This document shows, piece by piece, positions 1 to 63,707 of a DNA stretch of 63,707 bases. The position numbers and the translations under genes are program-made. Source of the stretch: a virus; the IMG/VR virus record IMGVR_UViG_3300030520_000019, positions 1 through 63,707 of that record. One strand, given 5' to 3'. The notes under the pieces are model-generated. The model was not told the origin of the DNA. It saw only the letters and a list, made by a program, of their open reading frames with translations, and ran no database searches. How positions within the stretch are numbered: the first letter of the stretch is position 1; every line of letters begins with the position of its first letter.

Positions 1-145
1 CATTGATCTGATTGAAGTTGCGCCGCTCAGTGCCAGCCTGAAGATCTACGGCGGCCGGCTGCATGCGCCTAAGATGCAAGACTTACCGTTCCATCCGGAC
101 ACAGAACTGTCGCCCGAACAAATTGCTATCGTTCGTTTCTACTGC
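1..145. repeat. Terminal overlap, left copy
   Basis: Bases 1-145 repeat as 63563-63707. The only difference is position 19 (T) against 63581 (G), which gives GTT or GTG, both valine, inside the polymerase gene. The overlap means the window spans a circle or circularly permuted molecule of about 63,562 bp and is not a linear end. It does not look like a functional direct terminal repeat because it lies within a coding gene. Confidence 0.85.
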
Positions 146-1522
146 GTCAATGACCTGACGACTACCGGTTTCCTGCGCAAGTGCTTGGACGAAGCGGTGC
201 AACTCCGTGTTCAGATGAGTAAGGAATACTGTGTAGACCTGCGTAGCAAGTCAGACGCACAGATTGCCGAAGTAGTGATTGCCGACGCCGTGGGCCGCAT
301 GAACGGGTACCGGCCCACCAAGCCAAGCATCGCAATCGGCACGACGTATTACTACGACGTGCCGCACTTCTTGCAGTACAAGTCGGCACTCATGCAATGG
401 GTGCTGGAACAAGTGCGTCAGACGCCTTTCGTTGTCGGCGAACATGGTTCCATCAACCTGCCGCAGCACTTGGCAGACATGGAAGTCCGCATTGCCGACG
501 GCGTATACCGCATGGGGATTGGGGGCCTGCACAGCAGCGAGCACACGGTCAGCTATAAGACCGACGACACGCACAGCCTGCACGACTTCGATGTCGTGTC
601 GTTCTACCCCAAGATCATCATCAACCAAGGCTTGTACCCAGAGCACTTGGGCAAGGCGTTCTTGCATGTGTTCAAGGACCTTGTTGACCGCCGCATTGCC
701 GCTAAGGCTGCCGGGCGCAAGGGTGAAGCGAACAGCCGCAAGATTATTATCAATGGAACCTATGGCAAGCTGGGGTCGAAGTACAGCATCTTGTATGCGC
801 CGAAGCTGCTAATCCAAACCACTCTGACGGGTCAACTGGTGCTGTTAATGCTTATTGAGCGTATGGAGATGGCAGGTATTCGTGTGGTCAGCGCGAACAC
901 CGACGGCATTGTGCTGCACTGCCCGCGCGACAAGCACGAGCTTATGCATGCCATCGTGACGCAGTGGGAACGCGACACCAACTTCGAGACCGAAGAGACC
1001 AAGTACGCGGCCCTGTACTCGCGTGACGTGAACAACTACATTGCGGTCAAGCTGGACGGTACCACCAAGAACAAGGGGGCGTTCTTTAACCCGTGGACGG
1101 CCGACACCAAGGACCCCACCGAGAAGCTGAAAAAGAACCCGTCGACGCAGATTGCGATCGAGGCCGTTGAAGCATTCCTTGTCAAGCAGACTCCGATCAT
1201 TGACACTATCAAGGCGTCAACTGACCCGCGCAAGTTCGTTAGCGTGCGCACTGTCAACGGCGGCGCAGTGCATGATGGCGAGTACCTAGGCAAGTCTGTG
1301 CGTTGGTACTACTCCACTACGCCACGCGGCGAGATGGTGTACGCAAAGACCGGAAACAAGGTGGCGCGCAGCGATGGGGCCTGCCAACTGCTGACTTTGC
1401 CGCAAGCTTTGCCGCAAGATGTGGACTTTGACTGGTATGAACGGGAAGCGTTTGACATGCTTTCGGATCTTGGCTACTCGGCAGGTAGTTTGAGCGTTAA
1501 GGATAGTTTGCAACCGCACTAA
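1..1522 (+). CDS. Family B DNA polymerase, C-terminal part (gene cut by window edge)
   Basis: This is the 3' part of a replicative DNA polymerase that starts at 63048. Joined across the 145-base overlap the protein is 678 aa. Numbered on the joined protein, polymerase motif A (DVVSFYP) lies near 369-375, motif B (INGTYGK) near 422-428 and motif C (ANTDG) near 470-474. An ExoIII-like YCVND motif is near 219-223. The motif order and the exonuclease motifs in the other half identify a proofreading family B enzyme. In motif C the first of the two usual metal-binding aspartates is Asn, which is atypical. The gene closes the plus-strand replication block, downstream of a clamp-like gene. Confidence 0.88.
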   Translation, partial: IDLIEVAPLSASLKIYGGRLHAPKMQDLPFHPDTELSPEQIAIVRFYCVNDLTTTGFLRKCLDEAVQLRVQMSKEYCVDLRSKSDAQIAEVVIADAVGRMNGYRPTKPSIAIGTTYYYDVPHFLQYKSALMQWVLEQVRQTPFVVGEHGSINLPQHLADMEVRIADGVYRMGIGGLHSSEHTVSYKTDDTHSLHDFDVVSFYPKIIINQGLYPEHLGKAFLHVFKDLVDRRIAAKAAGRKGEANSRKIIINGTYGKLGSKYSILYAPKLLIQTTLTGQLVLLMLIERMEMAGIRVVSANTDGIVLHCPRDKHELMHAIVTQWERDTNFETEETKYAALYSRDVNNYIAVKLDGTTKNKGAFFNPWTADTKDPTEKLKKNPSTQIAIEAVEAFLVKQTPIIDTIKASTDPRKFVSVRTVNGGAVHDGEYLGKSVRWYYSTTPRGEMVYAKTGNKVARSDGACQLLTLPQALPQDVDFDWYEREAFDMLSDLGYSAGSLSVKDSLQPH

Positions 1523-1532
1523 ACGGGTGTAC

Positions 1533-1548
1533 TGTGCGGTGTCGCACA
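1533..1548 (+). other. Intercistronic hairpin after DNA polymerase
   Basis: TGTGCG, a GTGT loop and CGCACA form a 6-bp stem just after the polymerase stop. No run of T follows, so it is not a classical terminator. It may be an RNA-stability or processing element. Confidence 0.4.
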
Positions 1549-1579
1549 CACTTTGATGCGGCTTTAATGGAGAGTTGAA

Positions 1580-1900
1580 ATGCAACTGACTAACGCAACC
1601 GAAAAGCGCCTCGAACGAGCTGTCATGGACCGGCTCAAGCATGTCATGGAACCTGCCGTGCGCTCGGCGCTCATGGAAGTTTTGCACGGCGGGCGCCGTA
1701 CGCAGAACGGAGTGCAAGAACCTGCGCCCGGCAAATGCCGCGACGTGTGGGATGCCCTGGACGAATTTGCCAACCCTGTTCAAGTGAGCCTCGCTGACGC
1801 GCTGGCCGTTGCCATGGACAAGGGTTTCAACCCGAATAACGCGCGCATCGAGTTCTACCGCTGGCGTACCTTCAACGGGTTCGGCAAGGAAACACACTGA
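1580..1900 (+). CDS. Conserved phage protein with QNGV/EFYxW domain
   Basis: A 106-aa protein with a good ribosome site (GGAGAG) 5 bases before the ATG. Residues about 41-103 match, by eye, the C-terminal domains of the proteins at 54830 and 56620: QNGV, then a VWxALD-like helix, PV, DAL, paired Asn residues, EFYxWRxF and a final GxG. The N-terminal 40 residues are a charged helix. This is the shortest member of the family and nearly consists of the shared domain alone. Function is unknown. A small helical nucleic-acid or protein binding module is possible. Confidence 0.75.
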   Translation: MQLTNATEKRLERAVMDRLKHVMEPAVRSALMEVLHGGRRTQNGVQEPAPGKCRDVWDALDEFANPVQVSLADALAVAMDKGFNPNNARIEFYRWRTFNGFGKETH

Positions 1901-1969
1901 CATCAAGTCCTGCCCGAGGAGGGAGGACATTTCTGGTCTATAGTGGGCTCACCAAAGAAGGAGCTCGCC

Positions 1970-2206
1970 ATGAACCGCCATACCATGTACATGCACGACG
2001 TGTACTTCACTGCCACGCACCATAGCGGGCAAGTAGCCGTGATGCGTCAACCGGCCGGATGCCTGACGGCAGCGCTGGTGACCACACTGCCGCTCAACGA
2101 AGCCATTCGGGCGTGCAACGCCTTGCGCCGCGAAGCGCGCACGCCTCTGGAGCTGCCTGACCGCGTTCTGCCGGCCGTGCTGCCCAACCCGCTTCTGCAG
2201 GACTAG
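1970..2206 (+). CDS. Hypothetical protein (78 aa)
   Basis: The ATG at 1970 is chosen because AAGAAGGAG ends 6 bases before it; an in-frame start 27 bases upstream has no ribosome site. A TATAGT box at 1939-1944 could be a promoter -10, although no good -35 is visible. The protein has a His/Tyr-rich N-terminus and a Leu/Arg/Pro-rich C-terminus. No family is recognised. Confidence 0.6.
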   Translation: MNRHTMYMHDVYFTATHHSGQVAVMRQPAGCLTAALVTTLPLNEAIRACNALRREARTPLELPDRVLPAVLPNPLLQD

Positions 2207-2298
2207 GGTTTCTACCTAGACACAAGTCATTTCGGTCATCGGATAATTGTTTCACCGGCAAGCACTGCCGGCAACGCCACTCACCTGAAGGAACCGAA

Positions 2299-2502
2299 AT
2301 GTACCAAGTTACCGTCTTCACCCGTACCGCCGCCCCCGAAGTTCACCTTTTCGAGTCTAAGCGTGACGCTGTTGCGGCTGCAGATCAGCTTGGTGGCGAA
2401 GGTCGCAGCGCCGAGGTCACCGACCAGCGCGACGGCACCTTCAACGATTCGGTGCAGTGCTACTACTCGCGCGGCGCTTGCGCTGGTGCCCGCTACAAGT
2501 AA
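2299..2502 (+). CDS. Hypothetical small phage protein (67 aa)
   Basis: A 67-aa protein preceded by AAGGA at good spacing. It begins with an alternating hydrophobic beta-strand segment, has an Ala-rich helix, and ends in CYYSRGACAGARYK. The compact alpha/beta pattern looks like a real small fold. A GATAAT box near 2241 may belong to a promoter for this gene. No function is assigned. Confidence 0.6.
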   Translation: MYQVTVFTRTAAPEVHLFESKRDAVAAADQLGGEGRSAEVTDQRDGTFNDSVQCYYSRGACAGARYK

Positions 2503-2510
2503 GTCAAGCG

Positions 2511-2528
2511 AGCGGGTGAAAACCCGCT
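2511..2528 (+). other. Hairpin with GAAA tetraloop upstream of helicase
   Basis: AGCGGGT, GAAA and ACCCGCT form a perfect 7-bp stem with a GNRA loop, 8 bases after the preceding stop. There is no T-run. TACACT at 2528-2533 abuts it, and the same hexamer appears in promoter candidates elsewhere in this genome. Confidence 0.5.
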
Positions 2529-2595
2529 ACACTGCACATCGCAGCACAACCCGGCGCGTCCGCCGGGGCTGCACCACACCTAAAGGAATACCGCC

Positions 2596-4134
2596 ATGAA
2601 CCGTCCCGCCAACAGCCTGCCGCCCGTCCAGCCTTACGTCCGTGACCCGAACTGGGTCGACCCCACGCCCCCGGTGCGCGTGGCGCGTAATTGGTCGTCG
2701 TACCAGCAGGCCATCTTCGACTTCGTACGCACGGCAACGGGCAACGCGGTGATCAAGGCGGTGGCCGGCAGCGGCAAGTCGACCACCATTGTGGAAGCGA
2801 TGAACTTGGTGCCGTCGCACCTGGGCACCGTGTTCCTGGCCTTCAACAAGTCGATAGCCGACGAGCTGAAGGGCCGAGGTGTCAACGCCAAGACGTTTCA
2901 CAGCCTGTGCTACAGCGTGGTCACACGTTACAAGAACGTGCGCGCGGCCGACCCCGACAAGCTCTTCAAGTTGGTCAAAGAGCACTTCAGCGGCGCTGAC
3001 GACCGAATCTACGGAGGCTTCGTCAAGCGGTTGGTGGGGTTGGGCCGTGGTGTGGGCATCGACGCGCTGGTGCCCAACGTGGAGGCAAGCTGGCTGGAAC
3101 TGATTGCGCACCACGACCTCGAACTGGACAACGAGGAGGGCAACCTTGGCCGCGCGATCGAGCTGGCGCAGGAGCTGCTCGAACTCAGCAATAACAGCGA
3201 CATGATCGACTTCGACGACATGCTGTACATGCCGGTCAAGTTCGGCCTGTCGCTGCCCAAGTTCGACTTCGTGTTCGTTGACGAAGCCCAGGACACCAAC
3301 GCCATCCAGCGCGCGCTGCTGCGCAAGATCCTCAAGCCTAACAGCCGACTGATTGCCGTGGGCGACCCTAAGCAAGCCATCTACGGGTTTCGCGGTGCCG
3401 ACAGCGAGTCGATGAATATGATTGCCGAGGAGTTCGGCTGCATCGAGTTGCCGCTGACCGTGTCGTACCGCTGCGGTACCGACATCGTCAAGTACGCACA
3501 GAAGTGGGTGCCGTACATCGAGGCCGCTCCCAACGCACCGACGGGTGAAGTGCGCGACCTAGAACTCGACTGGAAGCCTGCCACCCAGTTCACCGCCGAA
3601 GACCTCGTGGTGTGCCGTACCACGAGGCCGCTGATCACGCTGGCCTACACGCTCATGCGCGCGAAAGTGCCTTGCTACATCATGGGCCGGGAGATCGGCC
3701 AGGGCATGAAAGCACTCATCAACAAAATGAAGGCCAGCAGCATCAATGACCTCGAAGTACGCCTCGAGAAGTGGCGCGAGCGCGAGACCGAGAAGGCGCG
3801 GGCCAAAGGTGACGAGGCCAAGACTGAAGCTATCGATGACAAGTTCGAAGCTATCACGTTTTTGGCGGACAGCCTTGTCGAGACGCAACGCCACATCCCC
3901 GGCCTGCTGGCGCTGGTGGATAGCCTGTTCGCGGACGGCGTCGGCAAGGTGCGGCTCGCCACTATCCACAAGTCGAAGGGCCTGGAAGCCGACGTGGTGC
4001 ACTGGTTGCAACCCAAGACGGACTTCTCCCGCTGGATCAAGAAGGACTGGCAAAAAGAACAGGAAAAGCACCTGTGCTATGTCGCGGTCACCCGCGCGAA
4101 GTCGAAGTTGTACGTACTGAGCGAACAAAGCTAA
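2596..4134 (+). CDS. UvrD/Rep-like superfamily 1 DNA helicase
   Basis: A 512-aa helicase with Walker A AVAGSGKSTT (Lys61), motif II FVFVDEAQDTN (Asp229, Glu230), motif III AVGDPKQAIYGFRGA, a TIHKSKGLE motif, and a C-terminal YVAVTRAKSKLYVLS. These are the ordered motifs of ATP-dependent 3'-5' helicases of the UvrD/PcrA type. It probably unwinds DNA in replication or recombination together with the upstream polymerase. AAGGAA precedes the ATG. A terminator-like hairpin follows at 4170. Confidence 0.93.
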   Translation: MNRPANSLPPVQPYVRDPNWVDPTPPVRVARNWSSYQQAIFDFVRTATGNAVIKAVAGSGKSTTIVEAMNLVPSHLGTVFLAFNKSIADELKGRGVNAKTFHSLCYSVVTRYKNVRAADPDKLFKLVKEHFSGADDRIYGGFVKRLVGLGRGVGIDALVPNVEASWLELIAHHDLELDNEEGNLGRAIELAQELLELSNNSDMIDFDDMLYMPVKFGLSLPKFDFVFVDEAQDTNAIQRALLRKILKPNSRLIAVGDPKQAIYGFRGADSESMNMIAEEFGCIELPLTVSYRCGTDIVKYAQKWVPYIEAAPNAPTGEVRDLELDWKPATQFTAEDLVVCRTTRPLITLAYTLMRAKVPCYIMGREIGQGMKALINKMKASSINDLEVRLEKWRERETEKARAKGDEAKTEAIDDKFEAITFLADSLVETQRHIPGLLALVDSLFADGVGKVRLATIHKSKGLEADVVHWLQPKTDFSRWIKKDWQKEQEKHLCYVAVTRAKSKLYVLSEQS

Positions 4135-4169
4135 GGCTTGCTTACAGGCCCGCAAGGGCCGTTTGGCTA

Positions 4170-4194
4170 GGGTGGCACCAGCCACCCCCGTTTT
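4170..4194 (+). terminator. Rho-independent terminator after helicase
   Basis: GGGTGGC, loop ACCA and GCCACCC form a 7-bp stem, followed by CCG and TTTT. It lies 36 bases past the helicase stop in plus orientation. Confidence 0.6.
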
Positions 4195-4247
4195 AACGCC
4201 CCCACGGGGCCGCCAGGGCGGTTCCCGGGGCATACCAAGGAGTGCAT

Positions 4248-4532
4248 ATGGCCGACGACGGCACAATGGGTGAGTTTTTCCGGGATTGGGACAAAATGAA
4301 GGCCGAGAAGAAGGCCAAGCGGCTTGACCACAATGTGGAACAGCTCCTGACAGGCGGCAACGTGCCGGCGCGGGAGCAGTCGAAAGGCGTGTGGCGAGTC
4401 AACACGCCGGCCGGCGCAGTCATGTACTACCCCGCGACCAACTGCTGGCAGCACAAGGGCAAGGTTTGCCGAGGCGACGTAACAGCCTTCGTCGCGTGGT
4501 ACCACAAGCAATCGTTCGCGAGGCCGCAATGA
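4248..4532 (+). CDS. Hypothetical protein (94 aa)
   Basis: The ATG at 4248 follows AAGGAG by 5 bases. The protein has a charged Lys/Glu-rich N-terminal helix and a C-terminal part with aromatic residues and two cysteines (NCWQHKGKVC). Its stop overlaps the start of the next gene, so the two are probably translated together. No family is recognised. Confidence 0.6.
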   Translation: MADDGTMGEFFRDWDKMKAEKKAKRLDHNVEQLLTGGNVPAREQSKGVWRVNTPAGAVMYYPATNCWQHKGKVCRGDVTAFVAWYHKQSFARPQ

Positions 4533-4765
4533 AGGACTCAACCCTTCAAGCGGTCGCTACGGCACTACTTATTACCCTGGGCGGCTTGCTGTTTGTGTCA
4601 ACCTGGAAAGGCGACGACTACAAACCCCAGCACGCGCCCGAGCAGTACGCCGCACGCAAACATGCCAACGCCGACGAGTGCCCAAAGTCGCCATGTGTCG
4701 ACGTGCCGATGGCTTGCTACGTCCACGGCGGGGCGCCGCAGACGTTTCAGTGCCCGCATGATTAG
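4529..4765 (+). CDS. Small membrane-anchored protein (78 aa)
   Basis: The start overlaps the previous stop (ATGA). Residues about 8-24 form one hydrophobic segment. A polar tail with several Cys and Pro residues follows, consistent with an N-terminal anchor and an exported domain. This is the last gene of the plus block. Its final four bases overlap the end of the convergent holin gene. Confidence 0.55.
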   Translation: MKDSTLQAVATALLITLGGLLFVSTWKGDDYKPQHAPEQYAARKHANADECPKSPCVDVPMACYVHGGAPQTFQCPHD

Positions 4766-5160
4766 TGGCCGGAAGCTACGCCGTTCACCTTATCGAACGA
4801 ACGCATGCCGCCAAGACCCAGCATACCCGTCAGCAGCGTCATCTCGACGCTAGTGTCGAAGGCGGGGAACTTGACCGGGTGACCTACCAGCGCCGCCAGC
4901 CATTCCAGCAGCGGGGCCAGGGCGTTGACGGCGAAGCCGACGCCACACACCCAGCCCACGAACGGGCGCCAGCCGGCCACGAAGATTGACGGGTTGGCAG
5001 CCTCGGCCTTGTTGATGTCGAGTTGTCCTTGTAGAGCGGCCAGCAGGTAGGCGGCTTGCGCCTTCTCCTGATCGGTCTTGTCGGGCCAAATCTTGTCGAT
5101 GCCGTCCTTGATGAGATCAGCGACGTCGCCGATGCCAGTGTTGATGATTGCGTCGCTCAT
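4762..5160 (-). CDS. 3TM holin
   Basis: A 132-aa protein with an amphipathic N-terminus and three hydrophobic segments (approximately residues 57-72, 74-92 and 107-121). It contains the WRPFVGWVCG region typical of the holin family found in gene-transfer agents and many myophages. It should form inner-membrane lesions and release the endolysin. Its ATG overlaps the stop of the endolysin gene. It is the last gene of the minus-strand late block. Confidence 0.82.
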   Translation of the reverse strand: MSDAIINTGIGDVADLIKDGIDKIWPDKTDQEKAQAAYLLAALQGQLDINKAEAANPSIFVAGWRPFVGWVCGVGFAVNALAPLLEWLAALVGHPVKFPAFDTSVEMTLLTGMLGLGGMRSFDKVNGVASGH

Positions 5161-5603
5161 GCTTGCACTCCTTCGGTATACGTGGTGTCGTGGCCGTCGT
5201 GGAAGTTGGCGGTGAGCACCTGCCCGCGCATCTTCGGGTCAAAGCTCACGTGCACCCAGGTCTTTTCCATGATGCATTGGTCGTACTTGATGCCGCTCTT
5301 CGCCAGCGATGCCACGATGTGCAACGGCGACCCGTACTGCGGCGCTTCAAAGTCCGCGGCGAACCCCGTCAGGTGCGCACTGTCGGGCACCCCGCCAACC
5401 GACTTGTTCAGTTCCGAGCAACGGTACCCGCTGCTGACACGCATGGGCACGTTGCCCAGGAACGCGCGGACGAGCTCCAGGCCCTGGGCCAATGTGGTCA
5501 GGTTGGCGATCATGGCCGCGTCGGGCGTGTTGTCGATGTGCTTCTCGGCAGCGGTTGCGCTGGCAACCAGTTCTTCGAGCGAGAAGTGCGGGGTGAGTTG
5601 CAT
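5157..5603 (-). CDS. Endolysin, M15-family peptidase
   Basis: A 148-aa zinc peptidase of the M15/VanY type, expected to cut peptide cross-links in peptidoglycan at lysis. The SAHLTGFAAD motif supplies zinc ligands His77 and Asp84. WVHVS near 116-120 gives the third ligand His118. SSGYRCSELN is the family's substrate-side motif. No signal peptide is present, so the enzyme would depend on the adjacent holin. The length is normal for a single-domain phage endolysin. Confidence 0.88.
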   Translation of the reverse strand: MQLTPHFSLEELVASATAAEKHIDNTPDAAMIANLTTLAQGLELVRAFLGNVPMRVSSGYRCSELNKSVGGVPDSAHLTGFAADFEAPQYGSPLHIVASLAKSGIKYDQCIMEKTWVHVSFDPKMRGQVLTANFHDGHDTTYTEGVQA

Positions 5604-5604
5604 G

Positions 5605-6300
5605 TCAGTTACCTCGAATGTCGACCGCGACGGTCACGTTGTTGCCGCTGGGCACGACACCGATATCGATCGTGCAGCCCGTCTGGCTCCACGTGACTGC
5701 GGTCGCACCTACAAACATATTGCCCGTACCCGTTGCGCCAGGATTTGATGCGAATGGTCGCGGCATGTTCGCGCTGTTGGGGAATGGGAATGGGTACGTG
5801 ACGGTGATGATCTGCGCCCCGGCGATGCCCGGCACTTCGATCCACTGTTCGATATTGCCGGTCGTATCAATTTTATGACCGCTGGTACCGGACACGAACC
5901 CGCCTGCCGGTGACCACACAATGGCGGTGCCGTTGAAAGTCAGAAACTGGCCGGCGGTCGTCGGGGCTGTCAGGAAGCTGGTGACGTTGGCTGCGGACTG
6001 GTACAGTAGCTGTAGCGCGGCGCCGCCCGGCTTGGTGCCGAATAGGGAAGTGAGCTGCGTGATAAACGCGCTAGTGCTGCCGTTGTCAAGGATGGCAACA
6101 CCCAGCGTATTCGCCATCAACTGCGCAAGGCACGAAGCAACAAACGACGCTTGCCGAATTGCCTTGTTCATGATCGGAGACTTGGCAAGCCCGGTCTGGA
6201 AACCGTCGACATAGGTGCCATCAGCTACATAGGCTGATTGAGATGCTACGTTAGCAGAACCATCAATTGCAAAAGGGAGGAAGTCGTTTGAACCGGACAT
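5605..6300 (-). CDS. Tail fibre protein with gp53-like C-terminal domain
   Basis: A 231-aa structural protein. A Ser/Gly/Thr-rich N-terminal half leads to a C-terminal beta domain (IEQWIEVPGIAG, then ITVTYPFPFPNS) resembling the gp53-like C-terminal domain of phage tail fibres. It lies directly after the baseplate genes, where short host-binding fibres are usual. It probably forms trimers at the baseplate periphery. The fold assignment rests on the C-terminal sequence pattern. Confidence 0.72.
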   Translation of the reverse strand: MSGSNDFLPFAIDGSANVASQSAYVADGTYVDGFQTGLAKSPIMNKAIRQASFVASCLAQLMANTLGVAILDNGSTSAFITQLTSLFGTKPGGAALQLLYQSAANVTSFLTAPTTAGQFLTFNGTAIVWSPAGGFVSGTSGHKIDTTGNIEQWIEVPGIAGAQIITVTYPFPFPNSANMPRPFASNPGATGTGNMFVGATAVTWSQTGCTIDIGVVPSGNNVTVAVDIRGN

Positions 6301-6309
6301 AATGATGCC

Positions 6310-6876
6310 TCAGATAATGGTTGCCCAGGATCCTACGTCGAAACCGGCGAAGGATGTGTTTTCGATATCGAACGCGAAGATGGGGCCTGCACCAGACTGG
6401 TATGCGTATCCAGCGATGCGGATGGTAACAGGCTTGACGTCCATGTACCCACCTGTCAAGAGTGTGATGATCTCAGCCGACGGGACTCCTGTACCAATGA
6501 CCCCTAATGTGATGGACAGATCAGCGTGGTCTTCAATGAAGAATGAGAAACCCAACCCAGCAAACAATTCGTTCGCCAACTCGTAAGCGCTGGGTTTGTT
6601 GCACTGCCAATGGTTGTTCAGGATCCGCACCTTCAGAATGATGCGATAGTAGTCGTCGCTGAAGCCGCCCGGTCGTTGCACACCGATCAGCATGCCAAGT
6701 GTATCCAGCTGAACACCGATGGCTTCATCAAGGTCGTAATAGCTGGGAATCAAACCCAGAAATTGAGCGATGTCCGCAAACGGCTGCACCGACACACCCA
6801 GCATTGCCATGAAATTCGGCTGGCTACTGTTCGCGACCGGAACTAGGTTCTGGTACTTGCTGATGTCTGCGCTCAT
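6310..6876 (-). CDS. Baseplate protein, DUF2612-like
   Basis: A 188-aa protein with the QLDTLGMLIGVQRPG region of DUF2612 tail proteins, followed by DDYYRIILKVRIL. Its start overlaps the stop of the wedge gene upstream. In the minimal myophage Pam3 the equivalent position encodes the second wedge component, which joins the baseplate to the fibres. Confidence 0.78.
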   Translation of the reverse strand: MSADISKYQNLVPVANSSQPNFMAMLGVSVQPFADIAQFLGLIPSYYDLDEAIGVQLDTLGMLIGVQRPGGFSDDYYRIILKVRILNNHWQCNKPSAYELANELFAGLGFSFFIEDHADLSITLGVIGTGVPSAEIITLLTGGYMDVKPVTIRIAGYAYQSGAGPIFAFDIENTSFAGFDVGSWATII

Positions 6877-8072
6877 TACAGCACCGTGATTGCAGCGTTG
6901 GCAGCCACCGTCTGGGGCTGCTCGTTAAAAGTGATTGGGATGTCGGTGATTGTTGAAGGTGAAGCCGCCGTGCCCAGGTACAGCGCGGTGAGCTTGAACG
7001 TGTTGTTCGGGCGTCCATTGGCGTCAGGCAACCCGGCTGCCGAGATGGCTTGGAAGTACGAAACTTCCTCGCCGATGTTAAGCTGGTTGGTGTACGATGC
7101 CAGCGCGGCCTGAATAAGACCGGGAGTATTGACGCTGTCGAATCCGGCCAGTGGTTGCACGGTGACTGCGTAGTAGACCGTGATGTCCGCCAGAATGAAG
7201 AAGTTGATTGGTGTGGTCAGTCCGTACTGGTCGGTATACGTACCCGATGTCGTACCGTAGGTCTGGGCACCGGGAGGCTTAGTTTCGCCGATAGCGTTGA
7301 CAATATCGCTAATCGTCCCGCCACCAACGATGACAGCGATAGAGTGGGCGGGTACACCGTTAGAGTCAGTGCTACCCGTATCGTTATCGTACACCGTGCA
7401 CGACGTAACGCCTGCAAGGTTTGATACAACAGAGAAGATCGATTCTCGAATACCGAGCGCAGAGATGGCCGTAGAATTGTACTGCCGCACGCGTAGTTCT
7501 GCATCGGTCTCGACTGCTGCGCCTGGGGTAGCTGCCGCAGTATTGACAACACTTTGCCAACCCAACTGCGGATTGTTGATGGTATTGATAGCACCAACAA
7601 TTGCTTGAATGCTACCAGGAGTCTGCGCCGTAGCGGTGACGCTGATGCTGCCGCCCGACGGGATGGTCACGCTGGTTGGCAGGTTCCAGAGGTTGCCTGC
7701 CGTGTCTTCTGCCACCCCATTAACAATCGTTGCGTTGGCCTGCCCGACGACATTGACAGGCGCCGTGCTGTTGGTGGGTACCCCGCGCGTGATGCCCGTC
7801 AATTTGACCAGCGACGACAGACCTGCGCCTTGAGCAAAGGTGGGCGAGAAGGCTTGGAAGACGGCAACTGCCGCTTGCCCGCTATCATAAATGGCTTGCG
7901 CCAGAACACCGATCCACTGGCCGTCCTGGCTGTCCGCTGCAATATAGATGTCAGAACCATAGATCGATTGAAACGAAGCAATCAAACTAAGATAGATGTC
8001 GTTGTACGACGGGGCAGAAATGCCCGTGCCGTCTACGGTTGGTGCCAGGGTGGGCAGCGGGTAAGTAGGCAT
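6876..8072 (-). CDS. Baseplate wedge protein, Mu gp47/J-like
   Basis: A 398-aa protein with the pattern of baseplate J-like proteins: an N-terminal conserved region ending SLVKLTGITRGVPT, a beta-rich middle, VETDAELRVRQYN, and a C-terminal GLPDANGRPN segment. It forms the wedge around the hub and triggers sheath contraction. It overlaps the DUF2612 gene by one base. Confidence 0.88.
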   Translation of the reverse strand: MPTYPLPTLAPTVDGTGISAPSYNDIYLSLIASFQSIYGSDIYIAADSQDGQWIGVLAQAIYDSGQAAVAVFQAFSPTFAQGAGLSSLVKLTGITRGVPTNSTAPVNVVGQANATIVNGVAEDTAGNLWNLPTSVTIPSGGSISVTATAQTPGSIQAIVGAINTINNPQLGWQSVVNTAAATPGAAVETDAELRVRQYNSTAISALGIRESIFSVVSNLAGVTSCTVYDNDTGSTDSNGVPAHSIAVIVGGGTISDIVNAIGETKPPGAQTYGTTSGTYTDQYGLTTPINFFILADITVYYAVTVQPLAGFDSVNTPGLIQAALASYTNQLNIGEEVSYFQAISAAGLPDANGRPNNTFKLTALYLGTAASPSTITDIPITFNEQPQTVAANAAITVL

Positions 8073-8073
8073 A

Positions 8074-8427
8074 TCAGATGCTCACGTTGACGGTTGCGGG
8101 GCCATACAGCGTGTCGATAACCACAAACACGGAAGCGGCCCGCGTATCTGGGTTCACTGTGCTGCTGTACTGCGAGATATCGGTGACGCCTTGCGTGTTA
8201 AGAATGACGTCCTGAATGGCTGCGTCGTAGGTTGACACGCGGCCAGCGCCAAGGATCTTTGACTGGTACGGGGTGCCGTAAGAAAGGTCAAGAAACCATT
8301 CGCCGACAGCAATCGCCAATCGCGTCCTGACCGCCTGTGCTACTGCCGCAGGAGAATTGATGAGAAAGTTGGTTCCATTCTGGCCGAACGTGTAGTCGCC
8401 AGTCGGGCTGAGCGTGCGATATCTCAT
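8074..8427 (-). CDS. Baseplate protein, gpW/gp25 or Mu gp46-like
   Basis: A 117-aa protein located between the spike and the wedge genes. VGEWFLDLSYGTPYQ and the following DAAIQDVILNTQGV are characteristic of the gp25-like lysozyme-fold wedge proteins that initiate the sheath on the baseplate. Its start overlaps the end of the spike gene. Confidence 0.8.
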   Translation of the reverse strand: MRYRTLSPTGDYTFGQNGTNFLINSPAAVAQAVRTRLAIAVGEWFLDLSYGTPYQSKILGAGRVSTYDAAIQDVILNTQGVTDISQYSSTVNPDTRAASVFVVIDTLYGPATVNVSI

Positions 8428-9128
8428 GGCGCAACGGGTCCACTAGTACCACCGCCGGTAGTTACTCCGGTGTGTTCATGTGTATTGAAATTGTGCGTGC
8501 CGACCATGAGAACACCACCGCTAATATCAACACCGTCTTCTGCAACGATGCCACCTTGATTAATGATTTGCCCGGTCGTCAAAATTATCGGTGCGTCGAG
8601 CTTGATCAGCGTGGTCGCCTTGACATTGACATTGCCACCAATGGGGTCTAGTTCAATTACATTGTTACCGTCAGCGGATCTGACTTGCAAAGTTGTCGCG
8701 CTAATTGAGCCGACAACTTTGCTGTTTGAGCGGAAGCCCGCGAACGCAAAACCATCGGACAGATCGTGCATGCGGAACAGGGCCTGGGGTTGCACGCCTC
8801 CGTTCTGCCACCAGCCGTCGATACAGCGCGAAGCAAACACCACAAGGCATTCGTCGCCAGCGGCCACGGGAAACGTGATCGAACAGTTGCCGCCGTGCGG
8901 GAAGAAGAGAGGGCAATCGAGCAGAGGGCTGATTGCCTGCTGAGTGGTTTCGCCCGTCATAATATTGCGGACAGACATCTGGATTGCAACCTGCACCACG
9001 CAAGTCTGCTGATCAAGGTTTACTGACTGGATGATGCCGGGCATCGCCGACCAGATATCCGCCTGCCAACCTTGAAGCACGGCAATCAGAGTTTCGCGCA
9101 GATTATTGAGGCGTTCTTTAGGATCCAT
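8424..9128 (-). CDS. Baseplate spike protein, Gp138/gpV-like
   Basis: A 234-aa membrane-puncturing spike. The N-terminal region (about 1-120, with FPVAAGDECLVVF and DGWWQNGG) fits the OB-fold of Gp138-like spikes. A beta-helical shaft follows and the C-terminus carries HEH (217-219) before a Gly/Thr-rich tip. In P2 gpV and phi92 gp138 such an HxH motif binds iron at the needle apex. It probably acts as a trimer at the tail tip. Confidence 0.85.
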   Translation of the reverse strand: MDPKERLNNLRETLIAVLQGWQADIWSAMPGIIQSVNLDQQTCVVQVAIQMSVRNIMTGETTQQAISPLLDCPLFFPHGGNCSITFPVAAGDECLVVFASRCIDGWWQNGGVQPQALFRMHDLSDGFAFAGFRSNSKVVGSISATTLQVRSADGNNVIELDPIGGNVNVKATTLIKLDAPIILTTGQIINQGGIVAEDGVDISGGVLMVGTHNFNTHEHTGVTTGGGTSGPVAP

Positions 9129-10077
9129 TGGCGTTCGCCAGCGGGATTGAACCCAGCCGATTAGATGGGTTGGGCGTGACTGACAACAATGTCAGATGCG
9201 AGTACCAATCGTTACCCCGGGAGTCACCGCTATGCGTGACCACAAACGCCCGGTACAGACCGTCGGCATCAATTGGCGCGATCTGCTGCACACCAGCCCA
9301 ACGATTGTAGGGTGTGCTCGTGGGGCTGTTTTGGATGAGTTGGTTTACCTCATTGTTGTTCAGCTTAATCTGGCATCCGATGCGGTATCGTGAATTCAAC
9401 AACGTCGTGACGTTGATACCGCCATCTGTCTGCTCGGGAACTCCAATAAGCCCGGTGTTAATGTTGACATTCACCACTTGACCGTCGCGATAACCTGTGT
9501 TGTCTATCATCACAACTTGACCATTTTGCACAGACCAGGAGGCATCTAAATGGCTTGCCAGATTGCGCATACGTGCTCGCGCCATACCGAACAGTACCTG
9601 ACCGCGGATGCTCGGCGTATATTGAGCGGTTGTGGTCAGTGATCCGAAGTCTGTTCCTGCCGACCCTAGTACAGTGCCAAGCTGCCCCGCTACCTGCTGG
9701 GGCGTCTGCCCCTTAGCCAGCGAGGTATTGATGACTGCATTGTTGTATCCAATGTCGCCGTCAGCGCCATAGATATCAAGGAAGGTGTCAGTTGGCCCTT
9801 CGCGGCCAACTTTGAATTGTTTGATGGTACCTTGGAAGATTAAGCCGAAATTGCCCTGTTCGTAGCCGGCACTGAGCTGTACCTGCCCGAACTGTTCCCG
9901 GATGTTTTTAATTGTGTTATCGGAAAGGTTGTACACGCGAATGACCGCCGTGTTGGGCGATTCAGTATCGGCGACCGTTGTCTCGAACCGAATACGCAAT
10001 TCAGACAGGTCGAGCGCCTTATTGCCATTGAAGACCTGCAAAGAGATCTTGCGAATCCACTGGGTCTGGTCGCTCAT
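9118..10077 (-). CDS. Baseplate hub protein
   Basis: A 319-aa protein placed between plug and spike genes. The N-terminal IRFETTVADTESPNTAVI and VYNLSD patterns resemble tail hub proteins of the gpD/gp27 class. RAFVVTHSGDSRGNDWYS near the C-terminus is also typical. It should form the central trimer linking tail tube and spike. It overlaps the spike gene by 11 bases. Confidence 0.75.
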   Translation of the reverse strand: MSDQTQWIRKISLQVFNGNKALDLSELRIRFETTVADTESPNTAVIRVYNLSDNTIKNIREQFGQVQLSAGYEQGNFGLIFQGTIKQFKVGREGPTDTFLDIYGADGDIGYNNAVINTSLAKGQTPQQVAGQLGTVLGSAGTDFGSLTTTAQYTPSIRGQVLFGMARARMRNLASHLDASWSVQNGQVVMIDNTGYRDGQVVNVNINTGLIGVPEQTDGGINVTTLLNSRYRIGCQIKLNNNEVNQLIQNSPTSTPYNRWAGVQQIAPIDADGLYRAFVVTHSGDSRGNDWYSHLTLLSVTPNPSNRLGSIPLANANGS

Positions 10078-10496
10078 GCGTCCTCCAGGCCTCGACCGCC
10101 GACAGGCTCAATAGTCTTTTTGCCATCCGTGCCGAAATAGATATTCGTGTAGTTAGCCGGCTGCTGCACAACGACGGTCGTGACAACGAAATAGACGTGA
10201 CCGGTAGTGCCGAGATTGCTGAACGTTGGTACCGCATCGGGATCGTGGTCTGTTTGCACAACCAGTTGACCGCCGAAGTTAAGATACCCAAACGGGCCAA
10301 GCAGATCGACCCCAGTCACCAACGGAATTGAATTGATGATTGGAATGTTGTTGATGTCTGCAATGCTAATGTTCCAGCAGTTGCCAGCGGTGCTCCACCA
10401 TAGGCTAATCGAATAGACGACACCGGCCAGGGCAATCTGGAACGTTTGCGCCGCTGGCTCAAGCGGAATCTCGTAGCTGGTCTGTACTGTGGTCAT
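10074..10496 (-). CDS. Baseplate plug protein, Pam3 gp18-like
   Basis: A 140-aa beta-rich protein opening TSYEIPLEPAAQTFQIAL, followed by SISLWWSTAGNCWNISI. This is the pattern of the baseplate plug domain described in Pam3. It overlaps both neighbours by four bases (ATGA), so the hub, plug and Dit-like genes form one tightly coupled translation unit. Confidence 0.72.
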   Translation of the reverse strand: MTTVQTSYEIPLEPAAQTFQIALAGVVYSISLWWSTAGNCWNISIADINNIPIINSIPLVTGVDLLGPFGYLNFGGQLVVQTDHDPDAVPTFSNLGTTGHVYFVVTTVVVQQPANYTNIYFGTDGKKTIEPVGGRGLEDA

Positions 10497-11206
10497 GGCA
10501 TGAGGATCCCCGCACCTTGGGGCGCCGGGGTGAGCGCCTTGCTGCCGTTGGTCTGATAAGTTGCGGTGTCTTGCGGGTTAGCCTGCAAACTAGCCGGCAA
10601 TGTAGTCACCGACGTATTAACAAGAAATACCTGCTGGCATTCGACCGTAATCTCGAGCGAATTAGCACTCTTGTAATTCGTGCTGGTACGCAACGACTTA
10701 CAGATCATGTTCTGGTACAGGCGTTTGCCTGTGATGACAGAGAACAACGATCGCGTCTGTTGCAACTTCAGCAGTGTCGCATATGCAGTGTTGATGCTTG
10801 TGGTACCTGCGCCTTGCTGGTTTGATGTGAAGCTTAGCGCGGCCTGCGCCGCCGACACCGCACCGACCACCGAATTCGCGATGGCACTGTTTGCAGTCGC
10901 AATGCCAGTAATGTCACCTGACAACGTTCGAACGACAGGCGGGCTATTTGACCACATGAGGGTGAGAACCAAGTGCGCCGGCCTCACGAATGCGTGGTCG
11001 GTGATCGGTGCGCCGGTTTCGACCGGATGCACCGTCACTTCCATCTCGTCCTGGTGCTGTTCTTCAACCACCGCTTGTGCGATGATATCGTTCGAGCTAG
11101 TACCGTTGAATTGAACAATATTGTAGATGCGACGTGGCAGTGGAGCAATCGCAATAGCTTGAAGGCCAAGTTGTGCCCCAGCACTGACAAAACTTCCGGC
11201 ACTCAT
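10493..11206 (-). CDS. Dit-like distal tail / baseplate initiator protein
   Basis: A 237-aa protein located after the tape-measure gene. The N-terminal half (RRIYNIVQFNGTSSNDII, then VEEQHQDEMEVTVHPVE) matches the Dit-like tail protein N-terminal domain. A low-complexity Ala/Ser/Thr stretch lies in the middle. It probably forms the ring that joins the last tube ring to the hub. Confidence 0.75.
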   Translation of the reverse strand: MSAGSFVSAGAQLGLQAIAIAPLPRRIYNIVQFNGTSSNDIIAQAVVEEQHQDEMEVTVHPVETGAPITDHAFVRPAHLVLTLMWSNSPPVVRTLSGDITGIATANSAIANSVVGAVSAAQAALSFTSNQQGAGTTSINTAYATLLKLQQTRSLFSVITGKRLYQNMICKSLRTSTNYKSANSLEITVECQQVFLVNTSVTTLPASLQANPQDTATYQTNGSKALTPAPQGAGILMP

Positions 11207-12678
11207 CGTACCGCTCCTTGACCGTCACGCAAGGCGTCACCGTACGTGCGCGCCTGCGCACCGGCCACCTTGTGTGCGATCTCGTTTGCGTTGCTGCCTG
11301 TGATGTGGAACGTGTTCTGGATAGTGATAGGATTGCCGCTTTCAAGCGCATGGTACTTGCCGAGATATGCTTGCGTCTCTGGCAGCATGCCACCAAGACC
11401 AACAGTGTCGAGGTGATGTGGGCCGCCGTTGTACGCAGCCAGTGCCATGTCTACGTTACCGCCGTACTTGCTCATCAGACGAGACAGGTACCGCTGTGCG
11501 GCTTTTGAAGACTTAACGGGATCCATTCGATCAGCATCAGTCTTCAGTCCGTAATCACCCCCAGTGTTCTTCACGAATTGCCATGGCCCCAACGCACCGG
11601 CAGACGAAGTTCCAGGGTTTGCCCCGAAACCGCTTTCAATGCCGTAGACGCGCCACATCATATCATGAGGCAGACCTGCTTCTTTCTCGAGCGCATTAAT
11701 ATAGGCATGGGGATCCGAACCCATACTAGCCCCAGCAGGCCCCTTGCCGGCCCCGGCAGCGGCCGATCCCGGGATCGCTAGTACCCCTGTACTGCGTTGC
11801 GCTGCGGTCGTGGGCTTTCCGCTGCTCTTGCCGCCAAGCAAATCGCCAATCCAGCCGCGAATATTATCCGAAGCCGCATTACTGATCGCACTGGGCAGTC
11901 CGAGCGTGCTTTCGTACCATGATTTGAGGACGCCGACTTTGCTGATGTGCTTCGTAAGGTCGTCCATTCCTTCGACAAGAACGGCATTGAAGCTCTTGAA
12001 TGCCGGAAGGGCATGCGCGAGAATTGTCGTCTCAAGAGCCCCGAAATGCATCTTCAGGTTGTCCAGCGAGCTCGCGTATTCGTTTGAATCTTTGGCAGCC
12101 TTGTCCAGATCAACGCCCATATCGGCGTACGCCTGCTTCATCTGCTGTTGCTTGGCAATAATTTCATCCATGTGCTCGCGCATCTGGTGAAACGTGTCCG
12201 GATCCATACCGAACATGCCGGCAAACTGAGCACCCTGAAATTCGGGCATCTTGCTAATAGCCCGAACGTAGTCAGTCATGACATCGCTAACATCGCGGCC
12301 TTCAACCTTGATGCCGAACGATTCGACTAAGCCCTTCATCCCAGGGTTCAGGCGGAACGCCTGCGCCATGCTATGGATCGCACTGCCCATGGCTTCGGCA
12401 GAGATCCCAACCTGCTTCCCCGCGTACTCCAAGCTCTGCAGATTCTTGACGCTAGACTGTGCCAGTTGAGAGTCGAAGTAGACCTTCCGCATGCTGTAGG
12501 CAAATGATGCGGCAGCGGCTTCAACACCGGCCACCACGCCGGCCACAGCGAGGCCCACACCCATAACTCGTTTCCCAACGAGTCCGAGCGATTCTTGGAA
12601 CTTCTTGAGCTCGCCCTGGTCTGTCTTGAAGCCCAGCTTGACGAGGTATTCCTGTAGAACTTCAGAGGTGCCGGACAT
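11203..12678 (-). CDS. Tail tape-measure protein with lytic transglycosylase domain
   Basis: A 491-aa tape measure. It has a hydrophobic Ala/Gly/Val segment at about 36-60, helical regions up to 280, and a C-terminal SLT domain (about 322-440). That domain holds the catalytic glutamate in YGIESGFG (Glu348), SAGALGPWQF and AAYNGG (414-419). It sets tail length and cuts peptidoglycan during DNA entry. The modest length implies a short tail. Confidence 0.88.
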   Translation of the reverse strand: MSGTSEVLQEYLVKLGFKTDQGELKKFQESLGLVGKRVMGVGLAVAGVVAGVEAAAASFAYSMRKVYFDSQLAQSSVKNLQSLEYAGKQVGISAEAMGSAIHSMAQAFRLNPGMKGLVESFGIKVEGRDVSDVMTDYVRAISKMPEFQGAQFAGMFGMDPDTFHQMREHMDEIIAKQQQMKQAYADMGVDLDKAAKDSNEYASSLDNLKMHFGALETTILAHALPAFKSFNAVLVEGMDDLTKHISKVGVLKSWYESTLGLPSAISNAASDNIRGWIGDLLGGKSSGKPTTAAQRSTGVLAIPGSAAAGAGKGPAGASMGSDPHAYINALEKEAGLPHDMMWRVYGIESGFGANPGTSSAGALGPWQFVKNTGGDYGLKTDADRMDPVKSSKAAQRYLSRLMSKYGGNVDMALAAYNGGPHHLDTVGLGGMLPETQAYLGKYHALESGNPITIQNTFHITGSNANEIAHKVAGAQARTYGDALRDGQGAVR

Positions 12679-12837
12679 TTACTTCTGCCTCAACCGTTCT
12701 TCGTTTTCGGCCTGGACATCGAGCGCCTCGTTCAGCTTGCAGATGGCGAGCAAGTCTAGCGACCCGTCATACAGTGATTCCGCCTTGAAAAGCCCTCGGA
12801 GGAGCGGTCGATACAGCCAGTCTTCCCCTGACGCCAT
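12679..12837 (-). CDS. Tail assembly chaperone T-region (DUF6889-like), reached by -1 frameshift
   Basis: A 52-aa reading frame with DWLYRPLLRGLF and NEALDVQAENEERLR, a pattern of small proteins next to tape-measure genes. The same frame is open upstream through 12888, where the preceding chaperone gene carries T_TTT_TTT. A -1 shift there would give a fusion of about 189 aa ending at this stop. An internal ATG at 12837, just past the upstream TGA, could also give a separate product. Confidence 0.7.
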   Translation of the reverse strand: MASGEDWLYRPLLRGLFKAESLYDGSLDLLAICKLNEALDVQAENEERLRQK

Positions 12838-12839
12838 CG

Positions 12840-13247
12840 TCACGAGGTCTGTTCTGCTTCCGCTTCCAAACTGCCGAGGGCGGTACGAAAAAAATCGCCC
12901 AGGTTCTCCGCGATGACCATGGCGGTGACCGCAAAGATGTCTTCAACGGCAACGTCCTGAAACATGAAGCCACCTTGAGGGTTGGTCAGACGCACAAAGG
13001 CGCCTGTCACGTCTTGCGTGCTGACCACACCAAGGCACGCCTTGGTGACTTGGTCCGAGGCTTCGTCCGATAGGTTGCCCAGCAGCATCAGCGCCAGAAG
13101 GGTCTTGTCTTTGCCGGCGTTAGCTTTGGCAACCAGCGGTTGCACGATGGGAATCATGGCTCCCACCTTGCGCGCAACCAGCAGTTGCGCGGGGAGGGAC
13201 AGCGTGCCGGTCATGTAGACTCGGCCGCTCTTGCCGGTGTGGGTCAT
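12840..13247 (-). CDS. Tail assembly chaperone (G-like)
   Basis: A 135-aa protein between tail tube and tape measure, the position of lambda G-type chaperones that keep the tape measure soluble. The start at 13247 overlaps the tube gene stop (ATGA); an upstream in-frame start is less likely. Phe-Phe codons at 12888-12893 with the preceding T make a slippery heptamer T_TTT_TTT (12888-12894), and the -1 frame runs without a stop into the frame at 12679-12837. The protein itself is helical with GAMIPIVQPLVAKAN and VTAMVIAENLGDFF segments. Confidence 0.75.
   Translation of the reverse strand: MTHTGKSGRVYMTGTLSLPAQLLVARKVGAMIPIVQPLVAKANAGKDKTLLALMLLGNLSDEASDQVTKACLGVVSTQDVTGAFVRLTNPQGGFMFQDVAVEDIFAVTAMVIAENLGDFFRTALGSLEAEAEQTS
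12888..12894 (-). promoter_or_regulatory. Slippery heptamer for programmed -1 frameshift
   Basis: Seven T on the minus strand, read in the zero frame as gaT TTT TTT, fit the X_XXY_YYZ rule. Reading on in -1 from 12888 gives an open frame that joins the downstream chaperone frame in register. Confidence 0.65.
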
Positions 13248-13687
13248 GCAAGGGCTCCTAGGACACGGTCGATCTGGCCGACGGTGAACGACCATTCGTT
13301 CATGCCGGCTTCCTTACCGTACACGAGGTTCGGCGCGCGCTTGAACGCCACGTTGCGGCACGTCACCAGATCGCCCAGGTTGGTATCCGTCAGCGTCAGC
13401 GTGTTCTGCCCGTGGTTAGCCGGGCTGCTGGTCTGGTAGGCGTACAGAAGAGCGAGTTGCTGGTTGATGGCGCTGGTCTTCAGCAGACGCACCGTGGCCG
13501 AGCCACTCTTGTTCGCATGCAGGCTGTGCATGGATGTTCCATCCGCGCCGATCACCATGCTGTCGATGTCTTCGGAGGCTTCGATGGTGATGCCTTCGTC
13601 GGACGTGCCGGCCCCTTGGCCCAGATTGATTGAGCCACCGGGGCCAACCAGCGAGCAGTTGACGCTCAGGAACGAGTAGGTGGACAT
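13244..13687 (-). CDS. Tail tube protein, DUF3277-like
   Basis: A 147-aa tube subunit starting MSTYSFLSVNCSLVGPGG. It carries the SDEGITIEASEDID and LLKTSAINQQLALLY regions of DUF3277 myophage tube proteins. It forms the hexameric inner tube under the sheath. It follows the sheath gene, separated by 12 bases. Confidence 0.86.
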   Translation of the reverse strand: MSTYSFLSVNCSLVGPGGSINLGQGAGTSDEGITIEASEDIDSMVIGADGTSMHSLHANKSGSATVRLLKTSAINQQLALLYAYQTSSPANHGQNTLTLTDTNLGDLVTCRNVAFKRAPNLVYGKEAGMNEWSFTVGQIDRVLGALA

Positions 13688-13699
13688 GTAGTTCTACCT

Positions 13700-15190
13700 T
13701 TAGCGGTTGACGTTGATCAGGATGTCCACGGTGTGGATCGCGCCAGCCAGCTTGGCAGCGACTTGGAAGGTAACGGACTTGCGGGCCGCACGATCCGTGG
13801 GGTTCTGGCTGGCAATAGGCGGTGCGTAGACGTAGTATCCATTCGGCAGGAAGTCGCCGGTCGCCAGCGTGCCGAAGCCGGTCTGGTTCCAGATGCCCGG
13901 TGCGAGCAACCCATTGTTGACGTATGCCGACAGGCGGGCCGAGATTACGTTGACGATGCTGTGGTTGCCGGCATCCGTTTGCGGAATCTTGGTGGGACTG
14001 GTATAAAGGAAGTTGTAGACGTCCGACTGAATGTCCAGTGCCAGCGCGTCTGTACCAATCACGGTATCAATGAAGTCGCCCGAAGCACAGAGACCCGGTT
14101 CAATGATGGCAGTGTTATTGTTGTACGCCACGAAGACATTGCAGTTCTTGGCTTCGAGCGCACTGATCTGCGAAACGTTCATGTTCTCCGCCACGATGCC
14201 CGGTTCCTGCTTGTACATCAGCGTGATGACCGAGTTGTTCGCGGTATAGTCCGTCGTCAAGATGCGCGCCAGCATAGAGACCACGGCATATGGGTTGGAA
14301 CTGCTGTACTGCGTAGCGGTATGGCGGTATCCTGCCTGATTGAGCAGATACGGAATGGACGTCGTGTCCGTACTATTGAGAACAGCCGCCTCTTGTGTGG
14401 TCACACCGAAGAAGTGGCGGTTCTCGCTACCTTCAATGTACGGAGCGATTGCCAGGGTATCGGCGTCCACGCTGCCCAGCACGGTCACGGCGTACCAGAT
14501 TTGCCCGTAGTTGCTGTCAAACAGTGTCACAGCCGCCAGCGCCGTTTCGGCCACCGCGCCTTGAGCCGTGTAGGCGCCCAGGGCCGCCGTCATGCAGGTC
14601 AGCGCGCTGATGTCGGTGCCGCCCGTGCCTGCCGTGACGAAGCCAACAGTGGCGCCCGCGCCGGTAGCGGTGCTGGTGAGCTCGAAACGCTGGAAGGATG
14701 CGTTCCAGACGATGGTTGCCGCCACCGACGCGCCGGTCAAGGCCGTCTGGATAATGGACGCCACACCGTTGAGATTGGTGGCGCCACTGAAGTTCATCGC
14801 CGTCAGCGACGTGACCGTGCCGCCGACGCTGACGTGCAAGGAACCGTTCGTGATGGCGTTCCACGTCGCGATCAGTTGGTCCGCCGCAGGCAGCTCTCCA
14901 CCGCGCAAGTACGCAGGCGATGCCGACTGCACCCAGCGGCCAATCAGCAGGCTCGTCGGTTGCGGAAGCTGTTCGAACCACAGCAGAGCAGCAAGGTACT
15001 CCGGCGCGGTCGTGCCGAAGTCGGTCGCCACTTCAGACAGGCCGTTGTAGACACGGTACCGTTCCGTCGGATCGATCGTGGCCGACGAACCCAGGATCAG
15101 GAGCTGCGACGTGTTCTGTGCGGCGGCACCACCGGGCGTAAGGTTGACCGACGTGCTGATCAGCCGGCTGATGGGAAGCGAAGCGGTCAT
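13700..15190 (-). CDS. Contractile tail sheath protein, DUF3383-like
   Basis: A 496-aa sheath protein with the DUF3383 pattern: the N-terminal PISRLISTSVNLTPGGAA, the YRVYNGLSEVATDFG segment, and the C-terminal YVYAPPIASQNPTDRAARK region. It defines the virion as a myophage. No frame breaks are seen. A long antisense open frame covers it but is judged a shadow. Confidence 0.92.
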   Translation of the reverse strand: MTASLPISRLISTSVNLTPGGAAAQNTSQLLILGSSATIDPTERYRVYNGLSEVATDFGTTAPEYLAALLWFEQLPQPTSLLIGRWVQSASPAYLRGGELPAADQLIATWNAITNGSLHVSVGGTVTSLTAMNFSGATNLNGVASIIQTALTGASVAATIVWNASFQRFELTSTATGAGATVGFVTAGTGGTDISALTCMTAALGAYTAQGAVAETALAAVTLFDSNYGQIWYAVTVLGSVDADTLAIAPYIEGSENRHFFGVTTQEAAVLNSTDTTSIPYLLNQAGYRHTATQYSSSNPYAVVSMLARILTTDYTANNSVITLMYKQEPGIVAENMNVSQISALEAKNCNVFVAYNNNTAIIEPGLCASGDFIDTVIGTDALALDIQSDVYNFLYTSPTKIPQTDAGNHSIVNVISARLSAYVNNGLLAPGIWNQTGFGTLATGDFLPNGYYVYAPPIASQNPTDRAARKSVTFQVAAKLAGAIHTVDILINVNR

Positions 15191-15204
15191 AATTTAGTCC
15201 CGTC

Positions 15205-15798
15205 TTAAGGCGTGTTGACGTTGATGGTCGTCGTATAGATTTCGTTATCCAGTAGAATCTGGGCTGCTTCCAGCGTAAGAACTTGGTACTCGCGGACAAT
15301 CTGGCGCTTGACCCGCATCTCCATATCAACGCGGCGGTACCACAGTTCTTTAATAATTTCTGGGGCGGTGACCTGATCTCCGAATTCAATCAGGCCCATA
15401 TTATTCAGCTGGAATACTTCAAGATTCTGCGGGATCGCACCGCCGTCGCGTAGCATATCTGCGAAGCTACTGGCGTTCGGACCCCAGAAAGAATACCTGA
15501 CAGTTAGGACTTGATGCCTGCGGAGTTGATTATAGCCTTGACCAGTTGCGAACTGCAAATTGACGGCAAAGGTATCTGCGCTGCTCACGCTCACTTTAAA
15601 ACTGCACCAGTCAATATCGTTTTGGGGGATATTCGGAGCATTCGTTTGCCATGATGGGCGCACCATGGGTGCCGGGTAGCCAGTGAGCGCAACTGTCCAG
15701 GCTTGAAAGAAGTCTTCAAGCTGCTGGTCGTTTAGGGGTGGCGCTGGCGGGTTGCTGGGGAGCAGGGCGCCGCCCGTGGCGCTGGTGTTACCCGGCAT
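15205..15798 (-). CDS. Tail terminator / neck protein, LIC_12616-like
   Basis: A 197-aa protein upstream of the sheath gene. The Pro-rich N-terminus is followed by NDQQLEDFFQAWTVALTG and by NDIDWCSFKVS, then LRRHQVLTVRYSFWGPNA, features of neck terminator proteins in this class of myophage. It probably caps the tube and sheath and connects them to the head. Confidence 0.68.
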   Translation of the reverse strand: MPGNTSATGGALLPSNPPAPPLNDQQLEDFFQAWTVALTGYPAPMVRPSWQTNAPNIPQNDIDWCSFKVSVSSADTFAVNLQFATGQGYNQLRRHQVLTVRYSFWGPNASSFADMLRDGGAIPQNLEVFQLNNMGLIEFGDQVTAPEIIKELWYRRVDMEMRVKRQIVREYQVLTLEAAQILLDNEIYTTTINVNTP

Positions 15799-15801
15799 GG
15801 T

Positions 15802-16137
15802 TTACCACTCGCGTGCGGTGTACTTGGCAGCGTTGGTGCCGCTGATGTGGATCTGTCCCGTCAGCACTGGGAAGCCGGCAGGCGGAAATATACCACCGGG
15901 AGCAACTTCCCAGGAACCGATCGTATTCGGAACCGCAGCCGCTCCCGTATCGTTGACCCACATGCTAGTCACATCAATGTTCTGCATCAGCCAGCCCGAG
16001 CGCGTGGCATTGGCATCCATGAGAAGTTCACTGTCGCCAGTACCAGTCAGGGCACCACTGTGGTCAACGATGGCTTCCTGACCATGTACGATAATGGTTT
16101 GCGACGAACCCAGTGCGTCGATTACTTTCAGCAGCAT
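15802..16137 (-). CDS. Hypothetical virion protein (111 aa)
   Basis: A beta-rich 111-aa protein located among neck genes. The ATRSGWLMQNIDVTSMWVND stretch, followed by a Gly/Pro-rich loop, resembles small surface beta-sandwich proteins found in many phage head-neck operons. It overlaps the next upstream gene by 10 bases. Its role could be decoration or neck assembly. Confidence 0.6.
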   Translation of the reverse strand: MLLKVIDALGSSQTIIVHGQEAIVDHSGALTGTGDSELLMDANATRSGWLMQNIDVTSMWVNDTGAAAVPNTIGSWEVAPGGIFPPAGFPVLTGQIHISGTNAAKYTAREW

Positions 16138-16610
16138 ATTGCCCCCAGCGTGCTATTCTGTTGAACGTTAAAATTAGTCATTGAGCCAGCCACTACCGTA
16201 CCTGTCGCCAAACCGGCCAGCCCCGACAGGATAGCAGGGTCCGTCAAGACTGTACTGCGGCATTCTGCTTCGTAGAACCCTGGGCCAAAATGCCCATAGG
16301 GGTCCACGCGAATGACAAGGTACGTGCTACCCCGCCAAATAACGATGTCAGGCTGGCTACCTGTGATCTCACCCTGCAATTGAAACTGCGTGACCACAGT
16401 GATCTGGCGAGGCGTGACTTCGAAAGCATCTCGCGCATCGCGATCATTACTGCTGCCAGAAGTAATTACGCCGATCACGTTTGCGAACGTCGACATTGCG
16501 AATGTGTTACGTCCATTCGTGCCAATGGTTTCGACCCGACGTAGCACACCGAAGTCGGTGGCAAAGTCAGGGTCTGTTAGTGGCTCAGTGACGTCGAGAA
16601 ACGGATTCAC
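16128..16610 (-). CDS. Head-tail joining protein (putative)
   Basis: A 160-aa protein between the gp10-like and neck genes. It contains TPRQITVVTQFQLQGEI and WRGSTYLVIRVDPYGHFGPG, a beta pattern seen in head completion proteins of minimal myophages. Assignment rests mostly on position and size. It overlaps both neighbours, indicating translational coupling. Confidence 0.6.
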   Translation of the reverse strand: MNPFLDVTEPLTDPDFATDFGVLRRVETIGTNGRNTFAMSTFANVIGVITSGSSNDRDARDAFEVTPRQITVVTQFQLQGEITGSQPDIVIWRGSTYLVIRVDPYGHFGPGFYEAECRSTVLTDPAILSGLAGLATGTVVAGSMTNFNVQQNSTLGAICC

Positions 16611-17164
16611 TTGTTTCGCCTGATGACATAGTTGATGGCATTGCGCATCTGCGCCGTAGCAATCAGCGGCTTAGCGTTATCCAGGCTTGGCGCTTCGCCA
16701 TTCGCACGAGCCTTGAGTTCGGTTTTGGCCCCTTTAATTGACTTACGTTGGCGGATACGCTGCCACAACGTTGAGTCGGCCAACGGGGGGCCAATACCCT
16801 CATTGATTACACCACGGATTTCCGCCTGAGCCTTCATCCCTGCAAGGTTGAGGAAACGGACTGGGTCGGTTCCTTTTAGTGCAGCTTTCGCACCTTGCTT
16901 CAGGGCTTCAACAATGTATTTCTGCGCACGTTTGATACCGGGCCGCATGAATGGCCGAGCAGGTATATGCGCCGCCTCGCTGCCGTTGTCATGAATGAAT
17001 GCGAGGGCCGCATTCGTCATGGGTCCTTTTTCTTGCTGCAATTGTTCGCGCGTCGTTTTCTCTGATGGCACACCGACAAATGTCGCGTTCAGCGTCAACT
17101 TGCTAATGCCAGAAAGCACCTTCGGCAGTTTGTCAATCGTCTTACTTGCAGCGTTTTTAGGCAT
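16607..17164 (-). CDS. HK97 gp10-like / tail completion protein
   Basis: A 185-aa basic protein with AALAFIHDNGSEAAHIPARP followed by FMRPGIKRAQ, the hallmark of gp10-like or gpS-like tail completion and neck proteins. The C-terminus is Arg/Lys-rich. It acts at the head-tail junction. Confidence 0.82.
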   Translation of the reverse strand: MPKNAASKTIDKLPKVLSGISKLTLNATFVGVPSEKTTREQLQQEKGPMTNAALAFIHDNGSEAAHIPARPFMRPGIKRAQKYIVEALKQGAKAALKGTDPVRFLNLAGMKAQAEIRGVINEGIGPPLADSTLWQRIRQRKSIKGAKTELKARANGEAPSLDNAKPLIATAQMRNAINYVIRRNK

Positions 17165-17165
17165 C

Positions 17166-18341
17166 TTATGTGCCGTTGCAAATCAAGTTAATTGCCGTTG
17201 CCGTCGCCATACTATGTGCAACTGAGTATCCAACGAATGTTCTGAATTGCGCTTCACTGTAGTTGCTCGAGAAGTTCACCGACGAAGCGTAGCAAATCTG
17301 CCCACCAGAAATTGGATTATTATCTACGCTGCCAGCAGTTCCATGAAATGTCGGATTGCCGCCGTCAACATAGATATTTACTTGTGTAATAAAAGTAGAT
17401 TTTGTCGTATCAAAAACCACGGCGTATGCATCATCTGCATCCCCGCCGGTATAAGAATTTCCATTCGCACTGCCAATGCCTACAAGAAGACCGCTGTTAC
17501 CGCCTCCCAAAATAGCATAGGCCATGATGGCAGTCTTAGGCGATGCATTGGTTCCAAACATCAACGGCAAACCGGTTCCAGTTGCCGGATACGGCACGCC
17601 CGTGAAGTAGAACGACATCCCGGCGCTCGCCGCAACGCTACCGGTAGTTGCCATACCGTCGGTAGTGCCGTTGGGTTGGAAATTACGTAGAATAGTGCCT
17701 GCGTTTACTACGAGCGGTTGCGCTCCAGCAGTCGGCTGAGTCATGTCTAAACCCATGCCACTCTGATCGTACCAAGTAACAAGATACGCAGAAGCTGAAC
17801 CGACAAAGGCTGTCAGATTTGTAGTATCGGTTCCATCCGTTCCAGGGATAATGTCGGATTCTACATTATCTGTAGAACGACGAACTCTATAAAGTCTTTG
17901 AGTTGCGTAGGAACTTAGAAGTGTTCTGCGTCCGTAGCAGAACATCATATTGGCGCTGTAGGCATCAAGCGGCCCAGGAGGTGGGGGAGGAGCAGTTACC
18001 GTAATATAAGCAGGTTTTGGAACTACATAGTTATTGGTATCAACCGTGACTGTCATAGTCACTTCATAACTTCCTGCCGATGCGTACGTATATGATGGAT
18101 CTTCAAGTGATGAAGTACCGCCATCACCAAAAGTCCACGCCCAGGCCGTAGGTATACCACCCATGGTCAGGTCAGTGAACAATACCGTCAGCGGCACTTC
18201 TCCAATTGTTGGTGTCCCTTCAAACTCTGCAATTGGTGCTGGCGGTGGCGCTGGTTCAGGCGTGGTGTTTTCAATAGCTAGATCCCCACCGATGGTAATA
18301 TGCACCAGTCGGTCGAGCGTTGGGGCAATTTGATTAACCAT
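17166..18341 (-). CDS. Virion adhesin with PKD domain and lectin/arabinofuranosidase-like domain
   Basis: A 391-aa protein starting just after the upstream stop. After a short N-terminus and a Pro linker, residues about 36-117 form a PKD domain (AWTFGDGGTSS at 68-78, then YTYASAGSYEVTMTV). A Pro bridge leads to a second domain (126-391) whose SSYATQRLYRVRRSTDN and VTWYDQSG match the alpha-L-arabinofuranosidase B/LamG-like beta-sandwich. Both fit a surface carbohydrate-binding role. The coding DNA looks more AT-rich than its neighbours, and the gene interrupts the connector set, so it may have been acquired. Confidence 0.78.
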   Translation of the reverse strand: MVNQIAPTLDRLVHITIGGDLAIENTTPEPAPPPAPIAEFEGTPTIGEVPLTVLFTDLTMGGIPTAWAWTFGDGGTSSLEDPSYTYASAGSYEVTMTVTVDTNNYVVPKPAYITVTAPPPPPGPLDAYSANMMFCYGRRTLLSSYATQRLYRVRRSTDNVESDIIPGTDGTDTTNLTAFVGSASAYLVTWYDQSGMGLDMTQPTAGAQPLVVNAGTILRNFQPNGTTDGMATTGSVAASAGMSFYFTGVPYPATGTGLPLMFGTNASPKTAIMAYAILGGGNSGLLVGIGSANGNSYTGGDADDAYAVVFDTTKSTFITQVNIYVDGGNPTFHGTAGSVDNNPISGGQICYASSVNFSSNYSEAQFRTFVGYSVAHSMATATAINLICNGT

Positions 18342-18343
18342 AG

Positions 18344-18841
18344 TCACGAAAAATTCGTGAACCCCGGAGTGACGTCCGGGCCGCTCCAAGCTCCAAGGCT
18401 GGTGAAGGTACCGTTACCCCATGCGGGGCCAGGGGCTCCGACTTGCACCGGGCCAGCGCCGAAGAGACGGATAAGCTGCCACAGGCGCACGCCGAACACG
18501 GTGAGCCCATAAGCACCCATGAATTCCTGCTGCATGGCAGACACGTCAAGGCCGACCGACACCTTGTCGACAGACTTCGAGTTGACCACGCCAATGCCGC
18601 TGCCGTTCGCGCCGGGCACTGCCCCGTTGGCTGCTTCGGCGTTCATGCGGGCTTCCAGGACACAGTTGTGCGCGGCGTAGAGCTGCGCGCCCAGATCAAG
18701 CTGCCGGCCCCAGCGCGATGCATTCAGCATCATATACGCCACGTTCAGCCAGAACTGCACCATGGAGTTCGGGAAGATGGTGGTCGACGCGAACTCGGTA
18801 AAGTTCGCGCGGAACTGGGGGACAGTGACAGGGGCGGACAT
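18344..18841 (-). CDS. Head-tail adaptor, DUF4054-like
   Basis: A 165-aa protein with the DUF4054 pattern: VPQFRANFTEFASTTIFPNS, then WLNVAYMMLNASRWG and LYAAHNCVLEARMN. It probably forms the adaptor ring beneath the portal. The order capsid, adaptor, gp10-like, neck and sheath matches other minimal myophages. Confidence 0.84.
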   Translation of the reverse strand: MSAPVTVPQFRANFTEFASTTIFPNSMVQFWLNVAYMMLNASRWGRQLDLGAQLYAAHNCVLEARMNAEAANGAVPGANGSGIGVVNSKSVDKVSVGLDVSAMQQEFMGAYGLTVFGVRLWQLIRLFGAGPVQVGAPGPAWGNGTFTSLGAWSGPDVTPGFTNFS

Positions 18842-18844
18842 GTC

Positions 18845-19444
18845 TTAGTCCATCTCGCGGGCCAGGGGGTGCCACGAGCCGACCGATTCCTTGTACTTGT
18901 AGTTCACTTTGATGAACTCGCTGCGCGCCGAGGCGAACCCTCGTGCGTGGCGGTTGCCGCCGCTGGCTGCAAATTCGTCGGTGAGTTTCTTGTACGCGGA
19001 GCGGACTTGCTTGTCGAGATCGCCTTCGGCGTCACGCACCGCGTCGGTCATCTTCGAGTCAAAGACGAATCCTTGCTTGCGATCGCGCAGGATATCCGTC
19101 ACGCTGCGTTGCACGTTCCAGTCGTTGAGGCAGAGATAGTTCTCGGCCGTCGCGTTGGTGCAGTCGCCTTGCTTGGCGACTTCCATGATGCAGTTGCGGC
19201 GCTCGATGTCAGTGGCTGGCTTGCCGGACTTGTTGGCGGCGAGGTCGTGTGTACGATCTGCGCGTTCCCACGCCTGCACAGCACGATCAAGGTCCCAGCC
19301 CTTTGCAACGAGGTAAGACTCCGCATCTGCGCGGTTCTTAGTCTCCGTCTTGATTAGGAAATCCTTGATAGCAATCTCACGTTGCTTCGGGTCTAACTGA
19401 GCGTCAGCCGTGCGCTTGTGCACGTGAATGTGGACTTTTCCCAT
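18845..19444 (-). CDS. Head-operon protein with two UBA-like helical repeats
   Basis: A 199-aa protein opening with a His-rich strand (VHIHVHK). Residues 23-60 (FLIKTETKNRADAESYL then KGWDLDRAVQAW) and 82-119 (CTNATAENYLCLNDW then NVQRSV) each fit the three-helix UBA/TAP-C pattern, where a WDLxxAV-type motif starts the third helix. The remainder is charged and helical. Location between the adaptor and capsid genes implies a virion or assembly role. What the repeats bind is unknown. Confidence 0.65.
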   Translation of the reverse strand: MGKVHIHVHKRTADAQLDPKQREIAIKDFLIKTETKNRADAESYLVAKGWDLDRAVQAWERADRTHDLAANKSGKPATDIERRNCIMEVAKQGDCTNATAENYLCLNDWNVQRSVTDILRDRKQGFVFDSKMTDAVRDAEGDLDKQVRSAYKKLTDEFAASGGNRHARGFASARSEFIKVNYKYKESVGSWHPLAREMD

Positions 19445-19459
19445 AACGGCTCCTATGCT

Positions 19460-19720
19460 TCAGCGTTCGCCGATAGGTTTGACGAGCTTGACGTTGGCCG
19501 CCATCGCAGTGCACTCCGACTTGATGATGTCGATTTGCTTCTTGATGGCTTCGATGTCTTGCCGGTCCATCTCGCGCGCCAAATTCGCAATCTGCTGTCC
19601 TGCTCGCAGCACAATCTGGCCGCTCGCTGCGAGACCGTAATCGTGCTGACGTTCGGCATCAACGGCCGGTGCATTCATGTCCACGACACGAACGGCAGCC
19701 TTGAAATACTTGTCGCTCAT
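19460..19720 (-). CDS. Hypothetical coiled-coil protein (86 aa)
   Basis: A small protein with a beta-like start (KAAVRVVDMNAPAVDA) and a long C-terminal heptad-rich helix (ANLAREMDRQDIEAIKKQID). It overlaps the next gene by four bases. It is probably a minor head or assembly factor. No family is recognised. Confidence 0.6.
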   Translation of the reverse strand: MSDKYFKAAVRVVDMNAPAVDAERQHDYGLAASGQIVLRAGQQIANLAREMDRQDIEAIKKQIDIIKSECTAMAANVKLVKPIGER

Positions 19721-19926
19721 TTCGTTCCCCAGAACTTGTCGTGTGCTGCGTTGAGCGCTTTCGCGTCCATGCCGCCAATGCAGTCGACTCGCCCGGTGCG
19801 TTCGTCGGCTGCCCGTTGTTCGCTGTAGGCGATCGCCACTGCCTGTTTCTGCGGCTTGCCCGCAGCCATCTCGGTCTTCACGTTCTGGCCGAAAGCGGCT
19901 TCGGACTTACCTTGTTCGAGCGGCAT
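19717..19926 (-). CDS. Small conserved phage protein (69 aa)
   Basis: A 69-aa protein of the type GKSEAAFGQNVKTEMAAGK then PQKQAVAIAYSEQR, a common short conserved pattern in phage genomes. It is preceded by AGGAG. Its function is unknown, and it sits in the head operon between the capsid and adaptor genes. Confidence 0.65.
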   Translation of the reverse strand: MPLEQGKSEAAFGQNVKTEMAAGKPQKQAVAIAYSEQRAADERTGRVDCIGGMDAKALNAAHDKFWGTK

Positions 19927-19941
19927 GGCGATCTCCTGTGA

Positions 19942-20346
19942 TTAAGACTTCTTGTACACTTCGACGCCGTTCGCCTTTGCCCACCAGTGCTCGGCGTGCG
20001 ACAGCAGCATCTCCTGAACACCCGCCTTGTACGGGAATTCGTGATGCGTGATGGTCGTACCGTCAGTGGTCGACAGGCGCAGCGTGAAGGGCTTCTTCAC
20101 GGTAACCGTCACCGTGACGTCGCTGGCAACCTCGGGGACTGCACCGGCCAGGGCCACGGCGGTACCGCTGGCAGCCGAGGAATCGGGGCTTGCGGCGCCG
20201 ATCGCGGGCGTGGTGGCACCTTGGGTGCTGGCCGCAAGCGCCGCCGCTTGGCGGGCTTGCTCTTCGGCCGCCGCTTGCTGTGCGGCATCGGTCGGCAGGG
20301 TACCGGGGTTGTCCCAGGGGGCGGGGGCTTTGTTGGCTTCGGGCAT
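19942..20346 (-). CDS. Hypothetical capsid-associated protein (134 aa)
   Basis: A 134-aa protein with an Ala/Gln-rich low-complexity N-terminal half (about 1-70) and a C-terminal beta domain (VTVTVTVKKPFTLRLSTTDG, then THHEFPYKAGVQEM). It begins 16 bases after the terminator that follows the major capsid gene. It may be a head decoration or connector-associated protein. Confidence 0.6.
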   Translation of the reverse strand: MPEANKAPAPWDNPGTLPTDAAQQAAAEEQARQAAALAASTQGATTPAIGAASPDSSAASGTAVALAGAVPEVASDVTVTVTVKKPFTLRLSTTDGTTITHHEFPYKAGVQEMLLSHAEHWWAKANGVEVYKKS

Positions 20347-20361
20347 TTTCTACTCCATGTG

Positions 20362-20389
20362 AAAACGGCGGGCGCTTGCCCGCCGTTTT
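20362..20389. terminator. Bidirectional intrinsic terminator after major capsid gene
   Basis: AAAACGGCGGGC, loop GCTT and GCCCGCCGTTTT form a perfect 12-bp stem flanked by A and T runs, so it can end transcripts on either strand. On the minus strand it lies 33 bases after the capsid stop and partly isolates the abundant capsid message from the downstream genes. Confidence 0.85.
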
Positions 20390-20422
20390 GGCTGCTGTGA
20401 ACCGGCTAGTCGCCGGCTGTAA

Positions 20423-21547
20423 TCACAGACCGTCGAAGTAGCCGACGACTTCCGGGTACACGACTTCGACCGCGCCCAGACGACAGAAGTACGTCGTCTT
20501 GTGGTAGATCGAGTCGTATTGGATCGGCGTGCGGTTGAGAAGCGTCATGGGGAAGCGCACGCGCTTCTTGTCCTTGACGTACACGACCGCACGATCGACC
20601 GTACCCGTGGTGCCAATGGTACCACCGACGCCCGAGCCGATGCACCACTTGACCGGCAGGATGGTCAGCTGGCCCTTGCCCGAGGTCGTCAGGAGGTTGT
20701 TCTCCATGATGTACCGCAGGATGGACACGTTACCGGCCGACGAGACCTTCTGCGTGCTGATATAGCCGAACTGGGCCGGCGGCAGGAGCAGGCGGTCCGG
20801 CATGACGGCCCAGGCCGCCGCTTGCCAGACGCTGGTCAGCATCGTATTGACGTCGGCCAGGATCTCGTCGGCGGTCTTCTTGGACCACTGCGAGAAACCC
20901 GAGGCGCCGTTCGGCAGGTTGGACACGTTGGTGACCAGCGAGTTGTTCACCAGACCGGTGTCGCCCGTGCCGGTGTCGCCGATGTACACCTGCTCGTCGA
21001 TGTCCATCTGGTGCTTGAGCTGGAGGCCCTCGTACTTCTGCTGGTCGATCGGGCGGCCCAGCTTGGCCGCCGACTCGAGTTCCAGGATGGTGTACTTGAG
21101 CTCCATGGCCCACGGGCGCAGTTGATGCGGGATCTTGGCGATGTCCGCCGACACACCCGTCACCTGATCGGTGTTCTTGCCGATCCACGCCTTGCCGTTG
21201 CCGATGCCGTTGCCCGAGCCGGTAGAGCCGGCGCTGCCGAAGGTGGACAGAGTGAAGCTGGACACCTCGTCGGCAATGGTCACGTCTTCGCGCAGGTCGA
21301 TGTCGCGCGACCACGTCACGGCGGCCAGCGGCTCGTGCAGCGTCATGTCCAGGCGTTCCAGCTCGCCCACCATGAAGGCGCCGGTGGAGTCCACCGTGCG
21401 CTTGCCATCGTGCGTCTTGAACGCATGCTCGAGCTTGCGGCCGAGCTGGTTGCCCGCCGCGTCGATGGTGCGAAACGCGCTGTCGAACGTGAAGCTGTCG
21501 CGCGTCTTGGCGCGGAAGCGACGGGGCGGAATCAGGACTTGGTTCAT
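20423..21547 (-). CDS. Major capsid protein, DUF2184-like HK97 fold
   Basis: A 374-aa protein with the DUF2184 pattern, including WSRDIDLREDVTIADE, KIPHQLRPWAMELKYTILE, a GDTGTGDTGLVNN loop, and the C-terminal DSIYHKTTYFCRLGAVEVVY. It forms the icosahedral shell. No N-terminal scaffold domain is present. Scaffolding appears to be supplied by the 22186 product. A strong terminator follows. Confidence 0.92.
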   Translation of the reverse strand: MNQVLIPPRRFRAKTRDSFTFDSAFRTIDAAGNQLGRKLEHAFKTHDGKRTVDSTGAFMVGELERLDMTLHEPLAAVTWSRDIDLREDVTIADEVSSFTLSTFGSAGSTGSGNGIGNGKAWIGKNTDQVTGVSADIAKIPHQLRPWAMELKYTILELESAAKLGRPIDQQKYEGLQLKHQMDIDEQVYIGDTGTGDTGLVNNSLVTNVSNLPNGASGFSQWSKKTADEILADVNTMLTSVWQAAAWAVMPDRLLLPPAQFGYISTQKVSSAGNVSILRYIMENNLLTTSGKGQLTILPVKWCIGSGVGGTIGTTGTVDRAVVYVKDKKRVRFPMTLLNRTPIQYDSIYHKTTYFCRLGAVEVVYPEVVGYFDGL

Positions 21548-21603
21548 GTCAGTTCTCTCGTATGAAGTTGAGGTGTTTACCTTTCGGCCCCGTCAGGTAC
21601 CGA

Positions 21604-22149
21604 TCAGACCTTGCAGCAGAGTTCCGTGATGCCGGTGGCATCCGCGGGGCCGTTGAACGTGTAGCTCGCGGACAGCGTGGCGGTGGAACCACCCGTGGCA
21701 GCGTTCTCGAACGAGCCCTGGATGTGCGCGCCGCTGGAAGCCGCAACCCACAGGAACACGGCGCCACCCTTGGTCACCGCCTGCGTGGCGGGGATCTGCA
21801 CCATGATGTAGCCGCGACGCAGTACGTCCAGCAGTTGGCCGCCGGCGAAGCTGCCGGTGCCGAAGGACTGTGCACCGTAGTTGCTGGCCGCCGCCACCTG
21901 GAAGGGGTACGGGCGAACGGACACGCCGTAGATCTCGGTGATCGCCGTGTCCGTGGACTCGATGCCGCGAACCGTGTTCGCCGCCGTGTTCACGAGACAG
22001 GCAAGGCCCGGCGCCGCGATGGGGTTCGTGCTGTCGTTCATCGCCGGCTCGATGGTCGCCGGGTGCGTGCGGTTGACGTCGCCCGGGAAGCCCGCACCCA
22101 TGCGGAACTGGAAAGCGGCGTCACGGGTCTTGCTGCGAATGCGGTTCAT
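21604..22149 (-). CDS. Capsid cement protein, Gp24-like
   Basis: A 181-aa protein between the protease-scaffold and capsid genes. The features GFPGDVNRTHPATIEPA, the AAPGLACLVNTAANTVR region, and YGVSVRPYPFQ with RRGYIMVQIP match structural cement proteins that stabilise expanded heads. Expected copy number is high. Confidence 0.82.
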   Translation of the reverse strand: MNRIRSKTRDAAFQFRMGAGFPGDVNRTHPATIEPAMNDSTNPIAAPGLACLVNTAANTVRGIESTDTAITEIYGVSVRPYPFQVAAASNYGAQSFGTGSFAGGQLLDVLRRGYIMVQIPATQAVTKGGAVFLWVAASSGAHIQGSFENAATGGSTATLSASYTFNGPADATGITELCCKV

Positions 22150-22185
22150 GTTGCTTGCTCCAACTGGAATCAGGGTTGTGTGGGT

Positions 22186-23694
22186 TCAGTGCTTGGCCGC
22201 CCAGTGCTCGGCGTTTTTGCGATTGAGGTCTGCCAGCGTGACCACACCTTGCGCGTGCTGGTGGCTCGCGTCGTTGGTGGCTCGCGTGGCGGCCTTGCCG
22301 TTGTTCTGCTGCTGCTTCATGGCGGCGGCAGAGTTGAACAGGGTGCGTGCGGCGTCGCAGGTCATCTTGCTCGTGTCCAGGCGCTTGCCGGCCAGGATGG
22401 TGTCGATCAGGGTGCGCGTTTCGGGGAACGTGTAGGCGCTGTCCAGGGCCTTGCGGCGGAAGGAGCAGAGAGTCTTCGCCGTGGCACCGGGGCGGGCCGC
22501 CGCGTCAAACGTGGGGAAGGAGATGCCGGGGGCGAGGATTTCACCCATGCTGAAGACGTCGCGGACGGTGTCTTGCATGAACGCGCTGTCGCGAGCCTTG
22601 TCCTTGTTCTTCTGGACCTCTTCCTTGAGGTCTTCCGGAACTTCGTCCAGGGCCATTTCGTCGGCGCGGGTCTCTTCGTCCTTCGCATCCTTGGCCTTCT
22701 TGTCGGCCTCTTCCTTCTCGCGCTTTTCCTTCTCTTCGGCGGACTCGTCCAGGGTGCCGGGGTTGTGCCCTTGTTTGCCCTGGGTGTTCTTGTCCGGGTT
22801 CGGATTGCCTTCGCCGGTGTCCTTGCCCTTGCCGTCCTTGGCGCCACCCTTGCCGGCGATGTGCGCCTCGAGCGCGGCGATGCGCTCGCGCAGTTCGGCA
22901 TGTTCGGCGTCGTTCTGCTTCCAGCGTTCTTCGTCGTCACCATCGGCGGCGTGGACGTGGACATGGGTGTCACCCGTGCTGGCGCCTTCTTCCATCTCGG
23001 CGGCAGCGTCTTCGACCAGCTTTTCCACCTCGGCGGCGTCCTTAGCCTTGAAAGCCTTGGTGAAGAATTCGCTCAGCTTGTCACGCACCGTGGCGGTCTT
23101 GACAGCAGTCTTGGCATCGCGGGTCTTGCTCATGTCGTCATCCAGGTTGATCGTCTTGTGGTCACGGATCGCGCAGCGGGGGCCGCAGCGTCCTTCGTCC
23201 ACCACTGCGACGTGGTTGATATAGATGTTCTCTTGCCGGCCAATACCGGGTTCGACTTCGACGTAATCTGCGTCGTATCCGAGGCTGACCTCGGCTTTGC
23301 CAGCTTCGACCAGCGCAATTCCGACCGCGTCGGTGATCAGCAGATCGGCCAGGAGAAGGTCGTCTTCGTTACCTTCTCCCCGGCGCACGTTGAACATCGT
23401 GCCGATCGTCAGCTCTTTCCAGGTCGCCGGCAGCACGTCATCTTCAGGATGCGTGTCACATACCGACTTGCCGTTACCGCTGGCAATCGTCTCGGGGCGA
23501 AAGACTTCCTTGTCGTCCCGGAAAATTCTGGTGATGCCGTCAGGGCCACCTTTGACCGGAGTCTCATCCGGCCCGTAGATCATCATGCCCGTGCGGGCAA
23601 TGGGAACGTTCTTGCAGAGGAGAAAGCCTTCGGGGGTCTTTTCCCGGTTTGGCCCGATCTTCTCGACCGTGTAGAACGTTCCCCGCTGCGTCAT
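22186..23694 (-). CDS. Prohead protease-scaffold fusion, DUF2213-like
   Basis: A 502-aa protein. The N-terminal 175 residues fit DUF2213 proteases: IARTGMMIYGPDE, SGNGKSVCDTHPED, VSLGYDADY and NHVAVVDEGRCGP. The middle (about 190-370) is a highly charged Glu/Lys/Asp coiled coil typical of scaffolds, with GKGGAKDGKGKDTGEGN low complexity. The C-terminal 130 residues are helical. It should organise the prohead and then cleave itself and its partners. Confidence 0.87.
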   Translation of the reverse strand: MTQRGTFYTVEKIGPNREKTPEGFLLCKNVPIARTGMMIYGPDETPVKGGPDGITRIFRDDKEVFRPETIASGNGKSVCDTHPEDDVLPATWKELTIGTMFNVRRGEGNEDDLLLADLLITDAVGIALVEAGKAEVSLGYDADYVEVEPGIGRQENIYINHVAVVDEGRCGPRCAIRDHKTINLDDDMSKTRDAKTAVKTATVRDKLSEFFTKAFKAKDAAEVEKLVEDAAAEMEEGASTGDTHVHVHAADGDDEERWKQNDAEHAELRERIAALEAHIAGKGGAKDGKGKDTGEGNPNPDKNTQGKQGHNPGTLDESAEEKEKREKEEADKKAKDAKDEETRADEMALDEVPEDLKEEVQKNKDKARDSAFMQDTVRDVFSMGEILAPGISFPTFDAAARPGATAKTLCSFRRKALDSAYTFPETRTLIDTILAGKRLDTSKMTCDAARTLFNSAAAMKQQQNNGKAATRATNDASHQHAQGVVTLADLNRKNAEHWAAKH

Positions 23695-23701
23695 GGCTGC
23701 C

Positions 23702-24154
23702 TTAAAAGGCCGTCACGAAATCGTACGGTGCACCGACCAGCGCGAACACGCAGGAAGCTGTCAGTGCCGTCACGCTTACCTTGACCGTGGTGTAGCCCGA
23801 CACGTTGGCTTTCCAGAAGCCGGTCGCAGCGACCGCACTGGCCGCCGTTGCGGCGCCGCTGTAGCTGGCAACGGGGTAGATGTTGATCACCGTGTAGTTG
23901 GCACCGTTGTCGTTGGACGCCTGCACGGTGGCTGCCAGGGCGGTACAGGTACCGCTCACCCGCAGCGTCATCACGCCACTGCCGGAAGACGTGAACGTGA
24001 CCGTGCCGGGCGCCGACAGCGTGACCGGCGCCAGCACCGAGTTCGGCAGGTACGTCGGGTTCTGATACGGCAGAGTCTGCGCGCACACGGCGGCCGATGC
24101 GACGGCAAGCGCCATCGTCAACATCATGGCGAGCTTGGAAATCATGTTGCGCAT
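23702..24154 (-). CDS. Secreted beta-sandwich protein (150 aa)
   Basis: An N-terminal Sec-type signal peptide (MISKLAMMLTMALAVASA, cleavage likely after AVCAQ) precedes a beta-rich domain (VTLSAPGTVTFTSSGSG, then VQASNDNGANYTVI). This is unusual inside a capsid operon. The product should go to the periplasm or outer surface. It could act in superinfection exclusion or envelope interaction; a virion role would conflict with the signal peptide. Confidence 0.62.
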   Translation of the reverse strand: MRNMISKLAMMLTMALAVASAAVCAQTLPYQNPTYLPNSVLAPVTLSAPGTVTFTSSGSGVMTLRVSGTCTALAATVQASNDNGANYTVINIYPVASYSGAATAASAVAATGFWKANVSGYTTVKVSVTALTASCVFALVGAPYDFVTAF

Positions 24155-24250
24155 TTGGACCTCTGTGGTATGCTAGGTGAATATCGGGTTTGAGCGGATG
24201 GCCGGATTGTAAGGGGTGATTACTCAACTCCTTTTCATCAACCTATATTA

Positions 24251-24517
24251 TCAGGTTTGCATGCTCCGGCACGTATTCCAAGTCTTCGATGTGAGCAAAA
24301 ACCATCCCAACATCAAAATCAGAATTGCAAACACCCATACCTGCGTGTGAACGAATAGGAGCAGGCTTGCCGTCGCGCCCAGCGCGAAGTATCCCAGCGT
24401 AACCACATGGGGTGTTTGCCGCGACATGTAATTCAGGCGGCACAGCGTGCACCACATAACGAGCAAGCATAGCGCCATGTGCAGCATGCACGGGACGCAA
24501 TGGAGGTAGGCGGTCAT
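24251..24517 (-). CDS. Small membrane protein, possible holin partner (88 aa)
   Basis: The start overlaps the stop of the upstream membrane gene (ATGA). The protein has two or three hydrophobic segments (about 8-27, 40-56 and 57-77) and a Cys-rich N-terminus. Pairing with the 24514 product suggests a two-component membrane system such as holin and antiholin, but no family is recognised. Confidence 0.5.
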   Translation of the reverse strand: MTAYLHCVPCMLHMALCLLVMWCTLCRLNYMSRQTPHVVTLGYFALGATASLLLFVHTQVWVFAILILMLGWFLLTSKTWNTCRSMQT

Positions 24518-24897
24518 TTCTGTTCCTTGGAAAACAGGCCGAACAACATCCCGGTCAAGTTTTGCAACTTCTCCATCCACACCTCGCCGAACGCAGTGGT
24601 TACAAGCGAGATGGGGAAGTACAGCCAATCAATCTTGCCCGCTTCTAGGTGTGGGCCGATATACTGAGCAACGAACACCGTCATGAACAGTGAAGTCGTC
24701 AGCGTGATAATGCTGTATGCCAGGGTAGAGAATCTACTGGTGGGTTGCCGGCGCCTGACTCCAATCATCAAGCCGACAAACGAACCCATCAGAATCACGA
24801 AGTACACCGTTGCCGCTGGGGCATATTGCGCGCCCAGCATGGCCGTGAAGACGATTAGCAGCAACGAAAGGGGGTCGATTTGCGGAGTCGGCTGCAT
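24514..24897 (-). CDS. Holin-like membrane protein (127 aa)
   Basis: A 127-aa protein with three or four hydrophobic segments (about 9-27, 29-46, 58-80 and 88-106) and a charged C-terminus (GLFSKEQK). It lies between the Mu F-like and capsid genes, far from the lysis pair at 4762-5603. It may be a second holin or an envelope-modifying protein. Confidence 0.5.
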   Translation of the reverse strand: MQPTPQIDPLSLLLIVFTAMLGAQYAPAATVYFVILMGSFVGLMIGVRRRQPTSRFSTLAYSIITLTTSLFMTVFVAQYIGPHLEAGKIDWLYFPISLVTTAFGEVWMEKLQNLTGMLFGLFSKEQK

Positions 24898-24963
24898 GGC
24901 CCGTAATTATCAACAATGACCCGCACCTTGATACAACATCAAACTTAAGTCAATGCTGCAAAG

Positions 24964-25737
24964 TTATTCAAGATCTGGCAGCACAGGTACTGGATAGCAG
25001 CGGCAGTTATAAATCTGCCCGGCGTGCGTGACCGATCCGTCTTCAAGCGTCGGCATCGTGTCCCACGCAATCACCTTGCCATTCATGGCTTTGTGTGATT
25101 CGCGCACGGTGGCGTCCATGCTGGTACGCCAGACGTAGTGTGTGACGCCGACATGAAGGCACCTTGATTGAACGAGGCCGCTGGCGGTGCGTGCCACCTC
25201 GGTACGGGCAATGAGGCGGGCGCGACTGAGAGTCACATCGCCAGTTTCGAGAATGTCCTTCTGGATCTCTTCTGCACGTCGCCCGGTTGCTAGGGCACCG
25301 AACGTAAGGTCATGCACTCGGGTCGCAGCGTCTTCAGGCAGCGACGTGATGAGATTAACGTTCTCTTCAAGGTACCGCCGCAGCCACTGCCCGGTCGGCG
25401 CCGTGCGCAGTTCGCGCTTCAGTGCATCGCCCATCTGCCCAGACAGCTTGAACCACCTGTTATCATCAACCTCGGCAATGCGGTTTACCATCTTGGCCGC
25501 CACAGACGTAGCCCAGGGCCTAATAGCAGTGCCGTAAGACCGTAGCACGCGCTGGAGCTCGTGCGAATCCTCGACAACGCCTCCCGGCGCCATACCCTTG
25601 ACAATGTGGTCAATCTGTTTCGCGAGCATGCGCAACGAGCGCATGTATTCGCTTTCCAAGCGTTCAGCCAGCTTGAACCGCTTGTGGGCCTCGGCCCTCA
25701 GCGCGGCGCTGGCGTAGTCGTCGCGGGTGCTGCGCAT
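24964..25737 (-). CDS. Minor head protein, Mu F / SPP1 gp7-like
   Basis: A 257-aa protein with the Mu F-like C-terminal region: ARLIARTEVARTASGLVQ, VWRTSMDATVRESHKAMNG and the terminal GQIYNCRCYPVP. It is an internal head protein and may be ejected with DNA. Its start overlaps the portal stop by one base, the usual portal-F coupling. Confidence 0.9.
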   Translation of the reverse strand: MRSTRDDYASAALRAEAHKRFKLAERLESEYMRSLRMLAKQIDHIVKGMAPGGVVEDSHELQRVLRSYGTAIRPWATSVAAKMVNRIAEVDDNRWFKLSGQMGDALKRELRTAPTGQWLRRYLEENVNLITSLPEDAATRVHDLTFGALATGRRAEEIQKDILETGDVTLSRARLIARTEVARTASGLVQSRCLHVGVTHYVWRTSMDATVRESHKAMNGKVIAWDTMPTLEDGSVTHAGQIYNCRCYPVPVLPDLE

Positions 25738-27281
25738 TACTCGCTACCAGCGGCCCCAGGATCGGCGCTGGCGGGCTTGCTGGGGCCTGCGGCCTTGCCC
25801 TGCACCGGGGCTACCTTAGTGGTGCCCGTAGCCCCGGCAGCCGCCGCGCCGGGCGCCCCAGGCACGCCATCTTCAGGCACGCCATCTTCAGGCAGCGGCG
25901 GCGGCTCGTTCTCGGCCTCGGTGATCAGCTTGTCGGTAATTGCACCCCACACGCCAGTCTCTTCCGCCGACCGCTTCAGTTCGCGCAGTGCAGTCGGTTT
26001 GTCAACCAGCCCGACGCCTTCGGCGCTCGTCACGGCGCTGGTGATGCTGCTCGCGATCTCTGCCTTCTCCTTGGCGCTCATCTGCCACAGCGGCTTGAAC
26101 TTGATGCTGACCGACTTGTGCAGGCTCACACCCTCCGACAGTGCCATGACGTGGTAGATCATGTTCACGCCGACATGCAAGTCGCGGATCTGCTTCTGGT
26201 GAACTCGGTCGTAGTAATTGCGAACGTCTGTTTCGCCGGTGTTGAAGCCCTTGGGTGACTGGCCGAACAGGCGCACCAGCGGGATCTCGGCCGCTGCGGA
26301 AACTTGTTCGCTGAACGACCCCAGGATGTCAGCAAGGCCGCTGAATGCCGTGTGAGACACGCCTTCAAACTCGTCTTTCGAGTCCATGACGGTCATACCT
26401 TCGACACCTTGCAGCGACCGCATCATTTCGATGTACTTGATGAAGCCGGCATATGCATCGCCACCGGCCGCAACAAGCTCGCGCATGTTTTCGACCTTGT
26501 ACGTGCGAATGTACGCCTTGTACACCAACTGCGCGGCCCCGGTGGTGGCGCTGTCGAACGCCACCATGCGATCATACATGCGTTCGAGCACCGAGATGCC
26601 CCACATGTTTTCCATGATGCGCTGCCAGTACGGCAACCGGATCCCTTCCAACCGAATGACTCGGCTGTAGTGGATACGCATCATGGACAGCGCGGGCGCC
26701 TGCGCGGTCACGGAGTAGAACTTAGGGAGCCCGAGGTGCGGCCCCATCTCGGTCACGAGATCGTTCAAGGACGGTTCAACCATCCAACGGTCGAGCGTGA
26801 TCAGGCCGCGGAACTGCCCCTTGCGAATCGACTGCAAGCGCAGCGGCGTAGCCGGGTCCTGCCCATCGATCAACATGACCACAATGGCGCCGCCGTACAG
26901 TCTGCTCCAGCGCACACCGTCATTGATGGCGTTCCAGATGCCCATCGACGTTCCGGCCTGCGTCAGCTGCTCCTGGTCTTCGGCGTCAACGTCACCCTTG
27001 AATTCGATGCCTTCGCGGGTCATGTCGTCGGCAACTGAATCGATGACCGCACCAGCCATCCAACTACCCCGGTACGCCCATTCCAGCAATGTGCGATTGC
27101 GCGTGATGGGGTTGAACCCATAGGTCGCCGTCGACATGGGATTGTTTGCCCCTACCCCAAAGTTCTGCGGCAGGTTCTGAAAACTGTCGAGCGACTTCTT
27201 GCGCGCAGCGTCGTCGGTTCGAAGCGCAGTCTTGGCAGCGCGTGCCACGGACTTCGAACGGGGCGGTTTTTGAGTTGTCAT
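25737..27281 (-). CDS. Portal protein, DUF1073-like
   Basis: A 514-aa protein with the DUF1073 portal pattern: ITRNRTLLEWAYRGSWMAG, VDSVADDMTREGIEF, a WSRLYGGAIVVMLIDGQDP motif and RLFGQSPKGFNTGETDVRNY. It forms the dodecameric DNA gate at one capsid vertex. The last 70 residues are Pro/Ala-rich with two copies of EDGVPEDG. It follows terminase by 32 bases. Confidence 0.92.
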   Translation of the reverse strand: MTTQKPPRSKSVARAAKTALRTDDAARKKSLDSFQNLPQNFGVGANNPMSTATYGFNPITRNRTLLEWAYRGSWMAGAVIDSVADDMTREGIEFKGDVDAEDQEQLTQAGTSMGIWNAINDGVRWSRLYGGAIVVMLIDGQDPATPLRLQSIRKGQFRGLITLDRWMVEPSLNDLVTEMGPHLGLPKFYSVTAQAPALSMMRIHYSRVIRLEGIRLPYWQRIMENMWGISVLERMYDRMVAFDSATTGAAQLVYKAYIRTYKVENMRELVAAGGDAYAGFIKYIEMMRSLQGVEGMTVMDSKDEFEGVSHTAFSGLADILGSFSEQVSAAAEIPLVRLFGQSPKGFNTGETDVRNYYDRVHQKQIRDLHVGVNMIYHVMALSEGVSLHKSVSIKFKPLWQMSAKEKAEIASSITSAVTSAEGVGLVDKPTALRELKRSAEETGVWGAITDKLITEAENEPPPLPEDGVPEDGVPGAPGAAAAGATGTTKVAPVQGKAAGPSKPASADPGAAGSE

Positions 27282-27302
27282 AGCTAGACCCAGGTTATCC
27301 GA

Positions 27303-27313
27303 GCATTATGGCC
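27303..27313 (-). promoter_or_regulatory. GGCCATAATGC motif upstream of portal gene
   Basis: Minus-strand GGCCATAATGC sits between terminase and portal. The same 11-mer occurs at 38949-38959 upstream of the tail fibre gene. CATAAT resembles a -10 box. No clear -35 is seen, so a phage-controlled late promoter is only a hypothesis. Confidence 0.3.
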
Positions 27314-28786
27314 CTAGCGCTTTGCCAGGGCGGCCCAAGTGCTCAAGTTTGATTTGACTAGCAGTCGGAAGGCTTCTGCGGATGCGTCAACTTGGTCATC
27401 ATGCGCAGTGCCAGTTCCAAACGCTTCCAGCTCGCTGAGGTACGCGTCGTTCCACGGCCCTTCCAGCAAGTCAACGGCTCCTGCCTGCCATACCGCCGCG
27501 AAAGGATCTGCTCGGACCTCTTTGTCGCCAGAAGCACGTTCAATATCTGTGATATAGCCGGCGAGGAATGTTGCATAGCTTTCCGCCTGATCTTTACCGG
27601 CTTGGCCGGGGTCTTGACACAATCCAATCTTGCACCCGATGCCGTCCGTGCTTGCGATGTTCTTGATCATCTTGCGGACATCGTGCGCACGCTTGCGCTC
27701 GTGTGCCACATGCATGACCACAAACCGTCCGTTCTTCAGCTGCGCCAGCTTCACCCCTGCCGTCCAGTCGGGGTCCTTTGCGGCTTCGCTTTCTTCGGTG
27801 GCAGCCAAGTCCCAGCCACGAACGATCTTGGCAATCTCGTCGCGGGGCGGCATGGTCTGAATGATGCGGACATCGGTCCGCTTAAAATACATGCCGTTAC
27901 CCTTGACAACCTTCCAGTTGCCACCCAGCAGGCGCTCGCGTTCGACGCGAGACTGGGCCATCAAGTTAGCCTTGTAATCCGGGTCAGCCGCCATCAGCGC
28001 TTTGTTGTCGCTTAGCTTGGCCGGGATAAATGTTAGCGACTTGGGGCGGACTTGATCTTCGTGGTCGTCTGCAAGCTCGGGCCTACCGTGCTTGTCGATT
28101 AGCTCTTGCTTGCTGTCGCCCCAATAAATCTCTTCGCCGATGCGAACGAAGTAGCGCAGCACGCCACTCCGGGCTTCTATCGGCAGGCCGGTTTCTTGGT
28201 CAATCCACCATGCGATAAACTTGGCAACCCACGATTCGGCATCAGGATTGCACGTCGCGCGAATGTAAGGCTTGACACCGCACATGCTGCGGTTCCGGGT
28301 CATCATGTAAAAGAACTGGTACTCTGTGAAGTGAGTCAGTTCGTCAAACATGATTAGCGGGATCTGCGAGCCCTGCCACTGCTGCACAGTGTTCTCATGC
28401 TCGAGGTGGGACATCTTAATGTATCCACCCTTTTCCCAGCGCCACGTATGGTCGCCTTCGCGCGGTGTGCCGTTGATTAGGTTGTAGAGCTTCTTCGACT
28501 CATCCCACAGGCCGCCAGGGTTAGTGATCTGCGGGGTGGTGCGGCGGAAGAATACCGCATTGAACTCGGGGTTGGATGTGATGTGCCGCAACGGCTCCAT
28601 CAGAAGCGCCCACGACTTACCCCCGCCAGCAGCCCCTCCGTAGATGACAAGATCCGCGGCTGAGGCTAGAAACTGCTCTTGCGGCCCTTCCTGGGGTCGA
28701 ATGATAATTAGTTCGGCGGTCTGCTTGGCTGCCGCCGAAGTGGGGCTGCGTACAGGCGCCGCAACTTCTTCAGGCGCAACTACCAT
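27314..28786 (-). CDS. terL: Terminase large subunit
   Basis: A 490-aa packaging motor. The ATPase domain has a Walker A-like GGAAGGGKSW (Lys57) and Walker B IPLIMFDELTHF. The C-terminal RNase H-like nuclease has GWDLAATEES, CQDPGQAGKDQ and AHDDQVDASAEAF, giving the three acidic active-site residues. It pumps and cuts concatemeric DNA with the small subunit encoded upstream. Confidence 0.95.
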   Translation of the reverse strand: MVVAPEEVAAPVRSPTSAAAKQTAELIIIRPQEGPQEQFLASAADLVIYGGAAGGGKSWALLMEPLRHITSNPEFNAVFFRRTTPQITNPGGLWDESKKLYNLINGTPREGDHTWRWEKGGYIKMSHLEHENTVQQWQGSQIPLIMFDELTHFTEYQFFYMMTRNRSMCGVKPYIRATCNPDAESWVAKFIAWWIDQETGLPIEARSGVLRYFVRIGEEIYWGDSKQELIDKHGRPELADDHEDQVRPKSLTFIPAKLSDNKALMAADPDYKANLMAQSRVERERLLGGNWKVVKGNGMYFKRTDVRIIQTMPPRDEIAKIVRGWDLAATEESEAAKDPDWTAGVKLAQLKNGRFVVMHVAHERKRAHDVRKMIKNIASTDGIGCKIGLCQDPGQAGKDQAESYATFLAGYITDIERASGDKEVRADPFAAVWQAGAVDLLEGPWNDAYLSELEAFGTGTAHDDQVDASAEAFRLLVKSNLSTWAALAKR

Positions 28787-28789
28787 GCG

Positions 28790-29065
28790 TCACCGGCTGC
28801 GCCCATTGATGGCGTTGTACGTAGTTACCAGCGCGGACAAGCGCCCGTACACGATCTGCCGGCGCCGCAGAATGGGTGCGTATGACACGTCGGTGATGTT
28901 GGGAATCGACCGCAACTCTTTCAGTCGTTTGTCCAACGCTTCCTTCACAACCTCTGTGAATCGCTGCGGGGTGACACCAGCCCGGCCAATCTCATCCGCC
29001 AGTCGTTCGCTGCCTTCCACTACTGCCGACACCTGAAGCAGAGTCATTGTGGTCATATCATGCAT
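28790..29065 (-). CDS. Hypothetical protein between terminase subunits (91 aa)
   Basis: A helical 91-aa protein (VVEGSERLADEIGRAGVTPQ, then VVKEALDKRLKELR). The start is uncertain: ATG at 29065 has AAGGGA 8 bases upstream, and 29056 is an alternative. It overlaps the small terminase gene. Its position suggests a packaging accessory factor, but nothing confirms this. Confidence 0.55.
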   Translation of the reverse strand: MHDMTTMTLLQVSAVVEGSERLADEIGRAGVTPQRFTEVVKEALDKRLKELRSIPNITDVSYAPILRRRQIVYGRLSALVTTYNAINGRSR

Positions 29066-29621
29066 GTGAATCATCCCTTGCAGGAAAGGTGATCGCGGCA
29101 AGCGCCGTCGATACCACTGCGTCTTCAATAGCCTCAGGCGGGGTCTGCACGGCATCCTCAACGATATCTGCAAGAGGTGCTTTGCGATCACGTCCGTTGT
29201 CGGGCAGATAGAATTTGACATTGCTTTCGACGCGCACAGTGCTTTCGGTTTTCACCGGCGCGTTCATGCCGTAGATGTCGGCCAGCACCTTGAGTGCCGC
29301 CACGCGTGAGCTAGGCTTGGCAAACTGGTTGTGCGCTTCGCGGAATAAGGATGCCTTGATACGCTTGCGCAGCGCCTCGTCGGTATTCACATTCGCGACA
29401 TTCTCTTCGAGCTCGCGGCGCTTGATTTCGCGCTGCACATACCCGTCGAGCATGTAGGTATGACTGTACTCGTTCGCGTATTCCTTGGCAAAGCCCAGCC
29501 GAATACACGCTTCGACCGGGCTATAGTCCAACAGGTATTCGCTCACGAAACGATCGCGGAACTCCCGTTCAGCTTGCGTTAGTTGGGGCGCCATGTGCTG
29601 CGCCTGCCATTGCGAATACAC
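29058..29621 (-). CDS. terS: Terminase small subunit (putative)
   Basis: A 187-aa protein with a GTG start preceded by AGGAG at 6 bases. The N-terminal QAEREFRDRFVSEYL and YSPVEACIRLGFAKEYANEY form a helix-turn-helix as in small terminases, and an oligomerisation helix follows (KRRELEENVANVNTDEALRK). It should recognise the packaging site and recruit the large subunit. Confidence 0.8.
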   Translation of the reverse strand: MYSQWQAQHMAPQLTQAEREFRDRFVSEYLLDYSPVEACIRLGFAKEYANEYSHTYMLDGYVQREIKRRELEENVANVNTDEALRKRIKASLFREAHNQFAKPSSRVAALKVLADIYGMNAPVKTESTVRVESNVKFYLPDNGRDRKAPLADIVEDAVQTPPEAIEDAVVSTALAAITFPARDDSHA

Positions 29622-29629
29622 GTCAGACT

Positions 29630-29657
29630 CCTATACTCAACTGATCAGGAGTATAGG
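29630..29657 (-). promoter_or_regulatory. 9-bp inverted repeat overlapping terS ribosome site
   Basis: CCTATACTC and GAGTATAGG are separated by 10 bases. On the minus strand the 3' arm runs into the AGGAG of terS, so RNA folding could mask it. TATACT inside the repeat, with TTAGAC 17 bases upstream (plus coordinates 29673-29678), also makes a sigma-70-like promoter candidate. Confidence 0.45.
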
Positions 29658-29666
29658 CGACGAACC

Positions 29667-29686
29667 TTGATGGTCTAAACCATCAA
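29667..29686. repeat. 8-bp hairpin at end of nuclease gene
   Basis: TTGATGGT, CTAA and ACCATCAA form a perfect stem that overlaps the stop of the 29683 gene. No T-run follows on the minus strand. It could be an operator or packaging-site element near terS. Confidence 0.4.
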
Positions 29687-30138
29687 ATGCGGTCAATCTC
29701 TCCAGCGGCGATTTTGTATTCAGCCCAGTTCGAGAACCAGATCTTGAATGCTTCGATATCGATGGTGGCGCGGACCTGCTGCATGCGCTGGTTGCCCATC
29801 GGGATGAAAGTGTTCATGACCACATGCCACGCCTTGTTATTCTGGCGATAGATGAGGATCGGCTCTTCGTTGTTGCGTTCGGCGCTGGCGCACGCCTGCC
29901 GCCACCATTCAGGGATAGCGAGTGTCTCCTGCCGCTTGACTTCGAAGGCCAACCCGAAGCAGCTAATGTCGCCGCCGCCGACGGCCGACTGGTTCTGGTT
30001 GCGTTGTACGAGCTGGTGCAAGGCGACCATCGTTTCGCCGTCGTACTGGTGTTTGTGCATGAGCAGATAGATCTCGTGACGCAGCATGTTCGCCACATCT
30101 CGTTCACCTTGCTTACCTTTGTTTTGTGCGTGGACCAT
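29683..30138 (-). CDS. Holliday-junction-resolvase-like / VRR-type nuclease
   Basis: A 151-aa protein whose start shares a base with the preceding stop (TAATG). NKGKQGERDVANMLRHE, GGGDISCFGLAFEVKRQE and a later YRQNNKAWHVVM follow the PD-(D/E)XK resolvase order, with Glu in the first helix, Asp in GGGD and Glu-x-Lys in FEVK. It may resolve branched DNA before packaging, fitting its place next to terminase. Confidence 0.72.
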   Translation of the reverse strand: MVHAQNKGKQGERDVANMLRHEIYLLMHKHQYDGETMVALHQLVQRNQNQSAVGGGDISCFGLAFEVKRQETLAIPEWWRQACASAERNNEEPILIYRQNNKAWHVVMNTFIPMGNQRMQQVRATIDIEAFKIWFSNWAEYKIAAGEIDRI

Positions 30139-30365
30139 TATTTCGGCATACTTCCATTGACAGGCGCATGATGCATGTAGCCGATCTCGCGCGGGTTGCG
30201 GTATTCCTGGCGCAGGCAACGCGAGCAGAAGAACGAGTCTTCGTACCGGCGCCGTTCACACCCTTCGACGTAAAGCTTCGTACCGCTGTGCACAAGGCCC
30301 TTGTACGCAAACGAGTAACCCTGCTGTTCGCAGACTTCAGCGGCGGTCATGACTTGGTTTGACAT
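30138..30365 (-). CDS. Hypothetical Cys-rich small protein (75 aa)
   Basis: A 75-aa protein with EVCEQQGYSFAYKG and GCERRRYEDSFFCSRC, a possible zinc site. The start at 30365 lies inside the end of the upstream gene; 30350 is an alternative. It is part of the chain of short overlapping genes from 29683 to 36000. Confidence 0.5.
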   Translation of the reverse strand: MSNQVMTAAEVCEQQGYSFAYKGLVHSGTKLYVEGCERRRYEDSFFCSRCLRQEYRNPREIGYMHHAPVNGSMPK

Positions 30366-30534
30366 TGCTTTTAAGGTAGAGGGTAAGCTCTGCCAGTTCC
30401 GGTTGAGTAGGGTGGCCGCCGGCGATGTCGTGGCTGTGGTATTCAACCTTGCCGGACTCGATAGCATCGGCCAGTGCACGCAGCGCCCACACCACGCGGT
30501 GCGGATCGTCGCATTTGAATTCTTCGAACGGCAT
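30337..30534 (-). CDS. Hypothetical protein (65 aa)
   Basis: A 65-aa acidic protein (CDDPHRVVWALRALADAIES). GGAG lies at good spacing before the ATG, and the upstream stop is two bases away. No family is recognised. Confidence 0.55.
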   Translation of the reverse strand: MPFEEFKCDDPHRVVWALRALADAIESGKVEYHSHDIAGGHPTQPELAELTLYLKSNVKPSHDRR

Positions 30535-30536
30535 TA

Positions 30537-30863
30537 TCACTCCGTGCTTCTGTGAATGACAATCTTCTCGCAGTGCCGGCATTGCATGACGAGGTCGCCT
30601 TGCTGCGTGTCGATGACGCCGAACGAATGCTGCCGGCACCTGAAGTGACGCCACCAGCGCGGCAGCCAGTTGAAGAACCGACGCAGCACGTACGTGCGCA
30701 CAACGCTGGCAATGGTCATCCAGAACGTCAGAATGGCGTTGTTCTTGAAGCTCAGCGGGAACCCGTTGAGCGAACAGATGATGTAGTTAAGCGGCATGGC
30801 GTAGCACAGGCCAATCAGCGTGCCAGTGAGAGCCTCAACAAACGAGCCCTTTTTTGATTGCAT
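30537..30863 (-). CDS. Phage membrane protein with C-terminal zinc-ribbon-like tail, DUF7220-like
   Basis: A 108-aa protein. SKKGSFVEALTGTLIG and the following hydrophobic stretch, then AILTFWMTIASVVRTYVLRR, give two membrane segments with the conserved short pattern of a common phage family. The C-terminus (CRQHSFGVID then MQCRHCEK) looks like a zinc ribbon. It probably sits at the inner membrane. Its function is unknown. Confidence 0.65.
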   Translation of the reverse strand: MQSKKGSFVEALTGTLIGLCYAMPLNYIICSLNGFPLSFKNNAILTFWMTIASVVRTYVLRRFFNWLPRWWRHFRCRQHSFGVIDTQQGDLVMQCRHCEKIVIHRSTE

Positions 30864-30914
30864 GAAATGGGCCTTTGCGGGCCGCCCAAGCTACCCAGCC
30901 ATTGAGCGGCGGTG

Positions 30915-30933
30915 AAAAACGCGGCCAGCGGCC
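30915..30933 (-). terminator. Weak hairpin plus T-run between small genes
   Basis: On the minus strand a short GGCC-GCT-GGCC stem is followed by GCG and five T. The stem is only four base pairs, so termination is doubtful. Confidence 0.3.
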
Positions 30934-30956
30934 CGCCAGGGGCCGTGCCGGGCGAG

Positions 30957-31151
30957 TTAGCCGGTTGCCAGTTGCTTGCGCGCCTTGCGCTTGGCGTGAC
31001 CCAGCTTGGCCGCCGCGCTGGCTTCTTCGCTCGTGAACTGGTGGCCCATGCCGCTGAGGTGAGAAGCGCGCCCACCTTGCCGAGCGATCTCGCGCTGGCG
31101 GTCCTTGTTCATGGCCGCGAATCCGCGCGCCTTACCTTCGAACTGATTCAT
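30957..31151 (-). CDS. KGG-type stress-protein-like small protein (64 aa)
   Basis: A 64-aa basic protein with KARGFAAMNKDRQREIARQG, GRASH and FTSEEASAAAKLGHAKRK. It resembles KGG-repeat general stress proteins (con-10/GsiB type), which phages often carry. The start at 31151 is within the end of the upstream gene. Confidence 0.65.
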   Translation of the reverse strand: MNQFEGKARGFAAMNKDRQREIARQGGRASHLSGMGHQFTSEEASAAAKLGHAKRKARKQLATG

Positions 31152-31446
31152 CTGCTTCTCCAAGTTGGTTGAGCGGGCCGGTAACGCCGACCTGCGCCAG
31201 CAGTGTACGCGCCCGCTCAACAGCAGTAGGTTCGTCAAAGGGGCCTGAGCCGCTTTCAAAATCCGCCATCACATACAGGTTACGAATGACGTCGCGCATC
31301 CAGCTTTCTTGGCTGGCGATAGTGCTCAAGATGCTGTACTTGAGCACGTCAAACCTATTGACCACATGCAACGGTGTGGTCAAGTCCCAGCGCGGCAGGG
31401 CGGCCAGGGTTTCGACGTCCTTAGACAGCGTGCTCAACGCAGCCAC
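31132..31446 (-). CDS. Hypothetical helical protein (104 aa)
   Basis: A 104-aa protein, probably with a GTG start inside the end of the upstream gene. It contains LSTLSKDVETLAALPRWD and VLKYSILSTIASQESWMRD. No domain is recognised. Confidence 0.5.
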   Translation of the reverse strand: MAALSTLSKDVETLAALPRWDLTTPLHVVNRFDVLKYSILSTIASQESWMRDVIRNLYVMADFESGSGPFDEPTAVERARTLLAQVGVTGPLNQLGEADESVRR

Positions 31447-31670
31447 CCGAAGTCACGTGCCAGCTCGAGCAGGTTCCACGCGATGAAAGACGGGACGATC
31501 CACAGCACGAAGTACGCGCCCCATGCGAACAGTTTCTGCAGACCGAAGTCGCCGTGCGTCATGCTGCTACGACGGCGATCGACCAGACCCCATTTGATGA
31601 GAAACTGGCGCACCACGAAAAACAAGGCAGCCGAGAAAAGGATGACGGCGATGGTACCGGGACGAAACAT
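31434..31670 (-). CDS. Two-helix membrane protein (78 aa)
   Basis: A 78-aa protein with hydrophobic segments at about 6-22 and 47-66 separated by a basic loop (KWGLVDRRRSS). AGGAGG precedes the ATG by 6 bases. It is likely an inner-membrane protein of unknown role. Confidence 0.55.
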   Translation of the reverse strand: MFRPGTIAVILFSAALFFVVRQFLIKWGLVDRRRSSMTHGDFGLQKLFAWGAYFVLWIVPSFIAWNLLELARDFGWLR

Positions 31671-31694
31671 AAAACCTCCTGGATTTATTGTGCC

Positions 31695-32165
31695 TCAGTA
31701 ACGCAGCACGAAATCCGGGCGGCGATTCGAAGGTGCAGCCGGCGGAAGCAGGCACAGCGCCACCAGCACCGGGATATTTTCAAGGCATGCGCCCTGCTGC
31801 GCAAGCGCCGTCAGGGTATCCACCTTCGCCCATTCTAGGGGCTCGTCGGTCTGGTTTAGATTCAGATCGGGCCAGACACAGCCTTCGGTTTTGAAGACGT
31901 CAATGTCCCAAGGTTCTTTCGGGTCGTCTCGTATCATCCGGCCAACGCGGTCCCAGCAGAAATCCGGTGTTGCGCAGCCGGTTTCTTCATGGAACTCACG
32001 TGCCATTGCCATGAAAGGGTCTTCCCATCCCAAGGCGCCATCACATTCCCGCTTGCCGCCCACCCCGTTGAGCTTGCCGGCCTGCCAGTCGGGCCGCGCC
32101 TTGAGTATCAGCAAGACGGTGTTGTCGAGCGGGTTGAAGGCGAAGCCGAGTACCATGCGTTTCAT
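31695..32165 (-). CDS. NUDIX hydrolase
   Basis: A 156-aa protein with a NUDIX box: GGKRE near residue 37, then EDPFMAMAREFHEETG with the REx2EE catalytic core. The spacing between the GGK loop and the first Glu is longer than the canonical G-x5-E, suggesting a loop insertion. It probably hydrolyses nucleotide derivatives and could influence nucleotide pools, perhaps in connection with DNA modification. It overlaps the upstream stop by four bases. Confidence 0.82.
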   Translation of the reverse strand: MKRMVLGFAFNPLDNTVLLILKARPDWQAGKLNGVGGKRECDGALGWEDPFMAMAREFHEETGCATPDFCWDRVGRMIRDDPKEPWDIDVFKTEGCVWPDLNLNQTDEPLEWAKVDTLTALAQQGACLENIPVLVALCLLPPAAPSNRRPDFVLRY

Positions 32166-32488
32166 TTGACGACTCCTCTGTCAATGTACGTCACGTGCAC
32201 GACGGGTGACTTGCGTGCAGCACGGTCGGCATCGGTCTGTGCCTTGCCGATGTGAATGCGGAAGGCTTGCGCCATCGGGCCGCCCGGCTTGAACGGGTAG
32301 GCATCTGCCGGCACACGTTCAACTTCGAGCAACAGCTTCAGGATCTCGCGTTGCATCTCGACGTTCAGCCAGTCGAGTTTACGGTTCATTTCGAACGCGT
32401 GATGCTCGATCTCCATTTGGTCCTGGGCCACCCGTACCGCGTGTTCGAAGCTGGACCGGAACTTGAGCATCGGCGGCCATGCATCCAT
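32162..32488 (-). CDS. Hypothetical helical protein (108 aa)
   Basis: A 108-aa protein of charged helices (AVRVAQDQMEIEHHAFEMN), ending with a strand VVHVTYID. The start at 32488 overlaps the preceding stop. No family is recognised. Confidence 0.55.
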   Translation of the reverse strand: MDAWPPMLKFRSSFEHAVRVAQDQMEIEHHAFEMNRKLDWLNVEMQREILKLLLEVERVPADAYPFKPGGPMAQAFRIHIGKAQTDADRAARKSPVVHVTYIDRGVVK

Positions 32489-32652
32489 CACACTCTCCGC
32501 AGGCAAGCGTACCGCCGCTGGTCGTCGTTGAACTGGAAGCACTGTGCTTGCTTGCGCGCTTCCAGCTTCTGCGAGGCGTACCCGCAGACGAACATCAGCA
32601 GCACGAAGCACGCGAAGGCGAGCACGGGGACGATGATAGATTGACGGATCAT
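32488..32652 (-). CDS. Small membrane protein (54 aa)
   Basis: The ATG at 32652 follows AAGGAG closely. Residues 6-24 are hydrophobic (IVPVLAFACFVLLMFVCG), and a charged Cys-containing tail follows. It might be a spanin-like or regulatory membrane peptide. Too little sequence is available to decide. Confidence 0.5.
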   Translation of the reverse strand: MIRQSIIVPVLAFACFVLLMFVCGYASQKLEARKQAQCFQFNDDQRRYACLRRV

Positions 32653-32653
32653 G

Positions 32654-32833
32654 TCAATCTCCTTGGAAACCTGCGGATCGCTTCCATTCGGAAGCCATGA
32701 TGCTGTCGGCCGCACAACGGGCGAGAACACCAGCACCGTCGAGGCGCTCGAGAATGAGATCGATACCATTCGACAACAGACGGAATTTGAACCCGTTGTA
32801 TACCTTGGACCAACTACTGATTACGCGTTCCAT
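32654..32833 (-). CDS. Hypothetical protein (59 aa)
   Basis: A 59-aa protein beginning MERVISSWSKVYNGFKFRLL. AAGG lies 8 bases upstream of the ATG, and its stop is next to the following start. No function is recognised. Confidence 0.45.
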   Translation of the reverse strand: MERVISSWSKVYNGFKFRLLSNGIDLILERLDGAGVLARCAADSIMASEWKRSAGFQGD

Positions 32834-32885
32834 AGTGATTACCTTTTGATTGCGGATGCACCCACTGTAGCGCATCCGCCGTGCT

Positions 32886-33758
32886 TCAGTCCAGCTTGTC
32901 CTCGTCCATCATTTCGATGGCGCGGTTGATGCTGACGACCGCTTCGCTCAAGTCCTTGCGCACGTCCTTGCTGCCACGACGGCCGGGAACCAGCAGCTTC
33001 TTGATCGCGTGCTGGATGGCCGGGCTGGTAACGCCGAAGATCTCGAGCGTGCGATACACGTCGATGCCGTCGTAGGGGCAGGGGCGAAAGTAGTGGCTGA
33101 AAGGGCGCTTCGTCAGCATGTCCTCGGCATCAAATTCCTTCGCCCGTACCTTCGCTTGTTCGGCCATGCTGCACCGCGCGTGAAGAGTCGTTTCGCATGT
33201 CTTGCAGTCCACAACATGCGTGTTCCTACCGTGCGCAAAACAATACGGCATACCCTCGCCGTCCCAAGCAACAGCCAGCGCAGTAGCGGTCTTATTGACG
33301 CCGACGCCGGCCGTATGCGTGTGGTCAGCCATCGGCGTGCCGGCAAACGCAGATTCCGCGACGGCCTTGTACAACGGGTCGCGCGTCTTGACGTGCTCAT
33401 GCCGCACCGGATCCTTCGGCTGGTCAGCCTTGATCGTCTCGATGTCCATGAACATCCGTCCGCGCAGCTCCAGACGCTTGATGCCGAGCGAACACCAGCC
33501 TTCTTGCAGGCCGTAGCCCGTGAGCTTCTGCGTGACCACACAGAGCACTTCGCGGCCCGTATAGTCGACGCTGTAGTTCATCAGGTGCATGACCTCGCCG
33601 GTGTGGCTCGTCTCGCGCAGCAATAGCTCGTCGCCGACCATGTAGCCGATGCCTTCGCCCGGCGCCCGCTTTCGGTCGTCAACACGCAGTTGATACAGCA
33701 TCTTGCCGTCCCAAACGTCTTGGAACGGTGCCGGGTCTTGCTTCAGTTCGAATCTCAT
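32886..33758 (-). CDS. Fusion: DUF3850/ASCH-like domain plus C-terminal phage helical domain
   Basis: A 290-aa protein. Residues 1-95 (KMLYQLRVDDRKRA, VGDELLLRE, YTGREVLCVVTQKL, GWCSLGIKRL) match the DUF3850 PUA/ASCH-like fold, suggesting RNA or modified-base binding. The middle has Cys/His residues (DCKTCETTLHARC). The end (FRPCPYDGIDVYRTLEIFGV, then QHAIKKLLVPGRRGSKDV) is a helical module common in small phage proteins. The fusion is unusual. Confidence 0.65.
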   Translation of the reverse strand: MRFELKQDPAPFQDVWDGKMLYQLRVDDRKRAPGEGIGYMVGDELLLRETSHTGEVMHLMNYSVDYTGREVLCVVTQKLTGYGLQEGWCSLGIKRLELRGRMFMDIETIKADQPKDPVRHEHVKTRDPLYKAVAESAFAGTPMADHTHTAGVGVNKTATALAVAWDGEGMPYCFAHGRNTHVVDCKTCETTLHARCSMAEQAKVRAKEFDAEDMLTKRPFSHYFRPCPYDGIDVYRTLEIFGVTSPAIQHAIKKLLVPGRRGSKDVRKDLSEAVVSINRAIEMMDEDKLD

Positions 33759-34027
33759 ACCGATTGCGCCTTTCTGATGGCTTCCGCGTTGTCGATGAAT
33801 TCACACTTCTGATCGTCCGTGATCTCGAACGCCTCGAGCATGAGCTTTGCGAAGTTGAGGGCAAGGTCTCGATTGGACCCAAAGCACTCGACTTGCATCT
33901 TGGTACAGGCCACGAACATGTCCACCCGCAAAGCGTACAGGGGGCCTTTGCGGGCCGCAAGTGCCTCAATGACTTCGGCATTGCGTGTAATCGCCATCCT
34001 GATAGCTTGCGGGTCAGGTCTGTCCAT
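33755..34027 (-). CDS. Hypothetical protein (90 aa)
   Basis: A 90-aa helical protein (AITRNAEVIEALAARKGPLY, then LALNFAKLMLEAFEITDDQ). It overlaps both neighbours. No family is recognised. Confidence 0.5.
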   Translation of the reverse strand: MDRPDPQAIRMAITRNAEVIEALAARKGPLYALRVDMFVACTKMQVECFGSNRDLALNFAKLMLEAFEITDDQKCEFIDNAEAIRKAQSV

Positions 34028-34223
34028 TGCGCGCCCTCATGTTCCACTTGTGGATGGCTTCGAGAAGGTCCATGTCGCGCGGGCCGTTGGCGCCGCAGTC
34101 TTCGCACTTGCCGCGAAACAGCGGGGCCGCACCGTAGCACTTGCCTTCCTGCGTTGTGACCTTACCGCTTCCACAGAACGGGCACGGGATCATGCCGTAG
34201 GGGTTGAAACCGTTTGCCATCAT
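34014..34223 (-). CDS. Lar-like restriction alleviation protein
   Basis: A 69-aa zinc-ribbon protein: CPFCGS (Cys14, Cys17), GKCEDCGANGP (Cys40, Cys43) and the terminal AIHKWNMRA. This is the Lar restriction-alleviation pattern. Family members modulate host type I restriction-modification. Together with the 7-deazaguanine operon it suggests layered defence against host restriction. Confidence 0.72.
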   Translation of the reverse strand: MMANGFNPYGMIPCPFCGSGKVTTQEGKCYGAAPLFRGKCEDCGANGPRDMDLLEAIHKWNMRARNGQT

Positions 34224-34405
34224 AACCCCGGCTGAACGCTGAACTGCATGGGCACTGACTTGATACGACGGCATTCCTTCAGAAAGAACTCGGCCGCCTC
34301 CATTGCGTCGTGCGCTAGCTCGTGGTAATCGACGTCGGTATAACCTTCGGTGTTCGGAATCTTCACCTTGGCGCGGATGCGGAACGGCATGACTGGTTCG
34401 GCCAT
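34220..34405 (-). CDS. Hypothetical protein (61 aa)
   Basis: A 61-aa protein with GAGGGAG before the ATG. Its central part, YTDVDYHELAHDAMEAAEFF, followed by a strand, looks like a small alpha/beta fold. It overlaps both neighbouring genes by one to four bases. Confidence 0.5.
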   Translation of the reverse strand: MAEPVMPFRIRAKVKIPNTEGYTDVDYHELAHDAMEAAEFFLKECRRIKSVPMQFSVQPGL

Positions 34406-34812
34406 TATAGCTCCCTCGTTATCGCGATCCACGCGCGCTGCCACCACGGCGCCGCGTTGAACTTGGCGATGTGCGCGTCCTTGTCTTCCAGCCGTGTTTT
34501 GTACATGTGCGCTTGCGTCGAGTGATGCTCAATGGTGCGCTGCATGTGCTCGCGTTCAAGGCGATGCAAGTCGCGCGCCACTTGCTCGAGATCCGGAGTG
34601 ATGGCGTAGTGCGTGTCGATCGCGTAGCCTTGCTGCATCTCGCGGGCCGTGCGCACTTCGAGGTCCAGGCGCTTCAGATTCATGCTGACAACACGATCCT
34701 TGAGCGACATCGCCGGCATCTGTTGGCTGTCGGGGTAGATCGAGATGACCTTCTGGCCTTGGTACAGCGGATACCACGCGGTGCGCAGCTCCATTACTTT
34801 GACGCGGTTCAT
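34405..34812 (-). CDS. Hypothetical protein with C-terminal coiled coil (135 aa)
   Basis: The start at 34812 overlaps the upstream stop (ATGA). Residues about 70-125 form a charged helix (LEQVARDLHRLEREHMQRTI). The N-terminal region is beta-like. No family is recognised. Confidence 0.5.
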   Translation of the reverse strand: MNRVKVMELRTAWYPLYQGQKVISIYPDSQQMPAMSLKDRVVSMNLKRLDLEVRTAREMQQGYAIDTHYAITPDLEQVARDLHRLEREHMQRTIEHHSTQAHMYKTRLEDKDAHIAKFNAAPWWQRAWIAITREL

Positions 34813-35057
34813 GCTAGTTGATTGCACTTGCAGAGGTTGCAGAAGTTGATTGGCGTGCCGTCACCTGTGGTCATAGGAGTCTGCGCCCAACCGGGATGCT
34901 CGCAGTGTGCCGGATCTGGCGCCTGCTGTGCGTCAGTCATGCTGCCGTACTTCCGTCGAATCTCCGTAGCGATTGACTTGATGCGGAACGGGCGTACCTG
35001 GGGCCTGCCCGCTTCGTATATGATGTCGTTGCAGAGGTCAATGAGACTGCGGGCCAT
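34809..35057 (-). CDS. Hypothetical Cys-containing protein (82 aa)
   Basis: An 82-aa protein: an N-terminal helix with LIDLCNDIIYEAGRP and a C-terminal zinc-finger-like part (HCEHPGWAQTP, FCNLCKCN). The start overlaps the upstream stop (TGATG). Confidence 0.5.
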   Translation of the reverse strand: MARSLIDLCNDIIYEAGRPQVRPFRIKSIATEIRRKYGSMTDAQQAPDPAHCEHPGWAQTPMTTGDGTPINFCNLCKCNQLA

Positions 35058-35266
35058 CAAATAAACTCCCAAGCGTCGGCATCGTCCATACGGTGCTTGG
35101 CACCATTGGCGTCTTCAACTTCGTAGATTGGTTCGCACTCGAACACAGAATCCATCTCAAGTTCACCTTCGATGGCCTTGCTGCCGAACAGCACGCGAAT
35201 GCGCTTGCCGACGTCTGCCCAGGTTGGCCACTCGTCGACGTTTGTGAACGTGTTGACGAAGTTCAT
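35057..35266 (-). CDS. Hypothetical protein (69 aa)
   Basis: A 69-aa acidic protein (WADVGKRIRVLFGSKAIEGE, then VFECEPIYEVED). The strand-rich pattern suggests a small beta barrel. The start at 35266 is the only close ATG. Confidence 0.5.
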   Translation of the reverse strand: MNFVNTFTNVDEWPTWADVGKRIRVLFGSKAIEGELEMDSVFECEPIYEVEDANGAKHRMDDADAWEFI

Positions 35267-35271
35267 TTGTC

Positions 35272-35463
35272 CTACGCCTTTCGCAATCGCATTTCGGTCA
35301 AGCTGGACCAGTGCGCCCGCATAATAATATTGACAGCTTCGTGCACCAGCGGAGTGATGTGCATGGTCTGGAACAAGCGAGCTTCGTACACCGACAGCGT
35401 AATCACGACCCACTGGCCGGGCCGCCAGGGCACCAGACGGGCTTTAGCGCCGCTTGCCATCAT
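35272..35463 (-). CDS. Hypothetical protein (63 aa)
   Basis: A 63-aa protein (ARLVPWRPGQWVVITLSVYE). Its start overlaps the stop of the preceding gene. No family is recognised. Confidence 0.45.
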   Translation of the reverse strand: MMASGAKARLVPWRPGQWVVITLSVYEARLFQTMHITPLVHEAVNIIMRAHWSSLTEMRLRKA

Positions 35464-35693
35464 CGCCCCTTCGCCGTGCACGTGACGATGAACGCCCGCT
35501 GGCCTTGCCCATCGCCGGTCTGCCCGTAGTGCAAGTCGTTGGGGTCGCAATCCTTAGCCCAGTTGGACAGGGCGTAGGCGGTCTGTGTGGCCTGGGTGTG
35601 GGGTGGTGGTGCCATAAGAATAGCTAGCCCAATCCCTGCGCAGCCAAACGGCACCACGATGCAAGTAAAGGACATGAACGTTGAAGTCTTCAT
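35460..35693 (-). CDS. Exported or membrane-anchored small protein (77 aa)
   Basis: A 77-aa protein whose residues 6-28 form a hydrophobic segment (FTCIVVPFGCAGIGLAILMA), followed by a polar Cys-containing tail (DCDPN, IVTCTAK). Topology suggests a periplasmic tail. It could be part of an unrecognised spanin system. Confidence 0.5.
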   Translation of the reverse strand: MKTSTFMSFTCIVVPFGCAGIGLAILMAPPPHTQATQTAYALSNWAKDCDPNDLHYGQTGDGQGQRAFIVTCTAKGR

Positions 35694-35694
35694 G

Positions 35695-36000
35695 TTACTC
35701 GCCCTCCAGCGCATCGAACGCGGCCTGCCACGCCTTGTCCTTGCCGGCTTCGTATTCGGCTTTCAGTGCATAGTCTTGTTCGAGCATGGTGCCGGCAGCT
35801 TGCATGGCTTCGCAATGCTGCTTCATGTGCTTCAGGCGCACCAGTTCGGCCAGGGCTTCGATGCAGCGCAAGGCACGCATTTGGCCGGCGATGGTAGGTT
35901 GAATGGCTGCCGCACCACACGACGGATCGAAATCACACGTACAGGTTGACGGCTGGCCGCCTTCCCAGACAGCTTGACAAGAATCGCAAGACTTCATCAT
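35695..36000 (-). CDS. Hypothetical Cys-rich helical protein (101 aa)
   Basis: The first gene of the small-gene array. GAGGAG precedes the double ATG. The N-terminus has a zinc-like motif (CDSCQAVW, then CTCDFDPSC), and residues 30-100 are helical. No function is recognised. Confidence 0.55.
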   Translation of the reverse strand: MMKSCDSCQAVWEGGQPSTCTCDFDPSCGAAAIQPTIAGQMRALRCIEALAELVRLKHMKQHCEAMQAAGTMLEQDYALKAEYEAGKDKAWQAAFDALEGE

Positions 36001-36037
36001 CTAGTATCTCCTCGGGCTTTGCACCCGCATAAACGAA

Positions 36038-36070
36038 AAGGCCAGCCCACAGTGTATGCGGACTGGCCTT
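36038..36070 (-). terminator. Intrinsic terminator after SGNH tail protein
   Basis: AAGGCCAG and CTGGCCTT form an 8-bp stem around a 17-base loop, and on the minus strand TTTTCGTTT follows. It separates the tail-fibre operon (36133-38923) from the small-gene array. Confidence 0.7.
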
Positions 36071-36132
36071 CGTACGGCGTATGTCAGACTATTTCGTCAT
36101 CACCAGCGAGCGGAGAGCGTGTTCATGTGGGA

Positions 36133-37899
36133 TCAATACTTGATGATGCCGACGCACCGAACGCCGACGTTGCACGTCACGCCGGTGATGCTGCCGAACT
36201 TGACCAGGATTTGCGGGACGACGGCGGTGATGCTGGCACTGCTCATTTGCAGTCGGCCTGTACGGATGAACCGAGTGCCAGCCGCCACGACGTCGGGCAG
36301 GATGCCGACGCTTTCCAGTTCCTCTCCGCTCGTCGCGAGGCCGTACGCGCCACCGCTGTTGGTGGGGAAATAGGCCTGGACAAGTTCGACGCCTGCCGCG
36401 TGTACGTTGTCCCACCTGAGTTCGAACACGAGCTCAAGCTCGCTCGTGTCTGTCGCGGCAACCCCGAGGGACGCTGGGCTGACGCCGCCAGCGCCGCAGG
36501 GATACGCAGCGACAATGTCATTGGCTGCACCCGCGGTGCACTCCATGTTGACCCAGTAGCCGTTCGTCGAGGCGTCTCCGCCGTCATAGACGGACACGGC
36601 CATCGTTCCGCTGCCTGACGTCCGTCCACAGGCCCAACCCGAAGGCTGGCCGCCTGTGCCTCCCTTGGGTAGCGTGGTGCTGGCCGAACCGCCGGTCAAG
36701 AAGCCCGTCGTGACCGTTGTCCCGACCCACGGCCCCTTATTCAGCAGGCGCGTGTGACCTCCGGGCGTCGTCGCATCAGACGCGCTGCGCGGAACGATCA
36801 GCGGGAAGCTGATCTTCGAAGACGTTGCGCTATTGACCTGGGCACCATTGAGGAGCGCGCCGTTGGTCAGGATGTGCGTACCGTCAGCCGTGTGGGGGTA
36901 GCCACCCGCATCGGGATACGTCGCATCGAACATGCACGTGTGCGTGAAGTTGTAGTCGCACGACGTGGCATCAACGAAGATGACTTTGCCCGGATTCGCG
37001 AGGGCGTACTGGTAGAGCTGGTAGTTGTAGGTGTGCTGCAGGACGCCGCCGACCGTGTACTGAGTCGAGTCGACGTTCAGCACGGTGGGCGCAGCGGACG
37101 TGGCGCACTTGCCGATGACCTGCTCGTTGAGCGTGGCGTAGCCGGACTGCACCGAGCCGACCGCCGTGCAGGAATACAGGACGACGAAGGCGTTGCCGCC
37201 GTTGCCGTCCAGCCCGGTCAGCCCGTCGAGAATCACTTTCGCAGCAGTGAACGTGGTGTTCGGGGTCGCACCGCCCTTGATGTCGTTGATGCCGAGACGA
37301 AGTGCTACGACCGGGTTCGTGTACAGCGCGAGCAACTGCTTGGCGTAGGCGAGTTCCGCGCCCATGCCAGAGGCGAGCGCGCCCGGATGCCCCAGGTTGC
37401 CGATGATGTCCATGCCACCGCCGGCCAGTGCATTCCAAGCATGTGCAACACCCCGATGGCTCTTGCGCTCGAGGTTGATGATCGTGCCGTTGCTGATCGT
37501 CTGCGTGACGCCGCTGGCCGCCGTCGTTGGGTTGAACGTCGGAACACCTGTGGCAACCGCGTCGGACTGCCGCGTGTGGATGCTGACGGTCGTGCTGCCG
37601 GCGCCAGAGTCCGCATAGTTATTACGGCCCTGCACCTCCATCGTGGTGTCGGACAGGTTGACCAACTGCACGCGCGGCGTGCCCCACAGCGAGTTCGAGA
37701 TTGGGTTGCTGCTGGTGGTGATGCGCCCGATGTTCGTCGTGCCGTCTCGCGTGAAGACGGCGCTGTTCATCGCGATGTTCTGGTGCTCGTGTGCAGCGAG
37801 CGAGTCCCCGAAGAGGAGGACGGGCGGATTGCTTAGCGTCGGGAAGGCGACTGAGACCGCCTTACTGACCCGTTGCCGCGCGTGGAGTGCTGGGCGCAT
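36133..37899 (-). CDS. Tail protein with SGNH/GDSL hydrolase domain
   Basis: A 588-aa protein. An SGNH hydrolase occupies about residues 25-345: LLFGDSLA with nucleophile Ser33, LRLGINDI (Asn205) and the catalytic Asp339-His342 in DGTH. The C-terminal 200 residues are beta-rich with Gly/Ser loops. In a tail-fibre operon this suggests a receptor-binding enzyme that removes acyl groups from host surface glycans. It follows the fibre gene by 10 bases. Confidence 0.8.
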   Translation of the reverse strand: MRPALHARQRVSKAVSVAFPTLSNPPVLLFGDSLAAHEHQNIAMNSAVFTRDGTTNIGRITTSSNPISNSLWGTPRVQLVNLSDTTMEVQGRNNYADSGAGSTTVSIHTRQSDAVATGVPTFNPTTAASGVTQTISNGTIINLERKSHRGVAHAWNALAGGGMDIIGNLGHPGALASGMGAELAYAKQLLALYTNPVVALRLGINDIKGGATPNTTFTAAKVILDGLTGLDGNGGNAFVVLYSCTAVGSVQSGYATLNEQVIGKCATSAAPTVLNVDSTQYTVGGVLQHTYNYQLYQYALANPGKVIFVDATSCDYNFTHTCMFDATYPDAGGYPHTADGTHILTNGALLNGAQVNSATSSKISFPLIVPRSASDATTPGGHTRLLNKGPWVGTTVTTGFLTGGSASTTLPKGGTGGQPSGWACGRTSGSGTMAVSVYDGGDASTNGYWVNMECTAGAANDIVAAYPCGAGGVSPASLGVAATDTSELELVFELRWDNVHAAGVELVQAYFPTNSGGAYGLATSGEELESVGILPDVVAAGTRFIRTGRLQMSSASITAVVPQILVKFGSITGVTCNVGVRCVGIIKY

Positions 37900-37909
37900 T
37901 CGATTCTCC

Positions 37910-38923
37910 TCAGTTATTGTAGATGCGCCAGTTGTCTTGCGACACCTGATAGGCGTAGCCGCCTTCGAGTTGAGCCGAAGTGGAGTACGAACGGCTGCTC
38001 GGTTTGGTGAACGTCACGCCCGCGCCTGCTGTGATCGTGACGACGCCAGCGCCGACCTGAGACCAGTACAGGAGCGTTCCCGCGGGAAACGCAACCGACG
38101 AGTGCGGCGGGATCGTGGCCGCGATTGCCGAGGCGTTGTTCAGGTCGACCTGCTGGCCGGCGTCGGTGAGCGCGAACGTGTAGGTCGTGCCGGTCTGGGC
38201 GTTGTCGGCCTGCACCGTCGCTGCCGCCGTCAGCGTAGTGACGCCGTTCGCGGCTGCCGTGATCGCGGCCTGCTGAGTCGCGCCGTCGCTCAGGTTCGCG
38301 AGTGCGAGCGAGACGTTGCCGCTAGCGTTCGGCGACTGGCCGCCGACAGTGATGACTTCGCCCGTGTTGCCGTCGATCTTCTCGATGGACGTGCCGTTGT
38401 CGACGACCTTGTCGCCGACGAGCCAGTTGATGCCCAGCGATGTGCCAGCCGTAGCGACAGTCCAGAAGAAGCCCTTGTTGCCGGCCACGATGGCAGGCGT
38501 GTTCGTGGTGGCGTTGTACGTGCCCTGGTAGTTCAGCGCGCCGACGATCGCGGCCGGAAGCTGGGCGACAGGAACCTTTCCGGTACCGTCGAGCCCCGCA
38601 ACACCGTTGGCGACGCCCTTCTGACTGGCGGGCAGCGCTGCATTGGCCGTCGCAGTGACCGCCGCCAGCGGCGTCACCAAGTTTGCATTGTAGTCGCTGG
38701 CTTGGCTAAGAGCGGTGATACCGCCGCCCCCCGCAGCCGTTTCAAACCCTGTGCCAGCCTTATTGACGCGGTAAATGACGCGCGGCGAAGCGTTGGGGTC
38801 ATAGAATTCAGCTCGTGGCCCCAGAGCCAGCTGATTCGCGTTGGGTGTCAGGCCGGCAAAGTTCACAGGGCTGCCATCGGCATTTGCAACCGCGATGCGA
38901 AGCAGATTGTCAGAAGTGAGCAT
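37910..38923 (-). CDS. Tail fibre protein
   Basis: A 337-aa fibre. LLRIAVANADGSPVNFAGL at the N-terminus, then KGVANGVAGLDGTGKVPVAQ with LPAAIVGALNYQG and GINWLVGDKVV in the middle, are standard fibre repeats. The C-terminal 80 residues form a beta domain (PPHSSVAFPAGTLLYWSQV). It probably trimerises and may carry or adjoin the SGNH protein. Confidence 0.82.
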   Translation of the reverse strand: MLTSDNLLRIAVANADGSPVNFAGLTPNANQLALGPRAEFYDPNASPRVIYRVNKAGTGFETAAGGGGITALSQASDYNANLVTPLAAVTATANAALPASQKGVANGVAGLDGTGKVPVAQLPAAIVGALNYQGTYNATTNTPAIVAGNKGFFWTVATAGTSLGINWLVGDKVVDNGTSIEKIDGNTGEVITVGGQSPNASGNVSLALANLSDGATQQAAITAAANGVTTLTAAATVQADNAQTGTTYTFALTDAGQQVDLNNASAIAATIPPHSSVAFPAGTLLYWSQVGAGVVTITAGAGVTFTKPSSRSYSTSAQLEGGYAYQVSQDNWRIYNN

Positions 38924-38948
38924 GATGCACCTGGGTTGTGTGACTAGC

Positions 38949-38959
38949 GCATTATGGCC
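38949..38959 (-). promoter_or_regulatory. GGCCATAATGC motif upstream of tail fibre gene
   Basis: Second copy of the 11-mer seen before the portal gene. It lies between the terminator at 38996 and the fibre start, where a new minus-strand promoter would be needed. Confidence 0.35.
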
Positions 38960-38995
38960 TTTGACGCAAGGGCTTGATACTTTGATGTCAAAAAT

Positions 38996-39018
38996 AAAGG
39001 GCGCTCAAGGCGCCCTTT
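38996..39018 (-). terminator. Intrinsic terminator upstream of tail fibre operon
   Basis: AAAGGGCGC, loop TCAAG and GCGCCCTTT make a perfect 9-bp stem. On the minus strand TATTTTTG follows. It ends the short operon 39022-39541. Confidence 0.82.
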
Positions 39019-39021
39019 CTG

Positions 39022-39168
39022 TTACTTGGTACTCACGCGCACCGCTGATACGACTGGCTGCCAATTGACACGCCGACGTCGCTTGCGCCGGGCCAGCCAT
39101 GCAACCGCTTCGGTCCAGCCGAACATGATTGCCATGCCCAACCCGACCATTGCGAGGTCGTGTGCCAT
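39022..39168 (-). CDS. Small membrane protein (48 aa)
   Basis: A 48-aa frame starting MAHDLAMVGLGMAIMFGW, with one hydrophobic segment followed by a run of Arg/Lys (RRKRRRR). It lies 7 bases after the preceding stop and just before a terminator, which supports a real gene. Confidence 0.5.
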   Translation of the reverse strand: MAHDLAMVGLGMAIMFGWTEAVAWLARRKRRRRVNWQPVVSAVRVSTK

Positions 39169-39175
39169 GGCCGCG

Positions 39176-39541
39176 TCAGCCGACCTGGACGGTCACCGTC
39201 TGCGCGACGGGCTGCATGTTGGCCGGGGGCGGCACCGGCGTCGGGCTGGGGGCGGGTGCTGAGACGGTGCCGCTGTAGCTGACCGCCGCGCCCAGCGCCG
39301 CGCCCGTGCTGTCGACGGTCTGGACCGAACCCGTGAAGCCGCCGACCGGGATGTCGTCTGCGAAGACCAGCGTCGTCACGAGCGTGGACGAACCGTCCGG
39401 GTTTGGCGTCAGGGTGCTGGCGGAGACGGTGCCGGTGTGCTGTGCGCCTTCGCTGTCCACGACCGTGGCGTTGAAGCTGGCCGTGGTGACGCCACTGGCG
39501 ACGCTGGTGAGTGCCGCCACGATGAGGAGGGAAAGTTTCAT
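39176..39541 (-). CDS. Secreted protein with signal peptide (121 aa)
   Basis: The N-terminus MKLSLLIVAALTSVASG is a Sec signal peptide. The mature part is Thr/Ser/Val-rich beta sequence, ending in a Pro-rich stretch (APAPSPTPVPPP). It may act at the host envelope. No family is recognised. Confidence 0.6.
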   Translation of the reverse strand: MKLSLLIVAALTSVASGVTTASFNATVVDSEGAQHTGTVSASTLTPNPDGSSTLVTTLVFADDIPVGGFTGSVQTVDSTGAALGAAVSYSGTVSAPAPSPTPVPPPANMQPVAQTVTVQVG

Positions 39542-39603
39542 TTCAGGTTCCTAGCTAGGGAGTTGTGACCACACTTGACGCGGTGGCCTTGCGGTTTGTA
39601 AGG

Positions 39604-39752
39604 TGTCGAGCGCAGGAATCGAACCTGCCGCGAGTGTTGAATGGACTGTTGGTGCTTGCGCACAAGGCTGCCAGCCCTACAGCTACGCCGAACGCATGCC
39701 TTCTGACAGATGCCTGCGTTCGACCACTCGGCGCACCATTGCACCGCTCGAC
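39604..39752 (-). ncRNA. tRNA-like structured RNA candidate
   Basis: On the minus strand a perfect 7-bp acceptor-like stem (GTCGAGC at 39746-39752 with GCTCGAC at 39605-39611) encloses about 135 bases. Next to its 3' arm is a textbook T-arm: GCAGG, TTCGATT, CCTGC (39612-39628). Next to the 5' arm is a hairpin GGTGC-AATGGT-GCGCC. GAGTG/CACTC closes a central domain with an 8-bp stem (CGAACGCA/TGCGTTCG), a GCTG/CAGC hairpin and a GTGC-GCAA-GCAC tetraloop hairpin. No normal anticodon arm is found. It could be a degenerate or intron-bearing tRNA, or a tRNA mimic. Confidence 0.45.
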
Positions 39753-40048
39753 GAAATTGGATGGCCTTCTCCGTGCGACTTACGTCCACGGCGAGGCGGC
39801 CTATTACGCGCCTTCCTCAAGGGCGCGACACATCGGTGCCGGTTGCGGCCGGCGTCGTTCGGCGGATTCTGCTTCTCGACCGCTTTTGTCCGCACGAACC
39901 TACCACGCATAACCCGGTGGCCTGTAGGCGGACTAATTTGGCGCGAGCACCGCCCAGCCCGTGACGCATGGTGGCAACTCGATCCCTCTCAGGATTGGAG
40001 ATTCCACGCGCTCGGTAACGCAGGTTCAGATGCAGTGCTCGCATAAAT

Positions 40049-40119
40049 GTTACGGTGGACAGCCCACCCTTGGCGCTGCCGTGCCCATCACTGGGTGCGG
40101 GCAAGCCGCCCACCGTAAC
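40049..40119. repeat. 10-bp inverted repeat enclosing an inner hairpin
   Basis: GTTACGGTGG (40049-40058) and CCACCGTAAC (40110-40119) pair perfectly around 51 bases that contain a further CCCA/TGGG hairpin. Confidence 0.5.
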
Positions 40120-40287
40120 GTTCAATGAATGCTTTAGCAGAACGCCTCTTGTCGCATACGCAGATTGGTACCATCTACGCAGCCAAGCGACTGACCTGAG
40201 CGCCTCCTCCAGAATCATGCCGGCAGCTTGGCCGGTGTACTTCCGGTTAATCTACCTTGCATGCCACGACGACCACTTACAGAGCGC

Positions 40288-40385
40288 GAAGCGCCCTGCT
40301 AAAGCATTCAATCTTCTCGAATTGTGAAAGAGCGGGTGTCACAGGGCGCTTCGTAGCCGGCGCATACTCGGCATTGCCCTGTGAC
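40288..40385. repeat. Two mutually exclusive hairpins
   Basis: GAAGCGCCCTG (40288-40298) pairs with CAGGGCGCTTC (40342-40352). The overlapping GTCACAGGG (40338-40346) pairs instead with CCCTGTGAC (40377-40385). The shared strand allows only one hairpin at a time, as in an attenuator or switch. Confidence 0.45.
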
Positions 40386-40490
40386 GTGTGACTTGCGCCA
40401 CCATGCGCGGCCTACTTGCATAGGCAGGTCGCAGGACATGTGCAAGCATGGCCCACGTATGATGCGATGTCCCAGATTTGTGATGGTCAC
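40308..40490 (-). CDS. Doubtful small Cys-containing protein (60 aa)
   Basis: A 60-aa GTG-start frame with CLHMSCDLP and GQCRVCAGYEAPC, which might bind zinc. AGGGG lies 4 bases upstream. It overlaps the competing hairpins, and no neighbouring gene supports it, so it may be chance. Confidence 0.2.
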   Translation of the reverse strand: MTITNLGHRIIRGPCLHMSCDLPMQVGRAWWRKSHVTGQCRVCAGYEAPCDTRSFTIRED

Positions 40491-40740
40491 CTACCCCTGG
40501 GCGGGGTGTCCCGTGACGAGCTGGCCGGGCGTGCATCCTGTGAAGGCTGCGGCGCCAAGCCTACGGGCTGTTGTGCGATGGTGCTGGTTATGTTCTGTTG
40601 AAGTGCAAGGCGAATGCCCTTCGGCTTGCCGAGTACCCACCACGGTGCATAGCCGCCTAGTGGACACTCGCCTTGCGCTTCGTGTTGGTTGCACTGTAAG
40701 CCGGTTAGCAGTACGGTGCAACTTGACGGCGGCAGGCTGA

Positions 40741-40914
40741 CTACTTCTTCTTGCTGGCCTGCGCCATGCGCGAAGCCTTCCTGCGCTCGGCTTCGATAGC
40801 GGCCTTGATGTCGCCCTTCGACTTGCCGGCGCCGGCGATATGCGGGCGGCGCAAGGACTTGCCCATCGCGGCGTATCCGTTGGCAGTGTGGACCTTGGTG
40901 AAGCGGCGGGGCAT
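40741..40914 (-). CDS. Small basic protein (57 aa), first gene of the minus block
   Basis: A 57-aa protein (MPRRFTKVHTANGYAAMGKS, ending RMAQASKKK) with AGGAG 8 bases before the ATG. It is strongly basic and may bind nucleic acid. It is divergent from the 41017 gene and the two share symmetric leader sequences. Confidence 0.6.
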   Translation of the reverse strand: MPRRFTKVHTANGYAAMGKSLRRPHIAGAGKSKGDIKAAIEAERRKASRMAQASKKK

Positions 40915-40920
40915 GGAGTG

Positions 40921-41012
40921 GCTCCTGGTTGGTTGCTGTGACCACGGTGTATCGGTCGTTCAGGCGTTGTGCCGGCATCAAGCTGTGGTACAGTTGCTGG
41001 ACAACCAGGAGC
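40921..41012. promoter_or_regulatory. Divergent control region with symmetric leaders
   Basis: GCTCCTGGTTG (40921-40931) and CAACCAGGAGC (41002-41012) are an 11-bp perfect inverted repeat, so both divergent genes have the same CAACCAGGAGC leader and ribosome site. Between them are repeated GCTGTG elements. TTGTGC (40967-40972), 16 bases and TACAGT (40989-40994) form a plus-strand promoter candidate. Confidence 0.55.
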
Positions 41013-41016
41013 AAAC

Positions 41017-41322
41017 ATGAGCGGCAATAGCTATCGAAGACGTCTTAAGAAGGCCGAACGCAAGGGCTTTGTGCAAGGCTGGCACGACGCATGGCTTGCT
41101 GGCTGGAAAGCTGGTCATGCCGACGGCTATGCGCAGGGGAAGCCCTTTGCGTTGCCCAACCCTACCGAGTACGCGGCAGCCGTATCGTTCGTGCAAGAGT
41201 TTCAGAAAGCCGAAGCTGAGCTCGCTGGCGATACGACCTTCGTGCCGCCGCAGCCGGCTGACTGGATCGTGTGCGCGGTAATCGCGGCACGCCAGTTGAA
41301 GGCCCATGACGATCATCTGTAG
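41017..41322 (+). CDS. Hypothetical protein (101 aa), first gene of the plus block
   Basis: The ATG at 41017 has AGGAG 5 bases upstream. The protein has a basic N-terminus (SYRRRLKKAERKGF), then short repeats WHDAWLAGWKAGHADGYAQG and a helical C-terminus. It is a single-gene unit with its own terminator, typical of an immediate-early phage gene. No family is recognised. Confidence 0.65.
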   Translation: MSGNSYRRRLKKAERKGFVQGWHDAWLAGWKAGHADGYAQGKPFALPNPTEYAAAVSFVQEFQKAEAELAGDTTFVPPQPADWIVCAVIAARQLKAHDDHL

Positions 41323-41349
41323 ACCACTTGGGTCGACTACTAATGCAAG

Positions 41350-41370
41350 GCCGCCTTCGGGCGGCTTTTT
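41350..41370 (+). terminator. Intrinsic terminator after early gene
   Basis: GCCGCC, loop TTCG and GGCGGC, then five T. It lies 27 bases past the stop of the 41017 gene and is a classic strong terminator. Confidence 0.9.
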
Positions 41371-41773
41371 GCTGACCACATGCATGCGGCGGGCTGTGCT
41401 GGCGCAGCGGTGGCTAGACGATCGTCATGTCGGTCGAGTGGAACCAATGTGCTATGCGGCTACCAGCAGGCTAATCGGCAGATGCCTATGGGTTGTGTAC
41501 TGTATATAGTAAATTATTATTTTTTTTACAAGTATAGAGAGGCTGATAGCCAGAGAGAGATTGGGGTGTGCACCCCCCTCTCCCTGTATGGGTATCTTAG
41601 TATGATATAGGCAACGCACTACTTTCTGCTATTTTCGGCCTGTTTAGTACGCTAATGCTCGGTTTTACCCATTATATATCCCCGGCCTAGGCCCCTCCCT
41701 ACCCATTTATCAACATTAGTCTGCTCATTCCCGTGCTAACATAAACACCCACTTCAATCACTTGGTTCTTATC
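41371..41773. promoter_or_regulatory. AT-rich leader, candidate early promoter or replication origin
   Basis: Four hundred bases without a gene. 41490-41545 is strikingly AT-rich for this genome (TATATAG, then TTATTATTTTTTTT). Several -10-like boxes occur (TATAGA, TATGATAT, TATATA). A GGGGTG-TG-CACCCC hairpin at 41563-41576 is flanked by GAGAG and CTCTC. The stretch lies immediately before the HTH and primase-helicase genes, a usual place for an origin or a regulated early promoter. Confidence 0.5.
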
Positions 41774-42310
41774 ATGCGCACTCGCTTGCCTTTCCACCAA
41801 CAAATCGGCTGGACCCCCAATTTCACCCCTGAGCAAAATGCGGACAATTCCAACTTCGCATTGCTGCGCCAGCAAGATATGGAACGTAATACGGCACTCG
41901 TTGCCGATCAACTGTTCATGTCTGCTCTCCGCAATACGCTGTTGCGCTACCCGTATATTAACTTCGATAATATCATTCAGCTCGCCGGCACCCAGCACGG
42001 CCAAGGGCCTTACGACATCTGCGATACGGTGGACAAGATGTTGCACTATTGGCATGAATCCGAGGCTACTGCTGAACAGGCCACCAAATACACGAACCAA
42101 TTGCTGCGTGACGCTGTTCAGCAACAAAAGGTAGATAGGGCGTTGTCGTACAAGGAAACATACGACCAGTACGTGAAGGCGTGCCAGGAACGCCGTGCAC
42201 GACATCAACAAGCCAAAGTCGATCACGACTACCGCATGCGCGAATCCCAAGCCCAGTTGATGCGCGAAACGTGCGACCCTGCACCTGTAGCCCCCAGGCG
42301 GCCCGCATAG
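41774..42310 (+). CDS. Hypothetical early protein (178 aa)
   Basis: A 178-aa hydrophilic helical protein (RLPFHQQIGWTPNFTPEQN, then LYRNT-like and NFDNIIQLAGTQHGQ segments; C-terminal half charged). It has no visible Shine-Dalgarno site before the ATG at 41774, so initiation may be leaderless or use a TTG at 41762. It is followed by a HTH gene and the primase, suggesting a replication or regulatory role. Confidence 0.6.
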   Translation: MRTRLPFHQQIGWTPNFTPEQNADNSNFALLRQQDMERNTALVADQLFMSALRNTLLRYPYINFDNIIQLAGTQHGQGPYDICDTVDKMLHYWHESEATAEQATKYTNQLLRDAVQQQKVDRALSYKETYDQYVKACQERRARHQQAKVDHDYRMRESQAQLMRETCDPAPVAPRRPA

Positions 42311-42318
42311 CGTCCCTA

Positions 42319-42348
42319 TTGTGACTTTTGTAGGCTTACGCTTACACT
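42319..42348 (+). promoter_or_regulatory. Promoter candidate before HTH-primase operon
   Basis: TTGTGA (42319-42324), 18 bases and TACACT (42343-42348). The same TTGTGN and TACA(C/G)T pair occurs at 40967 and 54742. Confidence 0.45.
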
Positions 42349-42378
42349 GCACCTCCCGCGCTCATATCTGGCATCCGT

Positions 42379-42618
42379 ATGTCTACCAATCCTGCGCAAG
42401 CTCATTTCGATAGTGTGTACATCACAAGCACCGCCCTCATGCAGGAAGTCGGCGTGTCGCGCACCGGGTTGCTGTATGCCCGCAAGCAAGGGCTGTTGCC
42501 CAATGCCATTGTGGTCAACGACGGCCAGCTCTATATCTGGGAACGCGGGCCGCTGCAACCGTACATCGACGCGTGGAAGCTGGTGTTGCACCGTCGTCGG
42601 AGCGCAGTGCCGGCATGA
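42379..42618 (+). CDS. Small HTH DNA-binding regulator (MerR/AlpA-like)
   Basis: A 79-aa protein. YITSTALMQEVGVSRTGLLY followed by ARKQGLLPNAIVV gives a helix-turn-helix and wing as in MerR/AlpA-type excisionase regulators. The C-terminal helix is basic (HRRR). Its stop overlaps the primase start. It may control early transcription or recruit the primase at the origin. Confidence 0.65.
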   Translation: MSTNPAQAHFDSVYITSTALMQEVGVSRTGLLYARKQGLLPNAIVVNDGQLYIWERGPLQPYIDAWKLVLHRRRSAVPA

Positions 42619-44996
42619 AACGACCCCCGCAATGGGGCCGGCTACCTGAAGAGTTGAAGGCGCGGGCGCAATGGTTGCTCGCTACGCCGGATGCACAGGG
42701 TGACCTCAAGGTTCCGACAGGATTGGATGCGGCAGGGCGCCCGGTGCGCTGCGATGCGCACGCGCCTGCCAACTGGCTGTCGTTTGACGTAGCGTGCGGC
42801 GCGGCGCTGCACTACGGCCTAGCCATCGGCTATTGCGTGTCTGCGGACGACCCGTTTGTCTGCATTGACTTGGACGTCAAGAACCAGACCAACTGTGCTG
42901 ACCCGGCCAAGTGGACGCCTTCGGAGGTGGTGCAGGGCCACGCAATGATCATGGGGACGTTCGAGTCCTACACCGAACGCTCGCAGTCGGGCCAGGGCTT
43001 GCACATCTGGGTCAAGGCGCCGGGCTTCGGCCAGGGCGTCAAGCGCGAGTTTGTTGAAGTCTACTGCCAGGAGCGCTTTCTGGTGTGCACGGGCGACATC
43101 GTGCTCGACAAGCCTATTCGGGCGGACGAGACGGTGTGCCAGATGGTGCTGGCGCTGGTTAACCGCATACGCGATGCGCAACAGGACGACAAGATCGAGT
43201 TGGTTGAGCTTGATGAAGAGCTCACGGACTCGGATGTCGTTGAGTCGCTTACGGCACAGTCGAACGGCGACAAGTATGTCGAACTGTGCAAGGGCGATTG
43301 GCAGGGCATGGGCTTTCCCAGTGGGTCCGAAGCCGACCTAGCCCTGCTGTCCATGCTGTGCTACAAGAGCGCAGCGAACTCACAAGTGCGCCGGTTGTTC
43401 CGCATGACCGCGTTGGGCAAGGACACGCGCAAGAACAACAAGATCAACAAGAACGACAAGTACATTGACCGCACGTTGAAGATTATCCGTGCGCGCCAGG
43501 AACGCGAGCGTGTAGCGAGTGAGCACGGGCAGGCCCAGGCACAGGCGTTGATAGCGAGCTTGGCGCCTGCTGGTGCCCCGGCTGCGGGGGTTGCTGGGGT
43601 AGTACAGGCAATGGGGCACGCTGCGCAGGCAGGGCAGTCCGAAGCGGGGGCCGTTGCGCTCGATTGGCCGCCCGGACTTATGGGTCAACTGGCACAGTTC
43701 ATTTACCACAGCAGCCCGCGCCCTGTGCGTGAGGTGTCCATCGTGGCCGCTATCGGCCTGCTGGCTGGGATTCTGGGGCGCGCATACAACATCCCCGGTT
43801 CTGGCCTTAATATGTACGTCGTCTTGGTGGCCCGTAGTGCGGTGGGCAAGGAAGCCATGCACAGCGGGGTGAGCAAGATCATTGCGCAGTTGTCGCAGAT
43901 GGGGCAACCAAAAGTCCAAGACTTCGTAGACTTTAGCAAGTTCGTCAGCGGCCCAGCGCTCACTAAGGCTGTGGCAATGAAAACGTCGTTCGTTAACGTA
44001 AGCGGTGAATGGGGTAAGACGCTGGCGGCCATGGCTGGCGACGAGAACAAAACGAGTGGGCCGTTGTCGTCGTTGCGTACAGTGATGACTGACCTATACC
44101 AGAAGTCTGCGTTCGGCTCAATCGTCGGCGGCATGGCGTATAGCGATAAGGAAAAGAACGTCGCGAGTGTGAACGGTGTGGCCTATAGCATGATTGGCGA
44201 GACCACACCCAGCACGTTCTACGAGTCATTGACCGAAAGCATGATGGCTGACGGGTTCTTGTCGCGCTTCCTGATCGTTGAGTACGATGGGGACCGGCCA
44301 CCCATCAACTACAACCCAGTCAACTTTATGTCGGTCGACGTCGCTAATCACTTGGCAACGCTAGTCGGAGCCGCAGTTGACCGGTCGCACGGGTGCCAGT
44401 TACTCAGCGCCGCCGATGCGGCGGTTGAAGCCATGCACGCATTCAACCTCGAGTGCGACATGCAGATCAACAGCACGCGCACCAACGAGCCGCATCGACA
44501 GATGTGGAACCGGGCGCACCTGAAGATGATGCGACTGGCTGCACTGGTTGCAATTCCGGACAACCCTGCGTTTCCTAGAATTGAAATACACCATGTGCAA
44601 TGGGCTTTGCAAGCCATCCGCAACGACATTGCCATCATGACGCGGCGCCTTAACGAAGGCGATGTCGGCATCAGTGACCACAGCCGCGAACAGAAGCTCC
44701 AAACGTACTTCAGTGACTACCTCACTCAAGAAGTCCCCGACAGCTACAACGTCCCCAAGGCGCTGAAAGCGAACGGCATCATCCCGCGCAAGTACCTCCA
44801 GATCCGGAGCCAGAAGACGCCTTCGTTTGTGCAGCATCCGCTAGGCGCCATCCGCGCACTTGACGAAGCGCTGCGCAACATGGTCGACAGTGGGTACCTG
44901 GGGGAGATCAGCAAGGACAAGCTTGCGTCCGAATACGGGTTTAGCGGCAAGGCGTACCGCATACTTGAACTTTCAAAGGCGTACAGGAAGCATTGA
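42615..44996 (+). CDS. Primase-polymerase and helicase (DUF3987-like) fusion
   Basis: A 793-aa replication protein. The N-terminal 230 residues look like an archaeo-eukaryotic prim-pol domain: CIDLDVKN (Asp85, Asp87), ERSQSGQGLHIWVK (His130) and EVYCQERFLVCTG. A linker follows, then a DUF3987-like ATPase: RPVREVSIVAAIGLLAGILG, Walker A ARSAVGKEA (Lys412), and a conserved GETTPSTFYESL. The layout resembles NrS-1-type phage polymerases. It should prime and unwind DNA at replication start. Confidence 0.85.
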   Translation: MKRPPQWGRLPEELKARAQWLLATPDAQGDLKVPTGLDAAGRPVRCDAHAPANWLSFDVACGAALHYGLAIGYCVSADDPFVCIDLDVKNQTNCADPAKWTPSEVVQGHAMIMGTFESYTERSQSGQGLHIWVKAPGFGQGVKREFVEVYCQERFLVCTGDIVLDKPIRADETVCQMVLALVNRIRDAQQDDKIELVELDEELTDSDVVESLTAQSNGDKYVELCKGDWQGMGFPSGSEADLALLSMLCYKSAANSQVRRLFRMTALGKDTRKNNKINKNDKYIDRTLKIIRARQERERVASEHGQAQAQALIASLAPAGAPAAGVAGVVQAMGHAAQAGQSEAGAVALDWPPGLMGQLAQFIYHSSPRPVREVSIVAAIGLLAGILGRAYNIPGSGLNMYVVLVARSAVGKEAMHSGVSKIIAQLSQMGQPKVQDFVDFSKFVSGPALTKAVAMKTSFVNVSGEWGKTLAAMAGDENKTSGPLSSLRTVMTDLYQKSAFGSIVGGMAYSDKEKNVASVNGVAYSMIGETTPSTFYESLTESMMADGFLSRFLIVEYDGDRPPINYNPVNFMSVDVANHLATLVGAAVDRSHGCQLLSAADAAVEAMHAFNLECDMQINSTRTNEPHRQMWNRAHLKMMRLAALVAIPDNPAFPRIEIHHVQWALQAIRNDIAIMTRRLNEGDVGISDHSREQKLQTYFSDYLTQEVPDSYNVPKALKANGIIPRKYLQIRSQKTPSFVQHPLGAIRALDEALRNMVDSGYLGEISKDKLASEYGFSGKAYRILELSKAYRKH

Positions 44997-45021
44997 CTCG
45001 GTGTGGCTGTTAAGTTAACCT
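44993..45021 (+). promoter_or_regulatory. Sigma-70-like promoter before recombination/metabolism genes
   Basis: TTGACT (44993-44998, overlapping the primase stop), 17 bases and TAACCT (45016-45021). This is the closest match to the host consensus in the plus block. Confidence 0.45.
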
Positions 45022-45048
45022 AACGGCTACACCACACAGGAGCACCCG

Positions 45049-45588
45049 GTGAGCAATACGGAGAATCAGATGGTTGACATCCCTCGGCAACCCCCGGCCA
45101 CGCTGGAAGACTTGAAGCGGTGGCAAGCCCTCAAGGTGGAGATCGCGCGGCTGACGCCCACGGCTCTCATCCTTCAGGAGAAGGAACTGCGTGCACGGTT
45201 GGTCGCGTCGTTCTTCCCCACCCCCAAGGAAGGCACCAACAAGTTCCCGCTCAACAATGGGTGGCAGCTCAAGTTCACCAACACCATCAAGCGTGAAGTG
45301 GACTACGGCATGTTCCAGGCCATGGCCGACAAGTTCCGCGAGGCCGGCATTGGCGCCGCAGCGTGCATCCGCCAGAAGTGGGAGCTCGAGAAGAAGGTGT
45401 ACAACACCCTGACGGCCGAACAGCAACAGGTCTTCGACCAGTGCCTGACCATCAAGCCCGAGTCGCCGCAGCTGGAAATCGAACTTCCGGCCGCCGAAAA
45501 GAAGAAGCAAGAAGCGATCGCTTCGCTGGCCGCCGCGCAGGCGACGGGTGTGGTCAACAACCCGCCCGTGCCGGGGATCCAGCTGTGA
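45049..45588 (+). CDS. Conserved phage protein, DUF7173-like (179 aa)
   Basis: A GTG start preceded by AGGAG. TPTALILQEKELRARLVASF, the FPLNNGWQLKFTNTIKREVD strand region and a charged C-terminal helix fit a conserved phage family usually found in replication or recombination modules. The final 30 residues are Ala/Pro-rich. Function is unknown. Confidence 0.68.
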   Translation: MSNTENQMVDIPRQPPATLEDLKRWQALKVEIARLTPTALILQEKELRARLVASFFPTPKEGTNKFPLNNGWQLKFTNTIKREVDYGMFQAMADKFREAGIGAAACIRQKWELEKKVYNTLTAEQQQVFDQCLTIKPESPQLEIELPAAEKKKQEAIASLAAAQATGVVNNPPVPGIQL

Positions 45589-45791
45589 GTATCGAAGTCA
45601 CCCATCTGGACCCCAAGTCCAACCCTGCCGGCCAGCACGCGGTCCTGATCGCCGTGACGGGTGCCGAAGACATCGCACGCGTCAAGCGCGTGTTCGACCG
45701 TTCCCTCAACTGCGATCCGGAAGCCGGCAGCGATCTGTTCGATGCCTGCGACACGCTGGAACGCATTGCGCTCGAAGCGCAAGGAGCCTGA
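45585..45791 (+). CDS. Hypothetical protein (68 aa)
   Basis: A GTG start overlapping the previous stop (GTGA). A 68-aa alpha/beta protein (SIEVTHLDPKSNPAGQHAVL, then VKRVFDRSLNCD). No family is recognised. It is coupled to its neighbours. Confidence 0.55.
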   Translation: MSIEVTHLDPKSNPAGQHAVLIAVTGAEDIARVKRVFDRSLNCDPEAGSDLFDACDTLERIALEAQGA

Positions 45792-45792
45792 C

Positions 45793-46266
45793 ATGTTCGG
45801 ATGGATCAAGCGGCTGTTCAGCAAGCGCAAGTCGCCCGTCGAAGCGTTCGTGGACAGCCTGTCGCAGCCGCCCAAAGCCAATCCGTGGCGCGGCCAGATG
45901 CCCAAGCCGCTTGTGATGGCACCGACTGGGCTTTACCAACCTGATCCGAGTTGGAAAGACCCGGCGCCGCGCGCCGAAGAAGCCCAGCCGCGCCGGCTGG
46001 TGCCCAACATGCAGCCAGGGCGCACGGGCCGGCGTGTGGCAGACGACCGTCGCACTACCTTCAGCCCGGCCCCGTACAACCCGCTGACGGACATCGAGTC
46101 GCCTCTCAATCCCATTAGCCCGCTGTACGCCGCATTGGAACAAAGCTATGCACCGCCTGCCCCCGCCGCCTCCGACTACTGCGCCGCACCGCCGCCCGAC
46201 ACCAGTTCCGGCATCGACTTTGGCTCCAGTAGTGGTGGCTGTGACACCAGTGGCGGAGGGTGGTGA
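45793..46266 (+). CDS. Hypothetical low-complexity protein with Gly/Ser/Cys tail (157 aa)
   Basis: AAGGAG precedes the ATG. The N-terminus is amphipathic (MFGWIKRLFSKRKS), the middle is Pro-rich and disordered, and the C-terminus ends SSSGGCDTSGGGW. The N-terminal helix may associate with membrane. Similar Gly/Ser/Cys tails occur in several bacterial and phage proteins of unknown function. Confidence 0.55.
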   Translation: MFGWIKRLFSKRKSPVEAFVDSLSQPPKANPWRGQMPKPLVMAPTGLYQPDPSWKDPAPRAEEAQPRRLVPNMQPGRTGRRVADDRRTTFSPAPYNPLTDIESPLNPISPLYAALEQSYAPPAPAASDYCAAPPPDTSSGIDFGSSSGGCDTSGGGW

Positions 46267-46267
46267 G

Positions 46268-46477
46268 ATGGGCAGCAATCGTCTTGGATTCCTTCTCGCT
46301 GCCGTACTGTGCCGGGCAGTCGATTATTATCATCTGTCGCGTGAGGTTGCAGAAGACCTTGCCGAAGGCATGGGCGGCACGCAACTGGACCACGCACAAG
46401 GCTACCTTCGCTTGCGTGAACACGAACTCGGCAAAGCCATCGGCGCCGCTGTTGAAGAACTCAAGGAACTCAAGTGA
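46268..46477 (+). CDS. Hypothetical protein (69 aa)
   Basis: A 69-aa helical protein (GFLLAAVLCRAVDYYHLSRE) with GGAGGGTGGTGAG before the ATG. Its stop overlaps the GTG of thyX. Confidence 0.55.
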   Translation: MGSNRLGFLLAAVLCRAVDYYHLSREVAEDLAEGMGGTQLDHAQGYLRLREHELGKAIGAAVEELKELK

Positions 46478-47235
46478 TCCACGCCAACCCTAACCAGATC
46501 GCCGTCCTAGACCACGGTTTCGTCAAGCTGCGCAACCTCGCCGGGCCGACGCGGCGTCACTGGGACATCAATATTGCAAGCCTTGACCAGCGTCCAATGC
46601 TTCGCCCCTTCGACGCTGACGACACCGACGTCGCCAACGCGGCTCGCCTGTCGTTCGAAGGCCAGGACCAGGAGCGCGGCTACGACGCCGAGATGAAGCT
46701 GACGCGCTACCTCGCGCAGCACCACCACGACACGCCGTTCGAGATCATCGAAGTGTGGCTCGAGATGAAGCTGCCGATCTTCGTGGCCCGCCAGTTCGTG
46801 CGCCAGCGCACCCAGACGATCAACGAGGCCAGCGGCCGGTACATCACGCTTCCTGAGCAGTGGTACATCCCGGCCGTCGTGGGCGGCAAGGCACCAAACG
46901 CCAAGCAAGGCCAGGAAGACAACCTGGACGAAGTCACGCAGGGCTGGTTCCGCCAAGAGCTCAACATGGACTGCGAGAACGGGTATGCGCTGTACAAGAT
47001 GGCGTTGGCTCGCGGCGTGGCACCGGAGCATGCCCGCATGTTCCTTCACGTCAACCACTACACGCACTGGATGATGAAGATGAACCTACGGAACCTGATG
47101 TTCAGTTTCCTGCGGCTTCGTTACCACAGCCACGCCCAGGTGGAAGCGCAAGCGTACGCCAAAGGCACGTTCGAGCTCATCGAACCGCACCTGCCGGGCC
47201 TGATGAAGATCTACCAGGAATTTATCGCGCAATGA
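46474..47235 (+). CDS. thyX: Flavin-dependent thymidylate synthase
   Basis: A 253-aa ThyX. The signature RQRTQTINEASGRY (Arg110 to Tyr123) fits the RHRx7S motif with the His replaced by Gln. It makes dTMP from dUMP using FAD, NADPH and methylene-tetrahydrofolate. HYTHWMMKMNLRNLMFSF near the C-terminus is also conserved. It supplies thymidylate for phage DNA synthesis alongside MazG and NUDIX proteins. Confidence 0.92.
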   Translation: MIHANPNQIAVLDHGFVKLRNLAGPTRRHWDINIASLDQRPMLRPFDADDTDVANAARLSFEGQDQERGYDAEMKLTRYLAQHHHDTPFEIIEVWLEMKLPIFVARQFVRQRTQTINEASGRYITLPEQWYIPAVVGGKAPNAKQGQEDNLDEVTQGWFRQELNMDCENGYALYKMALARGVAPEHARMFLHVNHYTHWMMKMNLRNLMFSFLRLRYHSHAQVEAQAYAKGTFELIEPHLPGLMKIYQEFIAQ

Positions 47236-47342
47236 CAGCCAAGATATCAGCAGTCGTCTACGTGACGACGAGCGTCATCCTTTTCAGCACCGGCCACTGG
47301 ATCGGCGGTTCGGTTATGCTGGTTCTCTTTCTACTGATGTAA
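47232..47342 (+). CDS. Small membrane peptide (36 aa)
   Basis: The ATG overlaps the thyX stop. A 36-aa peptide with a hydrophobic core (VILFSTGHWIGGSVMLVLFL). The coupling supports translation. No function is known. Confidence 0.4.
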   Translation: MTAKISAVVYVTTSVILFSTGHWIGGSVMLVLFLLM

Positions 47343-47345
47343 AGC

Positions 47346-47756
47346 ATGGAACCAGACGACATCCGCAACGTTGCCCCCGAAGAGCTGGCGCGCCGCAACG
47401 CGGCAGCCCAGGCGGTCATCGCTAAGTCGAAGGCGATGTTCGAGCGCATGCAGCGTGCCCGCGCGCCGCTGCCTACAGGGCTCAGTGATGCCCGCACGCT
47501 GGCCCTGCTGCACGGTGGCATGCGAGAACGCGTGGCAACGTCCACGTTCAGAGGGCGGCAGGCGCCGTCGCATCTGTACATGCTGCCGTGCTTTGCTGAG
47601 CGGGTGCCACTGAACGATATGCAGGCTGCGGCGCTCATCACTTTCCTCAACCGTGGCCGCATGGCGCGCGCCGGCCAGCTCGCGCCGCGATCGGTGCAGC
47701 AACAGGCGTTCGACGACGCAGCGGCAAGCCAGGAGGCCAGTAATGAGCCCATTTGA
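47346..47756 (+). CDS. Hypothetical helical protein (136 aa)
   Basis: A 136-aa charged protein (EELARRNAAAQAVIAKSKAM) that overlaps the ligase start by 14 bases. No family is recognised. Confidence 0.5.
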   Translation: MEPDDIRNVAPEELARRNAAAQAVIAKSKAMFERMQRARAPLPTGLSDARTLALLHGGMRERVATSTFRGRQAPSHLYMLPCFAERVPLNDMQAAALITFLNRGRMARAGQLAPRSVQQQAFDDAAASQEASNEPI

Positions 47757-48684
47757 ACAGGCGTTCTTCGACAGGCAGAAGCCCATGCTCGCCTGTGACT
47801 GGGACGCGAAGAAGCTCTGTTTTCCGCAGTGGGTGCAGCCGAAGATCGACGGCGTCCGTGCCCTCAACTTCAAGGGTGTGCTGACGGGCCGTTCGTTCAA
47901 GCGGCACAAGAACAAGTTCACTACGGGGTTCTTCACGCACGACCTCACGCTGGGCATGGACGGCGAACTGGCAAGCTGGTCAGAGACCGCTCCGGACCTG
48001 TGCCGGCGCACAACCAGCGCGGTCGGTACCATCGAAGGCGAGCCCTACTCGCTGTGGTGGCTGTTCGATTTCATTCAACTGGATGGCGCAGAACTGTCCT
48101 ACTGCGAACGGTACGCGCGGCTGCAAGACCGGATGGCGACGCTGCAAGTGAACGAACCGTTGCTGTGGTCACGTTTGCGGCTGGTGCCGTACAAGGTGGC
48201 ATATAACGTCGACGACATCGAAGCTATTGACGCGCAATACCTCGAGCTAGGATACGAAGGATCTATCCTTCGCAATCCTTACGCCCAGTACAAGTCTGGT
48301 CGATGCACGCCGACCGAGTCCAACCTGTCGCGTATCAAGCGGTTTAGCGAGGAAGAGGCTACGGTGACCGCGCTGGTCGAAGGCAACATGAACGGCAATC
48401 CGGCTACGGTCAATGAGCTGGGGCAGACCGAACGCAGCTCGCACCAGGACAACATGATTCCGAACGGCCAAGTCGGTGCGCTGCTGTGCAAGGACTTGAA
48501 GACGGGACAGGACATCACGGTGGCTGCCGGCTGCATGACCCATGCCGAGCGGCTACACTACTTGGCTCACCCCGGCGAGATTGTCGGCAAGGTAATCAAG
48601 TTTAAGACATTCGCCCACGGCAAGAAGGACAAGCCGCGCTTCCCCACGTTCCAAAGCCTGCGGGCAGAGAGCGACATGTCATGA
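47743..48684 (+). CDS. ATP-dependent DNA ligase
   Basis: A 313-aa T7-like ligase. The adenylation motif KIDGVR has catalytic Lys34. Motif III (MDGEL), motif IV (YEGSILR) and a motif V-like RIKRF follow. A C-terminal OB domain is present. GGAGG precedes the ATG. It seals nicks in phage replication or recombination. Confidence 0.9.
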   Translation: MSPFEQAFFDRQKPMLACDWDAKKLCFPQWVQPKIDGVRALNFKGVLTGRSFKRHKNKFTTGFFTHDLTLGMDGELASWSETAPDLCRRTTSAVGTIEGEPYSLWWLFDFIQLDGAELSYCERYARLQDRMATLQVNEPLLWSRLRLVPYKVAYNVDDIEAIDAQYLELGYEGSILRNPYAQYKSGRCTPTESNLSRIKRFSEEEATVTALVEGNMNGNPATVNELGQTERSSHQDNMIPNGQVGALLCKDLKTGQDITVAAGCMTHAERLHYLAHPGEIVGKVIKFKTFAHGKKDKPRFPTFQSLRAESDMS

Positions 48685-48929
48685 AAGCGATTCTGACCGC
48701 CACCCGCCGCCCCATGCTTGCGGGTACCATGACCCGGCAAGAGCTGGTGCGCGAAGCTGAGCATGCGTTTCCATATCCTTCACCCATCGTGCAGCGCATG
48801 ATCGAGGAGCTGCGGGGTGAAATGACTCCCCTCAAAGGCAACAAGGCAATGCCCATCATCGAGCACGTTCACGGCGAAGGCCAGTGCCCCGCGTGCGGCG
48901 CCCATCTCAACATCGATCTGCAAGGCTGA
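48681..48929 (+). CDS. Hypothetical protein with C-terminal CxxC (82 aa)
   Basis: The start overlaps the ligase stop (ATGA). An 82-aa protein, helical, ending GQCPACGAHLNIDLQG, which may be half of a zinc site. No family is recognised. Confidence 0.5.
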   Translation: MKAILTATRRPMLAGTMTRQELVREAEHAFPYPSPIVQRMIEELRGEMTPLKGNKAMPIIEHVHGEGQCPACGAHLNIDLQG

Positions 48930-48933
48930 CCAC

Positions 48934-49767
48934 ATGAGCTTCCTTCAGCAAGTCACAAGGGGTCCTTCCCGTGCCGGTATTCGCGTCGTCGTTGCGGGTC
49001 TCGAAAAGATGGGCAAGTCGACGTTCTGCGCCGGTGCGCCGGGTGTTCTGTTGGTACCGTTGGAAGTCGGCTACGCAGGTCTTACCTGTGACAAGACCCC
49101 GATGATCCAGACGTACGAAGACTTCATGCTGTTTCTGCAGGAAGTGACGACCATGGCCCAGCGCGGCCAGTTCGCATACCGTACCATCGCCTTTGACAGC
49201 GCCACGGCCCTCGAGCGCATGATTCACGACTACGTGCTGCGCATCGACACGGCCAAGACCAAGACGAGCACGATGGAAAGCGCTCACGGTGGCTACGGCA
49301 AGGCGTACACGCTGTCGAACACGATTTTCGACACGGTACTGAAGACACTTGACCAACTAGCAGTCTACGCTGGCATCAACACCGTCTTCACCTGCCACGT
49401 CTTCTCGAACAAGGTGTCTGATCCGACGGCCGGCGAGTATGACAGCTGGGACCTGCTGTTGCACAGCCCGAAGAATAGCAAGACGTACGGCAAGAGGGAA
49501 CTGATGACGCAGTGGGCTGATGTGATTGGCTTCCTGTACGAACCCGTCTTTCTGATCAGCAGCGATGACAAGAAGGGCATGACTCGTGCCACTTCGCAAA
49601 ACAAGGGTCGTATGCTGGCCCTGTCCCGTACGCCGTCGTACACGGCGGGCAATCGCTTCGGCATCATGGGCGAGGTGGCATTGCCGACCCCGCCCAACAA
49701 TGCCTGGAACGCGTTTGCGCACGCCTTGTACACGACGTGCGGAATCGATCTGTACACGCGCACTTGA
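48934..49767 (+). CDS. Sak4-like RecA-fold ATPase
   Basis: A 277-aa ATPase with Walker A GLEKMGKST (22-30) and Walker B YRTIAFDSATAL. NTVFTCHVFSNK and the later WADVIGFLYEP match the AAA_24/Sak4 group of phage single-strand annealing or recombination ATPases. It lies directly upstream of a DUF669 protein, its usual partner. Confidence 0.82.
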   Translation: MSFLQQVTRGPSRAGIRVVVAGLEKMGKSTFCAGAPGVLLVPLEVGYAGLTCDKTPMIQTYEDFMLFLQEVTTMAQRGQFAYRTIAFDSATALERMIHDYVLRIDTAKTKTSTMESAHGGYGKAYTLSNTIFDTVLKTLDQLAVYAGINTVFTCHVFSNKVSDPTAGEYDSWDLLLHSPKNSKTYGKRELMTQWADVIGFLYEPVFLISSDDKKGMTRATSQNKGRMLALSRTPSYTAGNRFGIMGEVALPTPPNNAWNAFAHALYTTCGIDLYTRT

Positions 49768-49826
49768 ATCAAAATGCGGTAAGTCATGGGCACCGCTCTT
49801 AAGCCCTAGAAAAAGGAGAATGCCCC

Positions 49827-50576
49827 ATGGGCGTCGTAATCAACTTCGACAGTACGTCTGTCGTCCCGTCGACTGGCGTCATGGACGCCATGCCTGCCGG
49901 CTGGTATATCGCGGCAATGGATCAGTCCGATTCCAAGCCCACCAAGGACGGCAGCGGCATGTATCTCGAGCTGCGCTTCGACATTCTCGACGGCCAGTAC
50001 AAGGGCCGCAAGGTGTTCGCGCGTCTAAACGTGAAGAACAACAATCCGCAGGCGGTCGAGATTGCATACAAGGATCTCGCCGCCATCTGCCATGCTGTCG
50101 GCGCTGTCGGGCTGGTGCAGTCTACCGACATGCTGCACGGCCGCCCGCTGAAGCTGAAGCTCAAGGTTCGCCCGGCAACCGGCGAGTACGAAGCGAACAA
50201 CGAGATCTCCGCGTATCGCAACGTCAATGACCAGACGGCTGTCAATGGCGCTGCTGCGGCCGGTCAGGCTGTCAACCCCGGCATGCCTGCCAACTTCCCG
50301 CCCCCGGCACAGACGGGCAACTGGGCACCCGCACAGGGCGGCCAGCCGGCCCCGCAGCAAGGCTATGCGCCCCCGCAGCAACCGGCTCAAGGGCAACCCA
50401 GCTACCAGCCGCCGCAACAGCCCCAGCAGCCCGCCCAGGGTCAGCAGTGGCAACAGCCCCAGGGCGGCCAGCCGTGGCAGCCCCCGCAGCAACCGGTCCA
50501 ACAGCCGCAACAGCAGTTCGCACAGCCGCAACCCGGCGGCAACCCGGCCGCGAACCAGCCGCCGCCCTGGGGCTGA
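49827..50576 (+). CDS. DUF669 protein, SSB-like, with Gln/Pro-rich tail
   Basis: A 249-aa protein. Residues 1-135 match DUF669: VVINFDSTSVVPSTG, LELRFDILDGQYKGRKVF and RLNVKNNNPQAVEIA. The last 105 residues are a disordered Gln/Pro/Gly tail ending PPPWG, resembling the linker of single-strand binding proteins but without the acidic tip. It probably coats ssDNA with the Sak4-like ATPase. AAAAAGGAG precedes the ATG. Confidence 0.82.
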   Translation: MGVVINFDSTSVVPSTGVMDAMPAGWYIAAMDQSDSKPTKDGSGMYLELRFDILDGQYKGRKVFARLNVKNNNPQAVEIAYKDLAAICHAVGAVGLVQSTDMLHGRPLKLKLKVRPATGEYEANNEISAYRNVNDQTAVNGAAAAGQAVNPGMPANFPPPAQTGNWAPAQGGQPAPQQGYAPPQQPAQGQPSYQPPQQPQQPAQGQQWQQPQGGQPWQPPQQPVQQPQQQFAQPQPGGNPAANQPPPWG

Positions 50577-50586
50577 CGCCGTGCTA

Positions 50587-50608
50587 CCCGGCTTCGGCCG
50601 GGTTCTTT
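50587..50608 (+). terminator. Hairpin terminator after DUF669 gene
   Basis: CCCGGC, TTCG, GCCGGG, then TTCTTT. It is a moderate intrinsic terminator that may reduce downstream expression. Confidence 0.6.
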
Positions 50609-50630
50609 CCTCAACTTTAAGGAGTCCAAC

Positions 50631-50924
50631 ATGGACGAGCAAGATCCGAACGCTGGCAAGGGCCAGGAAGACACGCAGAGCAAGAACGAACCGAAGGGCG
50701 GCACCATCGTTGACAAGACGCTGGCCGACATCAAGGCCGATGCGGACAAGCTGGCCGGTACCGTCGAGTCCGACGGCAAGGATGCGGCGAACGCCGTCGA
50801 AACCAAGGTGCGTCACGCCGGCCACGATGTGCTGGACGAGATGGAGCAACACCTGAGCCAGTTCGGTCACTACGAAGTGGCCGTGTATCACGGGTTCCTG
50901 CAACGCCTGCGCAACCTGCTGTAA
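50631..50924 (+). CDS. Acidic hypothetical protein (97 aa)
   Basis: A 97-aa acidic protein with a strong AAGGAG. The N-terminus is disordered, and residues 28-65 form an amphipathic repeat-like helix (LADIKADADKLAGTVES) reminiscent of LEA/YtxH-like helices. The C-terminal helix is HGFLQRLRNLL. No function is known. A CGGGGC/GCCCCG hairpin follows at 50952-50968. Confidence 0.55.
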   Translation: MDEQDPNAGKGQEDTQSKNEPKGGTIVDKTLADIKADADKLAGTVESDGKDAANAVETKVRHAGHDVLDEMEQHLSQFGHYEVAVYHGFLQRLRNLL

Positions 50925-50997
50925 GTCGGCCGCGTCAGCGTTCGAACGTGCCGGGGCCTTGCGCCCCGAATTCATCTGTACTTCGAAAGACATCAAC

Positions 50998-51624
50998 ATG
51001 AAGTTTCACGAATACCAGCCGCTTGCCATGCGCACGGCCAAGATGTTTCCGTCTCTGGAAATGAACCTGATCCACGCTGCGCTGGGCATCGGCAGCGAGA
51101 TCGGCGAACTGGCCGAGACGGTCAACGGCATCTGGATGGATCTCGAGACCGCCACCCATTCGGGTACTGGCGGCCTGTCCAACATCCAGGAAGAGATCGG
51201 CGACGCCGCGTGGTACGCACAGCTCGCGTGCGCGCACCTGGGCTGGCAGTTCCACGAGCTGATCGTGTGGGACCAGCAGGCCATCCGCGACCTCAGCTAC
51301 CCGCTGTTCAAGGCATCCAGCACCCGCAGCCCCGTCGCCGTGCACGAGTGCGCCGTCGCATTCAGCGGCGAGATCCTCACGATCATCAAGGCAAATGCAA
51401 TCTACAGCAAGACGCTCAACGAGGAGAAGCTGAAGCAGAACCTCGCGCTGTTCATCACGTCGCTGGCCTACCTGAGCGAGATCTACGAGGTCAAGTTCGA
51501 GGCCGCACTCGAGCACAACATCGACAAGCTCCGCAAGCGCTACCCGAACAAGTATAGCGACGCCGACGCGCTGGCACGCGCCGACAAGGCGGCCGAAGAC
51601 TTCAACAAGGCCACGCCCACGTGA
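50998..51624 (+). CDS. MazG-like nucleotide pyrophosphohydrolase
   Basis: A 208-aa protein. GIGSEIGELAE and NIQEEIGDAAWYAQLAC supply the EExxE and ExxD metal motifs of MazG/all-alpha NTP pyrophosphatases. The C-terminal NIDKLRKRYPNKYSDADAL is typical of phage members. A 90-residue helical insertion lies between. It may cleanse or balance dNTPs, or alter ppGpp signalling. Confidence 0.85.
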   Translation: MKFHEYQPLAMRTAKMFPSLEMNLIHAALGIGSEIGELAETVNGIWMDLETATHSGTGGLSNIQEEIGDAAWYAQLACAHLGWQFHELIVWDQQAIRDLSYPLFKASSTRSPVAVHECAVAFSGEILTIIKANAIYSKTLNEEKLKQNLALFITSLAYLSEIYEVKFEAALEHNIDKLRKRYPNKYSDADALARADKAAEDFNKATPT

Positions 51625-51812
51625 GCGTCGACGATCGGGCCGACCAAGAGGTCAACGGCCCTGTCCTCGCTTCACAAATAGCCGCAGCGCAAAAACGTGC
51701 TGCGGCTATTCCTGCCGGTACACCCGGCGAATGCGAGCACTGCGATGAACCGTCGCTGCGTCTCGTCAACAAGGCGTGTGCACGATGTCGAGATCGTTTG
51801 CATTTGCCCTAA
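51621..51812 (+). CDS. DksA/TraR-like C4 zinc-finger protein (63 aa)
   Basis: A GTG start overlapping the previous stop. A 63-aa protein ending CEHCDEPSLRLVNKACARCR, the C4 zinc finger of the DksA/TraR group. These proteins can act on RNA polymerase. A short phage version may modulate host transcription. Confidence 0.65.
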   Translation: MSVDDRADQEVNGPVLASQIAAAQKRAAAIPAGTPGECEHCDEPSLRLVNKACARCRDRLHLP

Positions 51813-52039
51813 TCGCAGTGTGCGCGTATACGTACGCGCTGCTAGAATTAGGGTTCGCTGTCGGGCAGTGGAAGCAACGGCTCGCTGAGCCTGTGCCGGC
51901 CGCTTGCCCGGCACCCAAGACCGAACCCGAACGCTGCATGGCGTTCTGGTTCGGCAGAGATTCCGTGCGCGACAAGGATTCGTTGCGCCGTCAAGTATGT
52001 GGTCAGGACTCCCGTGACAGCCATCCGCCTCGCAAATAA
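51785..52039 (+). CDS. Membrane-anchored small protein (84 aa)
   Basis: It overlaps the upstream gene by 28 bases. Residues about 4-28 are hydrophobic (FAFALIAVCAYTYALLELGF), and a Pro/Cys/Arg-containing tail follows. It may be periplasmic. The start at 51785 is the best ATG but lacks a strong ribosome site. Confidence 0.45.
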   Translation: MSRSFAFALIAVCAYTYALLELGFAVGQWKQRLAEPVPAACPAPKTEPERCMAFWFGRDSVRDKDSLRRQVCGQDSRDSHPPRK

Positions 52040-52982
52040 CACCCTCGCCGCTATCGAAGCGGCGCTCGTAGCCGACCAAGGCGCTAAGTTTCGCGGTCTT
52101 GAAGGCAAGGTGTTTCCACACATGTCGGACGCCTACCGTGACGAACCGGAAGAAGGTTTTCGGTCACACCTGGGCGCCTCACTGCTGGGCGGCGAATGCG
52201 CGCGCGACCTGTGGTACGGGTTCCACTGGTACCACAAGGGCAAGTTCAACGGCAAGACGCTTCGGTTATTCAACCGTGGACATCTTGAAGAAGCCCGGTT
52301 CATTGCGTTGCTTCTTATGATCGGGGTGCAAGTCTACCAGCAGGATGCCGAAGGTAAGCAGTACCGCATCAGCGAGCTAGGCGGCCACCTGGGCGGCAGC
52401 GGCGACGGCGTGGGCATCGGCGTACCCGACAACCCTGGCGGCCCCAGCTTGCTTGAGTTCAAGACGCACGGTGAAACGTCGTTTGATGAACTCGCTGGCA
52501 AATCCTGGCGCAAGGTACACGCCGGCCTATGCGACCCGCGCGAACCGCAACTGCCCTTCGACGGCAAAGGCGTGCGCGCCGCCAAGTTCGAACACTTTGT
52601 GCAGATGCAGACGTACATGCGCAAGATGGGCATCATGTGCGGGCTGTACATGGCCGTCAACAAGAACACCGACGACATCTACGCTGAGATCGTTCTGCTC
52701 GATGCCGACTTCGCTGACCAGTTCTTGCAGCGTGGGCGGCAGGTGATCATGATGGCCGATCCGCCTAAGAAGCTGAGTGAGTCACCGGGCTGGTACGGGT
52801 GTAAGTGGTGTAACCACAAGCCAGTCTGCCACCTGAAGGCGGTGCCGGAAGTGAACTGCCGGACGTGCCGGTTCAGCGAACCCGTTGCCGACGGCACCTG
52901 GGTGTGCGTCAATCCGGTGGCACCCGGCCCGATTAACAAGGCTACCCAGCTCAAGGGGTGCAGCCACTACGAGGTGCGTTGA
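52014..52982 (+). CDS. RecB/Cas4-like PD-(D/E)XK nuclease
   Basis: A 322-aa nuclease. HLEEARFIALL, GSGDGVGIGV and LLEFKTHG provide the Glu, Asp and Glu-x-Lys active site. A C-terminal Cys cluster (CKWCNHKPVCH, then CRTCRFS) may hold zinc or an iron-sulfur cluster. AGGA lies before the GTG at 52014; 51999 is an alternative start. It precedes and overlaps the SF2 helicase start, suggesting a helicase-nuclease pair. Confidence 0.82.
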   Translation: MTAIRLANNTLAAIEAALVADQGAKFRGLEGKVFPHMSDAYRDEPEEGFRSHLGASLLGGECARDLWYGFHWYHKGKFNGKTLRLFNRGHLEEARFIALLLMIGVQVYQQDAEGKQYRISELGGHLGGSGDGVGIGVPDNPGGPSLLEFKTHGETSFDELAGKSWRKVHAGLCDPREPQLPFDGKGVRAAKFEHFVQMQTYMRKMGIMCGLYMAVNKNTDDIYAEIVLLDADFADQFLQRGRQVIMMADPPKKLSESPGWYGCKWCNHKPVCHLKAVPEVNCRTCRFSEPVADGTWVCVNPVAPGPINKATQLKGCSHYEVR

Positions 52983-54709
52983 TGGGACTAACTAAGGTTC
53001 CGCGCAACTATCAAGTTGCGGCGCATGACTCGATCTATGCCTATTTTCGGGAGAAAAAAGGTAATCCCGTGATTGCGCTGCCCACGGGCACGGGCAAGGC
53101 GCTGGTCATTGCCATGTTTTTGATGTCTGTGCTGCGCCAGTGGGCCAGCCAACGCATTTTAGTGCTGACGCACGTGAAAGAATTGGTCGCCCAAAACCAT
53201 GCGGAACTAAAGGAACTATGGCCCGAGGCCCCGGCCGGTATCTTCAGTGCCGGCCTCGGCAAGAAAGAGACGTACTACCCTATCACATTCGCCGGCATTG
53301 CTTCGATTGTGAAGATGCTGCACTTGTTCGGGCGCATTGATCTCATCATCATTGACGAAGCACACCTCGTCAATCCTACCGAAGAGACGATGTACAAGGC
53401 ACTCATTGAAGAGCTGCTGCTACGCAACCCGGCGCTGAAGGTGATTGGCCTGACGGCAACCCCGTACCGGCTGGGGCATGGGAAGATTACCGAAGACGGC
53501 ATTTTCACAGATGTCTGCTTCGACATGACAACCATGAAGGCATTCAACTGGTTGCTTGAACAAGGCTTCCTTGCGCCGCTGGTGCCGAAGCAGATGAAGG
53601 CGCTGATCGACACCGATGGCGTGGGCCTGATTGCTGGCGAGTTCAACAAGGCGAAGCTTGAACTTGCGGTAAACAAAGACGAGGTGACAGAAGCTGCACT
53701 GCGCGAGTGCATGGAGCACGGGCACGACCGCAAGCACTGGCTAATCTTTGCCAGCGGCATCGAACACGCGCACAAGATTGCAGATATGCTAAACTTGATG
53801 GACGTCTCCACCGTTTGCGTGCACAGCAATACCAAAGCGTTCCCCATGTCGGACACGCAGCGGGACGACAACATTAAAGCCTTCAAGGCCGGGGCTGTGC
53901 GGTGTGTGGTCAATAACAATGTGCTCACAACCGGTTTCAACTACCCTGCCATCGACATGATTGTCATGCTGCGGCCCACCATGTCGACTGTGCTGTGGGT
54001 GCAGATGCTGGGGCGGGGGACACGCCCCTGGGAAGGAAAGGAAGACTGCCTTGTGCTCGACTTCGCGCGAAACAGTCTGCGCCTTGGGCCTATCAACGAC
54101 CCCGTCATCCCGCGCAAGAAGGGCGAAGGCACTGGCGAAGCTCCAGTCAAGCTGTGCCCTTCGTGTGAGACATATGTCCACGCAACACTCAAGATCTGCC
54201 CCGAGTGCAAGCACGAATTCATCTTCATGCACAAGCTCGACCAGACGGCGGGCACGGCCGAACTCATCAAGGTTGATCTGCCGATCACCGAAGTGTTTCC
54301 GGTTGACCATATGACATTTAGCATCCACATGAAGGCTGGGGCGCCGGAGATGCTGAAGGTGTCATACTACAGCGGGTTGACGAAGGCGTTCTACGATTAC
54401 GTGTGCATCGAACATCAAGGCTATGCGCGTAAGAAGGCCGAGAAATGGTGGAAGCAGCGTTCGCATGAAAGCGAACAGGTGCCCAGCAAGACGCGCGAAG
54501 CGATCGAACTTGCCAGCGGGCTAAGACCGCCGACGCACTTGCGGGTGTGGATCAACAAGAAATATCCTGAGATCATGGAATACTGCTTCGACGGCACGGC
54601 GTTCGGCACGCAGCTAGACGACGGCAAGGTGGTTGACATAGTGGTACCGAACGCTGCACCGGCACCGCAGGTGCCCAGCAACTTGATGGATGACGATATT
54701 CCATTCTAG
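52982..54709 (+). CDS. Superfamily 2 helicase with SSB-like C-terminal tip
   Basis: A 575-aa DEAH-type helicase: motif I LPTGTGKA (Lys39), motif II DEAH (125-128), motif III LTATPYR, motif V NVLTTGFNYP and motif VI QMLGRGTRP. A zinc ribbon (CPSCETYV, then CPECKHEF) and a helical C-terminal domain follow. The last residues are MDDDIPF, identical in DDDIPF to the C-terminal tip of bacterial SSB, a docking peptide for host repair proteins. It overlaps the nuclease gene by one base. Confidence 0.92.
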   Translation: MGLTKVPRNYQVAAHDSIYAYFREKKGNPVIALPTGTGKALVIAMFLMSVLRQWASQRILVLTHVKELVAQNHAELKELWPEAPAGIFSAGLGKKETYYPITFAGIASIVKMLHLFGRIDLIIIDEAHLVNPTEETMYKALIEELLLRNPALKVIGLTATPYRLGHGKITEDGIFTDVCFDMTTMKAFNWLLEQGFLAPLVPKQMKALIDTDGVGLIAGEFNKAKLELAVNKDEVTEAALRECMEHGHDRKHWLIFASGIEHAHKIADMLNLMDVSTVCVHSNTKAFPMSDTQRDDNIKAFKAGAVRCVVNNNVLTTGFNYPAIDMIVMLRPTMSTVLWVQMLGRGTRPWEGKEDCLVLDFARNSLRLGPINDPVIPRKKGEGTGEAPVKLCPSCETYVHATLKICPECKHEFIFMHKLDQTAGTAELIKVDLPITEVFPVDHMTFSIHMKAGAPEMLKVSYYSGLTKAFYDYVCIEHQGYARKKAEKWWKQRSHESEQVPSKTREAIELASGLRPPTHLRVWINKKYPEIMEYCFDGTAFGTQLDDGKVVDIVVPNAAPAPQVPSNLMDDDIPF

Positions 54710-54741
54710 GTAGACGGGATGTAACAAGTTGTAATATCGGC

Positions 54742-54770
54742 TTGTGTGGTTGTCAAGAGCTCTATACAGT
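54742..54770 (+). promoter_or_regulatory. Promoter candidate before deazaguanine-region genes
   Basis: TTGTGT (54742-54747), 17 bases and TACAGT (54765-54770) in a 120-base intergenic gap. It shares both boxes with the candidates at 40967 and 42319. Confidence 0.45.
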
Positions 54771-54829
54771 GCAACTCATCCGGCTGCAACCGCTGCCGGT
54801 GTAACCCGCCAATCACTGGAGTACCCACC

Positions 54830-55732
54830 ATGCAAGCTCAAGCGCAAACCCTGATTCATCCGGTCATCCACTTCAAGCCGCAAGCCAAGTCGAACGCCAA
54901 GCGTTTTCTGGTCAAGACCAGCAAGGTCGCCGAAGACGATGTGCCGCTGTACCTGACGCAAGTCGACGGCGAATGGGGCACGTACACCAACGAGGCCGGC
55001 GAGCCGATCAAGATCGACAAGCTGGCGGGTGCCGTGGATCGTTCGATCATGCGCGAAATCGAGGCACACGTTTCGCCTGCGCAGGCTGCCGCCGAAGCGC
55101 GGGTCAATGCCCCGGCAATCACTACAGCTGACACGCCGGTCACCGTGCAAGCGGCTACCGAAGGCGTCGAGCACGCCATCCCCGACGCGCCGGCTGCCAT
55201 GGGCGGCTTCAGCGTGTTCAGCGCCCTCGGTGGCGCCCCCGTGCCCGCCGCTGCCACGGCTGCCAGCACCGTCGTGCGCGACGGCAAGGTGGTCGACCCC
55301 GACGCCCCTGCCGAACGCACCGACAAGGCTGTGCAAGCCGGCGATACGTGCCCGCTGTGCGGTGCCGACCACGCCAAGCAAACCGCCGCCAACGAGGGCG
55401 TGAGCCAGACCTGCGGCGGCTGCGGCAAGACCTACAGCATGGCGACGGGCCGCGAGGTGCGCATCGGCTACAAGCGCGATGACGTCAATCGCGGCTACAC
55501 CATCGAAAAGAACCGCGCCGAGCAAAACGGCGTGAAGCGACCGAGCGCAGGCACCCTGTGCGGCCAAGTGTGGGCCGCCCTGGACGCGGTGCACGCCACG
55601 CACATGCCGGTCGCCGCCGATCTCGACACCATCGCCACGGTCAACAACTGGAACCGGAACAACGTGTCGTGCGAGTTCTACCAGTGGCGCAAGTTTATGG
55701 GCATCAAGGGTCGCCAAGTCCGCGCCAAGTAA
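54830..55732 (+). CDS. Zinc-finger protein with QNGV/EFYxW domain (300 aa)
   Basis: A 300-aa protein. An N-terminal beta region (about 1-60), an Ala/Pro-rich linker, a zinc finger (CPLCGADHAKQ, then CGGCGKTY) and a C-terminal domain with EQNGVKRPSAGTLCGQVWAA and CEFYQWRKFMGIKG. The last part is shared with the 1580 and 56620 proteins. GGAG precedes the ATG. It may bind DNA. Its function is unknown. Confidence 0.72.
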   Translation: MQAQAQTLIHPVIHFKPQAKSNAKRFLVKTSKVAEDDVPLYLTQVDGEWGTYTNEAGEPIKIDKLAGAVDRSIMREIEAHVSPAQAAAEARVNAPAITTADTPVTVQAATEGVEHAIPDAPAAMGGFSVFSALGGAPVPAAATAASTVVRDGKVVDPDAPAERTDKAVQAGDTCPLCGADHAKQTAANEGVSQTCGGCGKTYSMATGREVRIGYKRDDVNRGYTIEKNRAEQNGVKRPSAGTLCGQVWAALDAVHATHMPVAADLDTIATVNNWNRNNVSCEFYQWRKFMGIKGRQVRAK

Positions 55733-55744
55733 ACTACGAAATTG

Positions 55745-55758
55745 GCCGGGCAACCGGC
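55745..55758 (+). other. Hairpin with GCAA tetraloop
   Basis: GCCGG-GCAA-CCGGC, 12 bases after the preceding stop. It has no T-run. It is one of several GNRA-capped intercistronic hairpins in the plus block. Confidence 0.4.
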
Positions 55759-55813
55759 TTCGCGCTGCACCGACCCGTGCAAGCGGACAAACTGAAGATC
55801 ACGAGGTGACCAT

Positions 55814-56527
55814 ATGCACGTCCTCATCGACCTTACCAACATGCGCTTCGTATACGCGCACGAGAACCAGCGGCTGCTGTCGAGCCTCTGCCACATCGAG
55901 CTCAACGAGTGCGCTACCCTGCTGGGCGAAGGCTGCTCGCAGTACACCTATGCTCGCTTCACTGACCTCGAGCTCAAACTGCTGTACCGCAACACGTTCG
56001 GCGTCGACAGCATCTTCGGACGCGGCGGCACCATCCAAGTCATCATGGACAACGTGCCCGACCTGCCGCAAGTCGATGCCGATCCGTACGAAGCCTTGAT
56101 GCAAGCCGATAGCATTGCGGACAATGACGACTGGCATTACCGATACCTCAAGGGAAGCATGAAGCCCCAGATGCTGGAAGAAGCGTTCACGTACGTGCCG
56201 CTGCGCATGAAGCACATCCCAACGCAGGCCCCCAAGCCAGCGGCAAGCCCTGTGGCAGCCCCGCCAGCGGGCGATCGCCCTGCCGTCGGTACCGTACCAG
56301 CACCCCGGCCGGCTGCGGCCCCCAGCGCGCCGCGCCAGGGCGGCACCACTGCCATTATTTGGCAGGTTGCCGACGCCATGTGGGAAGCTGCTGGTAAGCC
56401 GACCGCACTGCCGACCGTGCTGGCGCTGCGCAAGACCATGATGTCGGAGCTTGAGGCCAAGCACAACGTCAAGAAAACAACGTCGTCAACCTCGCTGGGC
56501 AACTGGCAAAAAGCCCGTCTGCCTTGA
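55814..56527 (+). CDS. Hypothetical two-domain protein (237 aa)
   Basis: A 237-aa protein. Residues 1-135 form an alpha/beta region (MHVLIDLTNMRFVYAHENQR, then IQVIMDNVPDLPQ). A Pro/Ala linker follows. A C-terminal part (IIWQVADAMWEAAGKPTALP, ending LGNWQKARLP) looks like a distant copy of the shared domain of its neighbours. No family is recognised. Confidence 0.6.
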   Translation: MHVLIDLTNMRFVYAHENQRLLSSLCHIELNECATLLGEGCSQYTYARFTDLELKLLYRNTFGVDSIFGRGGTIQVIMDNVPDLPQVDADPYEALMQADSIADNDDWHYRYLKGSMKPQMLEEAFTYVPLRMKHIPTQAPKPAASPVAAPPAGDRPAVGTVPAPRPAAAPSAPRQGGTTAIIWQVADAMWEAAGKPTALPTVLALRKTMMSELEAKHNVKKTTSSTSLGNWQKARLP

Positions 56528-56535
56528 TGGAAGAA

Positions 56536-56564
56536 AGGGGTTGCCCACTCTGAGGCCAACCCCT
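56536..56564 (+). other. Intercistronic hairpin
   Basis: AGGGGTTG and CAACCCCT pair over 13 bases, 9 bases after the stop of the 55814 gene. No T-run follows, so it is not a clear terminator. Confidence 0.4.
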
Positions 56565-56619
56565 AAAGTACGAGTCCTGCATTCAACCGACGCAGCAACG
56601 TCACAACCGAAGGAACACC

Positions 56620-57279
56620 ATGAACCACCCGCAACACGCGCAGGCCGCTGCGCCGGCTTCGCAGCCGATCCCCGAACAACTGGCCGCCCAGAAGGCCGCA
56701 GCCGACGCGCAAGCCAAGGCCGATGCGGCTGCCGCGAAGCAGGCCGAGAAGGACGCCAAGGCGAAGGAGAAGGCCGAGAAGGCTGCCGCTGCCAAGGCCG
56801 AAAAGGAAGCCGCTGCCACCAAGAAGGCCGCCGACGCGCAAGCCGCAAAGGACGCCAAAGCTGCGGAAGCCAAGGCGAAGGCAGACGAGATCGCGAAGAA
56901 GAAGGCTGACGCCGAAGCCGCCAAGAAGGCCAAGGAAGATGAGAAGGCCGCCAAGGCGCAGAAGAAGATCGACGACGCGGCTGCGGCCAAGGCCGCCAAG
57001 GAAGCGGCGCGCCAGCCCGAGCAGAACGGTGTCCGCCGGCCGGGTCCCGAGGGCCTGTGCGGCAAGGCGTGGGCCGTGTTCGACGCCGAGTCGAAGCGCC
57101 TGGGCCAGCCGGTCACCATCGGTGACGCGCTGAAGGTCGGCGAACCGCAGAGCCTCAACGCGGGCAACATGCGCACCGAATACGCGCGCTGGAAGAAGTT
57201 CCATGGCCTGACCGGCGCGGTCGCCAAGCCCGCTGCCGCCCCGGTGCCGGCTCCGGCTGCTCAAGGCGCCACGGCCTAA
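56620..57279 (+). CDS. Ala/Lys-rich coiled-coil protein with QNGV domain (219 aa)
   Basis: A 219-aa protein. Residues about 20-130 are an Ala/Lys/Glu/Asp repeat helix like TolA or histone-H1-like proteins. The C-terminus (EQNGVRRPGPEGLCGKAWAV, then EYARWKKFHGLTG) is the domain shared with the 1580 and 54830 proteins. The basic helix could bind DNA or act as a long spacer. A strong terminator follows. Confidence 0.72.
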   Translation: MNHPQHAQAAAPASQPIPEQLAAQKAAADAQAKADAAAAKQAEKDAKAKEKAEKAAAAKAEKEAAATKKAADAQAAKDAKAAEAKAKADEIAKKKADAEAAKKAKEDEKAAKAQKKIDDAAAAKAAKEAARQPEQNGVRRPGPEGLCGKAWAVFDAESKRLGQPVTIGDALKVGEPQSLNAGNMRTEYARWKKFHGLTGAVAKPAAAPVPAPAAQGATA

Positions 57280-57285
57280 GAGCCT

Positions 57286-57303
57286 GCGGTACACTGGTAC
57301 CGC
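57286..57303 (+). other. 7-bp hairpin before terminator
   Basis: GCGGTAC-ACTG-GTACCGC directly after the 56620 gene. It precedes the stronger terminator by 10 bases. Confidence 0.4.
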
Positions 57304-57312
57304 GCAACAGGG

Positions 57313-57339
57313 CAAAGGCGCTTCGGCGCCTTTGTTTTT
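57313..57339 (+). terminator. Intrinsic terminator upstream of deazaguanine operon
   Basis: CAAAGGCGC, TTCG, GCGCCTTTG, then five T. The 9-bp perfect stem and T-run make it one of the strongest terminators in the window. The queE operon therefore needs read-through or its own promoter. Confidence 0.88.
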
Positions 57340-57382
57340 GATTGCTCCGCAACCCGCCTCACGGCCACTTATCGGAGTCTGC

Positions 57383-58126
57383 ATGCAGCTGAACAGTCAG
57401 CCCATGGAACACATTGATGTCGCGTCGGGAGACGTACTTGATGTCCATTCTATCTTCTACACCCTGCAAGGTGAAGGCCCCTTCACCGGCCGCCCCGCAG
57501 TGTTCATTCGCTTGGCGGGCTGCAACTTGCAGTGTCCAGCCTGTGACACGGACTACACCAGCGGGCGTGAGAAGCGAAGCGTGACCAGCATCATTGCCGG
57601 CGTACACAACGCGGCACCCGACAGGGCAGCGCGACCACTTGTGGTCATCACGGGCGGCGAGCCTTTCCGTCAAAAGATCTACGGCCTGTGCCACGACCTT
57701 CTGCGCGAAGGCTACACGGTGCAAATCGAAACGAATGGCACGTTGCCGCCACCCAACCCGGTATTCGGAGATCTCTGTTCGACCGACTTGACGGACGAGA
57801 ACGTGATCTTCATCGTATGCAGCCCCAAGACGGGTCGCGTCAATCGATACCTGGAACCACTGGTGGCCGCGTACAAGTACGTTCTCGATGCCGACAGCGT
57901 GAACGATGACGACGGTCTGCCGATTCTGGCCCTGGGCCACACGGCCCACCCGCACGTCGCCCGGCCGCCTGTTGGCTTCCTGGGGCCGGTGTACTTGCAG
58001 CCGGCCGACATGCAAGATGAGGCACTGAACAAGCGCAACCGTCAAGCCTGTGTCATCCTCGCTATGAACGCACCGGACCGTTTCACGGTTCAGCTTCAGA
58101 CACACAAGATCCTCAATCTCGAATAA
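57383..58126 (+). CDS. queE: 7-carboxy-7-deazaguanine synthase, QueE
   Basis: A 247-aa radical SAM enzyme that turns carboxy-tetrahydropterin into 7-carboxy-7-deazaguanine. The cluster motif GCNLQCPACDTDY has Cys47, Cys51 and Cys54 (Cx3Cx2C). FYTLQGEGPFTGRPAVFIRL before it and VITGGEP (88-94) are family hallmarks. CGGAG lies upstream of the ATG. It is the first gene of a five-gene operon that builds and inserts a deazapurine into DNA. Confidence 0.93.
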   Translation: MQLNSQPMEHIDVASGDVLDVHSIFYTLQGEGPFTGRPAVFIRLAGCNLQCPACDTDYTSGREKRSVTSIIAGVHNAAPDRAARPLVVITGGEPFRQKIYGLCHDLLREGYTVQIETNGTLPPPNPVFGDLCSTDLTDENVIFIVCSPKTGRVNRYLEPLVAAYKYVLDADSVNDDDGLPILALGHTAHPHVARPPVGFLGPVYLQPADMQDEALNKRNRQACVILAMNAPDRFTVQLQTHKILNLE

Positions 58127-58135
58127 GGTCACCAC

Positions 58136-59536
58136 ATGTGTTCAATCATTGGTGCAGTCTTGTACCGTCAAAGCGGGCTGCCTTGGGAATTGGAATCGCT
58201 GCTGCGTGTCACCTGGGGTAACAGCCTGCGCCGGGGTCGCGACGGGCGCGGGTTTGTGGCTCGTACTACCGATATCGAAGGCCGCGTCAAAATAGGGTTG
58301 AAACGGTCCGTCGTTCGGCGCGAGCATTTCCCGGACATCTACCCGCACATCCCGCCGTTCACCACGTCGTTTGACATGGTGGGCAACCAGCGGGCGGAGC
58401 CGACTACCGAGTTTGTCCAAGACAAGCAAGAGTTCGATCAGCAGCCGTATTCGCACAGTGGTTGGCATGTTGTGCACAACGGCACTATCGCCAACGACAA
58501 AGAGCTGCGTACGGGTGACGTGCCCACAAGCATCGACAGCGCGGCTATCGTCGAAGTGCTGGCAAGCGTGTCGCCGAACACAACGGCCTTCGCCAGTGCG
58601 ATCCGGAAGTTGAAGGGTTCGTATGCAATCCTTGCGATGCATGACAGCCTGCCGGGCGTCATGTTTTCAGCCTGTAACTACCGCCCTATCTGGTACGTGC
58701 AGACGCCAAGCGGCTTTGTGTTTGCTTCAGAACGCGGTGCATTCCCACAAGGTTACGTTCCGCAGATGCTGCGACCGTACAGCGTGGCGACGTTCGGGTG
58801 CACGGGCACGGTCGAACGCGTTGCGCTGCTGGAACCTGTCGTTGACGGCGAAGCCCGCAAATCGCTCAAGACAGCGCTGGTCGTGTGCAGCGGCGGCCTG
58901 GACAGTGTGGTTAGCGCGGCGGCCATGCAGAAGCGGGGCTATGAGCTTCACCTGATTCACTTTCAATACGGGTCGCGTGCGCAAACGCCCGAGCTAGAAG
59001 CGGTGCGCAAAGTGGCAAAGCACTTGGGGGCTGACTTCGACATCGTGCCTCTGCCGATTTACCGCAAGCAAGACAGTCCGCTCCTGGACCCCGACAGCAA
59101 GGTGGCAGGCGGCGAGGCGGGCGCCGAATTCGCGCACGAGTGGGTGCCGGCACGGAATACGGTGCTGCTCGCCATGGCGGTCGCATTTGCCGAAGCCAGG
59201 GGCTACGAAACGATCGTGCTGGGGAACAACCTGGAAGAAGCCGGGGCGTACCCCGACAACGAACCGGAGTTCATTGCCCGCTGGAACGATCTGCTGCCGT
59301 TCGCTGTGGGTGACGGCAAACGCATGCGCATCGAGATGCCTGTCGGCAACATGATGAAGCACGAGATCGTCGCACTGGGGCACGAGTTGGACGCGCCCAT
59401 GGACATGACGTGGTCGTGCTACAGGGCCGGGGCGCTGCACTGCGGGTCGTGTGGGCCGTGCTACATGCGTCGGAAGGCGTTCGCGATCAACGGGCTTCCC
59501 GAAGTGATCAACTACCAGGATGAGCAAGATGTATAG
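58136..59536 (+). CDS. queC: Glutamine amidotransferase-QueC fusion (Gat-QueC)
   Basis: A 466-aa fusion. Residues 1-235 are a class II glutamine amidotransferase with N-terminal Cys2, RRGRDGRGF and HNGTIAND. Residues 245-466 are QueC: the pyrophosphatase loop CSGGLDSVVS (251-260), WVPARNTVLLAMA, and the four-Cys zinc site Cys428, 436, 439 and 442. QueC makes preQ0; the amidotransferase can supply ammonia to turn the nitrile into an amidine. Such Gat-QueC proteins are associated with archaeosine, including deoxyarchaeosine in phage 9g. Confidence 0.92.
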   Translation: MCSIIGAVLYRQSGLPWELESLLRVTWGNSLRRGRDGRGFVARTTDIEGRVKIGLKRSVVRREHFPDIYPHIPPFTTSFDMVGNQRAEPTTEFVQDKQEFDQQPYSHSGWHVVHNGTIANDKELRTGDVPTSIDSAAIVEVLASVSPNTTAFASAIRKLKGSYAILAMHDSLPGVMFSACNYRPIWYVQTPSGFVFASERGAFPQGYVPQMLRPYSVATFGCTGTVERVALLEPVVDGEARKSLKTALVVCSGGLDSVVSAAAMQKRGYELHLIHFQYGSRAQTPELEAVRKVAKHLGADFDIVPLPIYRKQDSPLLDPDSKVAGGEAGAEFAHEWVPARNTVLLAMAVAFAEARGYETIVLGNNLEEAGAYPDNEPEFIARWNDLLPFAVGDGKRMRIEMPVGNMMKHEIVALGHELDAPMDMTWSCYRAGALHCGSCGPCYMRRKAFAINGLPEVINYQDEQDV

Positions 59537-59975
59537 ATCGACTAAGACGTATGGGCATGACCTGGGCCTGTCCGCCTGCTTCCGCCAGTGGCGAGCTCAG
59601 TCGCACTGCAACCTTTTGCATGGGTACGCGCTGGCGTTTACCATCACGTTCGACTGTGACAAGCTTGACGAAAATGGGTGGGTGATGGACTTTGGCGCAC
59701 TGAAGCCTGTCAAGACGGAGATCGAACGGCTATTTGATCACACTGTGCTTGTTGCGTGCGATGATCCTGAACTGAATCGATTCGTGGCGCTGAACAACGC
59801 CGGTATGATTCAGTTAGTCGCTGTTCAGCGCACGGGGTGCGAAGCTTTTGCCAAGCTGGTATTCGACAACGTGACCACATGGCTGCGCAGCTACCAGAAG
59901 GGTCGTGTGCGAGTGGTGTCGGTTGAATGCAAGGAACACGGCGCGAACAGCGCCATCTACATTGGAGGCAATTGA
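59520..59975 (+). CDS. queD: 6-carboxytetrahydropterin synthase, QueD-like
   Basis: A 151-aa tunnelling-fold enzyme of the preQ0 pathway. Catalytic Cys30 lies in SHCNLLHGYALAF, with the LFDHTVL dyad and a C-terminal VECKEHGA. Compared with E. coli QueD, two of the three zinc histidines are changed: one is Cys20 and the last of HGH is Tyr36. It overlaps the QueC gene by 17 bases and shares a base with folE. Confidence 0.87.
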   Translation: MSKMYRSTKTYGHDLGLSACFRQWRAQSHCNLLHGYALAFTITFDCDKLDENGWVMDFGALKPVKTEIERLFDHTVLVACDDPELNRFVALNNAGMIQLVAVQRTGCEAFAKLVFDNVTTWLRSYQKGRVRVVSVECKEHGANSAIYIGGN

Positions 59976-60556
59976 TGAACGCACCGTACGAGAAGCCGCC
60001 GACTGTCAATGAGCAGATTATCTATGACGTGCTGGCGCACCTGTGCGGCGAGAACCCCGAACGGGGTGGTCTGAAGGACACGCCGGCCCGTGTGGTCAAG
60101 GCGTGGGAATTCTGGACAAGCGGCTACGGCATGAACGCGGCAGACATCCTCAAGACGTTTGAGGACGGTGCCGAGGGTTGCGACCAGATGGTCATTCGCA
60201 AGGACATCCCGTTCTACTCGCACTGCGAGCACCACATGGCCGCCATCTTCGGAACATGTACCATCGCGTACATCCCGAACGGGCGTGTGGTTGGCCTGTC
60301 AAAGATGGATCGCCTGTGCGAGATGTTCATGCGCCGGCTGCAAGTACAGGAAAGAGCGACCAACCAGATCGCCGATGCGATGATGGAGCACCTCATGCCG
60401 ACCGGCGTGGGCGTGTACATCAACGCCCGTCATATGTGCGTGGAATCGCGTGGCGTGCGTAACGGCAACAGCGCGACAATCACGACGGCACTGCGCGGTG
60501 CGTTCCTCAACGAGCCGGCAACAAGAGCAGAGTTTCTCGCGGCAGCTCGCGGGTAA
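59975..60556 (+). CDS. folE: GTP cyclohydrolase I, FolE
   Basis: A 193-aa enzyme that makes dihydroneopterin triphosphate from GTP, the first step toward preQ0. The zinc and active-site motif SHCEHH (82-87), HMCVESRGV (153-161, with Cys155) and GLSKMDRL are intact. A phage copy relieves dependence on the host folate route. The start overlaps the queD stop. Confidence 0.95.
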   Translation: MNAPYEKPPTVNEQIIYDVLAHLCGENPERGGLKDTPARVVKAWEFWTSGYGMNAADILKTFEDGAEGCDQMVIRKDIPFYSHCEHHMAAIFGTCTIAYIPNGRVVGLSKMDRLCEMFMRRLQVQERATNQIADAMMEHLMPTGVGVYINARHMCVESRGVRNGNSATITTALRGAFLNEPATRAEFLAAARG

Positions 60557-60565
60557 AATGGCGCC

Positions 60566-61489
60566 ATGAACCTCTACTGCGCTGCTGTCTACACGAATAA
60601 CTATAGAGCCGGACAGCGGCAGTACCAGCATTTCAACGAGCGTGAACGCGAGTGTGTCGACGGTGTTCCCCACATTCTCGAATCGTTTCACTACGTGGGC
60701 AAGCAGAGTTTCGTTGACGATATGCGAAAAGATGGAGCGAAGATCTTCCTGGACTCCGGCGCCTTCTCGTCCTTCACCCAAGGCGTTGCGCTCGACGTGC
60801 GCGTGTACTGCGATTACATCAAGCGCAACATGGATATCATTCGCTTCGACGATGGGGTGATGATGGCGTCCGTGCTCGATGCGATTGGCGACCCATTGGA
60901 GACGTACCGCAACCAGCTTTGGATGGAAAGCCTGGGCGTGCGCCCGCTGCCTTGTTTCCATGCCAACGAAGACGAACGGTACCTCGAACACTATGTCAAA
61001 AACTACGAGTACATCACACTCGGCGGTATGGTGGGTGCCAGTTCGAAGCAACTGATGAATTGGCTGGACCGTATCTGGGACCGGTACCTTGTGGACGGCG
61101 CAGGGCGCCCGCGCTGCAAGGTGCATGGGTTCGGTATCACAGCCGTGCCAATTATGCAGTCATACCCTTGGTGGAGCTGCGATTCGTCGTCGTGGATTCA
61201 ATCGACCTCGTTCGGCACCATTGTGACACCTGACTGGGGCCCGATCGCAGTGAGCGACAAGTCGCCCAGCCGGCACGACGCCGGCCAACACATCACGACG
61301 TTTAGCGAAGTGGAGCGCCAAGCCATAATTGCCAAGCTGGCCGAGCAGGGCTACGACTGGGAGCGTCTTGCTACGGTGTACCAGTCGCGGGCGGCCTTCA
61401 ATTTATGGGCATACTGCGAGTTGAACAAACGAATGAACGTTGAGAACGACTACACGCAGATGACGCGCGTCAAACAGGAACTGTTCTGA
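60566..61489 (+). CDS. dpdA: DpdA-like DNA-guanine transglycosylase
   Basis: A 307-aa TGT-superfamily protein. IFLDSGAFSSFTQG (60-73) corresponds to the DSGxFQ loop with general-base Asp63, ITLGGMVG (150-157) to the GG substrate loop, and KVHGFGIT and SCDSSSW (Asp206) to the late barrel strands with a candidate nucleophile. Its size and position after four preQ0 genes match phage DpdA, which swaps guanine in DNA for a 7-deazaguanine. It lacks the tRNA-TGT zinc domain. Confidence 0.85.
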   Translation: MNLYCAAVYTNNYRAGQRQYQHFNERERECVDGVPHILESFHYVGKQSFVDDMRKDGAKIFLDSGAFSSFTQGVALDVRVYCDYIKRNMDIIRFDDGVMMASVLDAIGDPLETYRNQLWMESLGVRPLPCFHANEDERYLEHYVKNYEYITLGGMVGASSKQLMNWLDRIWDRYLVDGAGRPRCKVHGFGITAVPIMQSYPWWSCDSSSWIQSTSFGTIVTPDWGPIAVSDKSPSRHDAGQHITTFSEVERQAIIAKLAEQGYDWERLATVYQSRAAFNLWAYCELNKRMNVENDYTQMTRVKQELF

Positions 61490-61490
61490 A

Positions 61491-61691
61491 ATGAGCACCG
61501 TACCAATCGTCGCCAGCACCAAGCCCGACCCGAAGATTTATTGCAACGATGGGTGCAAGCGCGGCATGTTGCCAACTGAGATCGAATCGTCTGGCTGGCA
61601 GCTTCTCCAGATTACTCAGCGGTACAGGTGCGTAGACTGCTGCCGCGAGCTGCGTGAAGCAAACGAAAGGCACGGAAATGGAAACCGATAA
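61491..61691 (+). CDS. Small zinc-finger-like protein (66 aa)
   Basis: A 66-aa protein starting one base after the dpdA stop. CNDGCKRGM and YRCVDCCREL may form a zinc site. It could assist the modification enzymes by position, but nothing proves it. Confidence 0.5.
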   Translation: MSTVPIVASTKPDPKIYCNDGCKRGMLPTEIESSGWQLLQITQRYRCVDCCRELREANERHGNGNR

Positions 61692-61968
61692 GCAACTGCG
61701 TGATCTGAAGATACAAAAACTTCAGGACCGCAGCCGCGAACAGAAACGCCGCATTGCCGCCGGCGAAATGCTTGTCTGTACGCAAGACAATCCTATTTCT
61801 GGCGAACGCGACGCGATGACTGGCAAGCCTGTTTATCATAAAGACGCTAGGCCAGGGCCGGACCACGACATACTTGCTATGACGTCAATCTCGGTCTGCC
61901 CGCACTGTAAAACCAACGTCACGATCCATCGCAGGTTCTGGGATTACGAAAAGAAAGATTGGAGATAA
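61678..61968 (+). CDS. Hypothetical protein with zin-finger-like CxxC (96 aa)
   Basis: A 96-aa protein with GAAAGG before the ATG. A charged N-terminal helix (LRDLKIQKLQDRSREQKRR) is followed by a C-terminal SVCPHCKTNVTIHRRFW. It overlaps the preceding gene by 14 bases. No family is recognised. Confidence 0.5.
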   Translation: METDKQLRDLKIQKLQDRSREQKRRIAAGEMLVCTQDNPISGERDAMTGKPVYHKDARPGPDHDILAMTSISVCPHCKTNVTIHRRFWDYEKKDWR

Positions 61969-61969
61969 C

Positions 61970-62929
61970 GTGCTGGCTGAGCTTAAGTTTGTGATGGGAG
62001 CGGTGTCCAAGAAGGATCTGATTCCGTCGATGGCCCACTTCGCGATCGACGGGGGCCGCGTACGGGCTTACAACGGCGTCGTTGCGCTGTGCAGCCCCAT
62101 AGCCCTTGATCTGGAGTGCAAGCCCCGTGCAGAGCCCATGGTGCGAGCCATAGGCCATTGCAGCGAGACGGTAACGCTGGCCCGCACGCCGGCCGGCAAG
62201 CTAAGCATTAAGAGCGGCACCTTCCGCGCTCTAATCGAGTGCCTGCCAGACGAACAAGTGACACCACATGTCGAGCCTGAAGGTGATGTGGTGGAGATCA
62301 ACGGCGCGGCGCTGCTAGAAGCATTCAAGGCGTGCTCGCCCTTCGTCGGCAACGACGCTTCCCGTGCCTTCAGCAACGGCATCCTTCTTAAGGAGGGTTC
62401 CGCCTTTGCGACGAACAACGTGATGGCGGTGCAATATTGGGTCGGCCACGCGCTGCCCCATGTGGTCAACATACCCATGAAGTGCGTGCAAGAAATGGTT
62501 CGCATTGACGAAGCGCCTGTCAGCGCGTTGTTCGCGGCCAATAGCATCACTTTCCACTACACGGGTGACCGTTGGATTCGCACGCAACTGCTGAACGTCG
62601 AGTGGCCCGACATCACGAAGATCTTGGATCGCGAGTCTAACGCCACACCGATCGACAAGGAACTGTTTGCAGCCATCGCCAAGGTCAAACCATTCCTTGA
62701 CAAGTACGGCCGCATTTATTTCCACGAGGGTGCTGTGTCGACACATGCTGACCACTCCGAGGGCACGTACGTGGAAATTCCTGGGTTCGCGAACGCTGGC
62801 ATCTACCGTCACGAATACCTTGCGCTGCTGGAAGACACGGCAGAACGCATCGACTGGACAACGTACCCCGACCCTTGCATGTTCTTCGCTCCGCGCCTGC
62901 GTGGCGCCATCATCGGAGTTCACAAATGA
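61970..62929 (+). CDS. Sliding-clamp-like DNA polymerase processivity factor
   Basis: A 319-aa protein with a GTG start after GGAG. The pattern resembles phage beta-clamp/PCNA-type proteins: a repeated alpha-beta layout, FAIDGGRVRAYNGVVALC at the start, FSNGILLKEGSAFATNNVM in the middle and RIYFHEGAVSTHAD late. It sits just before the DNA polymerase, its expected partner. Fold and motif positions are inferred by eye. Confidence 0.72.
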   Translation: MLAELKFVMGAVSKKDLIPSMAHFAIDGGRVRAYNGVVALCSPIALDLECKPRAEPMVRAIGHCSETVTLARTPAGKLSIKSGTFRALIECLPDEQVTPHVEPEGDVVEINGAALLEAFKACSPFVGNDASRAFSNGILLKEGSAFATNNVMAVQYWVGHALPHVVNIPMKCVQEMVRIDEAPVSALFAANSITFHYTGDRWIRTQLLNVEWPDITKILDRESNATPIDKELFAAIAKVKPFLDKYGRIYFHEGAVSTHADHSEGTYVEIPGFANAGIYRHEYLALLEDTAERIDWTTYPDPCMFFAPRLRGAIIGVHK

Positions 62930-63051
62930 TTCGACAAGCCATTCCCCGGCCTGTGCAACAGCCGTCACCCGTGTGCCCGTGGTGCGGTTGCACCTTCAAG
63001 TTCGTCTCATACGGACGCCATAAAGAACACTGCCCCAAGCGGCCGAAGTGA
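62926..63051 (+). CDS. Small C2HC zinc-finger protein (41 aa)
   Basis: A 41-aa protein: CPWCGCTFKFVSYGRHKEHC gives a likely C2HC zinc finger. Its start overlaps the clamp stop and its stop overlaps the polymerase GTG, so it is tightly coupled to both. Confidence 0.6.
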   Translation: MIRQAIPRPVQQPSPVCPWCGCTFKFVSYGRHKEHCPKRPK

Positions 63052-63707
63052 GAAAAGACGCAATCGGCTTTTTCTGGGCCGATCACGAGAAAGAGAAGGC
63101 GGCTAAGAAAGTCGTCGAAAAGCGTACGCCCCCCGCCCGCACCTGGGAAGCTGCGGGCTACCTGCCGGGGCTTGAAGAGGCGCAGCGCTTCAATGTCGAT
63201 CTGTTTACGTGGGAAGAGTTGTTCGCGGCTGCAATCAACCGTGAAGAGCTATTGTTCGACTTAGAGGTCTACCCGAATTATTTTCTGGCGGCCTTCTGTT
63301 CATACAAGTCCGGCAAAGTGATCTATTGCGAAGGCACACCAGACAACCCGCTGGATGTGCAGAAGTTGCGTTGGCTGATGGAGACGTTTACCACCGTCGG
63401 CTTCAACTCGATCCCGTTCGACATGCCTATCACCGCAATGGCGGTGGCCGGTTGCACCAATACGCAACTGAAGCAAGCGACGAACATGATCATCGTCGAA
63501 GGCATGCAGCGCCAAGACGTGCTGAAGCACTTCAAGGTCAAGAAGCTTAAAGGTTGTGACCACATTGATCTGATTGAAGTGGCGCCGCTCAGTGCCAGCC
63601 TGAAGATCTACGGCGGCCGGCTGCATGCGCCTAAGATGCAAGACTTACCGTTCCATCCGGACACAGAACTGTCGCCCGAACAAATTGCTATCGTTCGTTT
63701 CTACTGC
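63048..63707 (+). CDS. Family B DNA polymerase, N-terminal part (continues at base 1)
   Basis: The 5' part of the replicative polymerase. The GTG at 63048 overlaps the previous stop (GTGA). LLFDLEVYPN holds the ExoI motif (Asp71, Glu73) and VGFNSIPFDMP the ExoII motif (Asn120, Asp125) of the 3'-5' proofreading domain. The frame continues through the terminal overlap into base 1, where the palm motifs lie. Confidence 0.88.
   Translation, partial: MRKDAIGFFWADHEKEKAAKKVVEKRTPPARTWEAAGYLPGLEEAQRFNVDLFTWEELFAAAINREELLFDLEVYPNYFLAAFCSYKSGKVIYCEGTPDNPLDVQKLRWLMETFTTVGFNSIPFDMPITAMAVAGCTNTQLKQATNMIIVEGMQRQDVLKHFKVKKLKGCDHIDLIEVAPLSASLKIYGGRLHAPKMQDLPFHPDTELSPEQIAIVRFYC
63563..63707. repeat. Terminal overlap, right copy
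   Basis: The same 145 bases as 1-145, with the single difference at 63581. It lies inside the DNA polymerase gene and reflects circularity or circular permutation. Confidence 0.85.

Follow-up and report, generated by a model that had tools for sequence, protein, structure and literature searches.

A predicted 2'-deoxyarchaeosine operon with an atypical QueD in an uncultivated phage with a mosaic genome

Introduction

Partial replacement of dG by 2'-deoxyarchaeosine (dG+), whose base archaeosine is known from archaeal tRNA, in phage DNA was shown experimentally for Enterobacteria phage 9g (Nonagvirus, Queuovirinae) (PMC6884629), in whose virions dG+ makes up 25-27% of dG (PMC5567051, PMC6884629). 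In E. coli, 9g dpdA alone led to dPreQ0 in plasmid DNA, whereas 9g gat-queC together with dpdA led to dG+, for which the host queC was not needed (PMC6884629). The same pathway is encoded by Pantoea phage vB_PagS_Vid5, where dG+ was measured by LC-MS/MS as ∼7.55% of dG (PMC8306585). DNA of the Pseudomonas putida phage MiCath (NC_072502), a myovirus, is resistant to EcoRI, BamHI and EcoRV, whereas HaeIII, NdeI and RsaI cut it (PMC10710427).

Here, a 63,707-nucleotide viral record (IMG/VR IMGVR_UViG_3300030520_000019), in the following called the window, was analyzed for a cassette of this kind. The system is already known from 9g, Vid5 and MiCath, and the known pathway is unchanged by the cassette described here; new are the unusual phage background and an unexplained QueD.

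Operon layout and gene identities

Five genes lie in a row on the + strand at 57383-61489, in the position and order in which a sequence-only reading had placed them, and each was named by separate profile searches. They encode QueE (57383..58126), a Gat-QueC fusion of 466 aa (58136..59536), the 6-carboxytetrahydropterin synthase QueD of 151 aa (59520..59975), the GTP cyclohydrolase I FolE of 193 aa (59975..60556) and the DNA 7-deazaguanine transglycosylase DpdA of 307 aa (60566..61489). QueE and Gat-QueC are separated by 9 bases, as are FolE and DpdA, while Gat-QueC and QueD overlap by 17 bases and QueD and FolE by 1 base (TGATG). The spacing of at most 9 bases given previously thus holds for the gaps and not for the overlaps. 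None of the five frames is interrupted, and of the catalytic motifs checked, all but the zinc site of QueD were found. No terminator-like site was found on the + strand inside the operon, and promoter- and terminator-like sites in the operon region were not in excess over shuffled sequence, so that expression from a single transcript is plausible.

9g, PaMx25, MiCath, R7M and Vid5 carry the same cassette with identical gene order, which argues that the arrangement is not due to chance. The shared order extends from a Cas4-domain exonuclease (51999-52982, +; PHROG 1990, 1e-101) and a helicase (52958-54709, +; PHROG 16, 5.5e-93) upstream, through QueE, Gat-QueC, QueD, FolE and DpdA, to a sliding clamp (61970..62929, +; PHROG 947, 5.7e-65), which has the same place in all five phages, and DNA polymerase B, whose N-terminal part is encoded at 63048..63707 (+; PHROG 1252) and whose gene runs on over the contig ends at 2-1522. 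In 9g this likewise holds for QueC, QueD, FolE, DpdA, clamp and polymerase, although an extra ORF lies between queE and gat-queC. MiCath, which shares both the cassette order and the surrounding replication genes, has a small ORF between gat-queC and queD; Pseudomonas phage PaMx25 (Nipunavirus) carries extra ORFs before folE and dpdA, and Vid5 several within the cassette.

QueE was identified by PHROG 2076 (E=2.9e-49), while its score against Pfam Radical_SAM was barely above the cut-off. It is 47-52% identical to its counterparts in five phages, and in the alignment with these both the cluster motif CX3CX2C (CNLQCPACDT) and TGGEP are invariant. Gat-QueC matched Pfam QueC (2e-56) and GATase_7 (5e-8), and scored 150.8 bits against TIGR00364 (cut-off 150.3). 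Its class II glutamine amidotransferase half spans approximately residues 1-235 (to ∼58840) and its QueC half residues 241-466 (from ∼58856). Across seven phages with 51-58% identity, the amidotransferase residues Cys2 (N-terminal), R86, N115-G116 and D134 are conserved, as are the PP-loop SGG(L/M)DS (SGGLDS here) and the zinc cysteines C428, C436, C439 and C442 of the QueC half. The protein therefore has the make-up of a Gat-QueC, an N-terminal-Cys class II amidotransferase fused to a QueC with PP-loop and zinc cysteines. Identity to the fusions of 9g, PaMx25, MiCath, R7M and Vid5 is likewise 51-58% (9g 51-53%, PaMx25 55-58%). FolE (Pfam 6.9e-64) reached 201.6 bits against TIGR00063 (cut-off 181.6), is 53-61% identical to five phages and has the invariant zinc ligands C84, H87 and C155. 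A longer reading of folE from 59927 is possible; the relatives agree with the shorter one starting at ATG 59975.

DpdA is of the 9g type

DpdA (PHROG 887, 6.5e-85) is 62-69% identical to the proteins of 9g, PaMx25, MiCath, R7M and Vid5; among cultured phages that of MiCath is closest (68-69%); the values are 62-64% for PaMx25 and 62% for 9g. H187 aligns with H196 of 9g DpdA, and D63 (in FLDSGAF) and D206 are fully or almost fully conserved across 28 diverse relatives. From their position and from general knowledge of the family, these two aspartates presumably have a TGT-like role. Sequence and profile searches against the PDB gave no significant match, and the fold was therefore compared instead. 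The top PDB matches of the AlphaFold model (pLDDT 89.5) were archaeosine and queuine tRNA-guanine transglycosylases (E ∼1e-6, TM ∼0.5). The protein thus combines high similarity to 9g DpdA, the His196 equivalent and a TGT fold with two Asp, and it scored 16.2 bits against the bacterial equivalog NF041059, below the NCBIfam cut-off of 200 bits. By its sequence, it is a DpdA of the phage type and not of the bacterial genomic-island type. In a tblastn search of phage records, DpdA had matches in 228 and Gat-QueC in 232, and the best full-length ones were in Queuovirinae-type phages and MiCath.

Predicted pathway and modified base

Judged from its genes and by analogy with the measured phages, the operon very likely encodes a complete pathway for dG+, partly replacing dG in the phage DNA. 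FolE would convert GTP to dihydroneopterin triphosphate, from which QueD would make carboxytetrahydropterin and QueE 7-carboxy-7-deazaguanine; the QueC half of Gat-QueC would then make preQ0 via the amide. DpdA is expected to exchange guanine in the phage DNA for the 7-deazaguanine, and the amidotransferase half would convert the nitrile to the formamidine group of archaeosine, either before or after insertion into DNA. As to the order of these steps, insertion of preQ0 followed by amidation and direct insertion of G+ are both possible even for 9g. Homology, synteny, catalytic motifs and the published chemistry of the homologs support the gene identities and the completeness of the pathway that had been assigned from the letters, and the published dG+ in 9g and Vid5, together with the restriction resistance of MiCath DNA, supports the archaeosine form predicted there, by analogy.

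A modified DNA with dPreQ0 or dADG as its main base, due to an inactive or starved amidotransferase half, or with a mixture of intermediates, is considered improbable. Gene content has misled before, since Dp-1 was expected to contain dG+/dPreQ1 and has dPreQ1, and nt-1 carries mainly dPreQ0 and little dG+ (PMC6884629). However, these two phages use other amidotransferases (QueF-L, ArcS), in 9g and Vid5, the two measured phages with Gat-QueC and DpdA, dG+ predominates and dPreQ0 is scarce or absent, and the amidotransferase residues named above are all intact here. That the genes chiefly supply preQ0 for queuosine in host tRNA, and not for DNA modification, is far less probable still. FolE, QueD, QueE and QueC are common to the Q pathway, and such a supply was proposed for phages with these genes that lack DpdA (PMC6884629), but the present operon includes a DNA-acting, 9g-type DpdA, none of the scanned proteins was Q-specific, and E. 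coli mutants in queC or tgt were not complemented by Gat-QueC and DpdA of 9g (PMC6884629). Formation of dG+ thus stays the preferred reading.

Sequence context and extent of replacement

The sequence-only reading held that the sequence context cannot be read from DNA. From the relatives, it can nevertheless be guessed as 5'-GA. All sites blocked in MiCath DNA contain GA and the cut sites do not, which supports a GA context, and the DpdA of CAjan acts at GA and GGC, as relayed in PMC8306585. In 9g, GA accounts for 26.3% of the G in the genome, near the published dG+ fraction of that phage, in Vid5 for 22.1% and in the phage studied here for 19.9%; GGC accounts for 9.8% in the latter. By analogy, DpdA would probably act at 5'-GA here as well, and replacement is predicted to reach at most ∼20% of dG, chiefly at GA, if every GA is used. 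The dG+ fraction of Vid5 is well under its GA share, so that the GA rule gives an upper bound at most. A point against this context is that the authors of the 9g study saw no base bias beside G in resistant sites (PMC5567051). Partial replacement would block restriction enzymes with GA-containing sites and so give the protection predicted earlier.

Avoidance of palindromes was considered as a footprint of protected sites and discarded as weak. In 7/7 Gat-QueC phages, depletion was weaker for hexamer palindromes with GA than for the remaining ones that contain G (log ratio 0.20-0.50, p 0.001-0.08); however, a value of similar size was obtained for lambda (0.22), and D3 showed none.

An atypical QueD without the canonical zinc site

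The sequence-only reading was correct in all essentials; what it missed is that QueD lacks two of the three zinc histidines. The protein (Pfam PTPS 1.7e-19, PHROG 2389 1.4e-42) keeps C30, H34, D73, H74 and E139, and has F21 and Y36 at the other canonical zinc-His positions. It thus has the catalytic Cys, the Asp-His pair and the pterin-binding Glu of QueD (PTPS-I, COG0720), but not the three-His zinc site with the HGH motif, and with 47.0 it scored below the cut-off of 89.25 of the QueD equivalog TIGR03367. The AlphaFold model (pLDDT 95.6) matches QueD/PTPS structures and shows their fold; the PDB relatives aligned with it carry HGH. The signature FRQWR..SHC..LHGY is common to this phage, MiCath, R7M and Edwardsiella phage vB_EpM_ZHS, whereas a canonical QueD (GHR..SKC..LHGHN in 9g) occupies the same operon slot in 9g, PaMx25 and Vid5.

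From contigs of viruses and cells, 134 relatives, here called the HGY group, were aligned. C30, H34, D73, H74 and E139 are invariant in all of them, the first zinc-His position is occupied by F, Y, M or L and, in 134/134, the third by Y (Y36). Two further histidines are near-invariant (H29 in 131 and H140 in 132 of the 134). At 80 viral loci, the neighbors of the HGY-type QueD include QueE (55), FolE (49), QueC (32) and DpdA (30). Two marine Euryarchaeota genomes, both assembled from metagenomes and possibly incomplete, have it as their sole match from the PTPS family, next to QueC, QueE and FolE. No description of this type was found in the literature searched, which was limited in scope. The QueD of this phage points to a sizeable group of QueD proteins without the textbook zinc site.

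With two zinc histidines replaced throughout the group and a score below the equivalog cut-off, the pathway could depend on the QueD of the host. Accordingly, the phage protein might not be a functional QueD, with the pathway being fed by host carboxytetrahydropterin, and a second PTPS-family protein is indeed encoded in those genomes of Bradyrhizobium, Caulobacterales and Acinetobacter rudis that have an HGY-type protein. This is rather unlikely, however, given that C30, D73, H74 and E139 are invariant in the group, that the gene so often adjoins QueE, FolE and QueC, and that it is the sole PTPS-family gene of the two archaeal genomes, beside these same partners. The conserved catalytic residues, the deazaguanine-cluster neighbors and the sole archaeal PTPS suggest that the HGY-type protein most likely functions as a QueD, with a changed metal site, in the phages and in the two marine archaea. 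It can be proposed, more tentatively and at somewhat less than even chance, that the group forms a branch of its own among the carboxytetrahydropterin synthases, either zinc-free or with a remodeled metal site, for which H34, H29 and H140 are candidate ligands in place of the usual three histidines. This branch would have taken over the operon slot of the canonical QueD in some dG+ phages and would be the sole QueD of some marine archaea.

A replication and modification block joined to a contractile-tail module

The ends of the window repeat 145 bases with one mismatch within the DNA polymerase B gene. This overlap rules out that the contig is a fragment and indicates a complete genome of ∼63.56 kb, with circular permutation or a circular assembly. 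The genome has 59% G+C, and tRNA and Rfam scans of it were empty.

The genome is divided into two parts by its relatives. Proteins encoded at ∼42.3-63.7 kb and 0-4.1 kb, the replication/modification half, match Queuovirinae and MiCath; most replication proteins are ∼50-60% identical to those of PaMx25. In contrast, the tail, head and portal proteins at 5.6-27.3 kb match ZHS (∼26-64% identity), with head, portal, sheath and baseplate genes in the same order. The tail sheath (13700..15190, -; PHROG 205, 5e-110) is 54% identical to that of ZHS, and baseplate hub and wedge genes are also present; judged from these genes, the virion module is of the contractile-tailed type. ZHS differs in that its pathway is of the preQ0 type, with a stand-alone QueC, a distant DpdA (34%) and scattered genes, and in having no match to the replication module.

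An assembly chimera of a Queuovirinae-like and a myovirus half was ruled out by two further, independent contigs with the same join, one identical (G001) and one with 85% identity in DpdA and 79% in the sheath (G002), in both of which the spacing between cassette and sheath is the same (∼16.7 kb).

The replication/modification genes are ∼30-68% identical to those of Queuovirinae and in the same order, but the compared members of that subfamily are siphoviruses without a contractile sheath. Sheath matches were absent in 9g, which is not contractile-tailed, as well as in PaMx25, R7M, Vid5 and VPv62, and present in MiCath and ZHS. MiCath, contractile-tailed and with an HGY-type QueD like the phage studied here, is a precedent for the combination of such a tail with the cassette, although its tail module differs: its sheath shares only 24% identity with that of this phage, which indicates that the two virion modules come from different lines. 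Since the replication-plus-modification block is joined here to a virion module unlike that of either Queuovirinae or MiCath, the block appears to travel as a unit, and the small set of phages with a complete predicted dG+ pathway gains an uncultivated contractile-tailed member.

Genome mosaicism and accessory genes

The window genome is a mosaic, in which a virion module like that of Edwardsiella phage vB_EpM_ZHS is joined to a replication and modification module like that of the Queuovirinae. The contractile-tail and head genes of the former occupy 5605-27281, and the latter extends over 42316-63707 and 1-4134. The closest relative of the terminase large subunit was found in Rhizobium phage RHph_TM3_3_3 (53%). 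A thymidylate synthase-like gene (46474-47235, +; PHROG 85, E=7.5e-46) lies inside the replication module. Such a gene is also present in PaMx25 and R7M; among the phages compared, none was seen in MiCath, Vid5 or 9g.

The QueD-like proteins of the HGY group (window 59520-59975; compared loci L112, L113, L102, L151, L152 and others) lack two of the three zinc histidines. Carriers are phages, marine Euryarchaeota, Caulobacterales and Bradyrhizobium, and the bacterial carriers also encode a second PTPS-family protein.

In viral contigs L022, L100 and similar ones, the cassette runs from a DpdA-like gene through QueC, which may or may not carry GAT, to FolE, QueD and QueE, an order that differs from the window's. 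Their DpdA-like proteins share only 24-30% identity with the window DpdA and possibly represent a distinct DpdA line in these uncultivated viruses.

Three window proteins (1580-1900, 54746-55732 and 56620-57279, all +) have a common C-terminal domain with the motif NGV.rP...lC..vW..fD...N.R.E..rWr.F. This domain is also carried by 9g, PaMx25, R7M and Vid5, where one neighbouring gene has been annotated as a transcriptional activator.

Distant from the real sheath gene (13700-15190, -), the product of 32162-32611 (-) weakly resembles the tail sheath family, at the family's C-terminal end (DUF3383, E=3e-4; PHROG 205, E=2e-4).
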